Part shown: positions 1 to 64,000 of the stretch, piece by piece
How positions within the stretch are numbered: position 1 is the first letter of the stretch
How the letters are laid out: the number at the start of each line of letters is the position of its first letter
Assembly (NCBI RefSeq): GCF_036075115.1
Contig: NZ_CP107958.1
Span: 8,184,001-8,248,000, forward strand
Length of the DNA: 64,000 nucleotides
Reading direction: 5' to 3'
Source of the DNA: Streptomyces sp. NBC_00377
Lineage (GTDB): Bacteria > Actinomycetota > Actinomycetes > Streptomycetales > Streptomycetaceae
Notes under the pieces: model-generated
The model's database searches: none
What the model was told of the DNA's origin: nothing
The model's input: only the letters and a program-made list of their open reading frames with translations
Program-made: the position numbers and the translations under genes

Positions 1-643
1 GGAGGGCAGCTTCCAGTTCCTGCCCTGGTTCTGGGGATCGGGCGCCGAGCTGACCGAACTGGACTCCTCCCAGGCCGTGTCCGCGCTGTCGCTGTGGAAG
101 GACTGGCTGGCGAAGGGCTACGCCCCCAACTCGGTGCTCAACAACACCCAGACCACAAGCTGGCAGGAGTTCATCGGCGGCGACTACGCGTTCGGTGAGA
201 ACGGCACCTGGCAACTCGCGGGCGCCGGGAAGGCCGGCCTCGACTACGGGGTTCTTCCCGTCCCCGCCGCCACCGGCGGCAGCGCCTCCGCCCCGACAGG
301 CGGTGAGTTCATGACGGTCCCGGTCCAGCGGGACACCGGCCGCTACGCCACCTCCGAGAAGCTGGCGAACTGCCTGACCAGCACCGACAACCTCTACAAC
401 ACCGACACCACCCTGTCCTACGTGGCCCCCACCGGCGAGGTCCAGGACAAGCAGGTCGCCGCGAACGCCGGGCTGAAGCCCTGGGTGGATGCCGTCAAGG
501 CGGCCAAGGGCCGCACCAGTGACGACCTGGGCACCAAGTACCCCAAGATCTCCGAGCAGTTGTGGAAGGCCGTCCAGTCCGCCCTCAGCGGGTCCAAGTC
601 ACCGAAGGACGCGCTCACTTCGGCTCAGGCCGCGGTCAAGTGA
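1..643 (+). CDS. Sugar ABC transporter substrate-binding protein, C-terminal part
   Basis: The frame is open from the window edge and its start lies outside. The visible roughly 213 residues look like the C-terminal lobe of a family 1 (CUT1) extracellular solute-binding protein: FLPWFWGSGAEL near the edge, then FIGGDYAFGENGTWQL, followed by a helical tail ending in a lysine-rich stretch and QAAVK. Two CUT1 permease genes follow directly, the standard binding protein-permease-permease order. The protein should be a secreted lipoprotein, but its signal peptide is not in the window. The sugar is unknown. The GH63-like hydrolase at 2537-4273 suggests a glycoside or a glucosyl/mannosyl-glycerate type ligand, which is inference. 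Confidence 0.85.
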   Translation, partial: EGSFQFLPWFWGSGAELTELDSSQAVSALSLWKDWLAKGYAPNSVLNNTQTTSWQEFIGGDYAFGENGTWQLAGAGKAGLDYGVLPVPAATGGSASAPTGGEFMTVPVQRDTGRYATSEKLANCLTSTDNLYNTDTTLSYVAPTGEVQDKQVAANAGLKPWVDAVKAAKGRTSDDLGTKYPKISEQLWKAVQSALSGSKSPKDALTSAQAAVK

Positions 644-653
644 CGTGGGTCCG

Positions 654-1634
654 ATGAGGCAGACGACGCATCCGCCGGATCACCGGTCCCCGCTCGTCCG
701 GAACGCCCCGGCCGCCGCCCCGGCTCCGGCCCGCACCGGGAAACGCCGGCGGCCCGCCTCCAAGCAGTGGGCCGCCTGGGGATTCCTCACCCCGGTGACC
801 CTCTACCTCGCCCTGTTCTACGCCTGGCCGCTGTACCGCAACCTCGACCTGAGCCTGCGCGACTACACCGTCCGCTCCTTCGTGCAGGGCGACGCCCCGT
901 TCACGGGGCTGGCCAACTACCGCAAGATCTTCGACGACCCGACCTTCGCCCCGGCCCTGCTCCACACGGCCGTCTTCACCGCCGTATGCCTGGTCTTCCA
1001 GTACGCCATCGGTCTGGCCCTCGCGGTCTTCTTCCACCAGCACTTCCGGCTCTCCGTGACCCTGCGCGCCCTGTTCCTCGTACCGTGGCTGCTGCCGTTG
1101 ATCGTCTCGGCCTCCACCTGGTCGTGGATGCTCAACAGCGAGTCCGGCGTCGTCAACGCCACCCTGCACGCCGTCGGCATCGCCCCGGTGAACTGGCTGA
1201 CCTCACCGTCCTGGTCACTGGCCTCGGTGATCATCGCGAACATCTGGATCGGCGTCCCGTTCAACCTGGTCGTGCTGCACAGCGGCCTTCAGTCCGTCCC
1301 GGCCGGTCTGTACGAGGCGGCCGCCCTCGACGGCGCGAACGCCTGGCAGCGGTTCTGGCGCATCACCTTCCCGCTGCTGCGACCGGTGTCGGCGATCACG
1401 CTGCTGCTGGGGCTGGTCTACACCCTCAAGGTCTTCGACATCATCTGGATCATGACCAAGGGCGGCCCGGCGGACTCGTCGACCACCTTCGCCACCTGGT
1501 CCTACCAACTGGGCTTCGGCAACCTCCTGCCCGCCTTCGGCCCGGGCGCGGCCGTCGGCAACCTGCTCGTCATCGCCGCGCTGGCCTTCGGCCTGGTCTA
1601 CGTACGGGTGCAGAGGAAGCAGGCGCCGTCATGA
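654..1634 (+). CDS. CUT1 sugar ABC transporter permease (MalF-type)
   Basis: The 326-residue product is an inner-membrane permease of the binding-protein-dependent type. After a basic Pro/Ala-rich N-terminus of about 40 residues come six hydrophobic segments, beginning with WGFLTPVTLYLALFYAWPLY. The cytoplasmic EAA loop that docks on the ATPase reads EAAALDGANAWQRFWRITFP, with the usual G at the turn. I chose the ATG at 654, 10 nt after the binding-protein stop; an earlier in-frame ATG would run back into that gene. It overlaps the next permease by ATGA, so translation is probably coupled. No ATPase gene is nearby. Streptomyces sugar importers commonly share the MsiK ATPase encoded elsewhere. 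Confidence 0.9.
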   Translation: MRQTTHPPDHRSPLVRNAPAAAPAPARTGKRRRPASKQWAAWGFLTPVTLYLALFYAWPLYRNLDLSLRDYTVRSFVQGDAPFTGLANYRKIFDDPTFAPALLHTAVFTAVCLVFQYAIGLALAVFFHQHFRLSVTLRALFLVPWLLPLIVSASTWSWMLNSESGVVNATLHAVGIAPVNWLTSPSWSLASVIIANIWIGVPFNLVVLHSGLQSVPAGLYEAAALDGANAWQRFWRITFPLLRPVSAITLLLGLVYTLKVFDIIWIMTKGGPADSSTTFATWSYQLGFGNLLPAFGPGAAVGNLLVIAALAFGLVYVRVQRKQAPS

Positions 1635-2455
1635 GCCGAAACCGCAGGCGTACGCGGGGAAAGACCGCGATCGGCGTGCTGCTGACCGCGATCATGCTCT
1701 TCCCGGTCTACTGGATGCTCAACGTGTCCTTCACCCGCGACCAGGACATGCGCAAGAGCCCGCCGGACCTGTTCCCGGTCCACGGCACCCTGGCGGGCTA
1801 CCGCACCGTCCTCGACGAGCAGTTGCCCTACCTGGGCACCAGCCTCGTCGTCGCTCTGGGAACCGTCGTCCTGACCGTCGCACTGGCCGCGCCCGCCGGC
1901 TACGCACTGGCCAAGCTGCGCCCGCGCGGCGGCGGCATCCTGAGTTTCGTCCTGCTGGCCGCCCAGATGATCCCCGGCATCATCATGGCGATGGGCTTCT
2001 ACGCCATCTACCTCGGTCTCGGCCTGCTCCAGTCCGTCCCCGGCCTGATCGTCGCCGACTCCACCCTGGCCGTGCCGTTCGCGGTCCTCATCTTCACGGC
2101 GTTCATGTCGGGCATCCCCGGCGAGCTGATCCAGGCCGCGCGGATGGACGGAGCAGGGGCCCTGCGGACCTTCTGGTCCGTCGTGCTGCCGATGAGCCGC
2201 AACGCCGTGGTCACAGTGTCGCTGTTCGCGTTCCTGTGGTCCTGGTCCGACTTCGTCTTCGCCGGCACGCTGGTCAACGGCGGCGCCCACGAGCCGATCA
2301 CCCTGGGCATCTACCACTACATCGGCAACAACAACCAGGAGTGGAACGCCGTCATGGCCACCGCCGTCGTGGCCTCGCTGCCCGCCGCGGTGATCCTGGT
2401 CCTCGCCCAGCGCTATGTCGCGGCCGGCGTGACCGCCGGCGCCGTCAAGGACTGA
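1631..2455 (+). CDS. CUT1 sugar ABC transporter permease (MalG-type)
   Basis: The 274-residue second permease of the importer has six predicted membrane segments, starting with IGVLLTAIMLFPVYWMLNVSF. Its EAA loop reads QAARMDGAGALRTFWSVVLP. The MalG-type N-terminus is short and basic (MSRNRRRTRGKT). The ATG overlaps the stop of the MalF-type gene by 4 nt. The two permeases should form the transmembrane heterodimer that accepts sugar from the binding protein encoded at the window edge. The next gene, a glycosidase, starts 81 nt downstream on the same strand and is likely in the same transcript. Confidence 0.9.
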   Translation: MSRNRRRTRGKTAIGVLLTAIMLFPVYWMLNVSFTRDQDMRKSPPDLFPVHGTLAGYRTVLDEQLPYLGTSLVVALGTVVLTVALAAPAGYALAKLRPRGGGILSFVLLAAQMIPGIIMAMGFYAIYLGLGLLQSVPGLIVADSTLAVPFAVLIFTAFMSGIPGELIQAARMDGAGALRTFWSVVLPMSRNAVVTVSLFAFLWSWSDFVFAGTLVNGGAHEPITLGIYHYIGNNNQEWNAVMATAVVASLPAAVILVLAQRYVAAGVTAGAVKD

Positions 2456-2536
2456 GTCGCCCCGACCCGACCACGACGGTCGGCCCCTCGTGCGCCGGCC
2501 GACGTCGTCCCCTGCTCCAGAAACGAGTCACGCCAC

Positions 2537-4273
2537 ATGACCGCCGCCTCGTCCGGCCCGGCCTTCTCCGTCCACGACATCCCGTTCAGCACCTACGGGT
2601 CCTGGTTCGACATCTCGCCCGTGGTGGCGGAGAAGACGTACGCCGAGGACCTCCACCTCGTCTCGCACCAGAACGGTATGCACGCCGTCCTGCGTCTGGT
2701 CCCCGTGGACCCGGCCACCGGAGACCGGGCCGCCACCCGCGTCGAGGCGACACCGGGTCTGCTCGGCTGGTCCGGCGACAGCGGGCACATCGACCTCGCC
2801 TACGAGAGCGCGGACACCGTTCGCCTGCGGGGGAGCGGGCTGGGCGTCGGTGTCCTCGCCGCCGCGCACACCCTGACCCCCTTCAGCGGAACGTACTTCT
2901 TCCACGACCCGGCGGCGCGGGCGCACGTGTTCACGTCGTACGAGACCGGACGCCGCTACCGCGTCACCCTGCTGTCCGGCACCCTCGCGGAGCCGGTCGG
3001 AGACCAGGCCCTGAGCAGCAGCGACCGCGGGCTCACCGTGACGGCGCAGGCGGACGGAGCCTGGGAGATCGCGATCGAGGAACTCGACACCGCCCGCCCG
3101 CCGTACGCGCCCTCGGCGCCCTTCGACGACATCGTGGAATCCGCTCGGGGCGCGTTCGCGGACTTCGTCGACGCGGTGGCCCCCTGGCGCTCGTCCGTCA
3201 CTCCGGCCGCCGAACTCGCCGCCTACGTCGTCTGGTCGGCGAGCGTACGCCCGGCCGGTCTGGTCACCCGGCCCGCCGTGCTGATGTCCAAGCACTGGAT
3301 GGACAAGGTCTGGAGCTGGGACCACTGCTTCAACGCCCTCGCGCTGGCACCCGGTCGCCCCGCGCTGGCCCTGGACCAGTTCGCCCTGCCCTTCGACCAC
3401 CAGGACGACAGCGGCGCCCTTCCCGACTCGGTCACCCACTCCGAGGTCCTCCACAACTTCGTCAAACCACCCATCCACGGCTGGGCCTTCGGCCGGCTGC
3501 GCCGCCGCCTGTCGGCCCCTCCCGGCCACGACGAACTCGCCCGGACGTACGCCCGACTGGAACGCTGGACGGACTTCTGGCTCACCGCGCGGAGAGCCCC
3601 CGGCGCCCTTCTGCCCTACTACCAGCACGGCAACGACAGCGGCTGGGACAACGCCACCACCTTCGACCCCGAGCGGGTGGTCGTCACCGCCGACCTGACC
3701 GCCTTCCTCGTTCTCCAGATGCGCGAACTCTCCTACCTTGCGAAGGAGTTGGGTAAGGAGGAACAGGCGCGTCGGTGGGCGGACGCGGCCGAGGAGACAC
3801 AGTCGGCGCTGCTCGACCAGCTCTGGACCGGCGACCGGTTCGTCGCCCGCGGAGCGGCCACCGGGGACACCTGGAGCAGCTCCAGCCTCCTCGACCTGAT
3901 GCCCATCATGCTCGGCGAGCACCTGCCCGAAGACGTCAGCAGCGCGCTGGCCGACCACATCAAGGCCCACCTGACCCCGCACGGCCTGGCCACCGAACTG
4001 CCCACCTCACCGCACTACCTCCCCGACGGCTACTGGCGCGGCCCCATCTGGGCCCCCGCCACCGTCCTCATCGAGGACGGCCTGCGCCGCGCCGGCCACC
4101 AGCGCCTCGCGGACGACATCGGCGCCCGCTTCCGCGCCCTGTGCGAAACGCACGGCTTCGCCGAGAACTTCGACGCCCTCACCGGAACGGGCCTGCGCGA
4201 CCGCGCCTACACCTGGACCGCCAGCAGCTACCTCCTGCTGGCCGAAGCACACGCACGCAGGGAGAGCCGCTGA
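2537..4273 (+). CDS. GH63-like glycoside hydrolase (mannosylglycerate/glucosylglycerate hydrolase type)
   Basis: The 578-residue product has no obvious signal peptide and is probably cytoplasmic. It has an N-terminal beta-rich region (about 1-210) and a C-terminal (alpha/alpha)6 barrel. Barrel landmarks of the GH63/trehalase-like clan are visible: WSWDHCFNALAL, FDHQDDSGALPDS, the motif GNDSGWDNATTFD holding the likely general-acid Asp, YWRGPIWAPATVLI, and a late ENFDALTGTGLRDRAYTWTASS segment that would carry the base. Known relatives hydrolyse mannosylglycerate or glucosylglycerate, or trim alpha-glucosides. Placement after the importer permeases suggests it hydrolyses the imported sugar. 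The exact substrate cannot be read from sequence. Confidence 0.8.
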   Translation: MTAASSGPAFSVHDIPFSTYGSWFDISPVVAEKTYAEDLHLVSHQNGMHAVLRLVPVDPATGDRAATRVEATPGLLGWSGDSGHIDLAYESADTVRLRGSGLGVGVLAAAHTLTPFSGTYFFHDPAARAHVFTSYETGRRYRVTLLSGTLAEPVGDQALSSSDRGLTVTAQADGAWEIAIEELDTARPPYAPSAPFDDIVESARGAFADFVDAVAPWRSSVTPAAELAAYVVWSASVRPAGLVTRPAVLMSKHWMDKVWSWDHCFNALALAPGRPALALDQFALPFDHQDDSGALPDSVTHSEVLHNFVKPPIHGWAFGRLRRRLSAPPGHDELARTYARLERWTDFWLTARRAPGALLPYYQHGNDSGWDNATTFDPERVVVTADLTAFLVLQMRELSYLAKELGKEEQARRWADAAEETQSALLDQLWTGDRFVARGAATGDTWSSSSLLDLMPIMLGEHLPEDVSSALADHIKAHLTPHGLATELPTSPHYLPDGYWRGPIWAPATVLIEDGLRRAGHQRLADDIGARFRALCETHGFAENFDALTGTGLRDRAYTWTASSYLLLAEAHARRESR

Positions 4274-4275
4274 AC

Positions 4276-4316
4276 GGCCGCCTCCCGCAGGCGGCCCCGC
4301 CGAGCGGCTCGCTCGG
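4276..4316. terminator. Tandem hairpins between convergent genes
   Basis: Two GC-rich stem-loops lie just after the glycosidase stop. The first has perfect 8-bp arms (4276-4283 with 4289-4296) and a 5-nt loop. The second has perfect 6-bp arms (4300-4305 with 4311-4316) and a 5-nt loop. There is no U-tract, as is usual in Streptomyces. They sit between the plus-strand sugar operon and the minus-strand DUF4139 genes and could stop both. Confidence 0.6.
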
Positions 4317-4386
4317 GGCGGCGACGCGGACACGGCCCAACGAGTTCCAGCGGTGCGCCGGGTCGGCGCGGACGGTGTGCGAGGGT

Positions 4387-5946
4387 TCAGAGTCCGGCGA
4401 CCTTGGAGCTCGCCGACAGCTCGTACACCAGGGTGACGGTGCGTCGCCCGCCGGGCGGGAGGGCGACGTTCCAGCAGGCGATGCCGTCGGCGTCGAGCGT
4501 GTCGGGGGCGGGCGAGCAGAGCTCCTTGCGGAGGCGTACCTCCACCGCCGCGACCTCGGACACCGGGATCCGTTCGCGCAGGACGATCACCCGCTCGCCC
4601 TCTTCGCCGGGCATGGAGAACCGGGACAGGTGGAGGCGGACGGTGCGGGTGACCACGGTCCGCTGGGTGAGTGTGGCGGTGTCGCGGGTCTCCTCGGTGT
4701 GCCGGACGACCCGGTGGTCGTCGCGGCTGCCGTAGGCCAGTTCGACGGGGGCGTCGGGAGCGGTGAAGTCCAGTGTGCCGCGACCGGTGAACCCGCTGCC
4801 GCGGATGAGGTCGACGGGGCCGGCGAGCAACGCGTGGCCGGACTGGTTCCCGAACCGAACCACCTCGGTGACCAGCGGGGACAGCTCAGGTGCGCAGACG
4901 TGCTCGACGTTCGCTGGCGTGGTGAAGGCGGACAGCGGTACGCGGTGGGCGCGGCCGTCCGCGCGCACGGACACCGGTGCGGGGGACCGCAGCACCCGCA
5001 CCTCGCCCGCGTCGTCCACGCCCGGCAGACCGAGCACCGGGGTCGGGCCGAGGTCCGTGATCTCCTCCTCGCGCAGTTCGACGTCGACGCTGCGGCGCTC
5101 GGCGGGGGAGCGGTCCTGAAGCGTCAGCCGGTCCTCGTCCAGCCGGGGCGGCTCGGTGGACAGCGCCGAGCGTGCCGTCGACAGCGTCAGCCGTACACCG
5201 GACCAGTCCTCGCCGGTCCGCTGCCAGACCATCGCGTCGGTCTCCAGCGTGAGGGAGCCGCCGTCGAGCACGGACCGGTAGGCCGGCCGCCACAGCGCGC
5301 ACCCGGTGAGGTGGCTGAGGCGCAGCGCGGCCGGCCCGGCGGCTGCGGCATCGAGGGTCAGTTCGATGTGGCCGACCAGCTCGGCGGGCTCCTCCTCGGC
5401 GAGGTCCATGACCTCCCGGGCCGAGCCGAGTTCGCCGGCGAGGGAAGCCGACCGGGCTTCCACGTCGCGCAGTTGCTCGCCGTAGGAGTCGCGTTCGGCG
5501 TCCACCCGGTCCAGTTCGCGCGTCCAGCGAGGCCCTTCGGTCTCTCCCGAGCCGGCGCCCTCGCCGACCTCCCGCAGCAGATCGGCGGCGAGACGGGCGA
5601 GTACGTCGAGGCGGGTGCGCAGCCGGACGCGCCGCAGCTCCAGGGCGCGCAGTTCCTCCTCGAGGGTGTGCACGCGCCGGCGCAGCGCGGAGTCCTCGTC
5701 GGTGGGCAGCGGCCCGCGCGGCGTCCAGCTGCGGACGATCCGTACGTCGAGCACGGTCGCCGGGTGTTCGGCGGTCAGCTCGGCGTGCAGCGTGCGGTCG
5801 ACGGCCAGCGCGCTGACCGGTCCGAGACGCAGCCGCTGGACTCCCGCCGTGAGAGCGAGCGTGGTGGTGCGCTCGACGTGGGCGCGGTCCTCCAGGCAGG
5901 TGACGGCGGTGACGGGGAGGGGGATCGGCTCGGGTGCCGTGGACAT
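4387..5946 (-). CDS. MuiA-family protein (DUF4140/DUF4139), smaller paralogue
   Basis: The 519-residue protein resembles the 'mucoidy inhibitor MuiA' family. An N-terminal beta domain (DUF4140-like, about 10-75; VTCLEDRAHVERTTTLALTAG) is followed by a charged coiled-coil at about 85-175 (LRRRVHTLEEELRALELRR) and a C-terminal DUF4139-like beta-rich region from about 185 (GCALWRPAYRSVL; MVWQRTGEDWSGVRLTLSTA). The biochemical role of the family is not established. It lies 6 nt downstream of a larger paralogue in the same orientation, so the two are probably co-transcribed and may act together. No signal peptide is visible, which suggests a cytoplasmic protein. Confidence 0.8.
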   Translation of the reverse strand: MSTAPEPIPLPVTAVTCLEDRAHVERTTTLALTAGVQRLRLGPVSALAVDRTLHAELTAEHPATVLDVRIVRSWTPRGPLPTDEDSALRRRVHTLEEELRALELRRVRLRTRLDVLARLAADLLREVGEGAGSGETEGPRWTRELDRVDAERDSYGEQLRDVEARSASLAGELGSAREVMDLAEEEPAELVGHIELTLDAAAAGPAALRLSHLTGCALWRPAYRSVLDGGSLTLETDAMVWQRTGEDWSGVRLTLSTARSALSTEPPRLDEDRLTLQDRSPAERRSVDVELREEEITDLGPTPVLGLPGVDDAGEVRVLRSPAPVSVRADGRAHRVPLSAFTTPANVEHVCAPELSPLVTEVVRFGNQSGHALLAGPVDLIRGSGFTGRGTLDFTAPDAPVELAYGSRDDHRVVRHTEETRDTATLTQRTVVTRTVRLHLSRFSMPGEEGERVIVLRERIPVSEVAAVEVRLRKELCSPAPDTLDADGIACWNVALPPGGRRTVTLVYELSASSKVAGL

Positions 5947-5952
5947 GGGGTG

Positions 5953-8061
5953 TCAGCTCCTGCGGTTGCCGCCGGCCAGGGTCTTGGCGGACGCGATACG
6001 GATCTCGTAGCCGCCGTCGAGGGCGGTCGTGGCGCCGGTGGGCAGGTCCACCCGCCAGACGCGGGTGCCGGGCGCGTGGTGCTCCCGGCCCTCGCCGTCC
6101 TGGGGCGGTGTCGTCCAGGCCGCCCGTTCCTCGATCCGGATGTCCGCGTCGGAGGTGACCGGTACCCGCTCGCGGACCTCGACGGTGACGGGTCCGGCGA
6201 GAAGGTTGGCCAGTTCCACGTGGACCCGGTGGTCGAGCACGGTGGTGGTGTTGCGCAGACCGGCGGTCGACTCGTGCACATGGGTGCGGCGGGTGACCCT
6301 GATGCCCTCGGCGGGGCCCAGGCCGACCCGGCACTGACCGCCGGGGGCGAGCGTGGGCAGTGCGGTGGTCAGCAGGAAGTCGTCACCGGCGGTGACCTCC
6401 ACCGGGCCGGCCAGCAGTGCCTGGTCGGTGGAGTTGGAGAGCACCAGCGTCGCGTACACGCTCTGTTCCACGGACGGCACACAGACGTACTCGGTGTGCA
6501 GACCGACCGGGATCTCGCCGACGGTGACGGTGTGCCAGGTGCCGTCCGAGGGGATGTCGGCGCGGGCGACGGCATCGAAGCGGTGGTCGAACGAACCGGC
6601 CGACCGGCGAGGCCGCACGGCGTGTCCGGGCAGCGGCAGCGCGGCCACCGCTTCGGCGCGGCGGCGGTACTCGGTCGCCACCGGGTCGAAGGCGGAGTCC
6701 GGGAACAGCCGGCCCCGGCGACCGCCCGCCTCGTCGGGGCCGCACAGCACGAGGGCGGTGTAGTCGAGTTCGGCGCCGCTCGGCTGCGGCGGACCGGCCG
6801 CCGGCGCGGCCGCGCCCGGAGCCGCGGGCGCCTGCGGCATGAGCGGCGCCGCCCCGCCGGAGGCCTGCGGCGCCATGGCGGCGGAGGGGGCGAAGGGCAT
6901 GCTGCGGGCCCGCGGCCCGCTGCCGGGCCGTGACGGGGCCGACCGCGCGAGGTCGCCCGGCGCGCCGCCCGTCTTCGGGCGGGCGAAGCCGGCACTGCCC
7001 GGCGAGGGCGCGGGGGGCGGTGCGCCGTAACCGGGCGGCGCCGGCGGTCCGGCGTGGACCGGGGGTGCCGGCTGCATCGGCGGAACGGGACCGGGTACGG
7101 GGCCGGCGGCTGCGGCCACCGACGAGGGATGTCCCCCGGCGGGGCGAGTGCCGGCCCCGTCGTACCCGGCGAACAGGTCGGCAAGGCCCGTCGGCGGCTC
7201 GCGCCAGCCGGACGGCAGGGGGGCGGGCTGACGGCGCCCGATCCGGACCGAGCGGAGCCTGGGCAGATCGGTACGGCGCCGTAGGTCGGCGGTGGCCAGG
7301 GCGATGCGCACACCGGTCCAGTCCTCGCCGGTGCGCTGGGCGACCGAAGCCCGCAGCACCAGACGGCCGCTGCTGTCCCCCTGGCGGTGGGTGAGACGGT
7401 AGGCCGGCACCCAGACGGCGCCCGGTACGCCGTACTCCAGCTCCACTTGCGCGTCACCGCTCCCGGCGAGGGTCAGGACCGCCGAGACCGTGGTCTCCAC
7501 GTGCGCGGACGGCGCGTCGGTGGAAGCCCGGGCGAGCCGGTCGGCGGCGACGGAGAGCGCGTGCTCGGCGTGGCCCACCGCCTCCTCCAGCTCGAGGAGC
7601 CGGGCGTGCAGCCCGGTCAGCCGCTCGTCGACGAAACCGGCGAGCTCCAGCCAGGCGTCGACCGGGGTGCGGCGGTGCGGGTCGTCCCGCCTGCGGGCCG
7701 GCGGGACCGGGCGCAGTGCCCCGATCTCCTCGATCAGGCTCTGCTGCCGGTCCCGGCGCCCCTGTGCCGCCGCGTACTCGTCACTCAGCCGCTCCACCTC
7801 GCGCCGCAACGCGTCGGGGACGGCCGTGGTGGCGGGCTCGGCCTCGACCTCGACCCGTGCCTCGGTGACGCGCACTGCGGCGCCGCCCGTGATCCGGGCG
7901 CGCAGGGACCCGGGGTCCAGCGAACGCGGCAGTCCCGTCACCCGTACCCGGCCGTCCGGCGGCACACCGCCCCGGGCGAGACGGCGGCAGACCGCGCCCT
8001 GCGCGTACACCACCACCGAGTCGAGGGTCGATTCCCACCTCTGTGCCGTCGCAGCCGTCAT
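5953..8061 (-). CDS. MuiA-family protein (DUF4140/DUF4139) with Pro/Ala/Gly-rich insert
   Basis: The 702-residue paralogue of the downstream gene starts with the DUF4140-like pattern (WESTLDSVVVYAQGAVCRRLARG), then a coiled-coil region (about 85-165), then DUF4139 landmarks (GAVWVPAYRLTHRQGD; SVAQRTGEDWTGVRIALATA). It differs by a low-complexity Pro/Ala/Gly insert of about 140 residues (roughly 300-440) in the middle of the DUF4139 region, rich in PP, PAP and GAA. After the insert the beta domain resumes at LDYTALVLCGP. The ATG at 8061 has GGAG upstream. The function is unknown. The insert could be a flexible linker or an interaction surface and looks like an expansion specific to this copy. 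Confidence 0.8.
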   Translation of the reverse strand: MTAATAQRWESTLDSVVVYAQGAVCRRLARGGVPPDGRVRVTGLPRSLDPGSLRARITGGAAVRVTEARVEVEAEPATTAVPDALRREVERLSDEYAAAQGRRDRQQSLIEEIGALRPVPPARRRDDPHRRTPVDAWLELAGFVDERLTGLHARLLELEEAVGHAEHALSVAADRLARASTDAPSAHVETTVSAVLTLAGSGDAQVELEYGVPGAVWVPAYRLTHRQGDSSGRLVLRASVAQRTGEDWTGVRIALATADLRRRTDLPRLRSVRIGRRQPAPLPSGWREPPTGLADLFAGYDGAGTRPAGGHPSSVAAAAGPVPGPVPPMQPAPPVHAGPPAPPGYGAPPPAPSPGSAGFARPKTGGAPGDLARSAPSRPGSGPRARSMPFAPSAAMAPQASGGAAPLMPQAPAAPGAAAPAAGPPQPSGAELDYTALVLCGPDEAGGRRGRLFPDSAFDPVATEYRRRAEAVAALPLPGHAVRPRRSAGSFDHRFDAVARADIPSDGTWHTVTVGEIPVGLHTEYVCVPSVEQSVYATLVLSNSTDQALLAGPVEVTAGDDFLLTTALPTLAPGGQCRVGLGPAEGIRVTRRTHVHESTAGLRNTTTVLDHRVHVELANLLAGPVTVEVRERVPVTSDADIRIEERAAWTTPPQDGEGREHHAPGTRVWRVDLPTGATTALDGGYEIRIASAKTLAGGNRRS

Positions 8062-8330
8062 GCGCTCCGTCCCCCGTCGCGTCGTGCTGAGCGAAGCCTA
8101 CGCCCCGGGTGGTCCGCGCGGCTTCCGGCTGTTCACGGCGCAGCCGGCCGCGCAGGGACGGACCGGTCCGCAGCCGTCATGTGCGCCCGCGGTGACGCGG
8201 CGGGGCGACGCGGGGGGCCGCACCGCACCGCCGAACGCGCGGGGAATTCGGTGGCGCCCCGTGCGGTGAACCATTAACTTCCGCCTGGGCGTGATGCGTT
8301 GACGGGGCGCGACCGTGAGGGGAGTCCGGC

Positions 8331-9050
8331 ATGGAGATCCAGGGCCCGCGTACGGATCGTCTGGGCCTGCTGCTCGACCAGTTCGACCAGGCCAGGGACA
8401 TGGCCCAGGTGCGACTGGCCGGGCTGGGCGACGAGGAGTACCTGTGGGAGCCGGTGCCCCATTGCTGGTCGATCCGGCCGCGGGGCGAGGCGACGACGCC
8501 CAGGGCGTTCGGGCCCGGCGCGTGGGTGCTCGACCTGGGTGCGGCGGACATCCCGGCGAGCGAGTACGCCGAGGTGGCCCGGCAGGCGGCCGGCGGCATG
8601 ACCGTCGACAAGATCGCCGACGACTGGAGCGTGAGTGTGGAGCGGGTCGAGCAGATCCTCGCTCACACCGGTACGCCGCAGGCCGACGAAGTGCCGGTCA
8701 CCACGATCGCGTGGCGGCTGGGGCATCTGCACTTCCACTTCGCGGGACCCTGGGAGTGGACCTTCGGCGAACGGCGGCGGGAGCCGAAGCTGCTGGTCGA
8801 CTTCACCCCCTCCGCCGCTCTGGCGCTCGATCGGTTCTGGGCGGTGATCGACCGCTGGCGCGACAGCGTCGCCACGGTCACCGAGGAGCAGCTCGACACG
8901 GTCGGCTTCTCGCAGTACCCGTACAGCAACGACGCCGATCACCCGTTCGTCTCCGTGCTGGCGGGCTCCAACCTCGAGTTCATCCACCACATGGCGGAGA
9001 TCGCGCTGCTCCGTGACCTCTGGCGGACCCGCTTCACCGCCTCCGGATAG
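8331..9050 (+). CDS. DinB-family protein with an inserted HTH-like segment
   Basis: The 239-residue protein opens and closes with DinB-fold sequence: DRLGLLLDQFDQARDMAQVRLAGL and the helix around HCWSIRP at the N-terminus, then AWRLGHLHFHFAGPWEWTFG and EFIHHMAEIALLRDLW at the C-terminus. The histidines in HCWS, GHLHFH and IHHMAE are in places where DinB proteins bind a divalent metal. Residues about 80-115 (EVARQAAGGMTVDKIADDWS, then VSVERVEQILAH) read like a DUF433-type helix-turn-helix placed inside the fold. The ATG at 8331 follows GGGGAG. DinB proteins are often thiol-dependent S-transferases, but this one's substrate is unknown. It stands alone between other operons. Confidence 0.75.
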   Translation: MEIQGPRTDRLGLLLDQFDQARDMAQVRLAGLGDEEYLWEPVPHCWSIRPRGEATTPRAFGPGAWVLDLGAADIPASEYAEVARQAAGGMTVDKIADDWSVSVERVEQILAHTGTPQADEVPVTTIAWRLGHLHFHFAGPWEWTFGERRREPKLLVDFTPSAALALDRFWAVIDRWRDSVATVTEEQLDTVGFSQYPYSNDADHPFVSVLAGSNLEFIHHMAEIALLRDLWRTRFTASG

Positions 9051-9756
9051 GTCCGGGCGCGCCGGCGGTGCGGCCGGCGCTGTCGTGCCCGTTGCGTGTG
9101 CCGCACGGGATCAGGGATCAGGGGCCTCGGCGGCCGCGGCCCCACCGCCCGCGTCCGGTAGGGGGGGCGCCGCATGTCCCTGAGCACCGGGGACCGGCCG
9201 CCGGGGCTCACTACCGCGGCCGGGCGCCGGGTTCCGGCCGGGCGGTGACGTCCCCGGGCGTGAGGGCGGAGTGCTCCCGGAGCCCTCGACGACGACGCGG
9301 AGCGGAGCACCGCAGTCCGTGTGGCGAACGGCCAGGACGGGGCCGTCGGAGTCGAGGGGTATGCCTCCCCTCACTGGCTCAGCGCCCTCAGGAAGGGCTC
9401 GGGTCCCAGCGCTCGCAGGCCGGGCGGTACTCGTCGCGAGCCCGGCGGCTGCCCGGCTCCTGGTACGGGGCGGTCCGCAGGCCGCCGGCCGGACGGGGCA
9501 GTTCTCCGTGCTTGCCGCGATCCGCTTCATCCCGCTGTCGGAAGGCGCTGACGTCGCCCTTGACCGTCGGCAGGGCGTGGGACCCGGTGCCTGGCCCTCA
9601 GGGGCGAGGCGGTCGGCCCCATCCGGCAGCGGCCCCGACCCGGCCCGGCTGCCCCGCGACCGCGCAAACCCGGGGGAGGTGCTCCCTATCGCCGACCTAT
9701 CAGCTAACATAGAATAATTAGGTAGATGAATTGGCTGATGGTGGCGAGGAGTGGCC
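9051..9756. other. Gap of about 700 nt without a convincing gene; promoter region of the next operon
   Basis: Open frames exist on both strands (for example 9271-9717 plus, 9111-10013 minus), but they give low-complexity Pro/Arg/Ser-rich peptides with no recognisable domain, and the minus-strand one runs into the acyl-CoA dehydrogenase gene. I see no RNA gene. The last 65 nt are AT-rich, unlike everything around, and carry the regulatory patch listed separately. Confidence 0.5.
9699..9739. promoter_or_regulatory. AT-rich regulatory patch upstream of acyl-CoA dehydrogenase 9757
   Basis: The patch contains TAGATGAAT (9723-9731), a 9-mer that also occurs, on the other strand, in the palindrome at 55296-55312 next to the second GntR gene. 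Outer arms ATCAGC (9699-9704) and GCTGAT (9734-9739) are complementary. The contrast with the GC-rich surroundings and the shared 9-mer support an operator or promoter of the acyl-CoA regulon. Confidence 0.5.
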
Positions 9757-10908
9757 GTGGACTTCGGGTTGACCGACGAGCAGGACCTCTTGCGCGCGAC
9801 GGCACGGCAGTTCGTCGCCGATGTGTGCCCGGCCGAGAAGGCCAAGCGGTGGGACGAGGAGGGCGTCGTGCCGCCCGAGCTGTTCCGGGGGATGGCCGCG
9901 ATGGGATGGTTCGCGCTGCCGTTCACCGAGGACGAGGGAGGCGACGGCGGGGGTCCGCTCGAGCTCGTCCTCATCGCCGAGGAGCTGGGACGGGCCAGCT
10001 TCGACGTGGCCATGTGCTACATCGGCGTGCTCATCCCCGGCATCACGGTGTTCCGGTGGGGCGACGAGGCGCAGCGCGACTTCATCCGCGAGCAGGTGAT
10101 GACGGGCCGCCACCGGCTCGCCGTCGGCCTCAGCGAACCGGACAGCGGGTCCGACGCCGCTGCGCTGCGCACCACCGCCGAGGACCGCGGGGACCACTTC
10201 GTCGTCCGCGGCCAGAAGGCGTGGTGCACGGGCGGCGGGCTGCCCGACACGACCATCGCCACCTACGTGCGCACCGGCCCCCGTGAACCCAAGCACGGCG
10301 GCATCAGCCTGCTGCTCGTCGACCCCGCGACCGAGGGCGTCGAGGTGCGCAGGACGCCGACGCTGGCCCGCCACATCCTGGGCACCAACGAGGTCTTCTT
10401 CAACGACGCCCTCGTGCCGAAGGAGAACCTCGTCGGCCCGCGCGACGAGGGCTGGAAGGTGATGCTCTCCAACATCGAACTGGAGAAGGTCATCATCACC
10501 GGCGGCTATCTGGGCGCGGCTCAGGCCACCCTCGACGAAATGCTCGCCTACGCCCGTGCCCGGCACGCCTTCGGGCGTCCCATCGGCACCTTCCAGGCCC
10601 TCGCGCACGCCATGGCCGACCTCCAGACCGAGATCGACTCCGCCCGGCTGCTCGCCTACCGCGCCGCCTGGCTGCTCGCCCGGGGCAAGCCGTGCACCCG
10701 GGAGGGGTCGATGGCCAAGCTCAAGGGGTCGGAGACGTACGTGGCGGCCGCCCGGCTCGGGATGCAGGTCTGCGCGGGGCACGGCTTCTCCACGGAGAGC
10801 GTGATGAGCTTTCGCTACCGCGAGTCCATCGTGGCCACCATCTCCGGCGGCACCAGCCAGATCCAGCGCAACGGCATCGCCCGCAGCATGGGCCTGCGGT
10901 CCTACTGA
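9757..10908 (+). CDS. Acyl-CoA dehydrogenase (isovaleryl-CoA/long-chain type active site)
   Basis: The 383-residue FAD enzyme introduces an alpha,beta double bond into an acyl-CoA. The start is the GTG at 9757, preceded by GAGGAG with a 5-nt spacer; the GTG at 9751 overlaps that ribosome site and is less likely. N-terminal helices begin DFGLTDEQDLLR, followed by GLSEPDSGSDAAALRT (FAD/substrate region), then RARHAFGRPIGTFQALAH. At the usual C-terminal catalytic place it reads SGGTSQIQ instead of YEGT, so that Glu is absent. A Glu in IELEKVIITGG near residue 243 fits the isovaleryl/long-chain type position. It heads the acyl-CoA block and its 3' end overlaps the convergent thioesterase by 7 nt. 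Confidence 0.9.
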   Translation: MDFGLTDEQDLLRATARQFVADVCPAEKAKRWDEEGVVPPELFRGMAAMGWFALPFTEDEGGDGGGPLELVLIAEELGRASFDVAMCYIGVLIPGITVFRWGDEAQRDFIREQVMTGRHRLAVGLSEPDSGSDAAALRTTAEDRGDHFVVRGQKAWCTGGGLPDTTIATYVRTGPREPKHGGISLLLVDPATEGVEVRRTPTLARHILGTNEVFFNDALVPKENLVGPRDEGWKVMLSNIELEKVIITGGYLGAAQATLDEMLAYARARHAFGRPIGTFQALAHAMADLQTEIDSARLLAYRAAWLLARGKPCTREGSMAKLKGSETYVAAARLGMQVCAGHGFSTESVMSFRYRESIVATISGGTSQIQRNGIARSMGLRSY

Positions 10909-11471
10909 CCTTCCCCCCGCCCTTCCCCGCCCGTCCCGCGTCCGGCCTCGCCCGTCTCCTGCGCGGCGAGCCATGCCGCGTGGCGGGCGAAGTGGCCCGG
11001 GTCCCGGGTCACCCAGATCCCGGACGCCCGGGCCAGTACGGCGCGGGTCGGCAGCAGCACCATCTCGCCCGCGATGTACCAGCGCGAGCCCTCCCGCCGC
11101 TCGACCCGGGCCCGCACCTCCAGGGGCCGTTGCACCGGCACCGGCTTGACGAAGCTCACGGTCAGTTCCGCCGTCACGCTCAACACCCGGTGCAGCAGCG
11201 GCAGATGACCCAGACAGTCGTCGAGCACGGCCGCTGTCCAGCCGCCGTGCGCCACCTCGGGCCCGCCTTCCTGGTCCCGTGGACAGGAGAGCGCGAACCA
11301 GGCCACGCCGTCCTCGTCGAGCCGCTCGCCCCGCACGCCCAGCCGGCAGGCGCCGACGGCCCGGCACGCGCCGCACAGCGCCACACCGCCGGGGGTCCGG
11401 GGCGGCTCCTGGAAGTCCGCCCCCGACCAGTGGCCCGCCGGGGTCGCGGCACCCTCGCCGGTACTCGTCAT
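10902..11471 (-). CDS. PaaI/THEM4-like hotdog thioesterase
   Basis: The 189-residue hotdog-fold protein probably hydrolyses acyl-CoA. The segment CGACRAVGACRLGVRG near residue 40 corresponds to the N-terminal substrate-loop motif of this group. The central helix reads AHGGWTAAVLDDCLGH, the usual HGG...D arrangement, and strand VTAELTVSFVKPVPV follows. I chose the ATG at 11471 because GGAGGAG lies just upstream; a longer frame from further upstream would overlap the neighbouring gene. It is the last gene of a minus-strand operon with the luciferase-like, Pat-like and amidohydrolase genes. It may release CoA from stalled intermediates, which is inference. Confidence 0.8.
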   Translation of the reverse strand: MTSTGEGAATPAGHWSGADFQEPPRTPGGVALCGACRAVGACRLGVRGERLDEDGVAWFALSCPRDQEGGPEVAHGGWTAAVLDDCLGHLPLLHRVLSVTAELTVSFVKPVPVQRPLEVRARVERREGSRWYIAGEMVLLPTRAVLARASGIWVTRDPGHFARHAAWLAAQETGEAGRGTGGEGRGEGQ

Positions 11472-11487
11472 GCCGCTCCTCCTCGCA

Positions 11488-12462
11488 TCAGACATCGGCA
11501 AGCAGCGGGCGCAGCTTCCCGGCGATGAGGTGGACCTGGCGGGCCACCATGTCCTCGGGCATCCCGGCCAGCGAGGCCCACAGGAAGACCCCCTCCACGG
11601 GCAACCCTGCCACGTACGTCCTGATGGCATCCGCCGTCTCCTGCGGCGTGCCGTACAGGAACTGACCGACCCCGGTCGCGCCGAGTCCCGTCTCCCGCCA
11701 CTTCTCGGGGTCGATCGGGCGGGGGACGGGCCTGTCCGTTCCCTCCACCATGTAGCGGCGGTAGCTGTCCCACTGGTACGAGAGGTGCCTGCGCACCACC
11801 GGCCAGTCGGCGTCCGGGTCCTCCGTCACGAAGGTCGTGAACGAGCCCTGCATCCGGCCCGCCGACACGTCGAGCCCGCTCTCGGCGAGCCCCTCGCGGT
11901 ACGGCGTCAGCAGCGCCGGGTTGAGCGACAGCAGGCCCGTGCCGAGCCGGCCCGCCCGCCGGGCGCCCTGCGGACCCTGGTAGCCGAGCCAGATCGGCAA
12001 CGGGTCCTGGACGGGGCCGGGGACGACACGGGACTCGGCCCACAGGGCCCGGATCTCCCGTACCCGCTGGTCGGTCGTGGTGTAACGCCTGGCGAGGTCG
12101 GCTCCGTACAACCGGTACTCGGGCACCCGGTAGCCGGTGCCGAGACCGAGGTCGAGCCTGCCGTCGCTGATGATGTCGACGATCGCGGCCTGTTCGGCGA
12201 TCTCGGGGGCGGCGTGCAGCGGGGCGGGGATGACGGCCGTGCCCAGCCGGAGCCGGCGGGTACGGGCCGCGGCCGCGGCGGCCATGGTGAGCGGCTGCGG
12301 GAGATAGCCGTCCTCGAAGCCGTGGTGCTCGGAGAACCAGACCGAGTCGAGGCCGAGGCGGTCCGCCTCCTCGCACATCTCCAGCGCGAACCCGTAGACC
12401 CGGGACCAGCTCTGCCGCCAGGGCGGGGGATTGCGCAGGTCGAAGTAGATGCCGACTCTCAC
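11488..12462 (-). CDS. LLM-class flavin-dependent (FMN or F420) oxidoreductase
   Basis: The 324-residue luciferase-like TIM-barrel protein begins MRVGIYFDLRNPPPWRQSW. Typical landmarks are ADRLGLDSVWFSEHHGFEDG, RTRRLRLGTAVIPAPLH and DIISDGRLDLGLGTGYR. Family members are FMN-dependent monooxygenases or F420-dependent oxidoreductases; sequence alone does not separate them here. The GTG start overlaps the upstream Pat-like gene by GTGA, indicating coupled translation. In this operon it could carry out an oxygenation or a reduction step on the CoA-linked or free substrate. Confidence 0.8.
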   Translation of the reverse strand: MRVGIYFDLRNPPPWRQSWSRVYGFALEMCEEADRLGLDSVWFSEHHGFEDGYLPQPLTMAAAAAARTRRLRLGTAVIPAPLHAAPEIAEQAAIVDIISDGRLDLGLGTGYRVPEYRLYGADLARRYTTTDQRVREIRALWAESRVVPGPVQDPLPIWLGYQGPQGARRAGRLGTGLLSLNPALLTPYREGLAESGLDVSAGRMQGSFTTFVTEDPDADWPVVRRHLSYQWDSYRRYMVEGTDRPVPRPIDPEKWRETGLGATGVGQFLYGTPQETADAIRTYVAGLPVEGVFLWASLAGMPEDMVARQVHLIAGKLRPLLADV

Positions 12463-14918
12463 GCTCGGCTACCTCCCTTGGTGTGGTCCGTCAGCCGGAT
12501 CGCCGCCCGGGTGACGGCGACCCCGTCCCCGGGCGGCAGCAGCCGCACCGGGCGCAGTTCCAGTGCCTCGATCTCGGGGAGGTCCTCGACCATGGCCGAG
12601 ATCCTCAGCACGGTCTCCTCCAGGGCCGCGAGATCCACCCCGCGGCCACCCGCCCGGCCGTCCAGCAGCGGGGCGGCCCGCAGCGAGCGGACCATCTCGC
12701 GCGCGTCGCGGTCACTGAGCGGGGTGACCCGGTGCGCGACGTCCGCCATCAGGTCGGCGTAGTCCCCGGTGAGCCCGAAGGCGACCACCGGGCCGAAGAC
12801 CGGATCGGCGCGGACCGAGAGGAACGCGTCGGGGCCGGGACCCGGGCCGGTGTCGCGTACGGCGATCCCGTACGCGTCGAGGATCGCGGCGGCGACCGCC
12901 GCGGGGACCGGGCCCGGCGCACGGCCGGCGAGCAGCGAACGGGCGCGCTCGGGGTCGACGCCCGCCAGGTCGGGTACGACGCCCGCGGGCGTGGCGCGCC
13001 AGGCCTGGTAGGCGGCCGCGTGTCCGAGCGAGGAGGCCGCCGCCTCGGGGAACGTGTACGTCGGCACCACCAGGTCGCCCCTGCGGAGAACGTCGGCGAC
13101 GCCCGCGCCGCCCAGGAAGCTGGCCAGCACCGGTTTGTCGGGCCGGGCCGCCGCCGCGTCGAGGATCGCCGAGGCCACCTCGTCGGGTTTGTCCGCCAGC
13201 GGCGGCATGAACAGGACGACGGCCGCGTCGATGCCGTCGTCGGCCAGGACGGCGTCCAGCGCCCGCCGGTAGTGCGCCGCGGTGGCCGTCGGCGTCAGAT
13301 CGACCGGGTTGGCGACGTCCGCGCGGGGCGCGAGGGCCGGGCGCAGGGCCTGCCGGGTGCGCTCACCGAGCGGGGGCACACGCAGGCCGCTCGCCTCGCA
13401 GGCCCCGACCGTGAGCGCCGCGGGGCCGCCCGCGTTGGTGACGACGGCGACCCGGTCGCCGGGCGGTGGCGGCTGGTGGGCGAGCAGCAGCGCGACGTCG
13501 AACAGTTCCTGGAGGCTGCGGGTGCGGATCACACCGGACTGGGCGAACAGCGAGCTCACCGCCGCGTCCGCGTGGCCCGGGTGGACGGCGACGATCGGCT
13601 TGCGCGGTGCGATGCGGCGGGCGACACGGGCGAACCGGCGCGGATTGCCGAAGGTCTCCACGTGCAGCAGGATCACCGCGGTGTCCGGGTCCTCCTCCCA
13701 CCACTGGAGCAGGTCGTTGGTGGAGACGTCCACGGCGTGCCCCACCGACACGAAGCCCGAGAAACCGAGCCGCAGCCGCTTGGCGAAGTCGAGCACCGCG
13801 AGCCCGAGCGGCCCCGACTGGCTGGACATCGCCACCCGGCCGGGCGCCGGAAGGGCGGGTGAGAAGGTCGCCGCCAGGCGTGCCGGGGGCGTCGTGTTGA
13901 CCACGCCCATGCAGTTCGGGCCCACCAGCCGCATCCCGGAGGCGCGGGCGAAACGGGCCAGCTCCAGCTCGGCCGCCCGTCCGCCGACGCCCGTCTCACC
14001 GAACCCCGTCGAGACGACGACCACGGCCTTGACGCCGGCGTCCGCGCACTCGCGCACGACCTCGGGCACCGCCTCGGCCCGCACGGCGACCAGCGCCAGG
14101 TCCGGCGGCTCGGGAAGGTCCAGGACGCTCGGGTGGGCCGGCAGGCCGGCGATCCGCTCCGCACGCGGGTTGACCGGGAACACGCTGCCGCCGAAGCCGC
14201 CCCGCAGCAGGTTCGCCACGATCTCGTGACCGATCGTCAGCGGGTCGCGGTTGGCGCCGATCACGGCGACCGACCGCGGTTCGAGCAGCGGCCGCAGGGA
14301 GCGTCGTACGGCCGTGTGCTCACGGCGCTCGGCCCGGGCCACGGCCTGGGCCTGCGGGTCGATGGCGATCTCGAAGTGGATGATCTGGCCGGGCGGCCCC
14401 GTCTCGATCCGGTGGCCGGAAGCGAGGAACACGTTGATCATCCGGGTGTTGTCGGCGAGGACGTCGGCCTCCAGCACCCGGATGCCCCGGGCGCGGGCGG
14501 CGGCGGCGATGTGCTCCAGGAGCAGCCGGCCGAAGCCCTCGCTCTGGTGGTCGTCGCGGATGGTGAAGGTGACCTCGGCGTGTTCGGGGTCCTCGGGGTC
14601 GCGGACATAGCGGACCAGGCCGGCGATCTCGTCGCCGGCCAGCGCCACCAGCGCGAGCTCGTTGAGGTAGTCCACGTGGGCGCCGCGCCGGATGACGTCG
14701 TCGCGGGCGCGGACCACGGGGCCGAGCGAGCGGTAGGCGAGGGTGGCCCGGGACAGGCCGCCGACGAAGGCGACCAGACGGTCGGCGTCCTGCGGCCGGA
14801 TCGGCCGCACGAAGGTCGACCGTCCGGTCCTGACGAGCCCGGGCCGTTCCAGGTCCTCGGGGTACGGGGGAGCGGGTACGGGTGACCCGCCCGGAGTTCC
14901 CGAGGCGCCCGTGCCCAC
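12459..14918 (-). CDS. GNAT acetyltransferase fused to acyl-CoA synthetase (NDP-forming)-like region, Pat type
   Basis: The product is about 819 residues. An N-terminal GNAT domain (about 35-195; acetyl-CoA loop DDHQSEGFGRLLLEHI) is followed by a CoA-binding Rossmann domain (SVAVIGANRDPLTIGHEI), a ligase-CoA domain (SSQSGPLGLAVLDFAKR, GHAVDVSTNDLLQWW) and a C-terminal ATP-grasp-like remnant. GNAT-first order matches the Streptomyces lividans PatA arrangement, a protein lysine acetyltransferase acting on acyl-CoA synthetases. The ATP-grasp part jumps from AYGIAVRDTG to FLSVRADPVFGPVVAFG, so most of its nucleotide-binding half is missing. The start is uncertain: GTG 14918 has a weak ribosome site, while a CTG at 14946-14948 overlaps the previous stop and has GGAGG 7 nt upstream. 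It may control the synthetases in this block. Confidence 0.8.
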   Translation of the reverse strand: MGTGASGTPGGSPVPAPPYPEDLERPGLVRTGRSTFVRPIRPQDADRLVAFVGGLSRATLAYRSLGPVVRARDDVIRRGAHVDYLNELALVALAGDEIAGLVRYVRDPEDPEHAEVTFTIRDDHQSEGFGRLLLEHIAAAARARGIRVLEADVLADNTRMINVFLASGHRIETGPPGQIIHFEIAIDPQAQAVARAERREHTAVRRSLRPLLEPRSVAVIGANRDPLTIGHEIVANLLRGGFGGSVFPVNPRAERIAGLPAHPSVLDLPEPPDLALVAVRAEAVPEVVRECADAGVKAVVVVSTGFGETGVGGRAAELELARFARASGMRLVGPNCMGVVNTTPPARLAATFSPALPAPGRVAMSSQSGPLGLAVLDFAKRLRLGFSGFVSVGHAVDVSTNDLLQWWEEDPDTAVILLHVETFGNPRRFARVARRIAPRKPIVAVHPGHADAAVSSLFAQSGVIRTRSLQELFDVALLLAHQPPPPGDRVAVVTNAGGPAALTVGACEASGLRVPPLGERTRQALRPALAPRADVANPVDLTPTATAAHYRRALDAVLADDGIDAAVVLFMPPLADKPDEVASAILDAAAARPDKPVLASFLGGAGVADVLRRGDLVVPTYTFPEAAASSLGHAAAYQAWRATPAGVVPDLAGVDPERARSLLAGRAPGPVPAAVAAAILDAYGIAVRDTGPGPGPDAFLSVRADPVFGPVVAFGLTGDYADLMADVAHRVTPLSDRDAREMVRSLRAAPLLDGRAGGRGVDLAALEETVLRISAMVEDLPEIEALELRPVRLLPPGDGVAVTRAAIRLTDHTKGGSRA

Positions 14919-14944
14919 CGTGTCGCCCGTGTCGTCAGCGCCGT

Positions 14945-16024
14945 TCAGACGGCCGCCTCCTGGGGAGTCTGCTCCGGCAGGCCGAACAGCTCGTCGAACG
15001 TGCCCCGGGTGACGCGGTCGCGGATGTCGTCCGAGACGCCGTCGAAGAGGTCGTGCAGCGTGGACTGGGTGTGCCCGTAGGTGCCTTCGAGGTGCGGGTA
15101 GTCGTCGCCCCACATCACGTTGCGGTAGCCGGTCGACTCGACGATCTCGACCGAGCTCTTGTCGTGCTGGAAGGAGGCGTACACCTGCTGTCTGATGATC
15201 TCGCTGGGCAGCCGGCTCAGTTTCGGCCTGACGAACATCCCGTGCTGGCGGTAGGCCTCGTCCATCCGGTCGCCGATGGCCGGCACCCAGCCCGCCCCGC
15301 CCTCCGCGATCAGGATCCTCAGGTCCGGGTGACGGTCCAGGGCGCCGCCGGCGACCATGTGGGACACGACGCGCATGCCCGGGTAGGTCGTCTCCATGTA
15401 GTTGACGACGGCGCCGCCGGGTCCGCGGAAGACGACGTTCTGACCGCCCGTGCCGATGTGGAAGCCGAGCACCAGCCCGGCCCGCTCGACCGCCGTCCAC
15501 AGCGGCTCCCAGCGGTCGAGGGCGTACTCCTCGCCGTCCCGTGTGGAACACGGCAGGAAGATCGCCTTGAAGCCCAGTTCCGCCACCCGCTCGACCTCGG
15601 CGACCGCGTCGTCGATGTCGGCCGTCGAGACGCAGGCGGTGGTGATCACGCGCTTGTTCTTGCTGAGGATCTCCTCGTGCGCCCAGTCGTTCCAGGCCCG
15701 TACCGTCTCCCGGGCGAGCTCCCGATCGGTGATCGACACGAGCCAGAACCCCATGGACGGGAAGGCCAGTTGGGACCAGACCCCCTCCTGGTCGAGGTCC
15801 TTCAGCCGGACCTTCAGGTCCCAGGCGCCCGGCGGACGCATGGCGTCCATGAAGTCGCCGAGCTGCCGGTCGATGCGTTCGCCGTCGATGTAGAGCATCT
15901 CGTACTTCTCGCCGCGCTCGCTGCGCGGTGCGCGGGCGCCGAGACGCGCGGGAAGCCGCTCGGTCCACACGTCGGCGGGTTCCATCACGTGGGAGTCGCC
16001 CGAGTTGACCCAGATCTTCGACAT
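14945..16024 (-). CDS. Amidohydrolase-2 family metal-dependent hydrolase/decarboxylase
   Basis: The 359-residue TIM-barrel protein is of the ACMSD/amidohydrolase_2 type. Metal-site landmarks are the DSH of NSGDSHVMEP near the N-terminus, GFHIGTGG in mid-protein, SHMVAGGALDRHPDLRI, and the late Asp in MWGDDYPHLEGTY. Family members are hydrolases or non-oxidative decarboxylases of carboxylated rings. The ATG at 16024 has GGAG upstream. It is the first gene of a minus-strand operon (amidohydrolase, Pat-like, LLM enzyme, thioesterase) and is divergent from the PaaK-like operon. A second, distinct copy lies at 52972-54153. Confidence 0.8.
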   Translation of the reverse strand: MSKIWVNSGDSHVMEPADVWTERLPARLGARAPRSERGEKYEMLYIDGERIDRQLGDFMDAMRPPGAWDLKVRLKDLDQEGVWSQLAFPSMGFWLVSITDRELARETVRAWNDWAHEEILSKNKRVITTACVSTADIDDAVAEVERVAELGFKAIFLPCSTRDGEEYALDRWEPLWTAVERAGLVLGFHIGTGGQNVVFRGPGGAVVNYMETTYPGMRVVSHMVAGGALDRHPDLRILIAEGGAGWVPAIGDRMDEAYRQHGMFVRPKLSRLPSEIIRQQVYASFQHDKSSVEIVESTGYRNVMWGDDYPHLEGTYGHTQSTLHDLFDGVSDDIRDRVTRGTFDELFGLPEQTPQEAAV

Positions 16025-16040
16025 GCCGCTCCTTCGGGGC

Positions 16041-16180
16041 CAATGGATGTAATCAGTTAGCGATTTTAGTTGTATCGGCGACCGAAAGGGAAGGCCGGGA
16101 GGGTGCGGATCGCCGGCGTGCCGGTCCGGCGGTGTCTAATCCGTCCAATTGGTTGACTGATTGCGCTGATAGTTGCAAGA
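16041..16180. promoter_or_regulatory. Divergent AT-rich promoter/operator region
   Basis: The region lies between the amidohydrolase (minus) and the PaaK-like gene (plus). AATCAGTTA at 16051-16059 sits 26 nt upstream of the minus-strand ATG. The identical 9-mer occurs at 47917-47925, 27 nt upstream of another minus-strand start. On the plus-strand side, CCAATTGG (16146-16153) is followed by TTGACTGATT. Both patches contrast with GC-rich flanks. Confidence 0.5.
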
Positions 16181-16208
16181 TCTGGGCACTGAGCCGCGAG
16201 GAGGCGCC

Positions 16209-17531
16209 ATGGTCGCAGACACGGACACCGAGGACAGGTACTTCGAGCCCCAGGTGGAGACCATGCCCCGGGAGCAGCTCCGGGCGCGGCAGGAGGAACA
16301 GGTCCTGGAGCTCGTCGAGTACGCCTACCGCAACTCGGCCTTCTATCGTGAGCTCTGGGACGAGCACGGGGTGCACCCGCGCGACATCCGGTCCCTGGAC
16401 GACTTCCGCGCCCGGGTCCCCTTCATCACCAAGGACATGGTGCGCGCCTACCGGACCCGCACCGGAGATCCCTTCGGCGGACTGCTCTGCGTCCCCGTCG
16501 AGGAGCTGACCTCGGTCTCCTCGAGCTCAGGCACCACGGGCGACCCGGAGTTCTTCGCCGAGATCTGGCAGGACGCCCCGCCCCTGGTGACCGCGCAGGT
16601 GCGCGACCTCTGGGAACTCGGCCTCAGGCCGGGCGACCGGGTGCTGAGCCCGCCCGGCACCTTCCGCAACCTCATGGACCCCGGCTACCAGGCACTGGGC
16701 GCGGTGGTCATAGAGGTGGACACCTGGCTCGGGAAGATGCACGAGGTCGTCGAGGCGCTGCGCACCTACCGTCCCGCCTACCTCCAGATGATGTACCCGC
16801 AGATGGTGGAGCTGGAGCACCTCGCGGAGAAGACGGACCTCAAGGAGGCCTTCTCCTCCCTCAAGGGCGCCTCCTGTGCCGGTCAGCCGCTCAGCCGCAA
16901 GATGCGCGAGCGGATCCGCGACGACTGGGGCATCGACGTCTACGAGTACACCAGCGCCGCCGACACCGGCACCGCCTGGGAGTGCCGCGAGCACGACGGC
17001 TTCCACCTGTGGGAGGACACCGTCTTCGCCGAGTGCCTGGACATCGACGAGCACGGCTGGCGCGACGTGCCGGAGAGCGACCTCGGCGAACTGGTCGCCA
17101 CCGACCTGGACAACCGCGCCGCACCGCTGATCCGCTACCGCAGCGAGGACCTCGTCCGGCTGTCCCGGGACCGGTGCGGCTGCGGCCGCACCCACGCCCG
17201 GATGTGGGTGGCCGGACGACGCGGCGACGAGACGCTGGTCCAGGGCCGCTCCGTGGTCCTGAGGGACGTCTGGCAGGCCGTCGAGGACCAGCCGGAGACC
17301 GTCGCCGGCGTCTTCCAGATCGTCCGGGACGGACGCGAGGTCGACGAACTGCGCCTGCGCGTCGGCTACGACCCCGCGCTCACCGCCGACGTCGCCGCCC
17401 TGGCCGGACGGCTCGGCGCGGCCGTACGCGAGCGGACCGGCGTCGAACCGGTGCTCGACCTGCGCACCGAGGAGGACCTGTTGAAAACCATGACCAGCGT
17501 CGCCAAGTTCCCCCGGGTGGTGAAGAACTGA
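16209..17531 (+). CDS. PaaK-like phenylacetate-CoA ligase family AMP-forming acyl-CoA ligase
   Basis: The 440-residue adenylate-forming enzyme attaches CoA to a carboxylic acid. The start ATG at 16209 follows GAGGAGG; a longer reading from 16173 has no ribosome site. The P-loop reads SVSSSSGTTGDPEFF, and later motifs include YEYTSAADTGTAWEC, LIRYRSEDLV and a Cys-rich CGCGRTHARMW, as in PaaK proteins. The C-terminus ends LLKTMTSVAKFPRVVKN. PaaK-type ligases usually act on aryl or aryl-alkyl acids, which hints at a ring-containing substrate. It overlaps the next gene by 1 nt and begins the plus-strand operon that runs to 23143. Confidence 0.85.
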   Translation: MVADTDTEDRYFEPQVETMPREQLRARQEEQVLELVEYAYRNSAFYRELWDEHGVHPRDIRSLDDFRARVPFITKDMVRAYRTRTGDPFGGLLCVPVEELTSVSSSSGTTGDPEFFAEIWQDAPPLVTAQVRDLWELGLRPGDRVLSPPGTFRNLMDPGYQALGAVVIEVDTWLGKMHEVVEALRTYRPAYLQMMYPQMVELEHLAEKTDLKEAFSSLKGASCAGQPLSRKMRERIRDDWGIDVYEYTSAADTGTAWECREHDGFHLWEDTVFAECLDIDEHGWRDVPESDLGELVATDLDNRAAPLIRYRSEDLVRLSRDRCGCGRTHARMWVAGRRGDETLVQGRSVVLRDVWQAVEDQPETVAGVFQIVRDGREVDELRLRVGYDPALTADVAALAGRLGAAVRERTGVEPVLDLRTEEDLLKTMTSVAKFPRVVKN

Positions 17532-18253
17532 TGGCCCGCGCCGACACCCTGGCCCGCGCGAGGAGACTCGACCGGCCCGAACTCGCCTACCTCGTGCGCT
17601 TCCCCACCCCCGCCGGAGTGCGGGACGTGGAACTGACCTGGGCGGAACTCGCCCGGGACACCGACTGGGCCGCCGCCCGGCTGCGGGAGCACGGCCTCGC
17701 CGGGGGACAGCGCGCGCTGCTGACCGCCTCCGGCTTCGAGGGCTTCTGGGGCCACGCGGTCATCGGCGCCCTGCGCGCGCTGAACGTGACCTACGGCATC
17801 GCCGAGGCGATGGGCTGGGACCACCGCCGCACCGCGGTGTTCCACCGCGAACTGAACCCGCACGTCGTGATCGGCCTGTCGGCGGAGACCCTGGAGGGGC
17901 TCGCCGGCACGGCCGACGTGGGCGAGATGTTCCGGTCGACGCCGGTCGTCCTCGCCCGGCCCGCCGCCGTACCGCTGCTGCGCGCGGTCGGCGTCCCCGC
18001 CGCGCAGCTCTGCGCGGTGGGCCCTGCCCTCGCACTGGAGTGCCCCGAGCGAAACGGTGCGCACGTCAACGCCGCCGAGTGGCGGGTCCACGAGCGGGAC
18101 GGTCAGCTGTCCGTCGCCGCGGGGGAGGGGCGCGCATCGGTGCTCACCGAGACACCGCTCGGCCTCGCGGGCCGCGTCGTAACCTCCCGATGCGCCTGCG
18201 GCAGCGAAGACCCCCGGGTCCTGCTCGCCGAGGCCGACCGGCTTTCCCGATGA
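17531..18253 (+). CDS. Half-length adenylate-forming (PaaK-like) protein of unknown role
   Basis: The 240-residue protein starts at an ATG overlapping the ligase stop (TGATG). It resembles only a partial AMP-binding domain: ELTWAELARDTDWAAARLREHGLAGGQRALL, then FWGHAVIGALRALNVTYG, and a short CRCACGSEDPR tail reminiscent of the PaaK Cys motif. I see no P-loop (TSGTTG-like) and no C-terminal lysine domain, so it is unlikely to adenylate anything by itself. It may pair with the full ligase encoded before it, or be a decayed duplicate. Codon use and coupling look normal, which argues for a maintained gene. Confidence 0.65.
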   Translation: MARADTLARARRLDRPELAYLVRFPTPAGVRDVELTWAELARDTDWAAARLREHGLAGGQRALLTASGFEGFWGHAVIGALRALNVTYGIAEAMGWDHRRTAVFHRELNPHVVIGLSAETLEGLAGTADVGEMFRSTPVVLARPAAVPLLRAVGVPAAQLCAVGPALALECPERNGAHVNAAEWRVHERDGQLSVAAGEGRASVLTETPLGLAGRVVTSRCACGSEDPRVLLAEADRLSR

Positions 18254-18263
18254 GGAGTTGAGG

Positions 18264-19175
18264 ATGTCCGAAGCAGTGGTCGACGGCCGGATCGTGGTCG
18301 TCACCGGAGCCGGCAACGGGATCGGCCGGGCACACGCCCTGGCGTTCGCCGCGCACGGCGCGAAGGTCGTGGTCAACGACCTGGGCGGCGCGCGTGACGG
18401 GGCCGGCGCCTCGGCCGGCCCCGCCCAGAGCGTGGTCGACGAGATCGTGGCGGCCGGCGGCGAGGCGGTGGCCAACCGCGACGACATCTCCACCTGGGAC
18501 GGCGCGGGACGTCTGGTCCGGCAGGCGGTGGACACCTACGGCGGACTGGACGTGCTGGTCAACAACGCCGGCATCCTGCGTGACCGGATGATCGTGTCGA
18601 TGACCGAGCAGGACTTCGACAGCGTCCTCGCCGTCCATCTCAAGGGCAGCTTCGCCACCGTGCACCACGCGGCCGCGTACTGGCGCGAGCGCGCCAAGTC
18701 CGGGCTGCCCAACGACGCCCGGGTGATCAACACCACCTCGCCGTCCGGCATCTTCGGCAACCCCGGCCAGTCCAACTACGGATCCGCCAAGGCCGGCGTC
18801 GCCGGACTCACCATCATCGCCGCGGCCGAACTCGCCCGCTACGGCGTGACGGTGAACGCCATCGCGCCCACCGCGCTCACCCGGCTCACCGAGGACATCG
18901 AGATGATGCGGCGGGCCGCCGAGGCGCAGGACCTCACTCCCGAGGCGATCTCGCCGCTCGTGGTGTGGCTGGGCTCGGCGGCGTCGCGCGAGGTCACCGG
19001 CCGGGTGTTCGGCGTCGTCGGCAACCGGATCACCGTCCTCGAGGGCTGGGTCAACGGCCCCGCCGCGAGCACCGACTCCCGATGGACCCCGCAGGAGCTG
19101 TCCTCGGTCGTCCCGAACCTGGTGGCCAAGGCTGCTCCCAACGCCGACGCCCTCGGCCACCGGAACGGAGCCTGA
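18264..19175 (+). CDS. SDR-family 3-hydroxyacyl-CoA dehydrogenase-like oxidoreductase
   Basis: The 303-residue NAD(P)-dependent short-chain dehydrogenase has the nucleotide motif TGAGNGIGRAHALAF, NNAGILRDRMI, and the catalytic S...YxxxK in TTSPSGIFGNPGQSNYGSAK. The stretch VVVNDLGGARDG and the overall pattern resemble the dehydrogenase part of peroxisomal multifunctional enzyme type 2, which oxidises 3-hydroxyacyl-CoAs. The ATG at 18264 follows GAGGAG with a 6-nt spacer. It is followed 1 nt later by a DUF35 gene and then a thiolase-fold gene, so the oxidation may precede the cleavage step. Confidence 0.85.
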   Translation: MSEAVVDGRIVVVTGAGNGIGRAHALAFAAHGAKVVVNDLGGARDGAGASAGPAQSVVDEIVAAGGEAVANRDDISTWDGAGRLVRQAVDTYGGLDVLVNNAGILRDRMIVSMTEQDFDSVLAVHLKGSFATVHHAAAYWRERAKSGLPNDARVINTTSPSGIFGNPGQSNYGSAKAGVAGLTIIAAAELARYGVTVNAIAPTALTRLTEDIEMMRRAAEAQDLTPEAISPLVVWLGSAASREVTGRVFGVVGNRITVLEGWVNGPAASTDSRWTPQELSSVVPNLVAKAAPNADALGHRNGA

Positions 19176-19176
19176 C

Positions 19177-19620
19177 ATGACGACCACCCGAGAACCGGTC
19201 GCACAGGGCCTGTTCACCTGGCCGCCGACCGGGTCCGCGCCGCTGCGGCTCATCGCCTCCGAGTGCGCCGACTGCGGGCTGCTGAGCTTTCCGGCCGCCA
19301 CGGACTGCGTCCGGTGCGCGAGCACCGCTTCGAAGGAGCGGCTCCTGGCGGACCGCGGCACCCTGTGGACGTACACCACCCAGGGCTTCCGGCCGCCGTC
19401 GCCTCCGTACGACGGCCCCGAAGCCTTCGAGCCGTACGCCGTCGGCTACGTCGAACTCCCCGGCGAGCTGCTGGTCGAGGCACGTCTCACCGGGTCCGGC
19501 CCGGAGCGGCTCAGGATCGGGCAGGAGATGCGGCTGACCTGCGTGCCCTACACCGTGCGGGACGACGGCACCGAGGTCGTCACCTTCGCGTTCGCCCCGG
19601 TCGAGGAGGAGACGTCATGA
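19177..19620 (+). CDS. DUF35 (Zn-ribbon/OB-fold) partner protein
   Basis: The 147-residue protein has an N-terminal zinc ribbon with all four cysteines (CADCGLLSFPAATDCVRC) and a C-terminal OB-fold region. DUF35 proteins bind thiolase-fold partners. In steroid side-chain catabolism the DUF35 domain of ChsH2 activates the Ltp2 aldolase. Here the stop overlaps the start of a thiolase-fold gene by 4 nt, so a complex is very likely. The start ATG lies 1 nt after the SDR stop. Confidence 0.85.
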   Translation: MTTTREPVAQGLFTWPPTGSAPLRLIASECADCGLLSFPAATDCVRCASTASKERLLADRGTLWTYTTQGFRPPSPPYDGPEAFEPYAVGYVELPGELLVEARLTGSGPERLRIGQEMRLTCVPYTVRDDGTEVVTFAFAPVEEETS

Positions 19621-20765
19621 CCGAAGCCGTCATCATCGGGGTCGGGCTCCACCCCTTCGGCCGGTTCCCCGGAAAGCCGGCACTGGACATGGGCGCGGAC
19701 GCGGTACGGCTCGCGCTCGCCGACGCGGGCGTCGGCTGGCCTCGGATCCAGGGCGGTTACATCGGCAGCTACGAGGTCGCCAACCCGGACGCCATCGTCG
19801 GCCGGCTCGGCCTGACCGGCATTCCGCTGCGCGGGGTCTTCAACGGCTGCGCGACGGCCGGCACGGCGGTGGCACTGGCCGCCCGGGCGATCGAGACCGG
19901 TGAGCACGACCTGACGATCGCCATCGGCCTGGACAAGCACCCGCGCGGCGCGTTCGCCGCCGATCCGTCCGTGGCGGGCATCCCCTCGTGGTACGGACAG
20001 ACCGGGATGTTCCTCACCACGCACTTCTTCGGCATGAAGATCAACCGCTATATGCACGACCACGGCATCTCCCACGAGACGCTCGCGCGCGTCGCCTCCA
20101 AGAACTTCCACAACGCCGCCCGCAACGACAAGGCCTGGCGCCGCACCCCCCTGTCGGTGGAGGAGATCCTCGCCTCCCCGGTCCTCAACCACCCCCTGCG
20201 CCAGTTCATGTACTGCGGGCCGAACGAGGGAGCCGCCGCCGTCGTGCTGTGCCGGGCCGACCAGGCCCACAAGTACACCTCCACCCCGGTGCGCGTCCGC
20301 GCCACCGCCCTGCGCAGCCGCAAGCTGGGCGCCTTCGAGGTGCAGAGCCCTTCGTTCCCCGTCGGAGAGCCCGTCGAGAGCCCGACCGTGGACGCCTCCC
20401 GGGCGGCGTACGAACTGGCGGGCATCGGTCCCGAGGACGTCGACGTCGCCCAGCTCCAGGACACCGACGCCGGTTCGGAGATCATCCACATGGCCGAGAA
20501 CGGTCTGTGCAAGGACGGCGAGCAGGAGCGTCTCATCGCCGAGGGCGTCACCGGCATAGGGGGCCGGCTGCCGGTCAACACCGACGGCGGGCTGCTCGGC
20601 AACGGGGAACCCATCGGCGCTTCCGGACTCCGCCAGATCCACGAGATCGTCCTCCAACTGCGCAGAACGGCGGGCGCGCGTCAGATCGCCGGTACACCCC
20701 GCGTCGGCTACACCCACCTGTACGGCGCGCCCGGCGTGTCGGCGGTGACGATCCTGTCGACCTGA
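19617..20765 (+). CDS. Thiolase-fold protein (SCPx/Ltp2-like), probable retro-aldolase partner of DUF35
   Basis: The 382-residue thiolase-superfamily protein of the lipid-transfer-protein type begins VIIGVGLHPFGRFPGKP. The Cys of NGCATAGTAVAL sits at the nucleophile position. The late loop, normally GHPxGxSG, reads GEPIGASG, so the thiolase His is Glu. The C-terminus GYTHLYGAPGVSAVTIL lacks the usual second Cys. Loss of the His argues against ordinary thiolysis and is compatible with retro-aldol cleavage as in Ltp2. It is translationally coupled to the DUF35 gene. Confidence 0.8.
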   Translation: MTEAVIIGVGLHPFGRFPGKPALDMGADAVRLALADAGVGWPRIQGGYIGSYEVANPDAIVGRLGLTGIPLRGVFNGCATAGTAVALAARAIETGEHDLTIAIGLDKHPRGAFAADPSVAGIPSWYGQTGMFLTTHFFGMKINRYMHDHGISHETLARVASKNFHNAARNDKAWRRTPLSVEEILASPVLNHPLRQFMYCGPNEGAAAVVLCRADQAHKYTSTPVRVRATALRSRKLGAFEVQSPSFPVGEPVESPTVDASRAAYELAGIGPEDVDVAQLQDTDAGSEIIHMAENGLCKDGEQERLIAEGVTGIGGRLPVNTDGGLLGNGEPIGASGLRQIHEIVLQLRRTAGARQIAGTPRVGYTHLYGAPGVSAVTILST

Positions 20766-20783
20766 GAGCCCAGGGAACCAGTC

Positions 20784-22031
20784 ATGGAACAGGACATGCA
20801 GGACTTCGCCGACGAGGCACGCCGCTTCCTCAACGCGCACGCGACGAAGGCACCCGACCGGGCTGCCCTCACCTGGGGCGTGGGCGACGACTCGACGGCG
20901 TACTTCAGCAGCCTGCCGCCCGAGCAGGAGCACGAGCAGGTGCGGCGGGCGCGGGAGTGGCAGCGGATCCGCTACGAGAACGGCTTCGGCTGGATCACGG
21001 GTCCCGTGGAGTACGGCGGCCGGGGCCTGACCTTCGTCCACGACCTGCTCTACGACGCCGTCGAGTCCGAGTACGAGGTCGCCGACACGGGCGTGATCGG
21101 TGTCGTCGGCCTCGGCATGATCGGCCCGACGATCCTCGCCCACGCCCAGCCGCACCTCAAGGACCGCTGGCTGCCCGCGATGTACCGGGGCGACGCCATC
21201 GCCTGCCAGTTGTTCAGCGAGCCGGGCGCCGGATCCGATCTCGCGAGCGTGAGCACCCGAGCGGTCCGCCAGGACGACGGCGACTGGCTGCTCAACGGAC
21301 AGAAGGTGTGGACCTCGGTCGCCCAGCACAGCGGGATCGGCCTCGCGCTGACCCGTACGGACCCGGATGCGCCCAAGCACCGCGGGATCACCGCGTTCCT
21401 GGTCCCCATGGACACCCCCGGCGTCGAGGTCCGGCCGCTGCGGCAGATGACCGGCGGCACGGACTTCAACGAGGTCTTCCTCACCGACGTCCGCATCCCC
21501 GACGACCACCGCCTCGGCGAGGTCGACGGCGGCTGGACGGTCGCCCTGACCACCCTGATGAACGAGCGCGCCACGGTGGGCAGCGAAGGCGCGGGACCGG
21601 TGGCCGCCGCCCTGTCGCCGGATCACCTCTCGGCGCTCATGCGCGCCACCTGGACCTGGGACGACCGCGCCCTGCGGGCCCGCCTGGCCGAACTGCTGGT
21701 GGACGTGCTCGCGACCCGGCACCTCAACGCCCGTGCCCTGCAAGGGCTGCGCGCCGGCGTCGCCCCGGGACCCGAGATGTCCGTCTCGAAGCTGCTCCAC
21801 GGCCAGAACCTCACCCGCGCCGCACACTTCGTGTCCGAGGTCCTGGGCCCGCGCATCATCGCGGACACCGGCCAGTGGGGCACGTACGCCTGGACCGAAC
21901 TGCTGCTGGCCACCCCGGCGCTGAGAATCCTCGGAGGCACCGAGGAGATCATGAAGAACATCCTCGCGGAACGCGTCCTCGGTCTGCCCAGGGAGCCCGT
22001 GACCACCGCTGCCAAGGAGGTGCGGCCGTGA
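20784..22031 (+). CDS. Acyl-CoA dehydrogenase, catalytic subunit of a heteromeric pair (FadE29-like)
   Basis: The 415-residue FAD enzyme carries FSEPGAGSDLASVSTRAV, NGQKVWTSVAQHSGIGLALTRT and a C-terminal ILGGTEEIMKNILAERVLGLP. It lacks the C-terminal YEGT Glu but has a Glu in TLMNERATVG near residue 260, where the FadE26/FadE29 type places its base. The next gene is a shorter dehydrogenase-fold protein without a Glu at either place, overlapping by GTGA. Such pairs form the alpha2beta2 dehydrogenases described for actinobacterial steroid catabolism. This gene should supply the catalytic base. Confidence 0.85.
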   Translation: MEQDMQDFADEARRFLNAHATKAPDRAALTWGVGDDSTAYFSSLPPEQEHEQVRRAREWQRIRYENGFGWITGPVEYGGRGLTFVHDLLYDAVESEYEVADTGVIGVVGLGMIGPTILAHAQPHLKDRWLPAMYRGDAIACQLFSEPGAGSDLASVSTRAVRQDDGDWLLNGQKVWTSVAQHSGIGLALTRTDPDAPKHRGITAFLVPMDTPGVEVRPLRQMTGGTDFNEVFLTDVRIPDDHRLGEVDGGWTVALTTLMNERATVGSEGAGPVAAALSPDHLSALMRATWTWDDRALRARLAELLVDVLATRHLNARALQGLRAGVAPGPEMSVSKLLHGQNLTRAAHFVSEVLGPRIIADTGQWGTYAWTELLLATPALRILGGTEEIMKNILAERVLGLPREPVTTAAKEVRP

Positions 22032-23143
22032 CCGCCGAAGAACACGAACTGCGCGAACTGCGCTCCTCCGTAAGGGAGTTCCTGGAAACCAAGTCGTCGG
22101 AGGAGGCCGTGCGCAAGCTGATGGAGAGCGAGCCGCGCTTCGACCCGGCGGTCTGGGCCCAGGCCTGCGGCCAACTGCGCCTGGCCGCACTGGCCCTGCC
22201 CGAGGAATACGGCGGCGACGGCTTCGGCATGGTCGAACTCGGCGTCGTACTCGAGGAGACGGGCCGCGCGCTGTTCTGCTCGCCGTTCTTCGCCACCGTG
22301 GTCCTCGCCGCCCAGACACTGCTCGCCTCCGGCGACGCGCGGGCCTGCGCCCGCCACCTCCCCGGCATCGCGGCCGGACGGACCACGGCCGCCCTCGCCG
22401 TGGCCGAGGACGACGGCTCCTGGGACCCCGCCCTGGTCTCCGCCCGCGCCCTGCCCGACGGCGACGGCGGGTGGACGGTGCGCGGCCGTAAGTCCTTCGT
22501 CGTCGACGGGACGACGGCCGACCTCGTCCTCGTCGTCGCCCGGACCGTCGCCGGCCCCTCGCTGTTCGCCGTGGACCGCGAGGCCACGGGGCTGACGGCC
22601 GAACCCATGGACACCCTGGACGCCACCCGTGCCATGGCCCGGCTGACGTTCGACGCCGTGCCCGCGACGCCCGTCGGCGCGGACGGGGCGGGCGGGCGCG
22701 TCATGGCCAAGGTCCTGGACATCGCCTCGGTGGGACTGGCCGCCGAGCAGGCGGGCGGGGCACGCCGCTGCCTGGACACCAGCACCGAGTACGCCCGCAC
22801 CCGCCACCAGTTCGGACGGCCGATCGGCTCCTTCCAGGCGGTCAAGCACAAGTGCGCGGACATGCTCGTCCAGGTGGAACTGGCCGAGGCGTCCTCCCGG
22901 GAGGCGGCACGGCTTGCCGCCGAGCACGACCCGGCCTTCCCGGTCGCCGCGGCCGTGGCACACGCGTGCGCCTCACGCGCCTACCTGTACGCCGCCACCG
23001 AGAACATCCAGGTCCACGGGGGCATCGGCTTCACCTGGGAGCACCCGGCCCACCTCTACTTCAGACGGGCCAAGTCCTCACAACTGCTGCTCGGCGGCCC
23101 CGCGGTGTATCACGAGCGTCTGCTGGACCGGCTGGGCATCTGA
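22028..23143 (+). CDS. Acyl-CoA dehydrogenase, non-catalytic-type subunit (FadE28-like)
   Basis: The 371-residue protein starts at a GTG overlapping the partner stop. The fold is clear: EEYGGDGFGMVELGVVLEE, RKSFVVDGTTADLVLVVART, TRHQFGRPIGSFQAVKHKCADM, and the FadE28-type ending VHGGIGFTWEHPAHLYFRRAK. At the two usual catalytic positions there is no Glu (IASVGLAAEQAGGARR in place of an ER motif). This matches the subunit that builds half of the substrate and FAD sites in heteromeric ACADs. It is the last gene of the plus-strand operon and is followed by a long hairpin. Confidence 0.85.
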   Translation: MTAEEHELRELRSSVREFLETKSSEEAVRKLMESEPRFDPAVWAQACGQLRLAALALPEEYGGDGFGMVELGVVLEETGRALFCSPFFATVVLAAQTLLASGDARACARHLPGIAAGRTTAALAVAEDDGSWDPALVSARALPDGDGGWTVRGRKSFVVDGTTADLVLVVARTVAGPSLFAVDREATGLTAEPMDTLDATRAMARLTFDAVPATPVGADGAGGRVMAKVLDIASVGLAAEQAGGARRCLDTSTEYARTRHQFGRPIGSFQAVKHKCADMLVQVELAEASSREAARLAAEHDPAFPVAAAVAHACASRAYLYAATENIQVHGGIGFTWEHPAHLYFRRAKSSQLLLGGPAVYHERLLDRLGI

Positions 23144-23223
23144 ACCGGCCGGGCGCTGACGGCAACCGGCCGGGCAGCCGACGGCAACCGGCGGGGCATC
23201 CGACGCCCGGCGAGAACCGGGCG

Positions 23224-23277
23224 GACCGGGCGGCCGGCATGGGGCGCGGACCCGCACCCCATGCCGGCCGCCCGGTC
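23224..23277 (+). terminator. Long perfect hairpin, probable terminator
   Basis: A perfect 21-bp stem pairs 23224-23244 with 23257-23277 around a 12-nt loop that itself contains GCG/CGC. It is the longest perfect stem I found in the window. It lies 80 nt after the last gene of the 16209-23143 operon and before the heptamer array. There is no U-tract. Confidence 0.75.
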
Positions 23278-23409
23278 GTCGTCGCCGCCCGACCTGAGGT
23301 GTCAGTACCGCTGCCGGGCCCGGCCGGCACGGTCCGCGCAGCGCCGCGCCTGGACCCGGGCCTGCCGCACGGGTGGGGCTTCGTCTCCTCGGCGACCTTG
23401 CCTTCCGGC

Positions 23410-23621
23410 GACCGCCGACCGCCGACCGCCGACCGGCGACGGCCGGCCGCTGACTGCGGACTGCTGACCGGCGACTGCCGACCGTCCTGACTGCTGACCG
23501 GCGACAGCCCACTGCTGACACCCGACTGCTGACCGGCGACGGCCGACCGCCGACCGCCGACCGCCGACCGCCGACACCCGACTGCTGACCGCCGACAGCC
23601 GACCGGCGACGGCCGACCGCC
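23410..23621. repeat. Tandem heptamer array, about 30 copies
   Basis: The stretch reads almost without break as 7-nt units of consensus GACNGCN (GACCGCC, GACCGGC, GACGGCC, GACTGCT, GACAGCC, GACACCC and a few variants). There are about 30 units in 212 nt, with one 2-nt expansion at 23480-23488. Blocks such as GACTGCT-GACCGGC-GACGGCC-GACCGCC recur, pointing to slippage or block duplication. A unit length of 7 makes a coding role unlikely. Just outside, GTCGGCTGTCGGC (23638-23650) is the exact inverse of 23591-23603 inside the array. It lies between convergent operons. Confidence 0.9.
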
Positions 23622-23791
23622 GGTGTTGCGGTCGGATGTCGGCTGTCGGCCGTGTCCGAAAGGTCACGCCCGAGGCGAGGGGCCTCGCCGCGAAGCGGAC
23701 GGCGGCCGTGGAGTCCGGGCCGTGGTCCGCAGGGGCAGGCCGCGTGCGCGCGTCGCGACACCTGAGCGCGGCGCCCGAGGCGACGGGTGTC

Positions 23792-24949
23792 TCACCCGCG
23801 CGCCGCCTCGCCCAGCAACGCCTTGGCGATGATCACCTGCTGGATCTGGCTGGTGCCCTCGTAGATGCGGAACAGCCGGGCGTCGCGGTAGAAGCGCTCG
23901 ACGGCGACGCCGCGCATATAGCCCGCCCCGCCGTGGATCTGCACCGCCCGGTCCGCGACCCGCCAGACCATCTCGCTGGCGAAGTACTTGGTGCACGAGG
24001 GCCCGATCTTCGTGTCGGTACCGGCGTCGAAGGCACGGGCGGCCTCCAGCACCGTGGCGCGCCCGGCGTAGTAGTCCGTCATCGAGTCGGCGATCAGGCC
24101 CTGGACGAGCTGGAAGGAGCCGATGGGCCGGCCGGACTGGCGGCGGGTGCGGGCGTACTCGACGGACTCGTCGACCAGCCGCTCGGCCATGCCCACGCAC
24201 AGGGACGAGATGTGCACCCTGCCGTGCGCGATACAGCCCATCGCTGTGCCGAAGCCCCGGTTCAGGCCCTCCTCGCCGCCGACGAGCGCGGAGGCCGGCA
24301 CGCGTACGTCGTCGAAGTACACATCGGCGGTCCAGGCGCCGAACTGGCCCATCTTGTGGTCCTTGGGCGCCACGGTGAGCCCGGGGGTGCCGGCCGGGAC
24401 CAGGAAGGTGGAGATGCCGCGGGTACGCGGGGCGTCGGGGTCGGTGCGGGCGAAGACCATGAAGACGTCGGCGAGCGGAGCGTTGGTGATGTAGCGCTTG
24501 GCCCCGTTGATGACCCACTCGTCGCCGTCGGCATACGCCTTCGTGGTGAGGGTCGAGGGGTCCGAGCCCGCGTCCGCCTCGGTGAGCGCGAACGACGCCA
24601 GCACCTCGCCCGAGGCGATCTTCGGCAGCCACCGCGCCTTCTGCTCCTGTGTGCCGCCGACCATCAGGACGTGCCCGGCGATGCCGTTGTTCGTGCCGAA
24701 CATCGAGCGCAACGACGGCGTCGTATAACCGAGTTCGAACATCAACTGGGCTTCCTCGTACATCGACAGCCCCAGCCCGCCGTACTCCTCGGGCAGCGCG
24801 AAGCCGAACAGCCCCATCTGCTTGGCAGCCTCGCGGATCTCCGCGGGCATCTCGTCCTTCTCGTCGATCTCCGCCTCGAGCGGCACGACACGGTCCCGGA
24901 CGAAGCGCCGGACCCCGGACAGCACCGCGCTGAAGTCAGCCGCGTCCAT
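23792..24949 (-). CDS. Acyl-CoA dehydrogenase, canonical short/medium-chain type
   Basis: The 385-residue FAD enzyme has the classical C-terminal catalytic motif IYEGTSQIQQVII, with the Glu at about residue 364, so it should be active as a homotetramer. Other landmarks are LPEEYGGLGLSMYEEAQLMFELG, ALTEADAGSDPSTLTTKA and RRQSGRPIGSFQLVQGLIADSM. The ATG at 24949 follows GGGAG. It is the last gene of a minus-strand operon that begins at 29234. Of the dehydrogenases here it is the closest to ordinary beta-oxidation. Confidence 0.9.
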   Translation of the reverse strand: MDAADFSAVLSGVRRFVRDRVVPLEAEIDEKDEMPAEIREAAKQMGLFGFALPEEYGGLGLSMYEEAQLMFELGYTTPSLRSMFGTNNGIAGHVLMVGGTQEQKARWLPKIASGEVLASFALTEADAGSDPSTLTTKAYADGDEWVINGAKRYITNAPLADVFMVFARTDPDAPRTRGISTFLVPAGTPGLTVAPKDHKMGQFGAWTADVYFDDVRVPASALVGGEEGLNRGFGTAMGCIAHGRVHISSLCVGMAERLVDESVEYARTRRQSGRPIGSFQLVQGLIADSMTDYYAGRATVLEAARAFDAGTDTKIGPSCTKYFASEMVWRVADRAVQIHGGAGYMRGVAVERFYRDARLFRIYEGTSQIQQVIIAKALLGEAARG

Positions 24950-25000
24950 GTCGTCTCCCTTGTTGCCTGATTGCCTTGTCGCCGTGTTGCCCTGTGGCTC

Positions 25001-25573
25001 TTACTGTTTCTTCTGCTCGTCGTGGTCCCGGTGTTCCGTCTCCGGGTCCGTCCGAGGCCCGTCCCGCTTGCTCTGCGGCCGGTAGCACACGGCCAGCAGG
25101 GCCGCCGCGCCCGCGGCGCCGAGTCCGGCCGCCGCCAGCGCGTGCCCCACGCCCGCGCGTTGCCGGCGCAGCAGCCCGTCGAGCGAGTACCTGCCGTTGC
25201 CCAGCGCCGCCAGCGCCAGGGCGGCCCCGCCCACCACGCCGACGTACTCCCAGCCACCTTTGAAGACGAAGAAGCCCTTGCCCCGGTGGTCGGTGCGGGC
25301 CGCGACGGCCATCAGGCCGACGGCGGCCGCCGCCGGAAGCGGGTTGGCCGCGCCCAGGGCGATGCCCACGCCGGCCGCCATCTCGGTCCCGGCCGCCATC
25401 CGGGCGTGCGCCCCGGCCGGCCGCAGACCCAGCGCCTCGAACCAGCCCGTCGTGCCCTCGAGCCCGCCGGGACCGTTCACCTTGTTCCAGCCGTGCGCGA
25501 ACAGCATCGGACCGAGCGCCGTGCGCAGCACGAGGGCGGCGACGTCGGGTCCTCGGCTCACCGGCCGGTTCAC
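25001..25573 (-). CDS. DoxX-family membrane protein
   Basis: The 190-residue protein has about four hydrophobic segments (VAALVLRTALGPMLFAHGWNK; GVGIALGAANPLPAAAAVGL; VGVVGGAALALAAL; LAAAGLGAAGAAALLAV) and a charged C-terminal tail (SKRDGPRTDPETEHRD). DoxX proteins are small membrane proteins linked to respiratory or thiol-stress functions; the role here is not known. The GTG start overlaps the upstream SDR stop (GTGA), so it is a true member of the catabolic operon. It could pass electrons or help membrane handling of a hydrophobic substrate; both are guesses. Confidence 0.8.
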   Translation of the reverse strand: MNRPVSRGPDVAALVLRTALGPMLFAHGWNKVNGPGGLEGTTGWFEALGLRPAGAHARMAAGTEMAAGVGIALGAANPLPAAAAVGLMAVAARTDHRGKGFFVFKGGWEYVGVVGGAALALAALGNGRYSLDGLLRRQRAGVGHALAAAGLGAAGAAALLAVCYRPQSKRDGPRTDPETEHRDHDEQKKQ

Positions 25574-26481
25574 TGGCCGACCCCGGTGGCCCGGCCGGCT
25601 GGGGCGACCCCGTACAACCGCGGTACCGCGTCGACGAGTTCCTCGTAACCGAGAGCCTCGCCCGTCCGGCCGGGGTGGACGCCTGTGACGGTCCAGCCCT
25701 CCAGCCGGTTGAGCCGGTTGCCCTCGATCCGCAGCACCTGGCCGGTAAGCCAGGCCGCGCTGTCGGAGGCCAGGTAGACCACCACTCCGGAGGCGTTGGC
25801 GGGATCGCGCGGGTCGAAGCCGCCGTCGGCCCGCAGGGACTCGCCGACGGAGAGCCCGTCCGTCATCCGCGTGGCGGCGATCGGCGAGATGGCGTTCGCG
25901 GTGACGCCGTAGCGGTGCATCTCGAGGGCGGTGAGAACGGTGAGCCCGGCGACCCCCGCTTTGGCGGCGCCGTAGTTGGACTGTCCCTGGTTGCCGAACA
26001 GCCCTGTCCCGGACGTCGTGTTGATCACCCGGCCGGCCACCCGTTCTCCCCGTTTCGACGCCTCGCGCCAGTACGCGCAGGCATGCCGGGTGAGGGCGAA
26101 GGTGCCCTTGAGATGGACGGCGATCACGGCGTCGAACTCGGCCTCGCTCATCGAGAACAGCATGCGGTCGCGCACGATCCCGGCGTTGTTCACCACGATG
26201 TCGAGCCGCCCGAACTCGGCGACGGTGTCCGCGACCATGGCCTCGGTCGCCGTCCAGTCCGTGACCGAGGCATGGTTGGCGACCGCCCGCCCGCCGCGCT
26301 CGATGATCTCCGTGACGACCTCGTCGGCCGGCGAGTCACCGGTCTGTTCGCCGTGCACGCCCGCACCGGGATCGTTCACCACCACGGTGGCGCCGGCCTC
26401 GGCGAGCGCCAGGCAGTGCGCCCGGCCCAGCCCCCTGCCACCGCCCGTCACGATGGCGACCTTGTCGTCGAGAATGCCCAC
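25570..26481 (-). CDS. SDR-family 3-hydroxyacyl-CoA dehydrogenase-like oxidoreductase
   Basis: The 303-residue product is similar in length and pattern to the SDR at 18264: TGGGRGLGRAHCLALAEAG, VVVNDPGAGVHGEQ, NNAGIVRDRMLFSMSE, and the catalytic TTSGTGLFGNQGQSNYGAAK. The GTG at 26481 has AGGAGG with a 6-nt spacer. An ATG at 26502 overlapping the CoA-transferase stop is the alternative start. The two SDRs look like paralogues serving two parallel cycles. The likely reaction is NAD-dependent oxidation of a 3-hydroxyacyl-CoA. Confidence 0.85.
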   Translation of the reverse strand: MGILDDKVAIVTGGGRGLGRAHCLALAEAGATVVVNDPGAGVHGEQTGDSPADEVVTEIIERGGRAVANHASVTDWTATEAMVADTVAEFGRLDIVVNNAGIVRDRMLFSMSEAEFDAVIAVHLKGTFALTRHACAYWREASKRGERVAGRVINTTSGTGLFGNQGQSNYGAAKAGVAGLTVLTALEMHRYGVTANAISPIAATRMTDGLSVGESLRADGGFDPRDPANASGVVVYLASDSAAWLTGQVLRIEGNRLNRLEGWTVTGVHPGRTGEALGYEELVDAVPRLYGVAPAGRATGVGQ

Positions 26482-26498
26482 GCCGTACCTCCTGAGCT

Positions 26499-27665
26499 TC
26501 ATGTGCCGGGTCGGTCGAGTTCGGCGAGCACTTCGTCGGTGTGCTCGCCGAGGGTCGGAGCGCCGCCGCGCGGCTTGTCGTCGACGCCCCAGAAGCCGAC
26601 GGGTGTCGCCACCGTCCGCAGCGGGGGCGCGTCGCCCATGCCGGGCTGTTCGACGAACGCCCCGACCGCCTCCGCCTGCGGATCGGCCGCCACCTCGGCC
26701 AGCGTCTGCACGGGCGCCCACCACACGCCCGCCGCGTCGAACCGGGCCGCCCATGCGGCGAGCGGCCGCTTCGCGAACTCCTCGTCGAACTCGGCGATCA
26801 GCTCGCGCACATGGCCCCGCCGGGCCTTCCCGGTCGCGAACCGCTCGTCGGCCGCCAGGTCCGTGCGGCCGAGCGCCTCGACGACACCGGGCCAGTGCCG
26901 GTTCCCCTCCAGTCCGACCAGCCAGAACCAGCGGTCGTCGGCGGCCCGGTAGGAGTTGTAGAGCGGGGACTCGTGCTCGGTGCGGTGCCGGGTTCGGCCG
27001 CGCCGGCCGAAGAAGTTCTGAAGGGCGAGGTCGTTGCCGTTGGCGTAGGTGCCGGAGCGCAGCAGGGACACGTCGACCACGCCGCCCTCGCCGGTGCGCT
27101 CCCGGCGCAGCAGCGCGGCCAGCACGCCCGCCACCAGATTGGACGCGGCCGTACGGTCGCCGAGGCCGGGCCGGATACCGGGCGGCGGCTCCCCGGCCGG
27201 GTTGAGCATGGCGGCGATGCCGGGCCGGGCCCAGAACGCGGACACGTCGTAGCCCGCCCGGTCGCGTTCGTCACCTGCCCAGCCGTATCCCGTCAGGGTG
27301 CCGACGACCAGCCGGGGATGGCGGGCGCGCAGCTCGTCCGGTGCCAGTCCCAGCCGCTCCAGTGCGCCGGGGCGCAGGTTGGTGACGAACACGTCGGCCC
27401 GCTCCAGCAGCCGTTCCAGCACGTCCTTGCCTTCCGCGGAGCGCAGATCGAGGACGATCCCGCGCTTGCCGCGGTTGTCGGTCTCGAACGGGGGCGCGCT
27501 GTCGATGTCCTGGCCCACGTGCCGCAGGGTGTAACGGTTGGGGTCGCCGGTCGGCGCCTCCACCTTCACCACGTCGGCGCCCCAGTCCGCGAGCATGGTG
27601 GCCGCGGCCGGTGCCGCCACCCACATGCCCAGCTCGACGACGGCAATGCCCTCAAGTGGCCGCAC
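26499..27665 (-). CDS. CaiB/BaiF (class III) CoA-transferase, atypical at the catalytic Asp
   Basis: The 388-residue class III CoA-transferase begins RPLEGIAVVELGMWVAAPAA; the GTG at 27665 has GGAGG 6 nt upstream, and longer starts lack this. Family features include MLADWGADVVKVEAPTGDP, DNRGKRGIVLDL, NLRPGALERLG and GYGWAGDERDR. The conserved catalytic Asp normally follows the motif GEGxxVDxSLL. Here the sequence is GEGGVVDVSLLRSGTYA, with Arg at that place. The paralogue at 46672 has Asp. It may use a different mechanism, bind rather than transfer CoA, or work in a hetero-oligomer. Confidence 0.8.
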   Translation of the reverse strand: MRPLEGIAVVELGMWVAAPAAATMLADWGADVVKVEAPTGDPNRYTLRHVGQDIDSAPPFETDNRGKRGIVLDLRSAEGKDVLERLLERADVFVTNLRPGALERLGLAPDELRARHPRLVVGTLTGYGWAGDERDRAGYDVSAFWARPGIAAMLNPAGEPPPGIRPGLGDRTAASNLVAGVLAALLRRERTGEGGVVDVSLLRSGTYANGNDLALQNFFGRRGRTRHRTEHESPLYNSYRAADDRWFWLVGLEGNRHWPGVVEALGRTDLAADERFATGKARRGHVRELIAEFDEEFAKRPLAAWAARFDAAGVWWAPVQTLAEVAADPQAEAVGAFVEQPGMGDAPPLRTVATPVGFWGVDDKPRGGAPTLGEHTDEVLAELDRPGT

Positions 27666-27697
27666 GGCCCACCTCCACATCGTTCGGGGACGGTTCG

Positions 27698-28477
27698 TCA
27701 CGCGCCGCGGAACTCGCCGGGCCTGCGCTCGCGGAACGCCTTCAGGCCCTCGGCGCGGTCTTCGGTGCAGAACAGCACCGAGACGGTCTCGCGCTCGTAG
27801 GCGATCGCCGCCTCCAGGTCCATGCCGAGGCCGTAGTCGATCAGCCGCTTGCCCGCCGCGAGCGCCAGCGGGGCACCCGCTGCCAGACGGGCCGCCAGCG
27901 CCTCGGCGACCTTCAGTGCGTCGCCGGGTTCGGCCAGTTCGTTGACCAGCCCCAGCACATGGGCCCGGGCCGCGTCGATCGGCTCGCCGGTGAGGATCAT
28001 CTGTTTGGCGACCGCGGGCGGCAGCAGACGCGGCAGCCGCTGGGTGCCGCCCGCGCCGGGCAGCACCCCGAGCTTCATCTCGGGCAGGCCCAGCAGGGCG
28101 CCCCGTTCCGCCACCCGGAGGTCGCAGGCGAGGGCCAGCTCCAGGCCGCCGCCGTAGGCGAAGCCGTGGACCGCCGCGACCGAGGGCTTCGGGAAGTCCT
28201 CCAGGAGCGCGAACGCCTCGGTCAGCCGTCCCACGAAGGCACGGAACTGGCCGGGCGCGGTGAACGACTCGATCTCGCCGAGGTCGGCTCCGGCCGAGAA
28301 GGCCCGGCCGGCTCCGGTCAGCACCAGGGCGCGGACGTCGTCGTTGTCGCGCAGGTCGTCCAGCGCCTCGGTGAGCCGTTCGACCGTCTCGGAGCCGACG
28401 GCGTTCAGCCGTCCGGGACGGTCGAGGGTCAGCACGGCGATGTCGTCGCGCAGTTCGGTACGCAGCACGGTGCTCAC
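27698..28477 (-). CDS. Enoyl-CoA hydratase, canonical active site
   Basis: This 259-residue crotonase carries both catalytic glutamates: GFAYGGGLELALACDLRVAE and GLPEMKLGVLPGAGGTQRLP. It should hydrate 2-enoyl-CoA to 3-hydroxyacyl-CoA in the cytoplasm. Among the six crotonase-fold proteins of the window it is the only one with both residues. The GTG start lies 1 nt after the stop of the SDR at 28479-29234. Confidence 0.9.
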   Translation of the reverse strand: MSTVLRTELRDDIAVLTLDRPGRLNAVGSETVERLTEALDDLRDNDDVRALVLTGAGRAFSAGADLGEIESFTAPGQFRAFVGRLTEAFALLEDFPKPSVAAVHGFAYGGGLELALACDLRVAERGALLGLPEMKLGVLPGAGGTQRLPRLLPPAVAKQMILTGEPIDAARAHVLGLVNELAEPGDALKVAEALAARLAAGAPLALAAGKRLIDYGLGMDLEAAIAYERETVSVLFCTEDRAEGLKAFRERRPGEFRGA

Positions 28478-28478
28478 C

Positions 28479-29234
28479 TCAGACCATCGTGAGTCCGCCG
28501 CTGACCGAGAGCGTCTGCCCGGTCACATAGGCGGCGTCGTCGGAGACGAGGAAGGTCACCACGTCGGCGATCTCGGTGGGCCGGGCGACGCGGCGCAGCG
28601 GGATCGCCCGCACCGTCGCGTCGTACATCTTCTGGCTGTACTCGGCGACCTGCCCGAGCAGCGCGGTGTCGGTGGGCCCCGGGCAGACGCTGTTCACGGT
28701 GATGCCGTGCCGGGCGACCTCGCGGGCCAGCGCCTTGCCGAAGGCGATGACCCCGCCCTTCGTCGCGGAGTACACGACCTCGCCGGAGGAGCCGACGCGG
28801 CCGGCGTCCGAGGCGATGTGCACGATCCTCCCGCCGCCGCGTTCGATCATCGGGTCGAGGACCGCCCGGGTCACGGTGATCGTGCCGCGCAGATTGACGG
28901 CGATGATCCGGTCCCAGGTGGCCTCCGCGCTGTCCACGAAGCGGCCGATGACATCGACGGCAGCGTTGTTGACCAGGATGTCCACCGGCCCGAGTGCGGC
29001 CGTCACGCGCTCCACGGCGGCGCGTACGGCCGCGCTGTCGGAGATGTCCGCGCCCACCGCCGTCGTCCGCGCCGTGTAGCGCTCCGCGAGCCGGGCCGCC
29101 ACCTTGTCCGCGGCCTCCGGGTCCAGGTCGCAGACGGCGACGGCGGCTCCATGGGCGGCGAGCCGCTCGGCGATGGCCTCGCCGATGCCCCGCCCCGCCC
29201 CGGTGACGAGCGCCACCTTGTCCCGTACGCTCAC
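28479..29234 (-). CDS. SDR oxidoreductase resembling BadH-type alicyclic hydroxyacyl-CoA dehydrogenase
   Basis: The 251-residue SDR has TGAGRGIGEAIAERLAAHGA, NNAAVDVIGRF, the catalytic HIASDAGRVGSSGEVVYSATK and, after it, GITVNSVCPGPTDTALL. From memory, the ASDAxRVGSSGExVY and CPGPTDTAL stretches resemble BadH, the 2-hydroxycyclohexanecarboxyl-CoA dehydrogenase of Rhodopseudomonas; this needs an alignment. If so, the operon may process a ring-carrying acyl-CoA. The GTG start is the first gene of a minus-strand operon (SDR, hydratase, CoA-transferase, SDR, DoxX, dehydrogenase). Confidence 0.8.
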   Translation of the reverse strand: MSVRDKVALVTGAGRGIGEAIAERLAAHGAAVAVCDLDPEAADKVAARLAERYTARTTAVGADISDSAAVRAAVERVTAALGPVDILVNNAAVDVIGRFVDSAEATWDRIIAVNLRGTITVTRAVLDPMIERGGGRIVHIASDAGRVGSSGEVVYSATKGGVIAFGKALAREVARHGITVNSVCPGPTDTALLGQVAEYSQKMYDATVRAIPLRRVARPTEIADVVTFLVSDDAAYVTGQTLSVSGGLTMV

Positions 29235-29257
29235 GCGCCCTCCCTCGCCCGGACCTC

Positions 29258-29297
29258 GATACAGCGCTATCGTATAACTACTTCAGCTAAATAAGCG
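29258..29297. promoter_or_regulatory. Divergent AT-rich promoter/operator region
   Basis: The gap separates the SDR (minus, start 29234) and the acyl-CoA dehydrogenase (plus, start 29320). It holds GATACAGCGCTATC (arms GATA and TATC), then CGTATAACTACTTCAGCTAAATAAGCG. TATAACTA recurs near 39059-39066. It has no TGAAT half-site, so assignment to the regulon is weaker than for the other gaps. Confidence 0.4.
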
Positions 29298-29319
29298 AGA
29301 TGCACGAGCGGAGTCGAGT

Positions 29320-30462
29320 ATGCGCCGTACGATCTTCACCGAGGAACACGAGCTGTTCCGGGAGACCGCCCGCACCTTCTACCTGCGCGAATGCGCCCCG
29401 CACACCGAGCAGTGGGAGCGCGACGGGCAGGTGGGCCGGGCCGCGTGGGCGGCGGCGGGCAAGGCCGGACTCATCGGCTGGCAGTTCCCGCAGGAGTACG
29501 GCGGGCAGGGGATCTGGGACTTCCGCTACAACGCCATCATGGCCGAGGAGATGGCGGCCACCAGCTCGGTCGGCATCGGGCTCGGCCTCCAGAACGACGT
29601 CATACCGCCCTACCTCGCACGCCTGACCACCCCGGAGCAGAAGGCGCGCTGGCTGCCCGGGGTGATCAGCGGCGAGACGATCTGCGCGCTCGCGCTGTCG
29701 GAACCCTCCGCCGGCTCCGACCTCAAGAACATCCGCACCACCGCCCGCCGGGACGGCGACGAGTGGGTGATCGACGGCTCCAAGACCTTCATCACCAACG
29801 GCATCCTGGCCGACCTGGTCATCGTTGCCTGCAAGACCGACCCGGACGCGGGCCACAAGGGCATCAGCCTGATCGTCGTCGAGCGCGGCGCCGAGGGCTT
29901 CGAGCGCGGACGCAAGCTCGACAAGGTCGGCATGAAGGCCCAGGACACCGCGGAACTCTTCTTCCACGAGGTGCGCGTCCCCGCCGGGAACCTCGTCGGG
30001 CAGGAGGGGTGCGGTTTCTACCACATGATGGGCAACCTGCCGACGGAGCGGCTCGCCATCGCCGTCTCCTCGCTGGCGGCGGCCGAACGGGCCTTCGCGC
30101 TGGCGCTCGAGTACGCCAGAACCCGCACGGCGTTCGGGCAGCCGATCGGGCAGTTCCAGGCCAACAGGTTCGCGCTCGCCGACGTCAAGGCCAAGCTGGG
30201 CGCGGCCCGGGTCTACCTGGACGGCTGCATCATGGCCCTGTTCCAGGGCGACCTGACAGCCGAGGAGGCGGCCGCCGCGAAGTACTGGACGTCCGAGACC
30301 GGCTGGGAGGTCATCGACCGCTGTATGCAGCTTTTCGGCGGCTACGGCTACGTCAACGAGTACGAGATCGCCCGTATCTGGCGGGACAGCAGGGTGCAGC
30401 GGGTTTTCGGCGGGACCTCGGAGATCATGCAGGAGATCGTCGGCCGGTCCCTGGGTCTGTGA
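29320..30462 (+). CDS. Acyl-CoA dehydrogenase (long-chain/isovaleryl-type active site)
   Basis: The 380-residue FAD enzyme carries QEYGGQGIWDFRYNAIMAEE, ALSEPSAGSDLKNIRTTARR, RTAFGQPIGQFQANRFALAD and CMQLFGGYGYVNEYEIARIWR. The C-terminal position reads FGGTSEIM (no Glu), while NLPTERLAIAVSS near residue 242 supplies the alternative base. It is followed by 107 nt with an operator-like palindrome and then an aldehyde dehydrogenase, so it may form its own transcript. Confidence 0.88.
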   Translation: MRRTIFTEEHELFRETARTFYLRECAPHTEQWERDGQVGRAAWAAAGKAGLIGWQFPQEYGGQGIWDFRYNAIMAEEMAATSSVGIGLGLQNDVIPPYLARLTTPEQKARWLPGVISGETICALALSEPSAGSDLKNIRTTARRDGDEWVIDGSKTFITNGILADLVIVACKTDPDAGHKGISLIVVERGAEGFERGRKLDKVGMKAQDTAELFFHEVRVPAGNLVGQEGCGFYHMMGNLPTERLAIAVSSLAAAERAFALALEYARTRTAFGQPIGQFQANRFALADVKAKLGAARVYLDGCIMALFQGDLTAEEAAAAKYWTSETGWEVIDRCMQLFGGYGYVNEYEIARIWRDSRVQRVFGGTSEIMQEIVGRSLGL

Positions 30463-30505
30463 GGCCGCCGGCCGGCGGGGTGCCGAACTCATTGACTAGC
30501 TTCGA

Positions 30506-30524
30506 TAAATAGGTTAGCTATTTA
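30506..30524. promoter_or_regulatory. Perfect 7-bp inverted repeat upstream of the ALDH operon
   Basis: TAAATAG (30506-30512) and CTATTTA (30518-30524) form a perfect palindrome around GTTAG. It sits in an AT-rich patch 46 nt before the ALDH start and could be a regulator site or promoter element for the 30570-35987 operon, which ends with the first GntR gene. Confidence 0.55.
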
Positions 30525-30569
30525 GCCCTGGATGCGCGGACGGCGCACACAGGGCTCAGGGAGGCACCC

Positions 30570-32060
30570 GTGGTCACGGTCGACGTGCAGCTCCACCAGG
30601 AAAGAGCCGAGCGGGATCTGCCGCGGCCGAGGCTGGTCATCGGCGGCAAGGACGTCACCGATCCGAGCGGCGGCGTCCACGAGCACCGCAACCCGGCGAC
30701 CGGGCTGGTCCAGGCGCACATCCCGCTCGCGGGCCCTGCCGAGGTGGACCGGGCCGTCGCCGCGGCCCGCCAGGCCTTCGAGGTCTGGGGCGCCATGCGG
30801 CCCGCCGAACGCCGCCGCCTCCTCACCCGTTTCGCCGGTCTGCTCCGCGACCACATCCCCGCCTTCGCCGCGATCAGCCCGCTGGAGAACGGCGTCTGCA
30901 TCGGAGGCTGGGCGGACAACGTCGGACCGCACGTCGCCGAGTGGACCGAGTACTACGCGGGCTGGGCCGACAAGATCGAGGGGCTGGTCGGGGCGGGCCA
31001 CAGCCCGCACGAGAACTTCGAGTACACGATCGCCGAGCCCTACGGGGTCATCGGCCACATCATCACGTGGAACTCGCCCGCGCTGTCGCTGGCGATGAAG
31101 GTCCCGCCGTCGCTCGCCGCCGGGAACACCGTGGTCATCAAACCGGCCGAGGCCACACCGTTCTCCGCCCTGCTCTTCGCCGACCTGGCCCATGAGGCGG
31201 GCATCCCCGAGGGCGTCGTCAACGTCGTCACCGGACTCGGCGACGCCGGCGCGGCCCTGGTGAACCACCCCGGCGTGGACAAGATCTCCTTCACCGGCGG
31301 ACCCGCCACCGCGCGCCGCATCATGGCCGACGCGGCGCGGAGCCTCAAACCCGTTGTCTTCGAACTGGGCGGCAAGTCCGCCAACCTCCTGTTCGCCGAC
31401 TCCGACCTGGACACCGTCGTCCCCTACTGCGCGGCCTTCGCCATGAGCAACACCGGCCAGGGCTGCGCGCTGCCCACCAGGCTGCTGGTGGAGCGCCCGG
31501 TCTACGACGAGGTGATCGCGCGCGTCGCGGGCGTGGTCGCCCACCTGCCCGTCGGAGACCCGCTGGACCCGGCGACGTACATCGGACCCCTCGTCGACGC
31601 CGCCGCCCGCGACCGGGTCCAGGGCGTGATCGACAGTGCGGCCGGGAGCGGTGCGGGACGCCTGGTGAGCGGCGGTGAACGCATCGACGCCGACGGGTAC
31701 TTCGTCGCCCCGACCGTCTTCGCGGACGTCGACAACCGTAGCGACCTCGCGCAGCGGGAGATCTTCGGACCCGTCCTCGCCATCACCCCGTTCGACACGG
31801 AGGACGAGGCCGTCGCGCTCGCCAACGACACCGAGTACGGCCTGTCCGCCTACATCCAGAGCCACGACATCGCCCGCGTGAACCGCCTGGTGCCACGGCT
31901 GAGGGCCGGGACGGTCTACGTCAACCCCGGCCCCAACCCGATCACCTCGCCGGCCACGCCCTTCGGCGGCGTCGGCATCAGCGGGTTCGGCCGGGAAGGC
32001 GGCAGAGCGGGACTCGACGAGTTCATCCACGTCAAGGGCGTAGGCGTCGGCCGCGTCTGA
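30570..32060 (+). CDS. Aldehyde dehydrogenase
   Basis: The 496-residue NAD(P)-dependent enzyme oxidises an aldehyde to its acid. Landmarks are PYGVIGHIITWNSPALSLAMK, VVIKPAEATPFSAL, FTGGPATARRIM, the general base in VFELGGKSANL (near 265) and the catalytic Cys in SNTGQGCALPTR (near 298), followed by EIFGPVLAITPFD and a typical FGGVGISGFGREGG ending. The GTG start follows GGGAGG. Being upstream of an acyl-CoA synthetase, it suggests that the pathway takes an aldehyde or alcohol to an acid before CoA activation. Confidence 0.9.
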   Translation: MVTVDVQLHQERAERDLPRPRLVIGGKDVTDPSGGVHEHRNPATGLVQAHIPLAGPAEVDRAVAAARQAFEVWGAMRPAERRRLLTRFAGLLRDHIPAFAAISPLENGVCIGGWADNVGPHVAEWTEYYAGWADKIEGLVGAGHSPHENFEYTIAEPYGVIGHIITWNSPALSLAMKVPPSLAAGNTVVIKPAEATPFSALLFADLAHEAGIPEGVVNVVTGLGDAGAALVNHPGVDKISFTGGPATARRIMADAARSLKPVVFELGGKSANLLFADSDLDTVVPYCAAFAMSNTGQGCALPTRLLVERPVYDEVIARVAGVVAHLPVGDPLDPATYIGPLVDAAARDRVQGVIDSAAGSGAGRLVSGGERIDADGYFVAPTVFADVDNRSDLAQREIFGPVLAITPFDTEDEAVALANDTEYGLSAYIQSHDIARVNRLVPRLRAGTVYVNPGPNPITSPATPFGGVGISGFGREGGRAGLDEFIHVKGVGVGRV

Positions 32061-32088
32061 CGTCCTCTCACCTCCTGGAGCCAACAGC

Positions 32089-33663
32089 ATGCACCCCGCC
32101 CGCCGCCTGACGTTCGGCGACATCATCCGTGAGCACCGAAGGTCCTTCCCCGGCACAGTCGCCCTCGTCGACGGCGACGTCCGGCTGACCTGGCCGCAGC
32201 TGGACGAGCGCACAAACCGCCTGGCCCACGCCCTGACCGCCGCCGGCGTCGGGCCCGGCGACCGGATCCTGTGGCTCGGACAGAACTCCTTCCGGATCTG
32301 GGAACTGCTCGGCGCAGCCGCCAAGACGGGCGCCATGGTCTGTCCCGGCTACTGGCGCTGGGCCGCCCCCGAAATGGCGTTCGCCGTGCGGGACTTCGAT
32401 CCCCGGGTGGTCGTCTGGCAGGACGAGGAGATCGGCGACACGGTCGCCAAGGCCCGCGCCGAACTGGGCGACGACCACCGCGCGTTGTGGCTGCGCCACG
32501 ACACCGGGGAACCCGACGGCTACGAGTCCTTCCTGGCCGCCGGCTCGCCCGAGGACCCGGACACCGACGTCGATCCGGACTCCGCGCTGCTGGTCATCTA
32601 CACCGCCGCCATCTCGGGACGGCAGTCCGGCTCGATGCTCTCCCACCGCAACCTGCTCGCCATGGGCACGGGCGCCGCCTGGATGGGCGACATCGGGGCG
32701 GAGACGGCCTTCCTCGGCGCCGGCCCGATGTTCCACATCGGCAACTACCAGTTCTGGGGCGTCCCGGCCTTCGTCCACGGCGGCAAGAACGTGATCGTGC
32801 GCCGGGTGGTGGCCGAGGAACTGCTCCCCGTGCTGGCACAGGAGCGGTGCACGCACGCCTATCTGATGCCCCCGACCATCGCACAGCTCGTCGCGCTGAA
32901 CCGCGAGGCCGGCCACGACCTCTCCCACCTGCGCGCCAGCGTCGCCGCACCCCTGTGGCAGGGCACCGTGCCCACCGACCGGAGCCGGTTCACCCGCAAC
33001 GGCGGGGGAGAGGGCCGCGGCTACGGCCAGACCGAGGTGACCGGCTTCGCCGTGACCGGCGCGTACGGCGGTAGCGGCGAGGGCAACGCGGGACGCCCCG
33101 GCCCCGGCACCGCCGTACGCGTGCTGAACGACGCGGACGAGGAGTGCGCCGCCGGCGAGGCGGGCGAGATCTGCCTGCGCGGCGACCTCGTGCACCTCGG
33201 CTACTGGAACCGGCCGCAGATCAACGAGGAGCGCTTCCGGTCCGGCTGGTGGCACACCACCGACCTGGGCCGCCGCGAGCCCGACGGCACGATCAGCTTC
33301 CTCGGCACGACGACCCGCATGCTCAAGTCGGCGGCCGAGAACATCTTCCCGGCGGAGGTGGAGAACTGCATCGAGTCCCACCCGGCCGTCCGGGAGGCGG
33401 CGGTGATCGGCGTGCCGAACGAGCGCTGGGCGCAGGACGTCAAGGCGGTCGTGGTGCTCCACCCGGACGCCGGACCCGTGACCGCGCGGGACGTCGTCGA
33501 ACACTGCCGGGCGCGGATCGCCTCGTACAAGAAGCCCAAGACGGTGGAGTTCGTCGAGGCGCTGCCCCGCACCAAGGACTTCGCCATGGACTACGAGGCG
33601 CTCGACGAGCGCTTCGGCGGGGGCGGCTACCCCGGCGGCGACACGCTCGGCGCGGGACGGTGA
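32089..33663 (+). CDS. AMP-binding acyl-CoA synthetase-like protein with divergent motifs
   Basis: The 524-residue protein has the adenylate-forming fold (TWPQLDERTNRLAHALTAAG; GYGQTEVTGFAVTG; WWHTTDLGRREPDGTISFLG; ENIFPAEVENCIESHPAV). Two motifs are unusual. The P-loop reads IYTAAISGRQSGSMLSHRNL instead of YTSGTTGxPKG. The C-terminus reads PRTKDFAMDYEALDERFG, where most enzymes have PRTxxGKxxRxxLR with the acyl-adenylate lysine. It may belong to a known divergent actinobacterial subgroup, but weak or altered activity is possible. It is followed 4 nt later by a thiolase-fold gene. Confidence 0.8.
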   Translation: MHPARRLTFGDIIREHRRSFPGTVALVDGDVRLTWPQLDERTNRLAHALTAAGVGPGDRILWLGQNSFRIWELLGAAAKTGAMVCPGYWRWAAPEMAFAVRDFDPRVVVWQDEEIGDTVAKARAELGDDHRALWLRHDTGEPDGYESFLAAGSPEDPDTDVDPDSALLVIYTAAISGRQSGSMLSHRNLLAMGTGAAWMGDIGAETAFLGAGPMFHIGNYQFWGVPAFVHGGKNVIVRRVVAEELLPVLAQERCTHAYLMPPTIAQLVALNREAGHDLSHLRASVAAPLWQGTVPTDRSRFTRNGGGEGRGYGQTEVTGFAVTGAYGGSGEGNAGRPGPGTAVRVLNDADEECAAGEAGEICLRGDLVHLGYWNRPQINEERFRSGWWHTTDLGRREPDGTISFLGTTTRMLKSAAENIFPAEVENCIESHPAVREAAVIGVPNERWAQDVKAVVVLHPDAGPVTARDVVEHCRARIASYKKPKTVEFVEALPRTKDFAMDYEALDERFGGGGYPGGDTLGAGR

Positions 33664-33667
33664 CGGC

Positions 33668-34819
33668 GTGAACGGCCGGCTGCCCGTCGTCGTCGGCGTC
33701 CACGCCACCGAGCAGGCCCTGTCCCTCCCGCACCGGGACGCCATGGACCTCGCCCTCGAATCGGTGCGCGGTGCGATCGAGGACGCCGGGCTGACGCCGG
33801 CCGACGTCGACGGCGCCCAGGTGGACTGGCCCGGCCCCGGCGGCGTACCCGGCGAAGGCAGCTCCTGGGCGCGCATGCTCGGCCGCGACCTGCGCTGGAC
33901 CAGCGACTCGATGCTCGACAACGCCGGCTCGCGCGGCCTGCTGAAGGCGGCCGCGGCGATCCGCGCCGGATACGCCGACACCGTCGTGGTCGGCGGCTGC
34001 AAACTGGTCTCGCGCGGCTCGGGCCCGGTCGGGGCCGGGGTGCCGCTGGAGTTCGCCGACGTCTGGGGCAGCTATGTCGTCGCCCAGTTCGCTCTGGTGG
34101 CGGCCCGGCACATGCACGAGTACGGGACGACCTCCCGCCAGCTCGCGGAGGTCGCCGCCACCATCCGCAACAACGGCACCACCAACCCCGAGGCGATGAT
34201 GTACGGTCGCGGCCCCTACACCGCCGACGACGTGCTCGCCTCCCGCACGGTGGCCACCCCCTTCCATCTGCTGGACTGCTGCATCGTCGGCGAGGGCGGC
34301 GCGGCCCTCGTGGTGACCACCGCCGAACGCGCCCGCGACCTGCCGAACCCGCCCGTCGCGGTGCTCGGCGGCGGGATGGAGTACCACCAGGCCGCCTACG
34401 CGAACCCTGCGCTGCACCGGGAGGTCGGGCAGCTCGGCCGGGACGCCGCGGCACGCGCGTACGCGATGGCGGGGATCGGCCCGCAGGACGTGGACGTCTT
34501 CTCGCTCTACGACCCCAACTCCTTCGAGATCATCCGGCAGCTGGAGGTTCTCGGGCTGTGCGGGGAGGGCGAGGGCGGACCCCTCGCGGCCGCCGGCGCG
34601 ATCGCCGTGGGCGGCAAGCACCCGGTCAATCCCGACGGCGGCTGTCTGTCGTACGCGTGGAACGGCACCCAGCAGATGACCCTCAAGGTCGTCGAGGCCG
34701 TACGGCAGTTGCGCGGCAGCGCCGTGCACCAGGTCGAGGGCGCGGAACTGGCGGTCGTCGGCAACGCCGGCTCCGGCGCACAGCACTACGAGATGAGCGT
34801 GCTGGGGAGGATGCGATGA
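33668..34819 (+). CDS. Thiolase-fold protein without catalytic Cys/His (Ltp2-like), DUF35 partner
   Basis: The 383-residue protein begins GRLPVVVGVHATEQALS. Where thiolases have the nucleophile Cys it reads MLDNAGSRGLLKAAAAI (no Cys), and where GHPxGxSG is expected it reads GGCLSYAWNGTQQM (no His). The neighbouring tyrosines (GSYVVAQF, MEYHQAAY, AQHYEMSV) leave room for a Tyr-based retro-aldolase mechanism as in Ltp2; this is inference. The stop overlaps the DUF35 gene by ATGA. Together with the 19177-20765 pair, the block has two such modules, in opposite gene orders. Confidence 0.8.
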   Translation: MNGRLPVVVGVHATEQALSLPHRDAMDLALESVRGAIEDAGLTPADVDGAQVDWPGPGGVPGEGSSWARMLGRDLRWTSDSMLDNAGSRGLLKAAAAIRAGYADTVVVGGCKLVSRGSGPVGAGVPLEFADVWGSYVVAQFALVAARHMHEYGTTSRQLAEVAATIRNNGTTNPEAMMYGRGPYTADDVLASRTVATPFHLLDCCIVGEGGAALVVTTAERARDLPNPPVAVLGGGMEYHQAAYANPALHREVGQLGRDAAARAYAMAGIGPQDVDVFSLYDPNSFEIIRQLEVLGLCGEGEGGPLAAAGAIAVGGKHPVNPDGGCLSYAWNGTQQMTLKVVEAVRQLRGSAVHQVEGAELAVVGNAGSGAQHYEMSVLGRMR

Positions 34820-35220
34820 ACGGGCGACCCGTCCCCGTCCCGACTCCGCTGTCGGAGCCGTTCTGGGCCGCGGCCCGGCGCGGTGAGCTGGTCGTACCGG
34901 CCTGCCCCGACTGCGGCCTGCGCTTCTTCGTGCCCGAACCGGCGTGCCCGGGCTGTCTGTCCGCGCGATGGCGCTACCAGCCGAGCGCGGGCCGGGGGAC
35001 CGTCTACTCGGTGACCGTGGTGCACCGGGCGCCCGGACCAGGGTTCGACGCGCCCTTCGCGCTGGCCGTGATCGACCTCGATGAAGGGGGCACCATGCTG
35101 TCCCACGTGGACGCCGGCGACCCCGACCAGGTCGTCATCGGGATGCGCGTCCGCGTGGACCTGCGCGCCTTCACCGACGAGATCACCCTGCCGTACTTCG
35201 TACCGGACACGAGCGCATGA
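34816..35220 (+). CDS. DUF35 (Zn-ribbon/OB-fold) partner protein
   Basis: The 134-residue protein has a complete zinc ribbon (CPDCGLRFFVPEPACPGC) and an OB-fold with GRGTVYSVTVVHRAPGPGF. Overlaps on both sides (ATGA with the thiolase-fold gene, ATGA with the GntR gene) show tight coupling. The expected role is to bind the thiolase-fold protein and help position the CoA substrate. Confidence 0.85.
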   Translation: MNGRPVPVPTPLSEPFWAAARRGELVVPACPDCGLRFFVPEPACPGCLSARWRYQPSAGRGTVYSVTVVHRAPGPGFDAPFALAVIDLDEGGTMLSHVDAGDPDQVVIGMRVRVDLRAFTDEITLPYFVPDTSA

Positions 35221-35987
35221 GGGCGGAGGCGGGTGCGGTGACGAACACACCGGTACGGGTCCCGAAGATGGCCGAGCTGGTGGCGGCCCAGCTGCGCCGC
35301 AAGATCGTGCGCGGGGAACTCGCCGAGGGGGAGGCGCTGCCCGCCGAGACGGCCCTGATGGCGGAGTTCGCCGTCTCCCGGCCGACCCTGCGCGAGGCGT
35401 TCCGGGTGCTGGAGTCGGAGTCGCTCATCAGCGTGCGCCGGGGCGCCCGGGGCGGCGCGCGGGTACAGGTACCGGAGGGCACGGTGGCCGCCCGCTACGC
35501 CGGAGTGGTCCTGGAGTACCGGGGCACGACCCTCAAGGACGTGTACGACGCCCGTACGGTGATCGAGGCGCCGTGCGCCGGGCTGCTGGCCGGGCGCCGC
35601 ACCGACGGGGACCTGGAGCGGCTGCGGGCCGCCGTCGCCGAGGCCGAGGGGCTGATGGAGAACCCGTCGGCGTTCATCCGCGCCCACATGGAGTTCCACG
35701 CCCTGGTCGTCGAACTGGCGGGCAACGAGACGCTGAGCGTCCTCAACGGCATGGTCCGGCACATCATCGACCAGGCGAACTGGTCCCACGTCGACCTCGA
35801 CGCCGGCAGCCCCGAGAACATCCGGGCCAACCGCCGCGGCTTCGGCGCCCACCGCGCGCTCGTCGAGCTGGTGGCCGCCCGCCGGTCCGAGGCCGCCGAG
35901 AAGCTGTGGCGCCTGCACCTCCAGGAGGCGGAGGACTACCTGCTGCGGAACAGGTCCATGACCACGGTCCTGGACCTGTTCGACTGA
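35217..35987 (+). CDS. GntR-family regulator, FadR/FCD subfamily
   Basis: The 256-residue regulator has an N-terminal winged HTH (about 18-85: KMAELVAAQLRRKIVRGEL, then SRPTLREAFRVLESESLI) and a C-terminal FCD ligand domain with histidines in FHALVVELAGN, VRHIID and GAHRALVEL, typical metal-site positions. FCD regulators bind organic acids or acyl-CoAs and usually repress catabolic operons. The recognition-helix segment is identical to that of the GntR protein at 54375-55178. A GTG at 35238 after GGAGG is an alternative start. It is the last gene of the ALDH-synthetase-thiolase-DUF35 operon, so it is probably autoregulated. Confidence 0.88.
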   Translation: MRAEAGAVTNTPVRVPKMAELVAAQLRRKIVRGELAEGEALPAETALMAEFAVSRPTLREAFRVLESESLISVRRGARGGARVQVPEGTVAARYAGVVLEYRGTTLKDVYDARTVIEAPCAGLLAGRRTDGDLERLRAAVAEAEGLMENPSAFIRAHMEFHALVVELAGNETLSVLNGMVRHIIDQANWSHVDLDAGSPENIRANRRGFGAHRALVELVAARRSEAAEKLWRLHLQEAEDYLLRNRSMTTVLDLFD

Positions 35988-36014
35988 CGCGGCGGGCTCA
36001 GCTCCGCCCCGGGG

Positions 36015-37037
36015 TCAGCCTCCGCGCAGTTCCGACACGATCGGCTCCCACACCTCGGCGCCGATCTCGTAGGCGGTGTAGAAGGACACCCGGTCGACCA
36101 GCGGCCCGTACCGTCGACGGATCTCGCCCGCCACCCGCTCCGGCTCCGCCACCACCGCGAAGGTGTGCAGCACCTCGTCGTCGACGAGCCCGCTCATCGC
36201 CTGCCACTTGTCCTCGCGCCGTGACGTCGACAGCGCGTGCAGTTCGTCACCGAGCGCGCCCCAGCCGTGCAGCTCCAGTACCCCGCGATAGGCGGGCGTG
36301 CTGCCGTAGAAGGCGATCTGGGCGCGGGTGCTGTCGATCGCGCGGGTCATCTCCTCCTGGGTGCGGCCGGTCGCGGTCAGCAGCAGATGGGACACCGAGA
36401 AGTCGTCCCGGGCGCGGCCGGACGCGGCCAGCCCAGCGGTCACGGTCGGCAGGGTCACCTCCCGCAGGTACCGCTCGGTGGTGAACCCGTGGGCGAGGAG
36501 CCCGTCGGCGACCTCGCCCGCCACCCTGGTCATCGCCTCGCCGACCGCGGCCACGAACACCTTGGGCGCGCCGCCCGGAGCGGGCGGCGGGGAGAAGAAG
36601 GGTGACATCAGCGTGTGCGAGTAGAAGTCGCCGCGGAAGTTCAGCCGTTCGCCCTCGTTCCAGGCGGCCCAGATGGCGCGCAGCGCACTCACGTACTCCC
36701 GCATCCGGGCCGCGGGCCGGCTCCAGGGCATGTCGAAGCGCCGCTCGATGTGCGGTTTGATCTGGCTGCCGAGGCCGAGCGAGAAACGCCCGCCGGAGTA
36801 GCTCTGGAGGTCGTGCGCGGTGTACGCGAGCTGCATGGGGGAGCGGGCGAAGGCCACCGCGATGGCCGTCCCCACCTCCAGCCGCTCGGTGTGCTCGGCC
36901 GCCAGCACCAGCGGCAGGAAGGGGTCGTGCTTGGACTCCGAGGCCCACAGGCCGTCGTAGCCGGCCTTCTCGTGGTGCCGGGCCTCCTCGACGACCTCCG
37001 CGGTGCCCCACACGCTGAGTTTGCCGTCAACCTTCAT
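36015..37037 (-). CDS. LLM-class F420-dependent oxidoreductase (MSMEG_2256-like)
   Basis: The 340-residue luciferase-like protein begins MKVDGKLSVWGTAEVVEEAR and carries GYDGLWASESKHDPFLPLVL, VGTAIAVAFARSPMQLAY and GGRFSLGLGSQIKPHIERRF, a pattern I associate with the MSMEG_2256 group of predicted F420-dependent enzymes. The ATG follows GGAGGAG and overlaps the upstream acyl-CoA dehydrogenase stop by ATGA. It could reduce or oxidise a CoA-linked intermediate. It is convergent with the GntR gene, 27 nt away. Confidence 0.8.
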   Translation of the reverse strand: MKVDGKLSVWGTAEVVEEARHHEKAGYDGLWASESKHDPFLPLVLAAEHTERLEVGTAIAVAFARSPMQLAYTAHDLQSYSGGRFSLGLGSQIKPHIERRFDMPWSRPAARMREYVSALRAIWAAWNEGERLNFRGDFYSHTLMSPFFSPPPAPGGAPKVFVAAVGEAMTRVAGEVADGLLAHGFTTERYLREVTLPTVTAGLAASGRARDDFSVSHLLLTATGRTQEEMTRAIDSTRAQIAFYGSTPAYRGVLELHGWGALGDELHALSTSRREDKWQAMSGLVDDEVLHTFAVVAEPERVAGEIRRRYGPLVDRVSFYTAYEIGAEVWEPIVSELRGG

Positions 37038-38212
37038 GCCGCTCCTCCGACCGTCCCGATGTGCGTGTCCGTGTCCGTGCCCGCGTCCAGACCGATGCGC
37101 CGCGCGAGCAGCTCCCGGTGGTAGGCCGGGTCGCCGAACATCAGCTGTGATGTCTTGGCCCGCTTGAGATACAGGTGGGCCGGATGTTCCCAGGTGAAAC
37201 CGATACCGCCGTGCACCTGGATGTTCTCCGCCGTGGCCTGGAGACAGGCATCGGAGCAGAACGCCTTGGCCAGACTCGCCGCGGCGGGCAGCTCCGGGTC
37301 CTCGCGCTCCGCGGCGAGCAGCGCGTAGTGGGCGGCGGCGCGCGCCGACTCCACCTCCAGGAGGACGTCGGCCAGGAGGTGCTTGACGGCCTGGAAGGAG
37401 CCGATGGGCCGCCCGAACTGATGGCGGACCTTGGCGTACCCGACCGCCATGTCCAGCGCCCGGGAGGCCACCCCCACCTGCTCGGCGGCCAGCGCCACCG
37501 CCGCCCGGTCGAGCACCTGCGCGACGGTGTCCCAGCCGGACCCGTGCGTACGCAGCCGCGTCGCGGGGACGTCGGCGTAGTCGAGGCGCGCCTGCCGCCT
37601 GGTCGGGTCCATGGTGGGCAGCGGGGTGCGGCGCAGCCCGCTCGCGTCGCCGTCCACCCGGAAGACGCCGATGCCGTCGCCCGTGCCGTCCCCGGTACGG
37701 GCGACGGTGAGGACGACATCGGCGGTCGCCCCGTCCAGGACGAACGTCTTGTGTCCGCTCAGCAGCCAGCCTCCCGCCGATTCCCGGGCGCGGAGCCCGA
37801 CGCCGGACGCGTCCCACCGGGCGGAGTCCTCCGTCAGGGCCAGCGTCCCGACGAGTTCGCCGGAGGCCAGCCCCGGCAGCAGCTGCTTGCGCGCCTCCTC
37901 GTCCGCACAGCGCAGCAGCGTGGTCGTCGCCAGCACGGCCGAGGACAGGAACGGCGCGCAGAGCAGCGCCCGGCCCATCTCCTCCATGACCACGCCCACT
38001 TCGACCGGACCGCAGCCGGCGCCGCCGTACTCCTCCGGCACGGCGAGCCCCTGGAGGCCGAGTTCCTCACCCATACGGCGCCACAGCGGCCGGTCGAAGC
38101 CCTCCGGCGTCTCCATCAGACGCCGTACCTCGGTCTCGGGCGCGGTGTCCGCGAGGAACGCCCGTACCGTGCGCCGGAGTTCCTCGTGCTCGTCGCTGAA
38201 CGCGAAGTCCAT
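37034..38212 (-). CDS. Acyl-CoA dehydrogenase, FadE28-like subunit without visible partner
   Basis: The 392-residue dehydrogenase-fold protein is very like the 22028 and 43018 proteins: YGGAGCGPVEVGVVMEEMGRA, RHQFGRPIGSFQAVKHLLAD and VHGGIGFTWEHPAHLYLKRAK. It has no Glu at either catalytic position (RAAVALAAEQVGVASRALDM). Unlike the other two, it is not next to a FadE29-like gene; the neighbours are an LLM enzyme and a crotonase. Its partner may be the product at 29320, 44169 or 62780, or it may act otherwise. Confidence 0.85.
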   Translation of the reverse strand: MDFAFSDEHEELRRTVRAFLADTAPETEVRRLMETPEGFDRPLWRRMGEELGLQGLAVPEEYGGAGCGPVEVGVVMEEMGRALLCAPFLSSAVLATTTLLRCADEEARKQLLPGLASGELVGTLALTEDSARWDASGVGLRARESAGGWLLSGHKTFVLDGATADVVLTVARTGDGTGDGIGVFRVDGDASGLRRTPLPTMDPTRRQARLDYADVPATRLRTHGSGWDTVAQVLDRAAVALAAEQVGVASRALDMAVGYAKVRHQFGRPIGSFQAVKHLLADVLLEVESARAAAHYALLAAEREDPELPAAASLAKAFCSDACLQATAENIQVHGGIGFTWEHPAHLYLKRAKTSQLMFGDPAYHRELLARRIGLDAGTDTDTHIGTVGGAA

Positions 38213-38215
38213 GCC

Positions 38216-39001
38216 TCAGCCCTCCTGGCCGGCCCGGCGGCGCCCGCGGGCCTCGATGATCTTCTCGACGACCGCGATGTGCTCGGCGGAGCGCATGGTC
38301 TCCCGCTCGGCGAGCAGAGCGGGTTCGAGGACGTGGGCGAGGGCCTGCTCCAGATGCAGGTTCACCGCCCGCTTGGTCCCGCGCAGCGCCCGCGCGGGCA
38401 GCGCCGCCAGCCGTCCGGCCAGGTCCATGGCCTCGTCCATCAGCTTGTCCCGCGGGACGGCGCGGTTGACGACGCCCAGCCGGACCGCCTCCTGGGCGCT
38501 CACCCTCTCGCCGAGGAACAGCAGTTCCTTGGCACGGGTCAGGCCGACGAGCAGGGGCAGGACGAGAGCGCCTCCGTCGCCCGCGACGAGGCCGACCTGG
38601 ACGTGCGGGTCGGCCAGATACGCGTCGTCGGCGATCAGTACCAGGTCGCTCAGCAGCGCCAGACTGCACCCGAGGCCGACGGCGGGCCCGTTGACCGCCG
38701 AGATCACCGGCAGCGGGCAGCGGACCATGCCGTGGACGATCCGCCGGGCCTCGTCGACGTTGCGCTGGCGGAAGGTCGCGTCGGTCTGCACCCGGGTCAT
38801 GATGTCGAAGTTGCCGCCGGCGCTGAACGCCCGGCCGCGCCCGGTGAGCACCACGACGCGTGCCTCAGGGTCCGCGGCGAGCTCGTCCCACACCGAGGCG
38901 AGACCCGAGTGCAGCTCCTCGCTCATCGCGTTGAGCTGCTCCGGCCGGTTCAGCTCGACCAGCCGGACCGGCCCGACGGCCGTCACCACCAGATCCGTCA
39001 T
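38216..39001 (-). CDS. Crotonase-fold protein with non-canonical active site
   Basis: The 261-residue crotonase homologue begins MTDLVVTAVGPVRLVELNRPE. The oxyanion-hole region reads [15 protein letters not shown]. The two hydratase Glu positions are replaced: AVGLGCSLALLSDLVL (Ser) and DPHVQVGLVAGDGGALVLP (His in place of Glu, with a nearby Asp). It is therefore unlikely to be a simple hydratase; isomerase, hydrolase or dehalogenase-like chemistry is possible. I prefer the ATG at 39001; an ATG at 39034 lacks a ribosome site. The dehydrogenase gene follows 3 nt downstream. Confidence 0.8.
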   Translation of the reverse strand: MTDLVVTAVGPVRLVELNRPEQLNAMSEELHSGLASVWDELAADPEARVVVLTGRGRAFSAGGNFDIMTRVQTDATFRQRNVDEARRIVHGMVRCPLPVISAVNGPAVGLGCSLALLSDLVLIADDAYLADPHVQVGLVAGDGGALVLPLLVGLTRAKELLFLGERVSAQEAVRLGVVNRAVPRDKLMDEAMDLAGRLAALPARALRGTKRAVNLHLEQALAHVLEPALLAERETMRSAEHIAVVEKIIEARGRRRAGQEG

Positions 39002-39032
39002 CTCCACCGCCGCAAGCAAGGAAGGGAACAAC

Positions 39033-39076
39033 ATGAATGAGTCAGTAGAGTTGAATGCTATAACTAATTAAGCTTT
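39033..39076. promoter_or_regulatory. Divergent AT-rich promoter/operator region
   Basis: The gap separates two divergent crotonase genes. It holds ATGAAT (39033-39038), GTCAGTA, and AGTTGAATGC (39049-39058), a 10-mer repeated exactly at 40103-40112, followed by CTATAACTAATTAAGC. A regulator site for both genes is likely. Confidence 0.5.
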
Positions 39077-39114
39077 CTGGAAACCTGTCCCGCCCAGTGA
39101 CGGAGGACGCCCCC

Positions 39115-39969
39115 ATGTACGAGACCGTGCGCACGGAAGTGGCGGACCGGATCCTCACGGTCACCCTCGACAGACCGGAGAAACTCAACGCCTTCGGCCC
39201 CCGGATGATGAGCGACCTGCTGGACGTCCTGGACGCGGCCGACGCCGACGACGACATCCGGGTGATCGTGGTGACCGGCGCCGGACGCGGGTTCTGCGCG
39301 GGCGCCGACGTCAGCTCCGGCGGCTCCTCCTTCGACCACCGGACGGCGGGCGCCGCGCACCGGGACACCGGCGGCCGGGTGGCGCTGCGCCTCTTCTCCT
39401 GCGTGAAGCCCGTCATCGCGGCGATCAACGGCCCGGCGGTGGGCGTCGGCGCCAGCATGACCCTGCCGATGGACATCCGGCTTGCGTCGACCTCGGCCAA
39501 ATTCGGCTTCGTCTTCGCCCGGCGCGGCATCGTGCCGGAGTCGGCGGCGAGCTGGTTCCTGCCGCGCGCCGTCGGCATGCAGCGGGCCATGGAGTGGGTG
39601 GCGACCGGTCGTCTCTTCGGGCCGGACGAGGCGCTGGCGGCCGGACTGGTCCGCTCCGTCCACCCGCCGCAGGAACTGCTGCCGGCGGCCTACGCACTCG
39701 CCCGGGAGATCGCCGAGCACACCTCGCCCGTCTCGGTGGCCCTCTCGCGCCAGATGATGTGGCGGATGCTCGGCGAACCCCACCCCATGGCGGCGCACCG
39801 CCTCGACTCGCGGATCATGGGCCAGATCGGCGGCGGCCCGGACCCCGTGGAGGGTGTCGAGTCCTTCCTGGCCAAGCGGCCGCCGCGGTTCCCCGGCCGG
39901 GTCGGCAAGGACATGCCCCCCGTCTACCCCTGGTGGCAGGAGGAGGAGTTCCGGCCCCTGGAGCCGTGA
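39115..39969 (+). CDS. Crotonase-fold protein (enoyl-CoA hydratase/isomerase family)
   Basis: The 284-residue product starts at ATG 39115, with GGAGG 8 nt upstream; the GTG at 39097 is the alternative. It has TLDRPEKLNAFGPRMM and GRGFCAGADVSSGGSS. The first Glu position is replaced (AVGVGASMTLPMDIRLA). The second region reads FVFARRGIVPESAASWFLPR, with a Glu in a shifted position like that of the 48554 and 55361 proteins, so these three form one subgroup. The reaction may be isomerisation or hydration of an unusual substrate. It is a single plus-strand gene followed by the GH1-like gene. Confidence 0.82.
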   Translation: MYETVRTEVADRILTVTLDRPEKLNAFGPRMMSDLLDVLDAADADDDIRVIVVTGAGRGFCAGADVSSGGSSFDHRTAGAAHRDTGGRVALRLFSCVKPVIAAINGPAVGVGASMTLPMDIRLASTSAKFGFVFARRGIVPESAASWFLPRAVGMQRAMEWVATGRLFGPDEALAAGLVRSVHPPQELLPAAYALAREIAEHTSPVSVALSRQMMWRMLGEPHPMAAHRLDSRIMGQIGGGPDPVEGVESFLAKRPPRFPGRVGKDMPPVYPWWQEEEFRPLEP

Positions 39970-40096
39970 CCGCCCCTGCCGCGGAAGCCGCCCCTGCCGC
40001 CGAGGCCGTCCCGCCGCGCCATCGGTGGGCGGAGCTGCGGAGATCTGGCCGAAACATTGTCGTGGTCTGTCTGAAGTGTTAGCGTCCGGACGGCGG

Positions 40097-40112
40097 GCAT
40101 TCAGTTGAATGC
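40097..40112. promoter_or_regulatory. 16-bp palindrome upstream of the GH1-like gene
   Basis: GCATTCA (40097-40103) and TGAATGC (40106-40112) are perfect 7-bp arms around GT, 30 nt before the GH1-like start. The right half AGTTGAATGC matches 39049-39058. This is a clear operator candidate of the TGAAT/ATTCA type seen across the block. Confidence 0.65.
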
Positions 40113-40142
40113 GCTAAACCATTCACCGCCTGGACGGTAACC

Positions 40143-41558
40143 ATGAGTGATGGTTCCCTGTACGAATCCCTTCGCGGTGTCGACTGGGGGGTCGCCACCG
40201 CGGACACCGTCGCGGCCCCGCCGCCGCCCGTACCGGAGCGGGGCGGGCACTTCCGCCAGTGGACCGACGACATCCGGCAGCTGACCGGGGTCGCCGCGGA
40301 CACGCACCGCATGGTCGCCGGATGGCCGCTGCTCCAGCCCGCCGGCCCCGGCAGCTGGGACCGGCAGGCCCTGGACCGCTGCGACCGCGCCCTCGACGCC
40401 CTGCTCGCCCGGGGGACGCGGCCCGGCCTCACACTCCTCGACCGTTCGCTGCCGCCGTGGCTCGACGCGGCCGGCGGCTGGCTCGCCCGCGACACCGCCG
40501 AGCACTTCGCCGAGTACGCCGCCGAACTGGGCCGCCGTTTCGGCGACCGCGTGGAGCGCTGGATCACCTCCAGCGACCTGGCCGGCCCCACACTCGCCGA
40601 CCATGTGGCCGGAATGTATCCACCGGGCCGTGGCGCCGGGCGGGCCGGGCTGGCCGCCGTCCATCACCTCCTGCTCGCCAACGGCCTCGCCACCCAGGCA
40701 CTCGGCGCCGCCGGGGCGGGGGGCCGGATCGGGACCACGGTCACCCTGGTCGGCGGGTACGCCGCCACCGACGACCCCTACGACCGTCTCGCCCTGGAGC
40801 GCCTGGAGAGCTGGACCAACCGCCTCTTCCTGGATCCCGTGCTGCTCGGCGCCCACATGGTGACCGAGGACGACGTCTCACCGGTGGAGGCCACCGGCTG
40901 CGTACGCCCGGGCGACCTGGAGGTCATCGCCACCCCGCAGGACCTGCTGGGCCTGTCCTGGCACACCCCGTTCCGGGTCACCGCGCCGGAGAACCTGCCC
41001 CGCGTCCTGCCGACCGCGACCTGCCAGGGCGCCCTCAACGAGGTGAACCGCCTGCTCGTGGGCATCGGCTTCGCGATCGTCCCCTTCGAGGACGTGGAGA
41101 CGACCGCCTACGGCTGGCCGATCATCCCCGAAGGGCTCGCCGACGCCGTCGCCGGCCTCTGCGACCTCTACGGAGACCTGCTGCCCCCGCTGTCGGTCGT
41201 CGACAACGGCATGGGCGACCTGGACCTGGTCGACGCGACGGGGCACAGCGACGACGCCCGACGGGTGGCCCTGCTGCGCGCGCGCCTCACCTGGCTGGCG
41301 CGACTCGTCGCGGCAGGGGTGGAGGTGTGCGGCTACGAGTACTGGTCGGTCCTCGACAATCTCGAGGCCAAGTTCCGCTACACCCGTCTGTACGCGATGG
41401 CGGTCCCGGACCACGAGCCGCCGCCGCGCCCGCCGATCCCCTCCGACTGGCTGCACCGTGGCGCGTTCGCCGGTGCCCCCGTGCCCGACACGGGCCGCGC
41501 CGCCCGGCTGAGTCTGGTACCGGCCGCGTCCCGGGGTCAGGGCGTCGAGGACGCGTAG
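40143..41558 (+). CDS. GH1-fold beta-glucosidase homologue with both catalytic Glu changed
   Basis: The 471-residue protein follows the GH1 pattern over its whole length: DWGVATADTV, WLDAAGGWLARDTAEHFAEY, RRFGDRVERWITSSD, HHLLLANGLATQAL, NRLFLDPVLLGAHM, GWPIIPEGLADAV and GYEYWSVLDNLEAKFRY. The acid/base motif, normally NEP, is SDL at 144-146 (Glu to Asp145). The nucleophile motif, normally TENG, is VDNG (Glu to Asp355). The HWDLP histidine region reads DRSLPPWL. It lies within an acyl-CoA operon block, not with sugar genes, and is preceded by the 40097 palindrome. Retaining glycosidase activity is unlikely; a new lyase, hydrolase or binding role is possible. Its 3' end overlaps a convergent MaoC-type gene by 22 nt. 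Confidence 0.8.
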   Translation: MSDGSLYESLRGVDWGVATADTVAAPPPPVPERGGHFRQWTDDIRQLTGVAADTHRMVAGWPLLQPAGPGSWDRQALDRCDRALDALLARGTRPGLTLLDRSLPPWLDAAGGWLARDTAEHFAEYAAELGRRFGDRVERWITSSDLAGPTLADHVAGMYPPGRGAGRAGLAAVHHLLLANGLATQALGAAGAGGRIGTTVTLVGGYAATDDPYDRLALERLESWTNRLFLDPVLLGAHMVTEDDVSPVEATGCVRPGDLEVIATPQDLLGLSWHTPFRVTAPENLPRVLPTATCQGALNEVNRLLVGIGFAIVPFEDVETTAYGWPIIPEGLADAVAGLCDLYGDLLPPLSVVDNGMGDLDLVDATGHSDDARRVALLRARLTWLARLVAAGVEVCGYEYWSVLDNLEAKFRYTRLYAMAVPDHEPPPRPPIPSDWLHRGAFAGAPVPDTGRAARLSLVPAASRGQGVEDA

Positions 41559-42040
41559 TCGCGGCCCCGGATCAGCCGGACCGGGGTGTAGACGAGCACC
41601 TCCTCGTCGCGCTGGTTGCGCACCCCGATCCGGCTGGTCACCACCCCTCGCCCCGGCTTGCTCGACGGTCGGCAGCCGGTGGTCTCCACGACGGCGTACA
41701 GCGTGTCGCCGACGTACACCGGGCCCCGCACGGACAGCTCCATGTGCAGGAAGGCGAGACCGGTGCCGTGCAGCACGTTCGTCTGGAGCACCAGCCCCTC
41801 GGCGATGCAGTAGGTCAGCCCTCCCGGGACCAGCCGGCCGGTGTAGCCGCCCTCGGCGGCGTGGGAGGCGTCCCAGAAGAGGGGCTCGGTGAAGCCGCCC
41901 CAGGTGACGAAGTTGACCAGGTCGGTCTCGGTGACGGTGCGGCGGGCGGTGCGGAAGATCTGCCCGACCGGCATCTCCTCGTAGGTGAGCCCCCGCACGA
42001 GCGGGGCGGCTTCGGTGGTGGTCGTTCGATCGGCGGTCAT
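41537..42040 (-). CDS. MaoC-like hotdog dehydratase
   Basis: The 167-residue MaoC-type hotdog protein begins after a short linker with GLTYEEMPVGQIFRTARRTV. The hydratase motif, usually GDxNPxH, reads WGGFTEPLFWDASHA, so the Asp/His pair is changed. Later regions (GLTYCIAEGLVL, YVGDTLYAVVETTGCRPSSK, GVRNQRDEEVLVYTPVRLIR) are typical of the mesaconyl-CoA-hydratase-like branch. It is probably co-transcribed with the upstream crotonase gene, 45 nt away. The substrate is unknown. Confidence 0.8.
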   Translation of the reverse strand: MTADRTTTTEAAPLVRGLTYEEMPVGQIFRTARRTVTETDLVNFVTWGGFTEPLFWDASHAAEGGYTGRLVPGGLTYCIAEGLVLQTNVLHGTGLAFLHMELSVRGPVYVGDTLYAVVETTGCRPSSKPGRGVVTSRIGVRNQRDEEVLVYTPVRLIRGRDYASSTP

Positions 42041-42085
42041 CGGGGAGTCCTGTCCGTATACGAGGAGCGGGGGTCGCAGCGGGGG

Positions 42086-42907
42086 TCAGAGCGCGAGCGG
42101 GTGCTTGTCGCCCACGCCCTCGAAGTCCGGAGTCCGCTTGTCGCGGTGGGCGGCCAGCCCCTCGACGACCTCGTGGCCGGCGAACCCGAAGAACTCCAGT
42201 CCCAGCGAGGCCTCGAAGATCGGCTGGGCCGTGCGGTACCAGTGGTTCAGGGACCTCTTGGTCCAGCTGATGGCGCTGGCGGGACCGGCGGCCAGGGCGG
42301 TCGCCACCCGCAGGGCCTCGGTGTGCACCTGGTCGTCGTCCACGCACTTGGACACCAGGCCGATCCGCTCGGCCTCCTCGCCGGTGAGCGTCTCGCAGGT
42401 CAGCAGGTAGTACTTGGCCTTGGCCATGCCGCACAGCAGGGGCCAGCAGATGGCCGCGTGGTCGCCGGCCGCCACCCCGAGGCGGGTGTGCCCGTCGACG
42501 ATCTTCGCCGTGCGGGCGGCCACGGAGATGTCCGCGAGCATGCCGATCACCAGACCCGCGCCGACCGCCGGGCCGTGGATCGCCGAGACCACCGGCTTGG
42601 AGCAGTTGAGCACCCCGTAGACCATGTCCCGGGCCTCGCGCATCACCCGGGCGCGGACCGCGTACTCCCCGGTCATGGCCTCGATGGAGTCGAAGGTCCC
42701 GCCCGCGGAGAAGGCCCGGCCCGCCCCCTGGACCAGCACCGCGCGGGTCTGCTCGTCCCGGTCCACGACCGGCCAGACGTCGGCGAGCTCGCCGTGCATC
42801 CGCGGATCGACCGCGTTGAGGTGGGGGGCGTCGAGCACGATGCGCAGCACGCCGGGCGCGGGCCGCTCGAAGGTCAGGCTCGTGAACGGCTCGTAGGGAT
42901 CGGTCAC
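42086..42907 (-). CDS. Crotonase-fold protein with non-canonical active site
   Basis: The 273-residue product has a GTG start and no Glu at the first position ([17 protein letters not shown]). The second region reads [20 protein letters not shown], with His and Asp. This resembles the 38216 protein (PHVQVGLVAGDGG), so the two form a subgroup likely to share chemistry other than plain hydration. [16 protein letters not shown] carries the oxyanion-hole region. It is divergent from the dehydrogenase pair at 43018-45347. Confidence 0.82.
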
Positions 42908-42922
42908 GTCGCGCTCCTGGTG

Positions 42923-42955
42923 TATTCAGTGCGGATACTATAATTATCTAACTGT
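42923..42955. promoter_or_regulatory. Shared regulatory element, copy 1
   Basis: TATTCAGT (42923-42930), a 7-nt spacer, then CTATAATTATCTAACTGT (42938-42955). Exactly the same 8-mer, spacer length and 18-mer recur at 54180-54212. It lies in the divergent gap between the crotonase (minus) and the dehydrogenase pair (plus), 15 nt from the minus-strand start codon. Confidence 0.75.
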
Positions 42956-43017
42956 ATCGAGCGGCGAGCAGCAAGCGGGCGACAGGCGCCTCTTGCACCG
43001 AGGACGGGAAGCTCGGC

Positions 43018-44136
43018 ATGGATCTCACCTTCAGCGAGGAACAGGACGAACTGCGCAAGGTCGTGCGGTCGTTCCTCGCCAAGCACTCCGACGAGGCGGA
43101 AGTACGCCGCCTGGCGGCCGACCCGCTGGGTCACGACCCGGCCGTCTGGCACAGGATGGCCGGCGAACTCGGCCTTCAGGGGCTCGCCGTCCCCGAGGAG
43201 TACGGCGGCTCGGGCTTCGGCTACGTCGATCTCGGCATCGTCTTCGAGGAGGCGGGCCGCGCCCTGCTGTGCGGGCCGTACTTCGCCACCGTCGCCCTGG
43301 CCGCCGAGGCGCTGCTGCGCTGCGACGACGAGGAGGCCCGACGCGACCTCCTGCCGGGCCTGGCCTCCGGGGAGACGGTGGCCACCCTGGCGCTCACCGA
43401 GGAGGACGGCCGCTGGGACGAGGCGGGCATCCGGCTCACCGCGCACGGCACGACGGACGGCTGGCGGCTGACCGGAGTCAAGACCTACGTCCCCGACGGA
43501 CACCTCGCCGACCTGCTGCTGGTCGCCGCCCGGACCCCGGCGGGCGTCAGCCTCTTCGCGGTGGACGCCGGCGCCCCCGGCCTGACCCGCACCCCGCTCC
43601 CCACCCTGGACCAGACCCGTAAGCAGGCCCGGGTGCGGTGCGCGGACACCCCCGCCCGCCTGCTGGGGGCAGAAGGGGCGGCATGGCCCGCCCTCGCGCG
43701 CACCCTCGCCACGGCCTCCGTACTGCTGGCCGCCGAACAGGTGGGAGGAGCCGCGGCGACCCTGGACGCCGCCGTGGCGTACGCGAAGATCCGCGAGCAG
43801 TACGGCCGGCCCATCGGCTCGTTCCAGGGGATCAAGCACAAATGCGCCGACATGCTGATGGAGATCGAGTCGGCGCGCTCGGCCGCGTACGGCGCTCTGT
43901 GGGCCCTGGACGGCGGCGACGAGACGGAGACCGCGCTCATGGCGGCCCTCGCCCAGACCTACTGCTCCGAGGCGTTCAGCCGGGTCGCCGCCGACAACAT
44001 CCAGGTGCACGGCGGTATCGGCTTCACCTGGGAGCACCCCGCGCACCTGTACCTCAAGCGGGCCCAGAGCTCCGAGGTACTGCTCGGCAGCCCGGCGTAC
44101 CACCGGGAACTGCTCGCCGCCCGGCTCGGCATCTGA
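43018..44136 (+). CDS. Acyl-CoA dehydrogenase, non-catalytic-type subunit (FadE28-like)
   Basis: The 372-residue protein is a close homologue of the 22028 product: VPEEYGGSGFGYVDLGIVFEE, REQYGRPIGSFQGIKHKCADM and VHGGIGFTWEHPAHLYLKRAQ. There is no Glu at the catalytic positions (ATASVLLAAEQVGGAAATLD). The next gene is its likely catalytic partner, 32 nt downstream. Together they should form a heteromeric dehydrogenase for a bulky acyl-CoA. Confidence 0.86.
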   Translation: MDLTFSEEQDELRKVVRSFLAKHSDEAEVRRLAADPLGHDPAVWHRMAGELGLQGLAVPEEYGGSGFGYVDLGIVFEEAGRALLCGPYFATVALAAEALLRCDDEEARRDLLPGLASGETVATLALTEEDGRWDEAGIRLTAHGTTDGWRLTGVKTYVPDGHLADLLLVAARTPAGVSLFAVDAGAPGLTRTPLPTLDQTRKQARVRCADTPARLLGAEGAAWPALARTLATASVLLAAEQVGGAAATLDAAVAYAKIREQYGRPIGSFQGIKHKCADMLMEIESARSAAYGALWALDGGDETETALMAALAQTYCSEAFSRVAADNIQVHGGIGFTWEHPAHLYLKRAQSSEVLLGSPAYHRELLAARLGI

Positions 44137-44168
44137 GAACCACCCCACGACCCCAGGGAGAGGCAGAC

Positions 44169-45347
44169 ATGGAGCTGGACTTCGGCCCCGCCGTACGCGA
44201 CTTCCGCGACGAGCTGCGGGACTGGCTGGCGCGGCACCTCGTCGGGGAGTTCGCCGAGCACCGGGGCGTGGGCGGACCCACCGACGGCGAGGCCTGGGAC
44301 GTCCGTCTCGCCTGGGACCGCGAACTGGCCGCCGGGAACTGGCTGGGCGTCGGCTGGCCGCGGGAGTACGGGGGCCGGGGGCTCGGGCTCCTGGAGGAGA
44401 TCGTCTTCGCCTACGAGTACGCCCGCGCGAACGCCCCCTACCGGGCCACCGTCAACGCGCTCGACCTGCTCGGCCCGATGCTCCTGGCGATGGGCAGCGA
44501 GGCGCAGAAGAAGCGCTTCCTGCCGCCGATCCTCGCCGTCGAGGCACTGTGGGGCCAGGGCTTCAGCGAGCCGGGCGCGGGCTCCGACCTGGCGTCGGTC
44601 CGCACCAGGGCCGAACGCGACGGCGACCAGTGGGTGGTCAGTGGACAGAAGGTGTGGACCTCGTTCGGCGTCCACGCCGACTGGCTCTACGTCCTCACCC
44701 GCACCGACCCGGACTCGCAACGGCACAAGGGTCTGACCCTGCTGCTCCTGCCCACGGACCAGCCGGGCGTGGAGATCCGCCCCATCCGCAACCTCGCCGG
44801 CCAGGACGAGTTCGCGGAGGTCTTCCTCTCGGACGCGCGCACCGACGCGGACCTGGTGGTGGGGGAGGTCGGGCAGGGCTGGCGCACGGCGATGGCCACG
44901 CTCGGCATCGAACGCGGCACCACGCTCCTGCCCCAGCAGCTCACCTTCGAGCGGGAGGCCGAGGCGCTGATCGGACTGGCCAGGCAACGGGGCGCGCTCG
45001 ACGATCCGATGCTGCGCCGCCGGATCGTCGACGCCTGGATCTCCGTACGCATCATGCGCACCACCAACCTGCGGACCATCGCCGAACTCACCGCCGGCCG
45101 GACGCCCGGCGCGCAGGCCACGACCGCGAAGCTGTACGCCTCGACGCGGCACCAGCGACTCGGCAGGCTGGCCATGGAACTGGCCGGACCAGCCGGGCAG
45201 ATCGTGGGCCGGGACTACGGCCTGGACACCCGGCAGCGCTCCTTCCTGCTCTCGCTCGCGGAGACGGTCTACGGCGGGTCGAGCGAGATCCAGCGCAACA
45301 TCATCGGGGAGCAGCTCCTCGGACTGCCGAAGGACCCGCGCCCATGA
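44169..45347 (+). CDS. Acyl-CoA dehydrogenase, catalytic subunit of a heteromeric pair (FadE29/26-like)
   Basis: The 392-residue protein has WPREYGGRGLGLLEEIVFAYE, GFSEPGAGSDLASVRTRAER and SGQKVWTSFGVHADWLYVLTRT. The C-terminus GGSSEIQRNIIGEQLLGLP lacks the YEGT Glu. The base is probably the Glu of LGIERGTTLL near residue 247. The ATG at 44169 follows GGGAGAGGC. Its stop overlaps the SnoaL-like gene by ATGA. Confidence 0.86.
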   Translation: MELDFGPAVRDFRDELRDWLARHLVGEFAEHRGVGGPTDGEAWDVRLAWDRELAAGNWLGVGWPREYGGRGLGLLEEIVFAYEYARANAPYRATVNALDLLGPMLLAMGSEAQKKRFLPPILAVEALWGQGFSEPGAGSDLASVRTRAERDGDQWVVSGQKVWTSFGVHADWLYVLTRTDPDSQRHKGLTLLLLPTDQPGVEIRPIRNLAGQDEFAEVFLSDARTDADLVVGEVGQGWRTAMATLGIERGTTLLPQQLTFEREAEALIGLARQRGALDDPMLRRRIVDAWISVRIMRTTNLRTIAELTAGRTPGAQATTAKLYASTRHQRLGRLAMELAGPAGQIVGRDYGLDTRQRSFLLSLAETVYGGSSEIQRNIIGEQLLGLPKDPRP

Positions 45348-45859
45348 CCTCCCTCGAGGAGCGCGTCGACCGCGTCGAGTCGCAGCTCGCCATCCAGCAA
45401 CTTCCCATCCGCTACGCGCTGGCCGTGGACGGCCGCGACCTCGACGCGTGGGTCGGCTGCTTCCGGCCGGACGTGGACATGGGCCGTCACGGCAGCGGGC
45501 GGCACGCTCTGCGCCGCCACATCGAACCCTTGCTCCGCGGCTTCCACCGGTCCGTGCACCAGATCTGCGGGCACCGCGTCGAGCTGACCGGCCGCGACAC
45601 CGCGACCGGTGCGGTCTACTGCCGGGCCGAGCACGAGGTGGGGGACCGGTGGATCGTGATGGCGATCTGCTACCGGGACGACTACGCGCGCGTGGACGGC
45701 GAGTGGTACTTCTCCCGCCGCCGTGAGCAGCACTGGTACGCGGCGGACGTGACCGAGCGCCCGCAGGCGGTGGGCTTCGAGGGCTGGGCGGGCGCCGGAC
45801 GGCCGGCGCTGCCCGGGGCGTTCCCCTCCTGGACGCCCTTCTGGAAGGAGACGACGTGA
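45344..45859 (+). CDS. SnoaL-like (NTF2-fold) protein
   Basis: The 171-residue small alpha+beta barrel protein of the SnoaL_4 kind opens with a helix LEERVDRVESQLAIQQLPIR, then YALAVDGRDLDAWVGCFRPD, HQICGHRVELTGRDTATGAV and YFSRRREQHWYAADV. Such proteins act as hydrolases, isomerases or dehydratases on ring substrates, often with one His/Asp; the function here is not assignable. It overlaps both neighbours (ATGA, GTGA), so it belongs to the dehydrogenase-SDR operon. Confidence 0.8.
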   Translation: MTSLEERVDRVESQLAIQQLPIRYALAVDGRDLDAWVGCFRPDVDMGRHGSGRHALRRHIEPLLRGFHRSVHQICGHRVELTGRDTATGAVYCRAEHEVGDRWIVMAICYRDDYARVDGEWYFSRRREQHWYAADVTERPQAVGFEGWAGAGRPALPGAFPSWTPFWKETT

Positions 45860-46635
45860 CGGGACGAGGCAGCGAGCCGGGCACCCGGCTGGCCGGGCGG
45901 ACGGCCCTGGTCACCGGCGGCGGACAGGGAGTGGGCCGCGGCATCGCGCTCGCGCTCGCCGCGCAGGGGGCGTCGGTGGTGATCACCGGCCGGACCGGGG
46001 GCAGGCTCGAGGACACGGCGCGGGAGGTCGCCGCCCGCGGCGGGCGGGCGTACACGGTGGTCGGCGACGTGGGCGAGCGGGAGGACGTCGACCGTATGGT
46101 GGCCGAGACGGTGCGGGAGTTCGGCGCGCTCGACGTGCTCGTCAACAACGCCCAGTCCTCGGTTCAGCGCCGGTTGGAGGAGACGTCGTACGACGACGTC
46201 GAACTCGCCTACCGCAGTGGCCCGTTGGCGGCCTTCCACGCGATGCGGGCCGCGCTGCCCCATCTCAAGGAGAGCCGGGGCAGCGTCGTGAACCTCGGTT
46301 CGTCGGCCGCGGTCCGGGGCGAGGCGACCTTCGCGGCGTACGCGATGGCCAAGGAGGCGATCCGGGGCCTGACGCGGGTAGCCGCGCGGGAGTGGGGCGC
46401 GTACGGGATCCGGGTGAACGTCATCTGTCCGGCCGCGCTGAGCCCGGCGGCGCAGGAGTACCTCGCCGCGCACCCGCACAAGGCGGCCGAACTGGCCAGG
46501 GAGATCCCGCTGGGGCGGCTCGGCGACCCGGAGGCGGACATCGGCCGGGCGGTGGTCGCGCTGGTGAGCGACGACCTGGCCTATCTGACCGGCGCGACGC
46601 TCATGCTGGAGGGCGGTCGCACCCTGCTCGGCTGA
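45856..46635 (+). CDS. SDR-family oxidoreductase
   Basis: The 259-residue product has TGGGQGVGRGIALALAAQGA, NNAQSSVQRRLEETSYDD, and the catalytic GSSAAVRGEATFAAYAMAK with Ser and YxxxK intact. C-terminal VSDDLAYLTGATLMLEGGRTL is typical of classical SDRs. The GTG overlaps the SnoaL-like stop. It probably oxidises a hydroxy intermediate made by this operon. It is convergent with the CoA-transferase at 46672. Confidence 0.85.
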   Translation: MTGRGSEPGTRLAGRTALVTGGGQGVGRGIALALAAQGASVVITGRTGGRLEDTAREVAARGGRAYTVVGDVGEREDVDRMVAETVREFGALDVLVNNAQSSVQRRLEETSYDDVELAYRSGPLAAFHAMRAALPHLKESRGSVVNLGSSAAVRGEATFAAYAMAKEAIRGLTRVAAREWGAYGIRVNVICPAALSPAAQEYLAAHPHKAAELAREIPLGRLGDPEADIGRAVVALVSDDLAYLTGATLMLEGGRTLLG

Positions 46636-46671
46636 CCCGCCGTCAGCGGCGCCCCGCCACGCGCCGGCCGG

Positions 46672-47889
46672 TCACACGACACCCCGGGCCCGCAGTTCCG
46701 CCAGCCGGTCCCGCGTCACCCCGAGAAGTCCCGTGAGTACTTCGGCGGTGTGCTCGCCCAGGGCGGGCGGCGGCGCGTATCCCTCGACCGGCGTCGCGGT
46801 GAACCGGATCGGGTTGGCGAGCAGCGCCAGTCGTCCGGAGAGCGGGTCCTCGACCTCGACCAGCATCTCCCGGTGCCGTATCTGCGGGTCGGCGAAGACC
46901 TCGGGCAGCTCGTTGTAGGGGCCCGCGGGGACGTCGTGGCGGTCGAGCAGGACCAGCCACTCGTCCCGGGTCCTGGTGCGCAGGACCGTCTCCAGCACCG
47001 GGAGGATCTCCTCCCGGTGGGCGATCCGCGCGGAGGTCGTGGCGAACCGCTCGTCCTGGAGCAGGTCGGTGCGCTCGGCGGCCGCGCAGAACGCGGCGAA
47101 CTGCTTGTCGTTGCCCGCGACCAGGAAGATCGGTTTGTCCGCGCACTGGAAGGCCTGGGACGGGATCCCGCCGTACCCGCCGTTTCCGCGCCGCCGGGGA
47201 ACCTCGCCGGAGACCAGGTAGTTCATCGCGAAGTGCGACAGCGAGGCCAGACCGCAGTCCAGCAGGGACAGGTCGATGAACTGGCCCTCGCCGGTGGCGT
47301 CCCGGTGCCGCAGCGCCGCCAGCACGGCCGTCGAGGCGTAGAGCCCGGTGAGGATGTCGACCATGCTGACGCCGACCTTCATCGGCTCCTCGGGGTGCCC
47401 GGAGACGCTCATCATCCCGGACATGGCCTGGAAGATGCCGTCGTAGCCGGGGCGTGAGGCGTACGGGCCGCTCTGCCCGAAGCCCGTCACGGAGAGGTAG
47501 ACCAGCCGCGGATCGATCTCCCGCAGGTCCTCGTGGCCGAGCCCGTACTTCGCCAGCGTCCCGGCACGGAAGTTCTCGACGACGACGTCCGACCGGGCGG
47601 CGAGGCCCCTGATCAGGTCCTGCCCCTCGGGGGTGGCGTGGTCGACGGTGACCGACCGCTTGTTGCGGTTGCAGGAGAGGTAGAAGGCGGCGGTGTCGGT
47701 CCGCTCGCCCTCGCCCGCGGCCCCGGGCGCGAAGGGCGGGCCGTACGTCCGTGAGTCGTCGCCGGATCCCGGCCGCTCGACCTTGATCACCTCGGCGCCC
47801 AGATCGGCCAGCATCTGGGTGGCCAGCGGCGCGGCGAGGATGCGGGACAGATCGAGGACGCGGATCCCGGCCAGGGCGGTCGACGGCAT
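46672..47889 (-). CDS. CaiB/BaiF (class III) CoA-transferase
   Basis: The 405-residue protein starts at an ATG after GGGAG. It has ALAGIRVLDLSRILAAPLAT, MLADLGAEVIKVERPGSGDD, VENFRAGTLAKYGLGHEDL and, importantly, GEGQFIDLSLLDCGLASLS, in which the Asp is the expected catalytic residue. It should exchange CoA between acids, for example activating the substrate from succinyl-CoA or an acyl-CoA. A single-gene unit divergent from the thioesterase operon. Confidence 0.88.
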   Translation of the reverse strand: MPSTALAGIRVLDLSRILAAPLATQMLADLGAEVIKVERPGSGDDSRTYGPPFAPGAAGEGERTDTAAFYLSCNRNKRSVTVDHATPEGQDLIRGLAARSDVVVENFRAGTLAKYGLGHEDLREIDPRLVYLSVTGFGQSGPYASRPGYDGIFQAMSGMMSVSGHPEEPMKVGVSMVDILTGLYASTAVLAALRHRDATGEGQFIDLSLLDCGLASLSHFAMNYLVSGEVPRRRGNGGYGGIPSQAFQCADKPIFLVAGNDKQFAAFCAAAERTDLLQDERFATTSARIAHREEILPVLETVLRTRTRDEWLVLLDRHDVPAGPYNELPEVFADPQIRHREMLVEVEDPLSGRLALLANPIRFTATPVEGYAPPPALGEHTAEVLTGLLGVTRDRLAELRARGVV

Positions 47890-47912
47890 CTGGTTCTCCC
47901 TCTGTCATGGAC

Positions 47913-47999
47913 GATGAATCAGTTATATAAATAATACATCTAGGTGACCGATGGGACTCCGGATGATTGCTGAACTATCCAATTCATGTAACTATATGG
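47913..47999. promoter_or_regulatory. Divergent AT-rich promoter/operator region
   Basis: The gap separates the CoA-transferase (minus) and the thioesterase operon (plus). It holds GATGAATCA (47913-47921), a 9-mer also present on the minus strand of the 55296 palindrome, AATCAGTTA (47917-47925) as at 16051, then ACATCTAG. Nearer the plus-strand gene are GGATGATTGCTGAACTATCC (47961-47980) with GGAT/ATCC arms, and AATTCAT. Confidence 0.55.
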
Positions 48000-48033
48000 A
48001 TCGGCTGACAGGCCGAGACCGGAGGGCGTGCTG

Positions 48034-48549
48034 ATGACCGTCGCGGCGAGGACCCTCACCGATCAGGAACAGCGCGAACGCCGGGCGTGGTTCCGTGCCC
48101 GCTGGGAACGCGGGGTCGCCTTCAACCGGCGCTGCCGCATCCGCGTGACGCGCTGGGACCCGGACGCCGTCGAGATCGTGCTCCCCTACACCGAGGCCCT
48201 CTCCGCACACGAGGGCATCTTCCACGGCGGGGTGATCTCGGCGCTCATCGACACCGCGGGCGCCGGCGCCGTGGTCGCCGGGCACGACTTCGAGAAGGGG
48301 AGCCGGGTCAGCACCGTGTCGATGTCGGTGCAGTACCTCGCACCCGCCGAGGGCCGGGAGGCCGTCGCCCACGCGCGCTGCGTCCGGCGCGGCCGCAGAC
48401 TGCACTTCGCCGACGTGGACGTGATCACCGACGGCCGGATCTGCGCCCGCGGGCAGGTCGTCGTCACCATCTCCGGGGAGCGTCCGGGCGTCGGCGAACC
48501 CATCGAACCCCTGGCCGATCCTTCGGCCGAGCCCTTCGCACAGGAGTGA
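48034..48549 (+). CDS. PaaI-like hotdog thioesterase
   Basis: The 171-residue product starts at ATG 48034, with GGAGG 8 nt upstream. The hotdog motif is AHEGIFHGGVISALIDTAGAGAV, with the HGG loop and downstream Asp, then STVSMSVQYLAPAEGREAVA. It probably hydrolyses an acyl-CoA, perhaps ring-containing as for PaaI. It is the first gene of a plus-strand operon to 52886. Confidence 0.82.
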   Translation: MTVAARTLTDQEQRERRAWFRARWERGVAFNRRCRIRVTRWDPDAVEIVLPYTEALSAHEGIFHGGVISALIDTAGAGAVVAGHDFEKGSRVSTVSMSVQYLAPAEGREAVAHARCVRRGRRLHFADVDVITDGRICARGQVVVTISGERPGVGEPIEPLADPSAEPFAQE

Positions 48550-48553
48550 CCCG

Positions 48554-49399
48554 ATGCCCGAGGAACCCGATGAGGACCTGGTGCTGTACGAGGTGGACGA
48601 GGACGGCGTGGCCGTCCTCACCCTCAACCGGCCCGAGCGCAGGAACGCGTGGAGCATCCCCATGGAGCGCCGCTTCTTCGCCCTCCTCGACGAGGCCGCG
48701 CACGATCCGGCCGTCCGCGTCGTCGTCGTCACGGGCGCGGGCAAGGCGTTCTGCCCGGGGATGGACGTCCAGCGGCTGGAGCAGAACGCTCAGCCGGGTC
48801 AGTCCCTGAACCTCCAGGCCCGCGTGCCCATGTACAGCAGGCGGCACCTGCCCAAGCCGATGATCGCCGCCGTCAACGGCGCCTGCGCGGGCATCGGCCT
48901 GATCCAGGCCCTGATCTGCGACATCCGCTTCGCCGCCCGCGGAGCCCGCTTCACCACCGCCTTCACCCGGCGCGGTCTGGCCGGCGAGTACAACCTGCCG
49001 TACGTCCTGCCGCGAGTCGTCGGCCTGGAGAACGCCCTCGACCTGCTGCTGTCCGGCCGCGTCTTCGACGCCGACGAGGCCAAGGACCTCGGCCTGGTCA
49101 GCAGGGTCGTCGAACCGGAGGACCTGCTCGACGCGGCCCGCGGCTACGCCCGGGACATCGCCCGCAACTGCTCCCCGCGTGCCATGGCCGTCGTGCGCCA
49201 TCAGGTCTACGGCGATCTGGACCGCACCTTCACCGACGCCCTCGCCCGCTCCTACTCCGCCATGGAGTTCTTCGCGGGCTCGCCGGACTTCCGCGAGGGC
49301 GTGGCCAGCTTCATGGAGAAACGCGAGCCGAAGTTCGAGGGCCTGCCGCCGGACTTCGACCCGGACGAGGCCACCCGCGACGCCTTCCTGCCGTACTGA
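48554..49399 (+). CDS. Crotonase-fold protein (enoyl-CoA hydratase/isomerase family)
   Basis: The 281-residue product has LTLNRPERRNAWSIPMERR and GKAFCPGMDVQRLEQ. The first Glu position is replaced (ACAGIGLIQALICDIRFAA). The second region reads TTAFTRRGLAGEYNLPYVLPR, with a Glu shifted as in the 39115 and 55361 proteins. Probably a hydratase or isomerase of the operon; the start lies 4 nt after the thioesterase stop. Confidence 0.82.
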   Translation: MPEEPDEDLVLYEVDEDGVAVLTLNRPERRNAWSIPMERRFFALLDEAAHDPAVRVVVVTGAGKAFCPGMDVQRLEQNAQPGQSLNLQARVPMYSRRHLPKPMIAAVNGACAGIGLIQALICDIRFAARGARFTTAFTRRGLAGEYNLPYVLPRVVGLENALDLLLSGRVFDADEAKDLGLVSRVVEPEDLLDAARGYARDIARNCSPRAMAVVRHQVYGDLDRTFTDALARSYSAMEFFAGSPDFREGVASFMEKREPKFEGLPPDFDPDEATRDAFLPY

Positions 49400-49418
49400 G
49401 CACCGAGGAGACCGCACG

Positions 49419-49871
49419 ATGACAGGGCAGCCGTTCCCCGTCGAGGCCGGGCACATCATGATGTTCGCCCGGGCCATCGGCGACGAGAACCCGGCGTACC
49501 GGGGCGGGGCCGCGCTCGCGCCGCCCACCTTCACCATGGCGAGCGCCCACCACGACCCGGAGTACCACCTGCGGCCCAGGCCGGACGAGGAGTGGTTCGG
49601 CTCCGGCGGCGGTCCCGGGGTGATGGCGGAGGGCGGCGGCGGACTCCACGCCGAGCAGCACTTCGAGTACCACCGGCCGGTGCGCGCCGGCGAGACGCTG
49701 TACGCGCACACTGTCCCCGGCCGCAGCTGGGAGAAGCAGGGCCGCACCGGCCGGCTGCTGTTCAGCGAGCGTGTCACCGAGTACCGGGACGCCGACGGCG
49801 AACCGGTCGTCAGCGCCGTCACCGTGGCCGTCGTCCCCGAGGGCCCCGCGACCCCGAAGGACGCCCGATGA
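49419..49871 (+). CDS. MaoC-type hydratase, N-terminal-like subunit (FAS1/HadA-like)
   Basis: The 150-residue hotdog protein has FARAIGDENPAYRGGAALAPPTF and GGGLHAEQHFEYHRPVRAGETL, the pattern of MaoC_dehydratas_N proteins that pair with a catalytic MaoC subunit. The ATG follows GAGGAG. It overlaps the next MaoC gene by ATGA. It should provide the substrate tunnel half of a heteromeric hydratase, as in HadAB or ChsH1-ChsH2; this is family knowledge applied here. Confidence 0.82.
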   Translation: MTGQPFPVEAGHIMMFARAIGDENPAYRGGAALAPPTFTMASAHHDPEYHLRPRPDEEWFGSGGGPGVMAEGGGGLHAEQHFEYHRPVRAGETLYAHTVPGRSWEKQGRTGRLLFSERVTEYRDADGEPVVSAVTVAVVPEGPATPKDAR

Positions 49872-50290
49872 CCCTGAGTCCGGACGACGTCAAGGTCGGC
49901 GAGTCACGCGAAAGCGTCCTCGTCGACGACCTCAAGCGCACCCGGATCGTCCAGTACGCCGGCGCCTCGGGAGACTTCAACCCGCTGCACACCGACGAGA
50001 GGTTCGCCGTCGAGGCCGCCGGATACCCCGGCGTCTTCGCCCACGGCATGCTGACGATGGGCATGGCCGGCCGGGTCCTCACCGACTGGGTCGGTCCCGG
50101 GGCGCTGCTCCGCTTCGGCGTGCGCTTCAAGGCCCAGGTCTGGCCCGGCGACACCCTGACCGCCACCGCCGTCGTCGACTCGGTCGAGGACACCCCGGCC
50201 GGTCCGGTCGCCCACTTCTCGCTACGGACGGTCAACCAGGACGGCGTCGAGGTGGTCAACGGCACCGCGACGGCCCGCCTGGAGCCGTGA
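49868..50290 (+). CDS. MaoC-type (R)-enoyl-CoA hydratase, catalytic subunit
   Basis: The 140-residue protein carries the hydratase-2 motif YAGASGDFNPLHTDERFA, with the Asp and His in place, followed by GVFAHGMLTMGMAGRVLTDW. It should hydrate a 2-enoyl-CoA with R-type stereochemistry, together with the preceding subunit. Overlaps on both sides (ATGA, GTGA) indicate a tightly coupled operon. Confidence 0.86.
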   Translation: MTLSPDDVKVGESRESVLVDDLKRTRIVQYAGASGDFNPLHTDERFAVEAAGYPGVFAHGMLTMGMAGRVLTDWVGPGALLRFGVRFKAQVWPGDTLTATAVVDSVEDTPAGPVAHFSLRTVNQDGVEVVNGTATARLEP

Positions 50291-51747
50291 CGGCGGTGGG
50301 TGGCGCGCACGGACCGAGGTGGGCGGCCACCTGGACCGCGATGGTGAACCGCGCCTACGACCACGCCCGCCCCGCCGTCCGGTTCGGCGACCTGACCTGG
50401 ACCGGGCGCGAACTCCTCGACCGGGCGGCCGGCGCGGCCGACTGGCTCGACACCCTCGGCCCGCAACCCGGCGCCCCCGTGCCGGCCCTGATCGCCACCT
50501 CCGCCGACGCCCTCGCCCTGGTGATCGGCGGCGCCGGGTCCGGTCACCCGCTCGCACCGCTCGGCGTACGCATGACCGCGCACGAGATCGCCGCCGTGGT
50601 CGGCGAGACGCGAGGGCACCTCCTGCTGGCGCAGCCCGAGTTCGCCGACCTCGGCCGGCAGGTCGCCGACCTGTCCGGCCGACGACTCCGCATCGTGCCC
50701 GAACTGCGTTGCGGCTCAAGGTCGTTGACCGCCGATCCCGGAGCCCTCGCCGCCGTCCTGCACACCTCCGGGACGACGGGCCTGCCCAAACCGGTCCCGA
50801 TGAGCCAGGCGCGCCTGGCCGCCCGCGCGCGGATCAACGGACACCTGTGCGCGCTCCGCCCGGACAGCTTCTACGGCGGCAGCGCGCCCTTCCACCACAT
50901 CGCCGGACTCGGCAACCTCGCTGTCGCTCTCGCCGCCGGTGCGCTCGTCACCGGCCTGCCCCGCTTCACCGTCGAGGGCTGGACCCTGCTGCGCGACCTC
51001 GGCACCACGCACACCAGCATGGTCCCGGCGATGCTCGAAACGCTGCTGGCGGCCGGACAGGCCCGGCACGAGACGCTGCGGACCCTCCAGTACGGAGGCG
51101 CCCCCGTGCGCCCCGGCACACTGCGCCGGACCTACGAGGCGATGCCCGGCGTCCGGATGCTCAACATGTTCGGCCAGACCGAGGGCTCGCCGATCAGCGT
51201 GCTCACTCCCGAGGACCACCGCGAGGCGGTCGCGGGACGCGCCGAGCTGCTGCGGTCGGTGGGCCGGCCCGCCCCTGGGGTCGAGCTCAGGGTCCACGGC
51301 GCCGGCCCGGACGGCGTCGGCGAGATCCACGCCCGCGCCGGCCATTTCTTCCGCGTCGACGCCGAGGGCTGGCTGCACAGCGGCGACCTGGGCCGGGTGG
51401 CGCAGGACGGCTATCTCTACCTGCTGGGCCGACGCACCGACATGATCATCCGTGGCGGCGAGAACGTCCACCCGCTCGAGGTGGAGACCGTCGTGGCCGC
51501 GCACCCCGGCGTCGCGGACGTCGCGGTCACCGGCGTCGCCGACGAGCGGCTCGGCCAGACCGTGATCGCCTTCGTCGTCCCGGCCGACCCCGGCGCGCCG
51601 CCGGAGCCGGCGGCGCTCACCGCCCACACCCGCGCCCGGCTGTCCGGGTTCAAGATCCCCGTCCGCTGGTGGTTCGTGGACGCCCTGCCGCGCAACGCGA
51701 ACGGCAAGGTCGTACGCGCCCGGCTGCGGGAGCCCGCCCGTCCGTGA
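50287..51747 (+). CDS. AMP-dependent acyl-CoA synthetase
   Basis: The 486-residue enzyme has complete motifs: P-loop LHTSGTTGLPKPVPMSQ, FGQTEGSPISVLTP, LHSGDLGRVAQDGYLYLLGR, ENVHPLEVETVVAAHPGV, and the C-terminal lysine in PRNANGKVVRARLR. It should make acyl-CoA plus AMP and PPi. It is the most orthodox synthetase in the block and a likely target of the Pat-like acetyltransferase. The GTG start overlaps the MaoC stop. Confidence 0.9.
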   Translation: MTAVGGAHGPRWAATWTAMVNRAYDHARPAVRFGDLTWTGRELLDRAAGAADWLDTLGPQPGAPVPALIATSADALALVIGGAGSGHPLAPLGVRMTAHEIAAVVGETRGHLLLAQPEFADLGRQVADLSGRRLRIVPELRCGSRSLTADPGALAAVLHTSGTTGLPKPVPMSQARLAARARINGHLCALRPDSFYGGSAPFHHIAGLGNLAVALAAGALVTGLPRFTVEGWTLLRDLGTTHTSMVPAMLETLLAAGQARHETLRTLQYGGAPVRPGTLRRTYEAMPGVRMLNMFGQTEGSPISVLTPEDHREAVAGRAELLRSVGRPAPGVELRVHGAGPDGVGEIHARAGHFFRVDAEGWLHSGDLGRVAQDGYLYLLGRRTDMIIRGGENVHPLEVETVVAAHPGVADVAVTGVADERLGQTVIAFVVPADPGAPPEPAALTAHTRARLSGFKIPVRWWFVDALPRNANGKVVRARLREPARP

Positions 51748-51758
51748 AGGAGCACCGC

Positions 51759-52886
51759 ATGACGCCTGACCGTACGCCTGTCGCCCCCGAGGCCGCGGGC
51801 ATCGACCCGCACCGGCTGGACGTACTGCTGCGCCGGATCCGGCTCGAGGTCGAGCACGGACAGCTGCCCTCCGCACAGGTCGCGGTGGCCCGGGGCGGGC
51901 GGCTGGTGGCCTTCGAGACCTGGGGCGACGCCGGGCCGGACACGCGCTACGTCCTTCAGTCCGTCGGGCGCTCGATCGTCGCCGGCGTCGTCTGGCAGCT
52001 GCTGGGCGAGGGTCTTGTCGGCCTGGATGAGCAAGTCGCCGCGATCATCCCGGAGTTCGCGCCGAACGGGAAGGAGACGGTGACCGTCGAGCAGGTGCTC
52101 ACGCACACCGCGGGCTTCCCCTTCGCGCCGCTCGGCCACCCGAAGACGCTCGACCGCGAACAGCGGCTCGCCGCCTTCGGCCGCTGGCGGCTCGACTCCA
52201 CGCCCGGCAGCCGCTTCCAGTTCCACCTCACCTCGGCCGCCTGGCTGATCGCCGAGATCGTCGAACGGCGCACGGGCCTGCCCTTCGCGCGGTACCTGGA
52301 GCAGCGCGTCGCCCGGCCGCTCGGGCTGTCCTCGCTCGAACTCGGCGTCCCGGTCGGGCGGCAGCCCGGCACCGTCGCCCCGATGACCGCCACCGACCGC
52401 ACGAGCGCGGACCAGGACGCCGACCCCTGGGGTCCCTGGTACCTGTCCGATCCGCAGGTGCTCGCGGCCGGGGAGCCCAGCCATGCGCTGGTCGCCACGG
52501 CGGCCGACGTCGCCCTGTACTTCCAGGCCCTGGAGCACTCGGGACTGTGGAAGCCGGAGGCGGTCGCCGAGGGCACCAGGATCAGGTTCGTGGACCACCC
52601 CCACGGGGAGCGGATCTACGGCGGCGGCTCCCACCGGCGTACCGCCATGGGCCTGTTCGTCACGGTGGCCGGACCGGACGCGGGCAGTGGGCTGCCCGCC
52701 ACCGGCTCGCCCGCCCTCTTCGGCAGCGCGGGCGCCGCCTACCAGCTCGGTTTCATGGACCCGGAGACCGGGCTGTCCTTCGCCTGTCTCAGCAACGGGT
52801 ACCCGCTGGCCGGCTACGACCACTCGCGGCGCGGTACGGCGCTGCTGACGAACATCGCGAACCTCGCCGCGGACCTCACGCACTGA
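51759..52886 (+). CDS. Beta-lactamase-fold serine hydrolase with divergent catalytic motifs
   Basis: The 375-residue class C beta-lactamase/EstB-like protein has no signal peptide. The fold is shown by GLVGLDEQVAAIIPEF, VTVEQVLTHTAGFPF, STPGSRFQFHLTSAAW and LFGSAGAAYQLGFMDPETGL. The SxxK motif reads SVGR (Ser68, Arg71), and the YxN motif is FHL at 155-157. It may belong to a divergent subgroup with another mechanism, or be non-hydrolytic. As the last gene of the operon it could cleave an ester or lactone intermediate. The ATG follows GAAGGAG. Confidence 0.78.
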   Translation: MTPDRTPVAPEAAGIDPHRLDVLLRRIRLEVEHGQLPSAQVAVARGGRLVAFETWGDAGPDTRYVLQSVGRSIVAGVVWQLLGEGLVGLDEQVAAIIPEFAPNGKETVTVEQVLTHTAGFPFAPLGHPKTLDREQRLAAFGRWRLDSTPGSRFQFHLTSAAWLIAEIVERRTGLPFARYLEQRVARPLGLSSLELGVPVGRQPGTVAPMTATDRTSADQDADPWGPWYLSDPQVLAAGEPSHALVATAADVALYFQALEHSGLWKPEAVAEGTRIRFVDHPHGERIYGGGSHRRTAMGLFVTVAGPDAGSGLPATGSPALFGSAGAAYQLGFMDPETGLSFACLSNGYPLAGYDHSRRGTALLTNIANLAADLTH

Positions 52887-52906
52887 ACGCCGCGGACCTC
52901 AACGCA

Positions 52907-52943
52907 CCGGAGCCCGGTACCGTCGTCCGGTACCGGGCTCCGG
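52907..52943. terminator. 15-bp perfect hairpin between convergent operons
   Basis: Arms 52907-52921 and 52929-52943 pair perfectly around a 7-nt loop. It lies 20 nt after the serine-hydrolase stop and 28 nt before the end of the convergent amidohydrolase gene, so it can act as a bidirectional terminator. Confidence 0.75.
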
Positions 52944-52971
52944 CCCGTGGGATCCGTGCCGCCGGCGACGC

Positions 52972-54153
52972 TCAGCGGCTGATCAGCTGCTGGGCGTTGT
53001 TGTACATGATGTCGTCCTGGGCGGACTCGCCGAGTTCCGCGATGAGCTTGCGGAAGTCCGCCGGGGCGGCCAGGCCCTCCGCGTGCGGGAAGTCCGAGCC
53101 CATGACGATGGACTCGTGGTAGCCGAGGCGCTTGATCACACCCACGATGTCGTCCTCCGGGTAGGGGACCACCCGGACGTGCTTGCGGAAGACCTGACTG
53201 GGCCGCTCCTCCAACTGCCCGCCGATCCAGGGGCCGTTGCGGCCCATGCCCCGGCTCTTGTCCATGTGGCGCACGAAGTGGGGCACCCACTCGGAGCCGA
53301 ACTCCGAGACCAGTACGTTGATGTCGGGGAAACGGCCGAAGAGGTTGTCGAAGATCAGCGCGGAGAGCGTCTCCTCGACGGGCCGCTGACCGTAGGTGTT
53401 CTGCCACTGCCAGGCCGACATCCGGAAGTGGATGGGATGCGGGTCGTAACCCCAGGAGGGCGCCACCTGCGAGTTGTAGTAGAACTCGCTGATGTGGTAA
53501 CAGACGCTGGCCTTGGCCTCGTTGACCAGTTTCCAGAACGGGTCGAAGTACGGGTCGCCCGGCGAGCGGCCGTAGACCGGTCCGGTGGGCAGCAGGATGA
53601 AGCGGGCGCCCTGGTCGAGCACATACTCCAGCTCCTTGACCGCGCTGTCCAGGTCGCGCAGGGAGAGCAGCGCCGGGGCGTAGATGCGGTTCTGGTGGTC
53701 GAAGCCCCAGACCTCGTTCATGTAGCGGTTGAAGGAGTGGTAGTTGGCGTAGAGCGGCTCGACGCCCTTCACGTACTCCTCCGCGACCAGGGCCCAGCCG
53801 CCCGGGTAGATGATCGTCTGGTCGAGGCCCTGCTCGTCCATGACCCGCAGCCGGGCCTCACGGTTCTGGTAGGACTCGTGCATGGCCTCGAACTGGTACG
53901 TCTCCTCGGGATTGCCCGAGGCCATCGCCTTGAGCATCTCCTTCAGCGAGCCGGGACGGTACACCTGCCCGAACTCGGGCTCCAGGCATACGACGATCCG
54001 GTCCCCGGCGAGGATGACCTCCCGCCCGTCGGGCAGGGTCACCGGTGCGACCGCGGCACCGAGGAATTCCTTCGGGAGGTAGCGGGTGAAGGAGTCCCGC
54101 TCCTCGTACATGTGCTGGTCGCAGTCGAAGATGCGCTTGCGCTGTTCGGCCAT
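52972..54153 (-). CDS. Amidohydrolase-2 family metal-dependent hydrolase/decarboxylase
   Basis: The 393-residue TIM-barrel protein is only distantly like the 14945 copy. It has IFDCDQHMYEERDSFTRYLP with the metal-binding D-x-H, KASVCYHISEFYYNSQV, NVLVSEFGSEWVPHFVRHMD, and the late Asp in IVMGSDFPHAEGL. The ATG follows GGAGG with an 8-nt spacer. It is transcribed alone, with the shared regulatory element 26 nt upstream. Possible reactions are ring hydrolysis, C-C hydrolysis or decarboxylation of a carboxylated ring. Confidence 0.82.
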   Translation of the reverse strand: MAEQRKRIFDCDQHMYEERDSFTRYLPKEFLGAAVAPVTLPDGREVILAGDRIVVCLEPEFGQVYRPGSLKEMLKAMASGNPEETYQFEAMHESYQNREARLRVMDEQGLDQTIIYPGGWALVAEEYVKGVEPLYANYHSFNRYMNEVWGFDHQNRIYAPALLSLRDLDSAVKELEYVLDQGARFILLPTGPVYGRSPGDPYFDPFWKLVNEAKASVCYHISEFYYNSQVAPSWGYDPHPIHFRMSAWQWQNTYGQRPVEETLSALIFDNLFGRFPDINVLVSEFGSEWVPHFVRHMDKSRGMGRNGPWIGGQLEERPSQVFRKHVRVVPYPEDDIVGVIKRLGYHESIVMGSDFPHAEGLAAPADFRKLIAELGESAQDDIMYNNAQQLISR

Positions 54154-54179
54154 GGCCGTCGCCTCCGGACCCCAGGAAC

Positions 54180-54212
54180 TATTCAGTACGCCTTCTATAA
54201 TTATCTAACTGT
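54180..54212. promoter_or_regulatory. Shared regulatory element, copy 2
   Basis: TATTCAGT (54180-54187), a 7-nt spacer, then CTATAATTATCTAACTGT (54195-54212), identical in both blocks and spacer length to 42923-42955. It lies 26 nt upstream of the amidohydrolase start, between it and the end of the second GntR gene. Reading towards the gene, the order is ACAGTTAG..., then ACTGAATA. Confidence 0.75.
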
Positions 54213-54374
54213 TTAGCGAGCGCAAGGGGTGGTGGGCCGGCAACGGGCCGCATGTGTCCAGGCGACGCATCCGCGCAGGTGGCGGGCGCGGATGGGGCGG
54301 CGCGTGGGTGGTGGCCGGCGCGCTCGGGTGGCGGCCAGGTGCGAGGCGGGCGCGCCCGACTTCGGGCGCACCGG

Positions 54375-55178
54375 TCAGTCGAGGAGCTCGAGCACCGTCT
54401 TGGGTCCGGCCGCGTTCACCACGTCGTCGGCGCTGGAGATGTGCCGCTGCCAGAGCTTCTCGGCCTCGTCGGCCTTGCCGGACTCGATCAGCCCGACGAG
54501 CCGCACATGCGCCCGGTGTCCCTTGAGGGCCTGGGCCTTCTGGGTCTCGGCGTCGGCCGCGGCCGCGGTGTACGTGGCGTTGGCCCGGTCGATGATGTGC
54601 CGCAGCATGCCGCACAGCAGGATCAGGGTCTGGTTCCCGGTGAGCTCGATCAGCAGGGCGTGGAAGGCGTCCTGCGCGTCGACCAGGGCGAGCGGGTCGT
54701 CCAGGGCGGACTTCTCGGTCGCCACGGCGTCGCGCAGCCGCTTGATGTCGTCGGCCGTGTGCTTCACGGCGAGCTGGCGGGCGCAGGGCGGCTCGATGAC
54801 GGCCGCCGCGCGGTAGATGTCGCCGAGGGTGGCGCCCCGGTACTCGAGGATCAGGCCCGCGAAGCGGGCCGCGACCTCCGCGTCGGGCGCGCTGACCCGG
54901 GCGCCGCCGTGGGCCCCGCGGCGCACGGTGATCAGGGACTCCGACTCCAGGACGCGGAACGCCTCGCGCAGGGTCGGCCGCGAGATGCCGAACTGCTCCA
55001 TCAGCCCCGACTCGGGCGGCAGTGCGTCACCCGGCTTCAGTTCGCCCCGCACGATCTGCCGGCGCAGGTGGGCGGCGACCAGTTCGGCGGTCTTCGGCAC
55101 GCGGACCTGGCGTCCGACGCGGCTGCGGGAGGGTGCGGGCACGGTCGCCGTCTCTGCTGCGCGGGCTGCCTCGGCCAC
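54375..55178 (-). CDS. GntR-family regulator, FadR/FCD subfamily
   Basis: The 267-residue paralogue of the 35217 regulator has its winged HTH at about 30-95 (KTAELVAAHLRRQIVRGEL, SRPTLREAFRVLESESLI), then an FCD domain with FHALLIELTGN, LRHIIDRAN and GHRAHVRLV histidines. The GTG at 55178 has GAGGAG with a 6-nt spacer; a longer reading to 55199 lacks a ribosome site. It is divergent from the crotonase at 55361, with a palindrome in between, the usual layout of a local repressor. It probably senses an acyl-CoA or acid of the pathway. Confidence 0.88.
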   Translation of the reverse strand: MAEAARAAETATVPAPSRSRVGRQVRVPKTAELVAAHLRRQIVRGELKPGDALPPESGLMEQFGISRPTLREAFRVLESESLITVRRGAHGGARVSAPDAEVAARFAGLILEYRGATLGDIYRAAAVIEPPCARQLAVKHTADDIKRLRDAVATEKSALDDPLALVDAQDAFHALLIELTGNQTLILLCGMLRHIIDRANATYTAAAADAETQKAQALKGHRAHVRLVGLIESGKADEAEKLWQRHISSADDVVNAAGPKTVLELLD

Positions 55179-55295
55179 GGTGTGCTCCTCATATAGCAAA
55201 ATGAATCGTCTTAGTGCATCGAGGGTACCAGGTCAAGGGATGGATGATCATCGGTTGCGGGCAACCGGGTCTGGTGCCCTCGCAGTGGTTGGTAT

Positions 55296-55312
55296 ATAGA
55301 TGATTCATCTAT
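55296..55312. promoter_or_regulatory. 17-bp palindrome next to the GntR gene, operator candidate
   Basis: ATAGATGA (55296-55303) and TCATCTAT (55305-55312) are perfect 8-bp arms around one T. It lies 48 nt before the crotonase ATG, in the gap divergent from the GntR gene. A related ATGAATCGTC lies at 55201-55210, close to the GntR start. This has the size and symmetry of a FadR-type operator. Confidence 0.7.
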
Positions 55313-55360
55313 CTATTAGTCGGCCGGCTGTGCCGTCGACGGGCGGTGGGAGTGACCTCG

Positions 55361-56263
55361 ATGACCGAGAACCCGACCCCGGTGATCCTCACCGAGCTCA
55401 CCGACGACGGGGTCATGCTCCTCACCCTGAACCGGCCCGACCGGCACAACGCCTGGACTCTGGAGATGGAACTGCTCTACAACGAGCTGTTCGACCGGGC
55501 CGAGGCTGACACACGGGTGCGGGCCGTGGTCCTCACCGGGGCGGGGCGCAGCTTCTGTCCGGGGATGGACATGAGCGTGCTGGACGGTGCGTCCTCCGGC
55601 GCCCGCCCGTGGCCGACGGACCGGCTGCCCCCGCGCACCCGCCCCATGTCGTTTCCCAAGCCCGTGGTGGCCGCCGTCAACGGAGCCTGTGCGGGCATCG
55701 GGTTCAACCAGGCGCTGATGTGCGACGTCCGGTTCTCGGTGCCGCACGCCAAGTTCGCCGCCGCCTTCAGCGCACGCGGCCTGGTGGCCGAGGACGGCGT
55801 TTCCTGGATCCTGCCCCGGCTGGTCGGCCACGGCAACGCGGCCGACCTGCTGCTCTCCTCGCGCCGGATCACCGGACCGGAAGCCCACGCGATGGGACTG
55901 GTCAACCGGCTGGTCGAACCGGAGGACCTGCTCCCGGCGGCGCTCGGGTACGCGGCCGAACTGGCCCGCTCGGCCAGTCCGTACGCCATGTCGCTCATCA
56001 AGCGGCAGCTCGCCGACGACCAGGCGAGGACCTTCACCGACAGCCGCGACCACGCGGCGGCCCTGCTGGCCACGGCCAAGCGCGCCCCCGACTACCGCGA
56101 GGGCGTGCTCAGCTTCATCGAGCGCAGACAGCCCCGGTTCGCGGGACTGGGGGACGCCGCAGCCGTCGCAGCCCCGGGGGAGACCGCGGACACGCCGGCG
56201 ACGGAGGACGCCGGGCCGCCGCCGCGGCAGAACGCGTCCGCGCCCGCGAAGACCTCGTCATGA
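55361..56263 (+). CDS. Crotonase-fold protein (enoyl-CoA hydratase/isomerase family)
   Basis: The 300-residue product has LTLNRPDRHNAWTLEMELL and GRSFCPGMDMSVLDGAS, ACAGIGFNQALMCDVRFS without the first Glu, and AFSARGLVAEDGVSWILPR with a shifted Glu/Asp, as in 39115 and 48554. A low-complexity Ala/Pro-rich C-terminal tail of about 40 residues is unusual for the family. The ATG at 55361 has GGGAG upstream. It overlaps the DUF2889 gene by ATGA. Confidence 0.82.
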   Translation: MTENPTPVILTELTDDGVMLLTLNRPDRHNAWTLEMELLYNELFDRAEADTRVRAVVLTGAGRSFCPGMDMSVLDGASSGARPWPTDRLPPRTRPMSFPKPVVAAVNGACAGIGFNQALMCDVRFSVPHAKFAAAFSARGLVAEDGVSWILPRLVGHGNAADLLLSSRRITGPEAHAMGLVNRLVEPEDLLPAALGYAAELARSASPYAMSLIKRQLADDQARTFTDSRDHAAALLATAKRAPDYREGVLSFIERRQPRFAGLGDAAAVAAPGETADTPATEDAGPPPRQNASAPAKTSS

Positions 56264-56853
56264 CGCGCGCCCGGCTCCCGCTGCACCGCCGTACCGTCGT
56301 CCTCACGGCCTACGAGGAGGAGGGCGGCGACGAGATCTCGGTGGAGGCGGAGCTGTGCGACGAGCGGGCGTGGGCCGAGCCGCCGGCCGCCGTCGTGCAC
56401 CGGATGGCGCTCACCGTGCGCGTCCGCCTCGCGGACAGGGTGATCGTGGCCGCCGGGGCGCGGATGCGGAGCTTCCCGCACGCCGAGTGCCCGCTCGTCG
56501 TGCCGGTGTTCGACGGGCTGGTGGGGCTCAGCGTCGCCGCCGGCTACAACCGGGCGGTCCAGGAGCGGTTCCGCGGTGTCCTCGGCTGCTCCCACCTCTA
56601 CGAACTGGCCCGGGCGCTCGGTCCGGCGGTGGTGCAGGCGGCGTTGTCCGCCCATGTGCGCCGACGGGAGGCGGGCGGGCCCGCGCAGGGGCCGAGCTCC
56701 ACGGCCGGGGTGCTGAACAGCTGCCACATCTGGGCGCCCGAAGGGGTGGGTCTGCGCAAGCTCGACGCGGGCTGGCGCCCGGGCTCCGGCCCGCGCCCGG
56801 TCCCGCCGCTCGAGACCTTCGAGGGCGGCGGGGCGAACCCGTCCGGCAGCTGA
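56260..56853 (+). CDS. DUF2889-family protein
   Basis: The 197-residue protein has the DUF2889 pattern: an N-terminal beta region (EISVEAELCDERAW), VVHRMALTVRVRLADRVIVAA, a FDGLVGLSVAAGYNRAVQERF helix and the hallmark GVLGCSHLYELARALGPAVVQAA. The biochemical function of this family is not established. Coupling to a crotonase gene places it in CoA-ester catabolism. It is convergent with the DeoR-type regulator 16 nt away. Confidence 0.75.
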   Translation: MTRARLPLHRRTVVLTAYEEEGGDEISVEAELCDERAWAEPPAAVVHRMALTVRVRLADRVIVAAGARMRSFPHAECPLVVPVFDGLVGLSVAAGYNRAVQERFRGVLGCSHLYELARALGPAVVQAALSAHVRRREAGGPAQGPSSTAGVLNSCHIWAPEGVGLRKLDAGWRPGSGPRPVPPLETFEGGGANPSGS

Positions 56854-56869
56854 GCGCGGCCCGCGGGAC

Positions 56870-57634
56870 TCAGACCTCGATCACCTCGACACCCGCCTCG
56901 CGCAGCCGGTTGCAGGTCTTGCCGTCCCCGGGCGCGTTGGTCACCACCATGTCGAGTTCCTCCGGGCCGCACACCCGGGCCATGCCCGTGCCGGGGAACT
57001 TGCCCGCGTCCGCCAGCAGGACCACCTGGGCGCTGGCGGCGATCATGGCCCTCTTCACCGGCACCTCGACCGCGGTGGTGTCCAGCACCTGACCGTCGGG
57101 CCGGACCCCGCTGGTGCCGAGGAACAGGCGGTCGGCGTGGACCTGCCGCAGGTTGTCCTCGGTGAGGAAGCCGACCAGTGAGCGGTAGTCGCGCCGGACC
57201 ACACCGCCCAGCAGGATCAGCTGGACGGACTTGTCGTCCTGGAGCTCCTCGTAGACGGCCAGGTTGCTGGTGATCACGGTGAGGGACCGGCCGTGCAGAT
57301 GGCGGGCCACCCGGTGGGCCGTGGTGCCGATGTCGAGCAGCAGGGTCTCGCCGTCCCTGACGAGATGTGCGCACCAGGCGGCCAGGGTGTCCTTCGCCTC
57401 GACCCGGACGCCGGCCACGTCGGCGAACGGGTCGTCCTCGCCCACGACCGGCGCGGCACCGCCGTAGACGCGTTTGAGCAGTCCCTCGTCCTCCAGTTGC
57501 GCGAGATCGCGCCTGATCGTGGCCTGGCTCGCCCCGACCTTGTCGGCCAGGGCGGCGACCGTGGTGGGCCCGTCCGCACGCAGGGCGCGCAGGATCAGCT
57601 GGTGTCTTCGGTCAGCGAGCATGCGGCAGACCAT
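56870..57634 (-). CDS. DeoR/GlpR-family transcriptional regulator
   Basis: The 254-residue regulator has an N-terminal DeoR HTH (LADRRHQLILRALRADGPTT, then SQATIRRDLAQLEDEGLL, with GLLKRVYGGAAP), followed by a DeoRC sugar-phosphate sensor domain (LLLDIGTTAHRVARHLHG, VITSNLAVYEEL, LLGGVVRRDYRSLVGF, KRAMIAASAQVVLLADAGKF). It should repress the divergent sugar importer and be relieved by a phosphorylated sugar. I chose ATG 57634; ATG 57622 is the alternative. Confidence 0.86.
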   Translation of the reverse strand: MVCRMLADRRHQLILRALRADGPTTVAALADKVGASQATIRRDLAQLEDEGLLKRVYGGAAPVVGEDDPFADVAGVRVEAKDTLAAWCAHLVRDGETLLLDIGTTAHRVARHLHGRSLTVITSNLAVYEELQDDKSVQLILLGGVVRRDYRSLVGFLTEDNLRQVHADRLFLGTSGVRPDGQVLDTTAVEVPVKRAMIAASAQVVLLADAGKFPGTGMARVCGPEELDMVVTNAPGDGKTCNRLREAGVEVIEV

Positions 57635-57652
57635 ACTCGCCGACTCACCAAA

Positions 57653-57721
57653 CTCAAGCAAAGTCGAGCATGAATGTCTCGATACGCGCTTGACTCTTGT
57701 CAAAGCTGCGCACCGGGTGCA
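57653..57721. promoter_or_regulatory. DeoR-type operator/promoter region
   Basis: Direct repeats CTCAAGCA (57653-57660) and GTCGAGCA (57664-57671) are 11 nt apart, one helical turn, as common for DeoR sites. GCTTGAC (57689-57695) is an inverted half-site. TTGAC-TCTT-GTCAA (57691-57704) and GCACC-G-GGTGC (57711-57721) are perfect short palindromes. The rest of the 345-nt gap up to 57979 shows no gene and is probably the importer leader. Confidence 0.55.
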
Positions 57722-57979
57722 CTCTCTTGCGTAATTCGGAGCCAGGTCCGGACCCCACTCCGGTCGGCCGAAGCGGATCAACGGCGTATCGCGCCGTCAC
57801 GGCCGCCTCGGCACCGTCCGAGAGGACGAGGTCGCACGCCCCGGGTGGCTGAAGAGTTCCCACTCACGCCGATGCCCTTCAGCCACCCGGCCTCCCGCCG
57901 CGTCCCCACCGCGGCTCCCAGCCCCCGCCCTGTCGGACATGCCGGACACGCCGAACCCGCCGATTCCTAGGAGAAGATC

Positions 57980-59257
57980 GTGGACCTTTCCCGCAGACGG
58001 TTCCTTCAGGCCGCCGTACTGACGGCGGCCGCAGCCGGCGCCACCGCCGCGTGCGGCGGCGGCTCGGGATCCAGCGGCGCCAAGGACAGCAAGAACCTGA
58101 CTCTCTGGTACTGGGCCGGAGGGCTGAGCGACAAGGTCGTCGCGGACGCCAAGACGCACTTCTCCGACATCAGCCTCAAGACCTCCGTGGTCGGCGGTGA
58201 CTTCAAGACCAAGCTGCTCACCGGTCTGCGGGCCGCGCAGTCCGCGCCGGACATCACCGGCGTCAAGGGCGAGGACATCGCCTCCTTCCTGCCCAACGCG
58301 GACCGCTTCGTCGACCTGAAGACCGTCGGCGCGGACAAGCTGGCCCCGCAGTACCTGTCGTGGAAGCTGAAGCAGGCCACCACGAAGGACGGCAAGCTCA
58401 TCGGCTTCCCCATCGACATCGGCCCGTGCGCCACCTTCTACCGCGAGGACCTCTTCGCCCGGGCGGGCCTGCCCACCGATCCCGCCCAGGTGTCCGCCCA
58501 ACTCTCCACCTGGGACGACTACTTCAAGGCCGGCGTCGAGCTGCACAAGGCCGTGCCCAAGACCTACCTGATCAACAACATCGGCTCGGTGTTCTCGATG
58601 ATGATCGGTCAGGGCACCCAGCGGTTCATCGACGAGGACGGCACGTTCATCGGCGACCAGGACCACATCCGCACCGCCTGGACCACCGCCGTGAAGCCCT
58701 ACACCCTCGGCATCGACGCGAAGATCAACGACAACACCTGGAACGCGGCCATCAGCGGCGGCACCCTGGGCACCGAGATCGGCGCCGCCTGGCACGCGCT
58801 GGACATCAGCAACGCGGCCCCGGGCACCAAGGGCAAGTGGCGGGTGGCGAGCCTGCCCGGCGGACCCTCCAACCTCGGCGGGTCCTTCCTGGCCATCCCC
58901 GCGACCAGCGGCAACCCCGAAGAGGCATTCAAGATCATCAGCTGGATCCTCAGCCCGGAGAACCAGGCCCGCGGCTTCACCGACGCGGCCCTGTTCCCGA
59001 CCGCCCCGGCCGCGTACAAACTGCCGGCGCTGACCGCCGGCGACGCCTTCTTCGGCGGCCAGAAGACCATCGAGATCTTCGGTCCGGCGGCCGAGAAGAT
59101 CCCCTCCGCCTACGAGGCCCCGGCCGACGCGGCGGTCTCCGCGCCCTACTACAGCGAGCTGACCAGCATCGAGGCCAAGGGCAAGGACCCCGAAGAAGCC
59201 TGGAAGAACGCGGTCTCCCAGGCCAAGCAGATCGCGCAGCGGCAGGGAGTGAAGTGA
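57980..59257 (+). CDS. Sugar ABC transporter substrate-binding lipoprotein (Tat signal)
   Basis: The 425-residue family 1 binding protein has an N-terminus LSRRRFLQAAVLTAAAAG with a twin-arginine motif and then a lipobox ATAAC, so it is a Tat-exported lipoprotein. The mature part has LTLWYWAGGLSDKVV, IGPCATFYREDLFARAGLP and the C-terminal SILSPENQ-like helix region (ISWILSPENQARGFTDAALF). The sugar is unknown. It is the first gene of the importer, divergent from the DeoR regulator. Confidence 0.9.
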   Translation: MDLSRRRFLQAAVLTAAAAGATAACGGGSGSSGAKDSKNLTLWYWAGGLSDKVVADAKTHFSDISLKTSVVGGDFKTKLLTGLRAAQSAPDITGVKGEDIASFLPNADRFVDLKTVGADKLAPQYLSWKLKQATTKDGKLIGFPIDIGPCATFYREDLFARAGLPTDPAQVSAQLSTWDDYFKAGVELHKAVPKTYLINNIGSVFSMMIGQGTQRFIDEDGTFIGDQDHIRTAWTTAVKPYTLGIDAKINDNTWNAAISGGTLGTEIGAAWHALDISNAAPGTKGKWRVASLPGGPSNLGGSFLAIPATSGNPEEAFKIISWILSPENQARGFTDAALFPTAPAAYKLPALTAGDAFFGGQKTIEIFGPAAEKIPSAYEAPADAAVSAPYYSELTSIEAKGKDPEEAWKNAVSQAKQIAQRQGVK

Positions 59258-59258
59258 C

Positions 59259-60314
59259 ATGTCGTCAAGCCCGGTAGCCGGACCGGCTCCCTCCGGACCG
59301 GCCTCCGGCAGCGGCACCGGACCCACCGGCAGCCCCGCTTCGGACCGCGACCACGGTCCGGGGCGGCGCGCCCCCCAGATCAGGCCGGTGTCCGCCGGGT
59401 CCCGGCGCGGGCCGCGCCGGCGGGTCGCCCGGTACTGGCCGCAGTACCTGGCCATCTCGCCGTACTACGTGATCTTCACGGTCTTCATGCTCTTCCCGGT
59501 GCTCTACACCGTGTTCCTGGCGTTCCAGAAGTGGGACGGCATCGGGGACATGCACTTCGTCGGGTTCCAGCAGTTCCGCTTCCTGTGGGACGACCCGGTG
59601 TTCTGGCTGTCCGTCCGCAACACCCTGGTCATCTGGGTGCTGTCGACCGTGCCGATGCTCTGCATGGCGCTGGTGCTCGCGGTGCTGGTGAACTCCACCA
59701 AACGGCTCACCGCCTTCTACCGCGTCGCCCTGTTCATCCCCAGCATCACCTCGCTGGTGGCCATCGCGATCTTCTTCGGGGCGGTCTTCAGCAACAACTT
59801 CGGCCTGATCAACGCCGTTCTGCGGGCCCTGCACCTGTCGGCCGTGCCCTGGATGAGCAACGAGTGGACGATCAAGCTGGTGATCTCGGCCCTGATGACC
59901 TGGCAGTGGACCGGCTACAACGCCATCATCTACCTCGCCGGCCTCCAGGCGATCCCGTCGGAACTCTACGAGGCGGCCCGGGTGGACGGCGCGGGACCGG
60001 TGCGGATCTTCCGGTCCATCACGGTCCCGCTGCTGAGGCCCATCATCCTGTTCACCGTGGTGATCTCCACGGTCACCGGCATGCAGAGCTTCACCGAACC
60101 GCAGGTGCTGTTCGGCAGCGAGGCGGCCACCAACCCCAACTCCGGTGGACCGGGCCAGGCGGGTCTGACCACGTTGCTGTACTTCTACCACCAGGCCTTC
60201 GACAACAACGACTTCGGTTACGGGGCCGCGATCGTCTGGGCCTTCTTCCTGTTCATCCTGCTCATCGTCGTCGTCAACTGGCGCCTGGTGCAGCGTAAGG
60301 AGCCACGGCCGTGA
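59259..60314 (+). CDS. CUT1 sugar ABC transporter permease (MalF-type)
   Basis: The 351-residue permease has a long Pro/Gly-rich cytoplasmic N-terminus of about 65 residues, then six membrane segments from YLAISPYYVIFTVFMLFPVL. The EAA loop is YEAARVDGAGPVRIFRSITV. It starts 1 nt after the binding-protein stop. The ATPase is not encoded nearby. Confidence 0.9.
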   Translation: MSSSPVAGPAPSGPASGSGTGPTGSPASDRDHGPGRRAPQIRPVSAGSRRGPRRRVARYWPQYLAISPYYVIFTVFMLFPVLYTVFLAFQKWDGIGDMHFVGFQQFRFLWDDPVFWLSVRNTLVIWVLSTVPMLCMALVLAVLVNSTKRLTAFYRVALFIPSITSLVAIAIFFGAVFSNNFGLINAVLRALHLSAVPWMSNEWTIKLVISALMTWQWTGYNAIIYLAGLQAIPSELYEAARVDGAGPVRIFRSITVPLLRPIILFTVVISTVTGMQSFTEPQVLFGSEAATNPNSGGPGQAGLTTLLYFYHQAFDNNDFGYGAAIVWAFFLFILLIVVVNWRLVQRKEPRP

Positions 60315-61144
60315 ACAGCCAGAACCGTAAGCGCCTGCGGGGGCTCAGCGTCCACGCCGTGCTGATGACCGGCGTCGTCATCTCGGTGTTCCCGTTCTAC
60401 TGGATCGTCGTCATGGCGACGAACACCTCGCAGGACATCTACCGCTACCCGCCCAAGCTCTGGTTCGGCGACCATCTGCTGACCAACGTCCGCCACCTGT
60501 TCGACAAGATGGCGTTCTTCAGCTCGCTGTCCAACACGGTGATCGTCGCGGTCTGTACGACGGCGCTGGTGCTGTTCTTCGACTCGCTGGCCGCCTTCGC
60601 CTTCGCCAAGTACGACTTCCCCGCCAAGAAGTTCCTGTTCGGCGTGCTGCTGTCGATGTACATCCTGCCGACCCAGCTGGCGATCATCCCCCAGTACGAG
60701 ATCATGGTGCAGCTGGGCTGGCTGGGCACGCTCAAGGCGCTCGTCGTGCCCGCCGCCGCCAACGCCTTCGGTATCTTCTGGATGCGCCAGTACACCACCA
60801 GCAGCGTCCCCGACGAGCTGCTGGACGCCGCCCGCATCGAGGGCGCCGGGTTCTTCCGGCTGTACTGGCACGTGGTGCTGCCGTGCGTCCGCCCGGCGCT
60901 GGCGTTCCTCGGTATCTACACCTTCATCGCCGCCTGGAACGACTACATCCTGCCGTTGGTGATGCTGGTCAACCCCGACCGGCTCACCCTCCAGGTGGCG
61001 CTGGCCCAGTTGTACGCCGGACACTCCACCGACTACAGCATGGTGATGGCCGGTGTGCTGCTGTCGGTCATCCCGCTGGTGCTGGTGTTCACCTTCTTCG
61101 CGCGCGGATTCATCGCCGACGCGACGAAGGGCGCCCTGCGCTGA
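60311..61144 (+). CDS. CUT1 sugar ABC transporter permease (MalG-type)
   Basis: The 277-residue permease has a GTG start overlapping the previous stop. Membrane segments start VHAVLMTGVVISVFPFYWIV. The EAA loop reads LDAARIEGAGFFRLYWHVVL. Completes the importer with the two preceding genes; a hairpin follows. Confidence 0.9.
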   Translation: MNSQNRKRLRGLSVHAVLMTGVVISVFPFYWIVVMATNTSQDIYRYPPKLWFGDHLLTNVRHLFDKMAFFSSLSNTVIVAVCTTALVLFFDSLAAFAFAKYDFPAKKFLFGVLLSMYILPTQLAIIPQYEIMVQLGWLGTLKALVVPAAANAFGIFWMRQYTTSSVPDELLDAARIEGAGFFRLYWHVVLPCVRPALAFLGIYTFIAAWNDYILPLVMLVNPDRLTLQVALAQLYAGHSTDYSMVMAGVLLSVIPLVLVFTFFARGFIADATKGALR

Positions 61145-61150
61145 CGCCGT

Positions 61151-61196
61151 GTCCCGCCCTCGGGAACCGGACCGCGGCCGGACCCGAGGACGGGAC
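61151..61196. terminator. Hairpin after the importer operon
   Basis: Arms 61151-61164 and 61183-61196 pair over 14 positions with one mismatch, loop 18 nt. It lies 6 nt after the importer stop and 10 nt before the end of the convergent SPFH gene, so it can serve both. Confidence 0.65.
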
Positions 61197-61206
61197 GGGC
61201 GAGGGC

Positions 61207-62406
61207 CTAGTCGATGTCCACCGGCCCGTCGTTCGCCTTCTTGTCCTTGCCCGCGCGCAGCTGGAGCAGGCCGTTCGCCCCGGCCCCGGGGTCCTCCTCG
61301 GGGCGCCGGGTGCCGGAGGAGTCCTGGCCGTTGCCGAGGTTCTGCCGGACCGAGTCGAGGATCGTCAGGCCCTGGGAGACCAGGCCGGCGGCGATCTCGC
61401 CGAGTCCGTCCGCGCCGTTCAGGACGTTGACGTTGGCTCCGGCGAGGCCGCCCGCGGCCTCCTTCACGATCTGCGGCAGCTGGTCGATCAGCATCCGGTC
61501 GAGCGCGACCCGGTCGTAGGACGCGGCCGCCTCGGCCTGGATCTTCATGCGCTGCGCATCGGCGGCGGCGAGCACCCTGATCCGCTCGGCCTCGGCCTCC
61601 GCCGGCTTCACGATCTCCGCCACCAGCTGCTGCTGGCGCAACTTGGCCTGGCGCAGCGCCAGTTCGGTCTGGGCGGCGAGCACCTCCTGCTGGGCGTGGG
61701 CCTGGGCGAGTGGTCCGGCCTGCGCGGCCTGCGCCTCGGCGCGGTTCACCTCGGCCGAGTACTCCGCCTTGACGACGGCGGTCTGCCGGGCGTACTCGGC
61801 CTGCTTGCGGGCCGCCGCCTGCTCCGCCTCGGCCGCGGCCTGGGTGGCCTGGGCCTGCGCGATCTGGGCCTGCCGCTGGATGGCCGCCTTGTGCGGCGCG
61901 GACATCGCGTCGATGTACCCGGTGTCGCCGTCGTCGATCGACTGGATCTGTAGCGAGTCCACGATCAGGCCGATCTTCGCCATCTCGGTCTTGGAGGTGT
62001 CCAGGACCTCCGCGGCGAGCTTCTGCCGCTCGGTGACGATCTCCTCGACCGTCATCGAGCCGATGATCGCCCGCAGGTGACCGGCGAAGATGCGGCCGGT
62101 CAGCACCGACATCTGGTCCTGGTCGGAGAGGAAGCGCTGGCCGGCGTTGATGATGCTCTCGTGGTCGTTGCCGACCTTGAAGGCGATCACCGCGCGGACG
62201 TGCAGCGCGATGCCCTGCCGGGTCACACAGGTCTCGGTGACCTCGGACTCGCACATCGACAGGGTGAGGAAGCGGGTCTTGCGGAAGACGGGGAGCACGA
62301 ACTTCCCGTGTCCCGTCACCACTCGGAACGGCGCGCCCCCCAGTCCCCGCCTGCCCCCCGAGATCAGCATCGCCTCGTCGGGAGCGGGAACGCGGTATCC
62401 GAACAT
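61207..62406 (-). CDS. SPFH/flotillin-like protein
   Basis: The 399-residue SPFH (band 7) domain covers about 5-190 (GYRVPAPDEAMLISGG; VTRQGIALHVRAVIAFKVGN; IIGSMTVEEIVTERQKLAAE; IGLIVDSLQIQSIDDG). A long Ala/Gln/Glu-rich coiled coil follows (about 190-310), then a short tail. There is no N-terminal membrane helix, so attachment would need another mechanism or lipidation. Flotillin-like proteins organise membrane microdomains. GTG 62409 directly before the ATG is an alternative start. The small NfeD-like gene upstream is its usual partner type. Confidence 0.85.
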   Translation of the reverse strand: MFGYRVPAPDEAMLISGGRRGLGGAPFRVVTGHGKFVLPVFRKTRFLTLSMCESEVTETCVTRQGIALHVRAVIAFKVGNDHESIINAGQRFLSDQDQMSVLTGRIFAGHLRAIIGSMTVEEIVTERQKLAAEVLDTSKTEMAKIGLIVDSLQIQSIDDGDTGYIDAMSAPHKAAIQRQAQIAQAQATQAAAEAEQAAARKQAEYARQTAVVKAEYSAEVNRAEAQAAQAGPLAQAHAQQEVLAAQTELALRQAKLRQQQLVAEIVKPAEAEAERIRVLAAADAQRMKIQAEAAASYDRVALDRMLIDQLPQIVKEAAGGLAGANVNVLNGADGLGEIAAGLVSQGLTILDSVRQNLGNGQDSSGTRRPEEDPGAGANGLLQLRAGKDKKANDGPVDID

Positions 62407-62419
62407 CACTCTTCTACTC

Positions 62420-62671
62420 TCAGTCGGTCCCGGCGTGATCGCCGAGCGCGTCCAACGGATCCACCCACTCGACGACGTCGACCTGACGGCAACCGCGCGA
62501 CTCGATCACCAGCACCGTCGCCCCCGTCGGCAGAGGATCCTCCGACCAGGCGAGAAAGGTCTCGGAACCGCCTCTGACCCGCACCAGGATCTCGCCGGGA
62601 CCCGCGGATCCGCGGGTCCCGACGAGTACTCTCCCCGTGCAGCCGATCACGGCCTCGTCCTGCGGCATCAC
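62420..62671 (-). CDS. Small NfeD-like (OB-fold) protein
   Basis: The roughly 83-residue protein has IGCTGRVLVGTRGSAGPGE, VRGGSETFLAWSEDPLPTGA and VLVIESRGCRQVDVVEWVD, the pattern of the soluble NfeD-like OB domain that occurs next to SPFH genes. GTG 62671 has GGAGG 7 nt upstream, directly before ATG 62668; a GTG at 62698 would make 92 residues. It ends 13 nt before the SPFH start, so the pair is co-transcribed. Confidence 0.75.
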   Translation of the reverse strand: MMPQDEAVIGCTGRVLVGTRGSAGPGEILVRVRGGSETFLAWSEDPLPTGATVLVIESRGCRQVDVVEWVDPLDALGDHAGTD

Positions 62672-62779
62672 CGGCCGCCCTCCATCGCTCTGGCCCACGA
62701 TTCAGACGATAGACCCACCAGGGTCGGGGGCCAACGGGAAGGTCGTCCGTGTGGACCGCCGTCTGCCGGACGGCCTGCC

Positions 62780-64000
62780 TCATCCCGCCGCGGCCCGGGG
62801 CTCGCGCGGGAGTCCCAGCACCTTCTCCGCGAGGATGTCGCGCTGCACCTGAGAGGTCCCCGCGTAGATCGTGCCGGAACGGGCGATCAGATAGGTCGTC
62901 GACCAGGACGCCGAGGAGTTCGCGGCGCCGGGATCGTCGGCGCGGTAGGTGCGCAGCGGCTGGCGGCCGGCCGGCACCTGCCCGTGCAGGCCCATGATGT
63001 CCATCGCCAGGTCGGTGACCTCGGTGTGGTACTCGCTCCAGTACAGCTTGGCGATGGACGTCTCGGGGCCGGGCTCGGCGCCCTTGAGCCAGCCGGTCAG
63101 GATCCGGTAGCCGAGGTAGCGCATGATCTCGACCTTCGACCAGCACCAGGCGATCCGCTGGCGGACGACCGGATCGCGGTCCTTGCCGTGGAGCCGGGCC
63201 AGCTCGACGAGCCGTTCGACCTCCGCCCTGAACAGGATCGGGTTGGTCGCCGCCTCCTCGCCGCGCTCCACGCCCAGCAGGCTCTGGGCGACCGTCCAGC
63301 CGTTGTCGACGCCGCCGACCACGAGGTCGGCGCGGGTGCGGGCGCCGTCGAAGAAGACCTCGTTGAAGTGCAGCTGGCCGCTCATCATGCGGAACGGGCG
63401 GACCTCGACGCCGGGCTGGTCCAGCGGGACGAGCAGGAAGGAGATGCCGCGGTGCCGGGGCGCGTCCCGGTCGGTGCGGGCCAGCACGAAGATCCAGTCA
63501 CTGTGGTGGGCGCCGGAGGTCCACACCTTCTGGCCGTCGATCACCCACTCCCCGTCCTCGCGCACCGCGCGCGTCTTCAGGGACGCGAGGTCCGAGCCCG
63601 CGTCCGGTTCCGAGTACCCCTGGCACCAGGTGTCCTCGCCGCTGAGGATGCGGGGGAGGAAGTGGCCCTTCTGCTCCTCCGTCCCCCAGCGCAGCAGGGT
63701 GTTCGCCAGCATCTTCACGCCGAAGGTGTCCTGCGGCAGGCCGAACGGCGCACCGGCGAGGGCGAGTTCCTCCATCAGGACGACCTGGTGGAGCTTGGAC
63801 AGGTCCCGCCCGCCGAAGCGTCGGGGCCAGGTCAGGGAGAGGTATCCCCGTTCGGCGAGCCGGCGGCGCCAGTCGCGGGCGAAGGCCCAGGCGGCCTCCT
63901 CGTCGAGTGCGCCGATGCCCTTCCAGTCCGGGGGCAGCGCCTCGCCGAGGAAGGCCCTGACCTCGGCGCGGAACGTCTCGGTCTCCGCGGGATAGCTGAT
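62780..64000 (-). CDS. Acyl-CoA dehydrogenase (FadE26/29-like), 5' end outside the window
   Basis: The frame is open to the window edge; 406 residues are visible. It has WPRRFGGRDLSKLHQVVLMEE, GYSEPDAGSDLASLKTRAV, DGQKVWTSGAHHSDWIFVLART and LLGVERGEEAATNPIL, with a Glu in the ER motif as the probable base. The C-terminus GTSQVQRDILAEKVLGLP lacks the YEGT Glu. It resembles the catalytic subunits of heteromeric dehydrogenases. It lies 6 kb away from the main block and may begin a further acyl-CoA locus outside the window. Confidence 0.85.
   Translation of the reverse strand: MSYPAETETFRAEVRAFLGEALPPDWKGIGALDEEAAWAFARDWRRRLAERGYLSLTWPRRFGGRDLSKLHQVVLMEELALAGAPFGLPQDTFGVKMLANTLLRWGTEEQKGHFLPRILSGEDTWCQGYSEPDAGSDLASLKTRAVREDGEWVIDGQKVWTSGAHHSDWIFVLARTDRDAPRHRGISFLLVPLDQPGVEVRPFRMMSGQLHFNEVFFDGARTRADLVVGGVDNGWTVAQSLLGVERGEEAATNPILFRAEVERLVELARLHGKDRDPVVRQRIAWCWSKVEIMRYLGYRILTGWLKGAEPGPETSIAKLYWSEYHTEVTDLAMDIMGLHGQVPAGRQPLRTYRADDPGAANSSASWSTTYLIARSGTIYAGTSQVQRDILAEKVLGLPREPRAAAG

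Follow-up and report, generated by a model that had tools for sequence, protein, structure and literature searches.

A GH1-fold protein that has lost both catalytic glutamates is kept in acyl-CoA catabolic clusters of Streptomycetaceae and has probably acquired a new function

The 64,000-nt stretch of Streptomyces sp. NBC_00377 analysed here (hereafter, the window; NZ_CP107958.1, positions 8,184,001 to 8,248,000) contains a gene for a 471-aa GH1-fold protein (40143–41558, + strand) that, by translation, Pfam search, and alignment, has aspartates, D145 and D354, at the positions of the two GH1 catalytic glutamates. The catalytic acids have been lost, yet the gene family has long been kept beside acyl-CoA genes, and an old sugar enzyme has therefore very probably been given a new job. 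We put a probability of roughly 0.55 on the reading that the protein is a neofunctionalised GH1-fold component of GntR-associated acyl-CoA catabolism with a rebuilt pocket. We are confident that the gene is functional and selected and, judging from sequence, nearly as sure that its product is not a working retaining beta-glycosidase. The initial annotation of this gene had proposed that a glycosidase fold was recruited for new chemistry. Recruitment is supported by the existence of a separate clade, selection, loss of the sugar subsite, new fixed residues, and gene linkage, but chemistry, as against ligand binding, is not demonstrated.

The open reading frame is uninterrupted from ATG to stop, with the annotated coordinates and frame exact, and its product belongs to the GH1 family by profile match and barrel fold. 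In particular, the Pfam profile PF00232 (Glyco_hydro_1) covers residues 36–420 (E = 1.2e-55; 189 bits, cut-off 22.6), and the best 50 matches listed by Foldseek against the PDB are GH1 glycosidases (E from 1e-25 to 1e-22; query TM-score about 0.60–0.66), with 8znv as the top match (E = 1.4e-25). An AlphaFold2 model built with 28 sequences has a mean pLDDT of 73.5 and a pTM of 0.77; most of the barrel is confident, and residues 148–165, 291–298, and 404–471 are poorly modelled. The claim that the whole GH1 fold is conserved stands for homology and overall fold but fails at the beta1-alpha1 segment W15–H36 (40185–40250, + strand), which comprises 22 aa here, against 46 aa in an ordinary GH1 protein, and 19–31 aa across the clade, against 40–46 aa in ordinary GH1 proteins. 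The loop is thus about 20 residues shorter, so the fold is not entirely conserved; the short segment removes the Gln of the QIEG motif and the SIWD loop. The protein scores 218.9 bits with TIGR03356, the NCBIfam equivalog model for GH1 beta-glucosidases, below the cut-off of 478.5 bits. The source genome also has, elsewhere, four ordinary GH1 genes with scores of 414–528 bits. Inspection of the N-terminal sequence (MSDGSLYESLRGVDWG), made by eye rather than with a predictor, reveals no obvious secretion signal or membrane segment, and because no such signal is obvious, we take the protein to be probably cytosolic.

Alignment with seven ordinary GH1 proteins reveals that the acid/base motif NEP is replaced by S144-D145-L146 and the nucleophile motif TENG by V353-D354-N355-G356 (codons of D145 and D354 at 40575–40577 and 41202–41204, both + strand). 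The same replacements, together with a changed HWD region, had been described in the initial annotation, and the alignment bears them out: all 35 Streptomyces orthologue rows, which are 73–100% identical and some of which are redundant between two collections, have Asp at both positions, and sequencing error is therefore excluded. All 32 ordinary GH1 proteins compared, among them the clade's 21 nearest, retain Gln, the N-E pair, and the nucleophile Glu. The proposed survey of homologues for the same Asp pair returned the pair in every near row, but not in all of the five distant homologues, namely L053–L056 (57–66% identity; four other genera of Streptomycetaceae) and L116 (about 50–54% identity; region 57181–98563 of NZ_CP107787.1, a linear plasmid of 539 kb in Streptomyces sp. 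NBC_00564). Specifically, position 145, where T-x-N-E-P would supply the acid/base Glu, is D in L053–L055, N in L056, and S in L116, and position 354, where I/V-T-E-N-G would supply the nucleophile Glu, is D in all five, as in every clade member examined. Since position 145 varies as D, N, or S, there is no conserved catalytic pair, and we reject the Asp pair as a clade-wide altered catalytic pair, the two most divergent members having N or S.

The −1 sugar subsite has been largely dismantled. D100-R101-S102 (40440–40448, + strand) replaces H-W-D, which carries the sugar-binding His and Trp, and S272-W273-H274 of beta6 (40956–40964, + strand) replaces N-Y-Y. Among the subsite residues of GH1 (Gln, His-Trp, Asn, Tyr, Trp, Glu, and Trp), only W401 and, mostly, E408 are kept; Gln, Trp, Asn, and Tyr are lost, as are, in most members, His and the last Trp. 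At the sugar-binding His position, the window's own group varies between D, N, and H, and the distant homologues retain His. In the clade consensus, 41 of 100 near-invariant GH1 positions are altered, including active-site Q, W, D, N, E, P, N, Y, E, and W.

New residues have become fixed on the beta6-beta8 side of the barrel. Across 15 divergent clade members, 122 positions are invariant, and the clade-specific ones between beta6 and beta8 are W273, R278, E283, N284, D354, D359, E399, Y400, and Y417. R278 and P282-E283-N284 (40974–40994, + strand) are invariant in 15 of 15 members, with R278, E283, and N284 new relative to GH1; D359 (41217–41219, + strand) is invariant and absent as a GH1 feature; and in E399-Y400-W401 of beta8 (41337–41345, + strand), the Glu and Tyr are new and invariant, and W401 is the sugar-stacking Trp inherited from GH1. 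R278, D354, and E399 are predicted to point into the barrel interior, a pocket geometry read from strand alternation and register rather than from measured coordinates. Most of the clade has E408, R412, and R415 fixed or almost fixed; the plasmid homologue carries G, D, and L instead, and the pocket is therefore not uniform across the clade.

The clade had a single origin, followed by long maintenance beside acyl-CoA genes. In a maximum-likelihood tree, its 14 members are monophyletic (support 100/100) and their stem measures 1.53 changes per column, and in a profile search of 299 Streptomycetaceae genomes, clade members score at least 780 bits and the next GH1 proteins at most 277 bits. At the thresholds used, no intermediate between GH1 and the clade is present in the 299 family genomes or in 395 genomes of the class; the class-wide sample of 395 genomes yielded no additional clade members outside Streptomyces, its two weak extra matches being ordinary GH1 proteins. 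The gene is under purifying selection, with a median dN/dS of 0.26 over 27 orthologue pairs, against 0.13–0.24 for five neighbours; its mean dN is the highest among the six block genes tested. The frame is full-length in nearly all orthologues. In the orthologue of Streptomyces sp. P3 (L040), there is an apparent frame change near the N-terminus, around 9900–10003: protein similarity begins only at residue 35, yet both the usual start and the N-terminal coding sequence can be recognised further upstream.

The gene lies within a block of acyl-CoA catabolic genes. Upstream are genes for an acyl-CoA synthetase, a thiolase-like protein, and its ChsH2-type OB-fold/zinc-ribbon partner (32089–35220, + strand), a GntR/FCD regulator (35217–35987, + strand), a luciferase-like monooxygenase (36015–37037, − strand), an acyl-CoA dehydrogenase (37034–38212, − strand), a crotonase (38216–39034, − strand), and a crotonase/enoyl-CoA hydratase family protein (PRK08260-like; 39097–39969, + strand; syntenic in 27 of 27 loci). 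Downstream are genes for a MaoC-like dehydratase (41537–42040, − strand), convergent with the GH1-like gene and overlapping it by 22 bp, a PRK07327-like crotonase family protein (42086–42907, − strand), and two consecutive acyl-CoA dehydrogenases (43018–44136 and 44169–45347, + strand); an amidohydrolase gene (52972–54153) and a second GntR/FCD regulator gene (54375–55100, − strand) lie further along. The crotonase and MaoC neighbours are thus where the initial annotation had placed them. The order luciferase-like oxidoreductase, acyl-CoA dehydrogenase, crotonase, crotonase, GH1-like protein, MaoC, crotonase, and two acyl-CoA dehydrogenases is identical in all 27 orthologous loci. Twelve of the 27 (L019, at 8285–9886, L020, L021, L025, L026, L028, L029, L031, L032, L035, L038, and L042) also carry a GMC oxidoreductase gene between the crotonase and the GH1-like gene, 86–100% identical to the L019 copy; the 64-kb window contains no match to it. 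Elsewhere in the catabolic block, two adjacent genes of the window (16209–17531 and 17531–18253) have a strong coding signal and no Pfam-A match at E <= 0.001.

The linkage to acyl-CoA genes extends beyond this arrangement. L053–L056 and L116 have gene arrangements unlike that of the window, each with acyl-CoA dehydrogenase, crotonase, or CoA-transferase genes, and the GH1-like gene is thus stably linked to acyl-CoA catabolic genes in independent loci (27 of 27, L053–L056, and NZ_CP107787.1). Homologues free of such a link, which the initial annotation had named as counter-evidence, did not appear among the 27 loci and five distant homologues looked at. Where neighbours could be recognised, in the 27 Streptomyces loci as in the other clusters examined, they are genes of acyl-CoA and not of sugar metabolism. 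The plasmid region of L116 is another large acyl-CoA catabolic cluster, in which the divergent GH1-like gene adjoins GntR genes. Among 199 Streptomyces genomes, the luciferase-like gene (at least 89% identity) and the GH1-like gene occur in exactly the same eight, and one other genome has luciferase-like paralogues at 63–64%; since the two genes are physically linked, their co-occurrence shows co-inheritance, not function. In other actinobacterial families, clusters whose amidohydrolase is 69% identical (G577, G664, and G767) lack the GH1-like protein, which indicates that this type of pathway can run without it.

The GH1-like gene has its own conserved upstream element. A putative promoter, TTGTCG-17 nt-TAGCGT (40057–40085, + strand), resembles a Streptomyces HrdB promoter and would be HrdB-like in class; a simple sigma-70 promoter scan makes no call at 40057–40085, and the assignment is based on conservation. 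Within it, ATTG...GTGTTA.CGTC does not vary among eight aligned upstream regions, one of which belongs to the plasmid homologue, and the element is conserved to about 50% protein identity. Just 3′ of the promoter lies the palindrome GCATTCAGTTGAATGC (40097–40112), a candidate operator that is intact or only slightly altered in 26 of 27 loci, the exception being L040. The initial annotation had assigned this palindrome to the whole block. It is real and kept in orthologues, but its sharing across the block is not confirmed: the 14-base core ATTCAGTTGAATGC has a single occurrence in the 9.24-Mb genome, allowing up to one mismatch, and there is therefore no literal block-wide palindrome. The half-site AGTTGAATGC recurs only at 39049, and two matches at one mismatch or fewer arise in 22 of 100 shuffles, so this is not rare by chance. 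ATTCAGTTGAAT at up to three mismatches has 10 matches, against 3.9 expected, mostly intergenic, an excess that may point to a looser shared regulon.

Other sites and regulators adjoin the gene and its homologues. A different repeated element, CTATAATTATCTAAC, occurs at 42938 and 54195, within near-identical AT-rich stretches TATTCAGT...CTATAATTATCTAACTGT (about 42920–42960 and 54180–54220); one copy of this candidate block operator precedes the acyl-CoA dehydrogenase gene at 43018, and the other adjoins the amidohydrolase gene (52972–54153). A 67.5%-identical homologue of the GntR regulator encoded at 54375–55100 is directly divergent from the GH1-like gene on the NBC_00564 plasmid, and a 74%-identical one lies near the GH1-like gene in L055. 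In L055 (10861–10969, CACCTGAC...GTCAGGTG) and L116 (19896–20003, GAACCTG...CAGGTTC), other inverted repeats occupy the place of the palindrome, as if the operator had changed together with its regulator in these distant homologues.

Several explanations that keep the protein within glycoside chemistry, or deny it a function, fit these observations poorly. An ordinary beta-glucosidase with misassigned catalytic residues, in line with the public record of the plasmid homologue, which reads 'family 1 glycosylhydrolase', is scarcely credible: D145 and D354 are unambiguous between conserved flanks (W140-I-T-S-S-D and P-L-S-V-V-D-N-G), and the 219 bits obtained with TIGR03356 fall far from 478.5. 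Hardly more plausible is a decaying or neutral GH1 copy riding along in a conserved block. The gene does have the highest mean dN of the six tested, but its dN/dS of about 0.26, nearly always full-length frame, 122 invariant positions over 15 members, conserved upstream element, and retention in several arrangements all argue otherwise, and we reject a pseudogene or decay on dN/dS and conservation. One burst of change, along the long stem, followed by maintenance is the pattern predicted by neofunctionalisation, which makes decay very unlikely. An atypical glycosidase or deconjugating enzyme, in which the Asp pair would cleave a glycoside or glucuronide of a pathway substrate by an inverting or slow retaining mechanism with a longer carboxylate distance, is improbable. 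Asp can in principle substitute for Glu, at a low rate; W401 and mostly E408 of the sugar site are retained, and all near Streptomyces orthologues are D/D. Against such an enzyme stand the Asn of L056 and Ser of L116 at the acid/base position, the loss of sugar-binding Gln, Trp, Asn, Tyr, and mostly His, the shortened beta1-alpha1 wall, and neighbours of acyl-CoA rather than sugar metabolism. The deconjugation enzyme of altered mechanism suggested in the initial annotation is disfavoured on the same grounds.

The choice between catalysis and binding is closer. In a non-catalytic GH1 pseudoenzyme, the barrel would bind a pathway ligand or partner protein and serve as a sensor, chaperone, or scaffold in the manner of Klotho, with D354 and the new polar residues shaping a binding site. 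The loss of both catalytic glutamates with position 145 free to be D, N, or S, a dN/dS slightly higher than that of the neighbouring enzymes, a conserved upstream element of its own, apart from the neighbours, and the presence of GntR genes close to the GH1-like gene of L055 and divergent from that of the NBC_00564 plasmid are each consistent with such a role, which we nevertheless regard as unlikely: the invariant charged residues R278, D354, and E399, expected to face the interior, resemble an active site, and the acid at 354 is strictly conserved, whereas a protein that only binds would be free to drift there. We rate a function outside glycoside chemistry as very likely and lean modestly towards a catalytic rather than purely binding protein. 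A GH1-fold enzyme outside glycoside chemistry that would catalyse an acyl-CoA degradation step via Asp354 with Glu399 and Arg278 is a tentative proposal, at slightly under even odds.

For the neofunctionalised GH1-fold protein that we prefer, a beta-glucosidase-like ancestor would have lost the retaining-glycosidase machinery once, on the long stem branch, and the resulting clade would have been retained as a cytosolic part of GntR-associated acyl-CoA clusters in Streptomycetaceae. The centre of the pocket may have moved to the beta6-beta8 side, and R278, E283/N284, D354, D359, E399, and W401 could there bind an oxygenated or carboxylate pathway intermediate. Counting against this reading are the dN/dS slightly above that of neighbouring enzymes, the variation of E408, R412, and R415, the weakness of the structural model beyond residue 404, and the related clusters without the protein. 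If correct, the exchange of a sugar site for new fixed residues, together with the move into acyl-CoA catabolism, would be a clear instance of a glycosidase fold taking up a new trade, and non-glycosidic catalysis, if true, would add a new reaction class to one of the best-studied glycosidase folds. The gene, its palindrome, and the GntR genes would offer a way into an uncharacterised degradation pathway of Streptomyces, and the question is directly testable. In the open-licence papers searched, we found no description of the GH1-like clade, of GH1 proteins in acyl-CoA clusters, or of such clusters in Streptomyces.

Comparison with known systems places the protein close to actinobacterial GH1 beta-glucosidases (Cba3, 8znv; Micrococcus BglU, 3w53; and 1gnx), with which it shares the fold, the barrel core, Arg56, W401, overall length, and roughly 25–40% identity. 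Relative to these enzymes, the clade has lost both catalytic glutamates, has most of the −1 subsite replaced, has a loop about 20 aa shorter, does not keep the acid/base position acidic, and has the new invariant residues R278, E283, N284, D359, E399, and Y400. The gene complement around it is similar to that of steroid-type acyl-CoA side-chain catabolic clusters, which have thiolase-like/ChsH2-type OB-fold pairs, paired acyl-CoA dehydrogenases, MaoC proteins, and luciferase-like oxidoreductases; none of the genes scanned reaches an NCBIfam equivalog cut-off for steroid enzymes, and the open-licence literature searched describes no GH1-fold component in such clusters. Myrosinase, a plant GH1 thioglucosidase, has lost the acid/base Glu, but its nucleophile Glu and sugar site are intact and it remains able to cleave glucosides, whereas in the clade the nucleophile Glu is gone too, along with most of the sugar site. 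Klothos, which are animal proteins of the membrane, have two GH1 domains. In beta-Klotho, the FGF21 tail binds the KL2 domain, touching the GH1 acid/base Glu (PMC10628560). Klotho thus reuses the GH1 barrel for binding and is the nearest precedent for such reuse. Tandem GH1 domains and signal or transmembrane segments are absent here on inspection: the protein, in contrast to Klotho, is a single bacterial domain of 471 aa, probably cytosolic, with another pattern of substitutions, in which D354 is fixed, and with acyl-CoA genes as its context.
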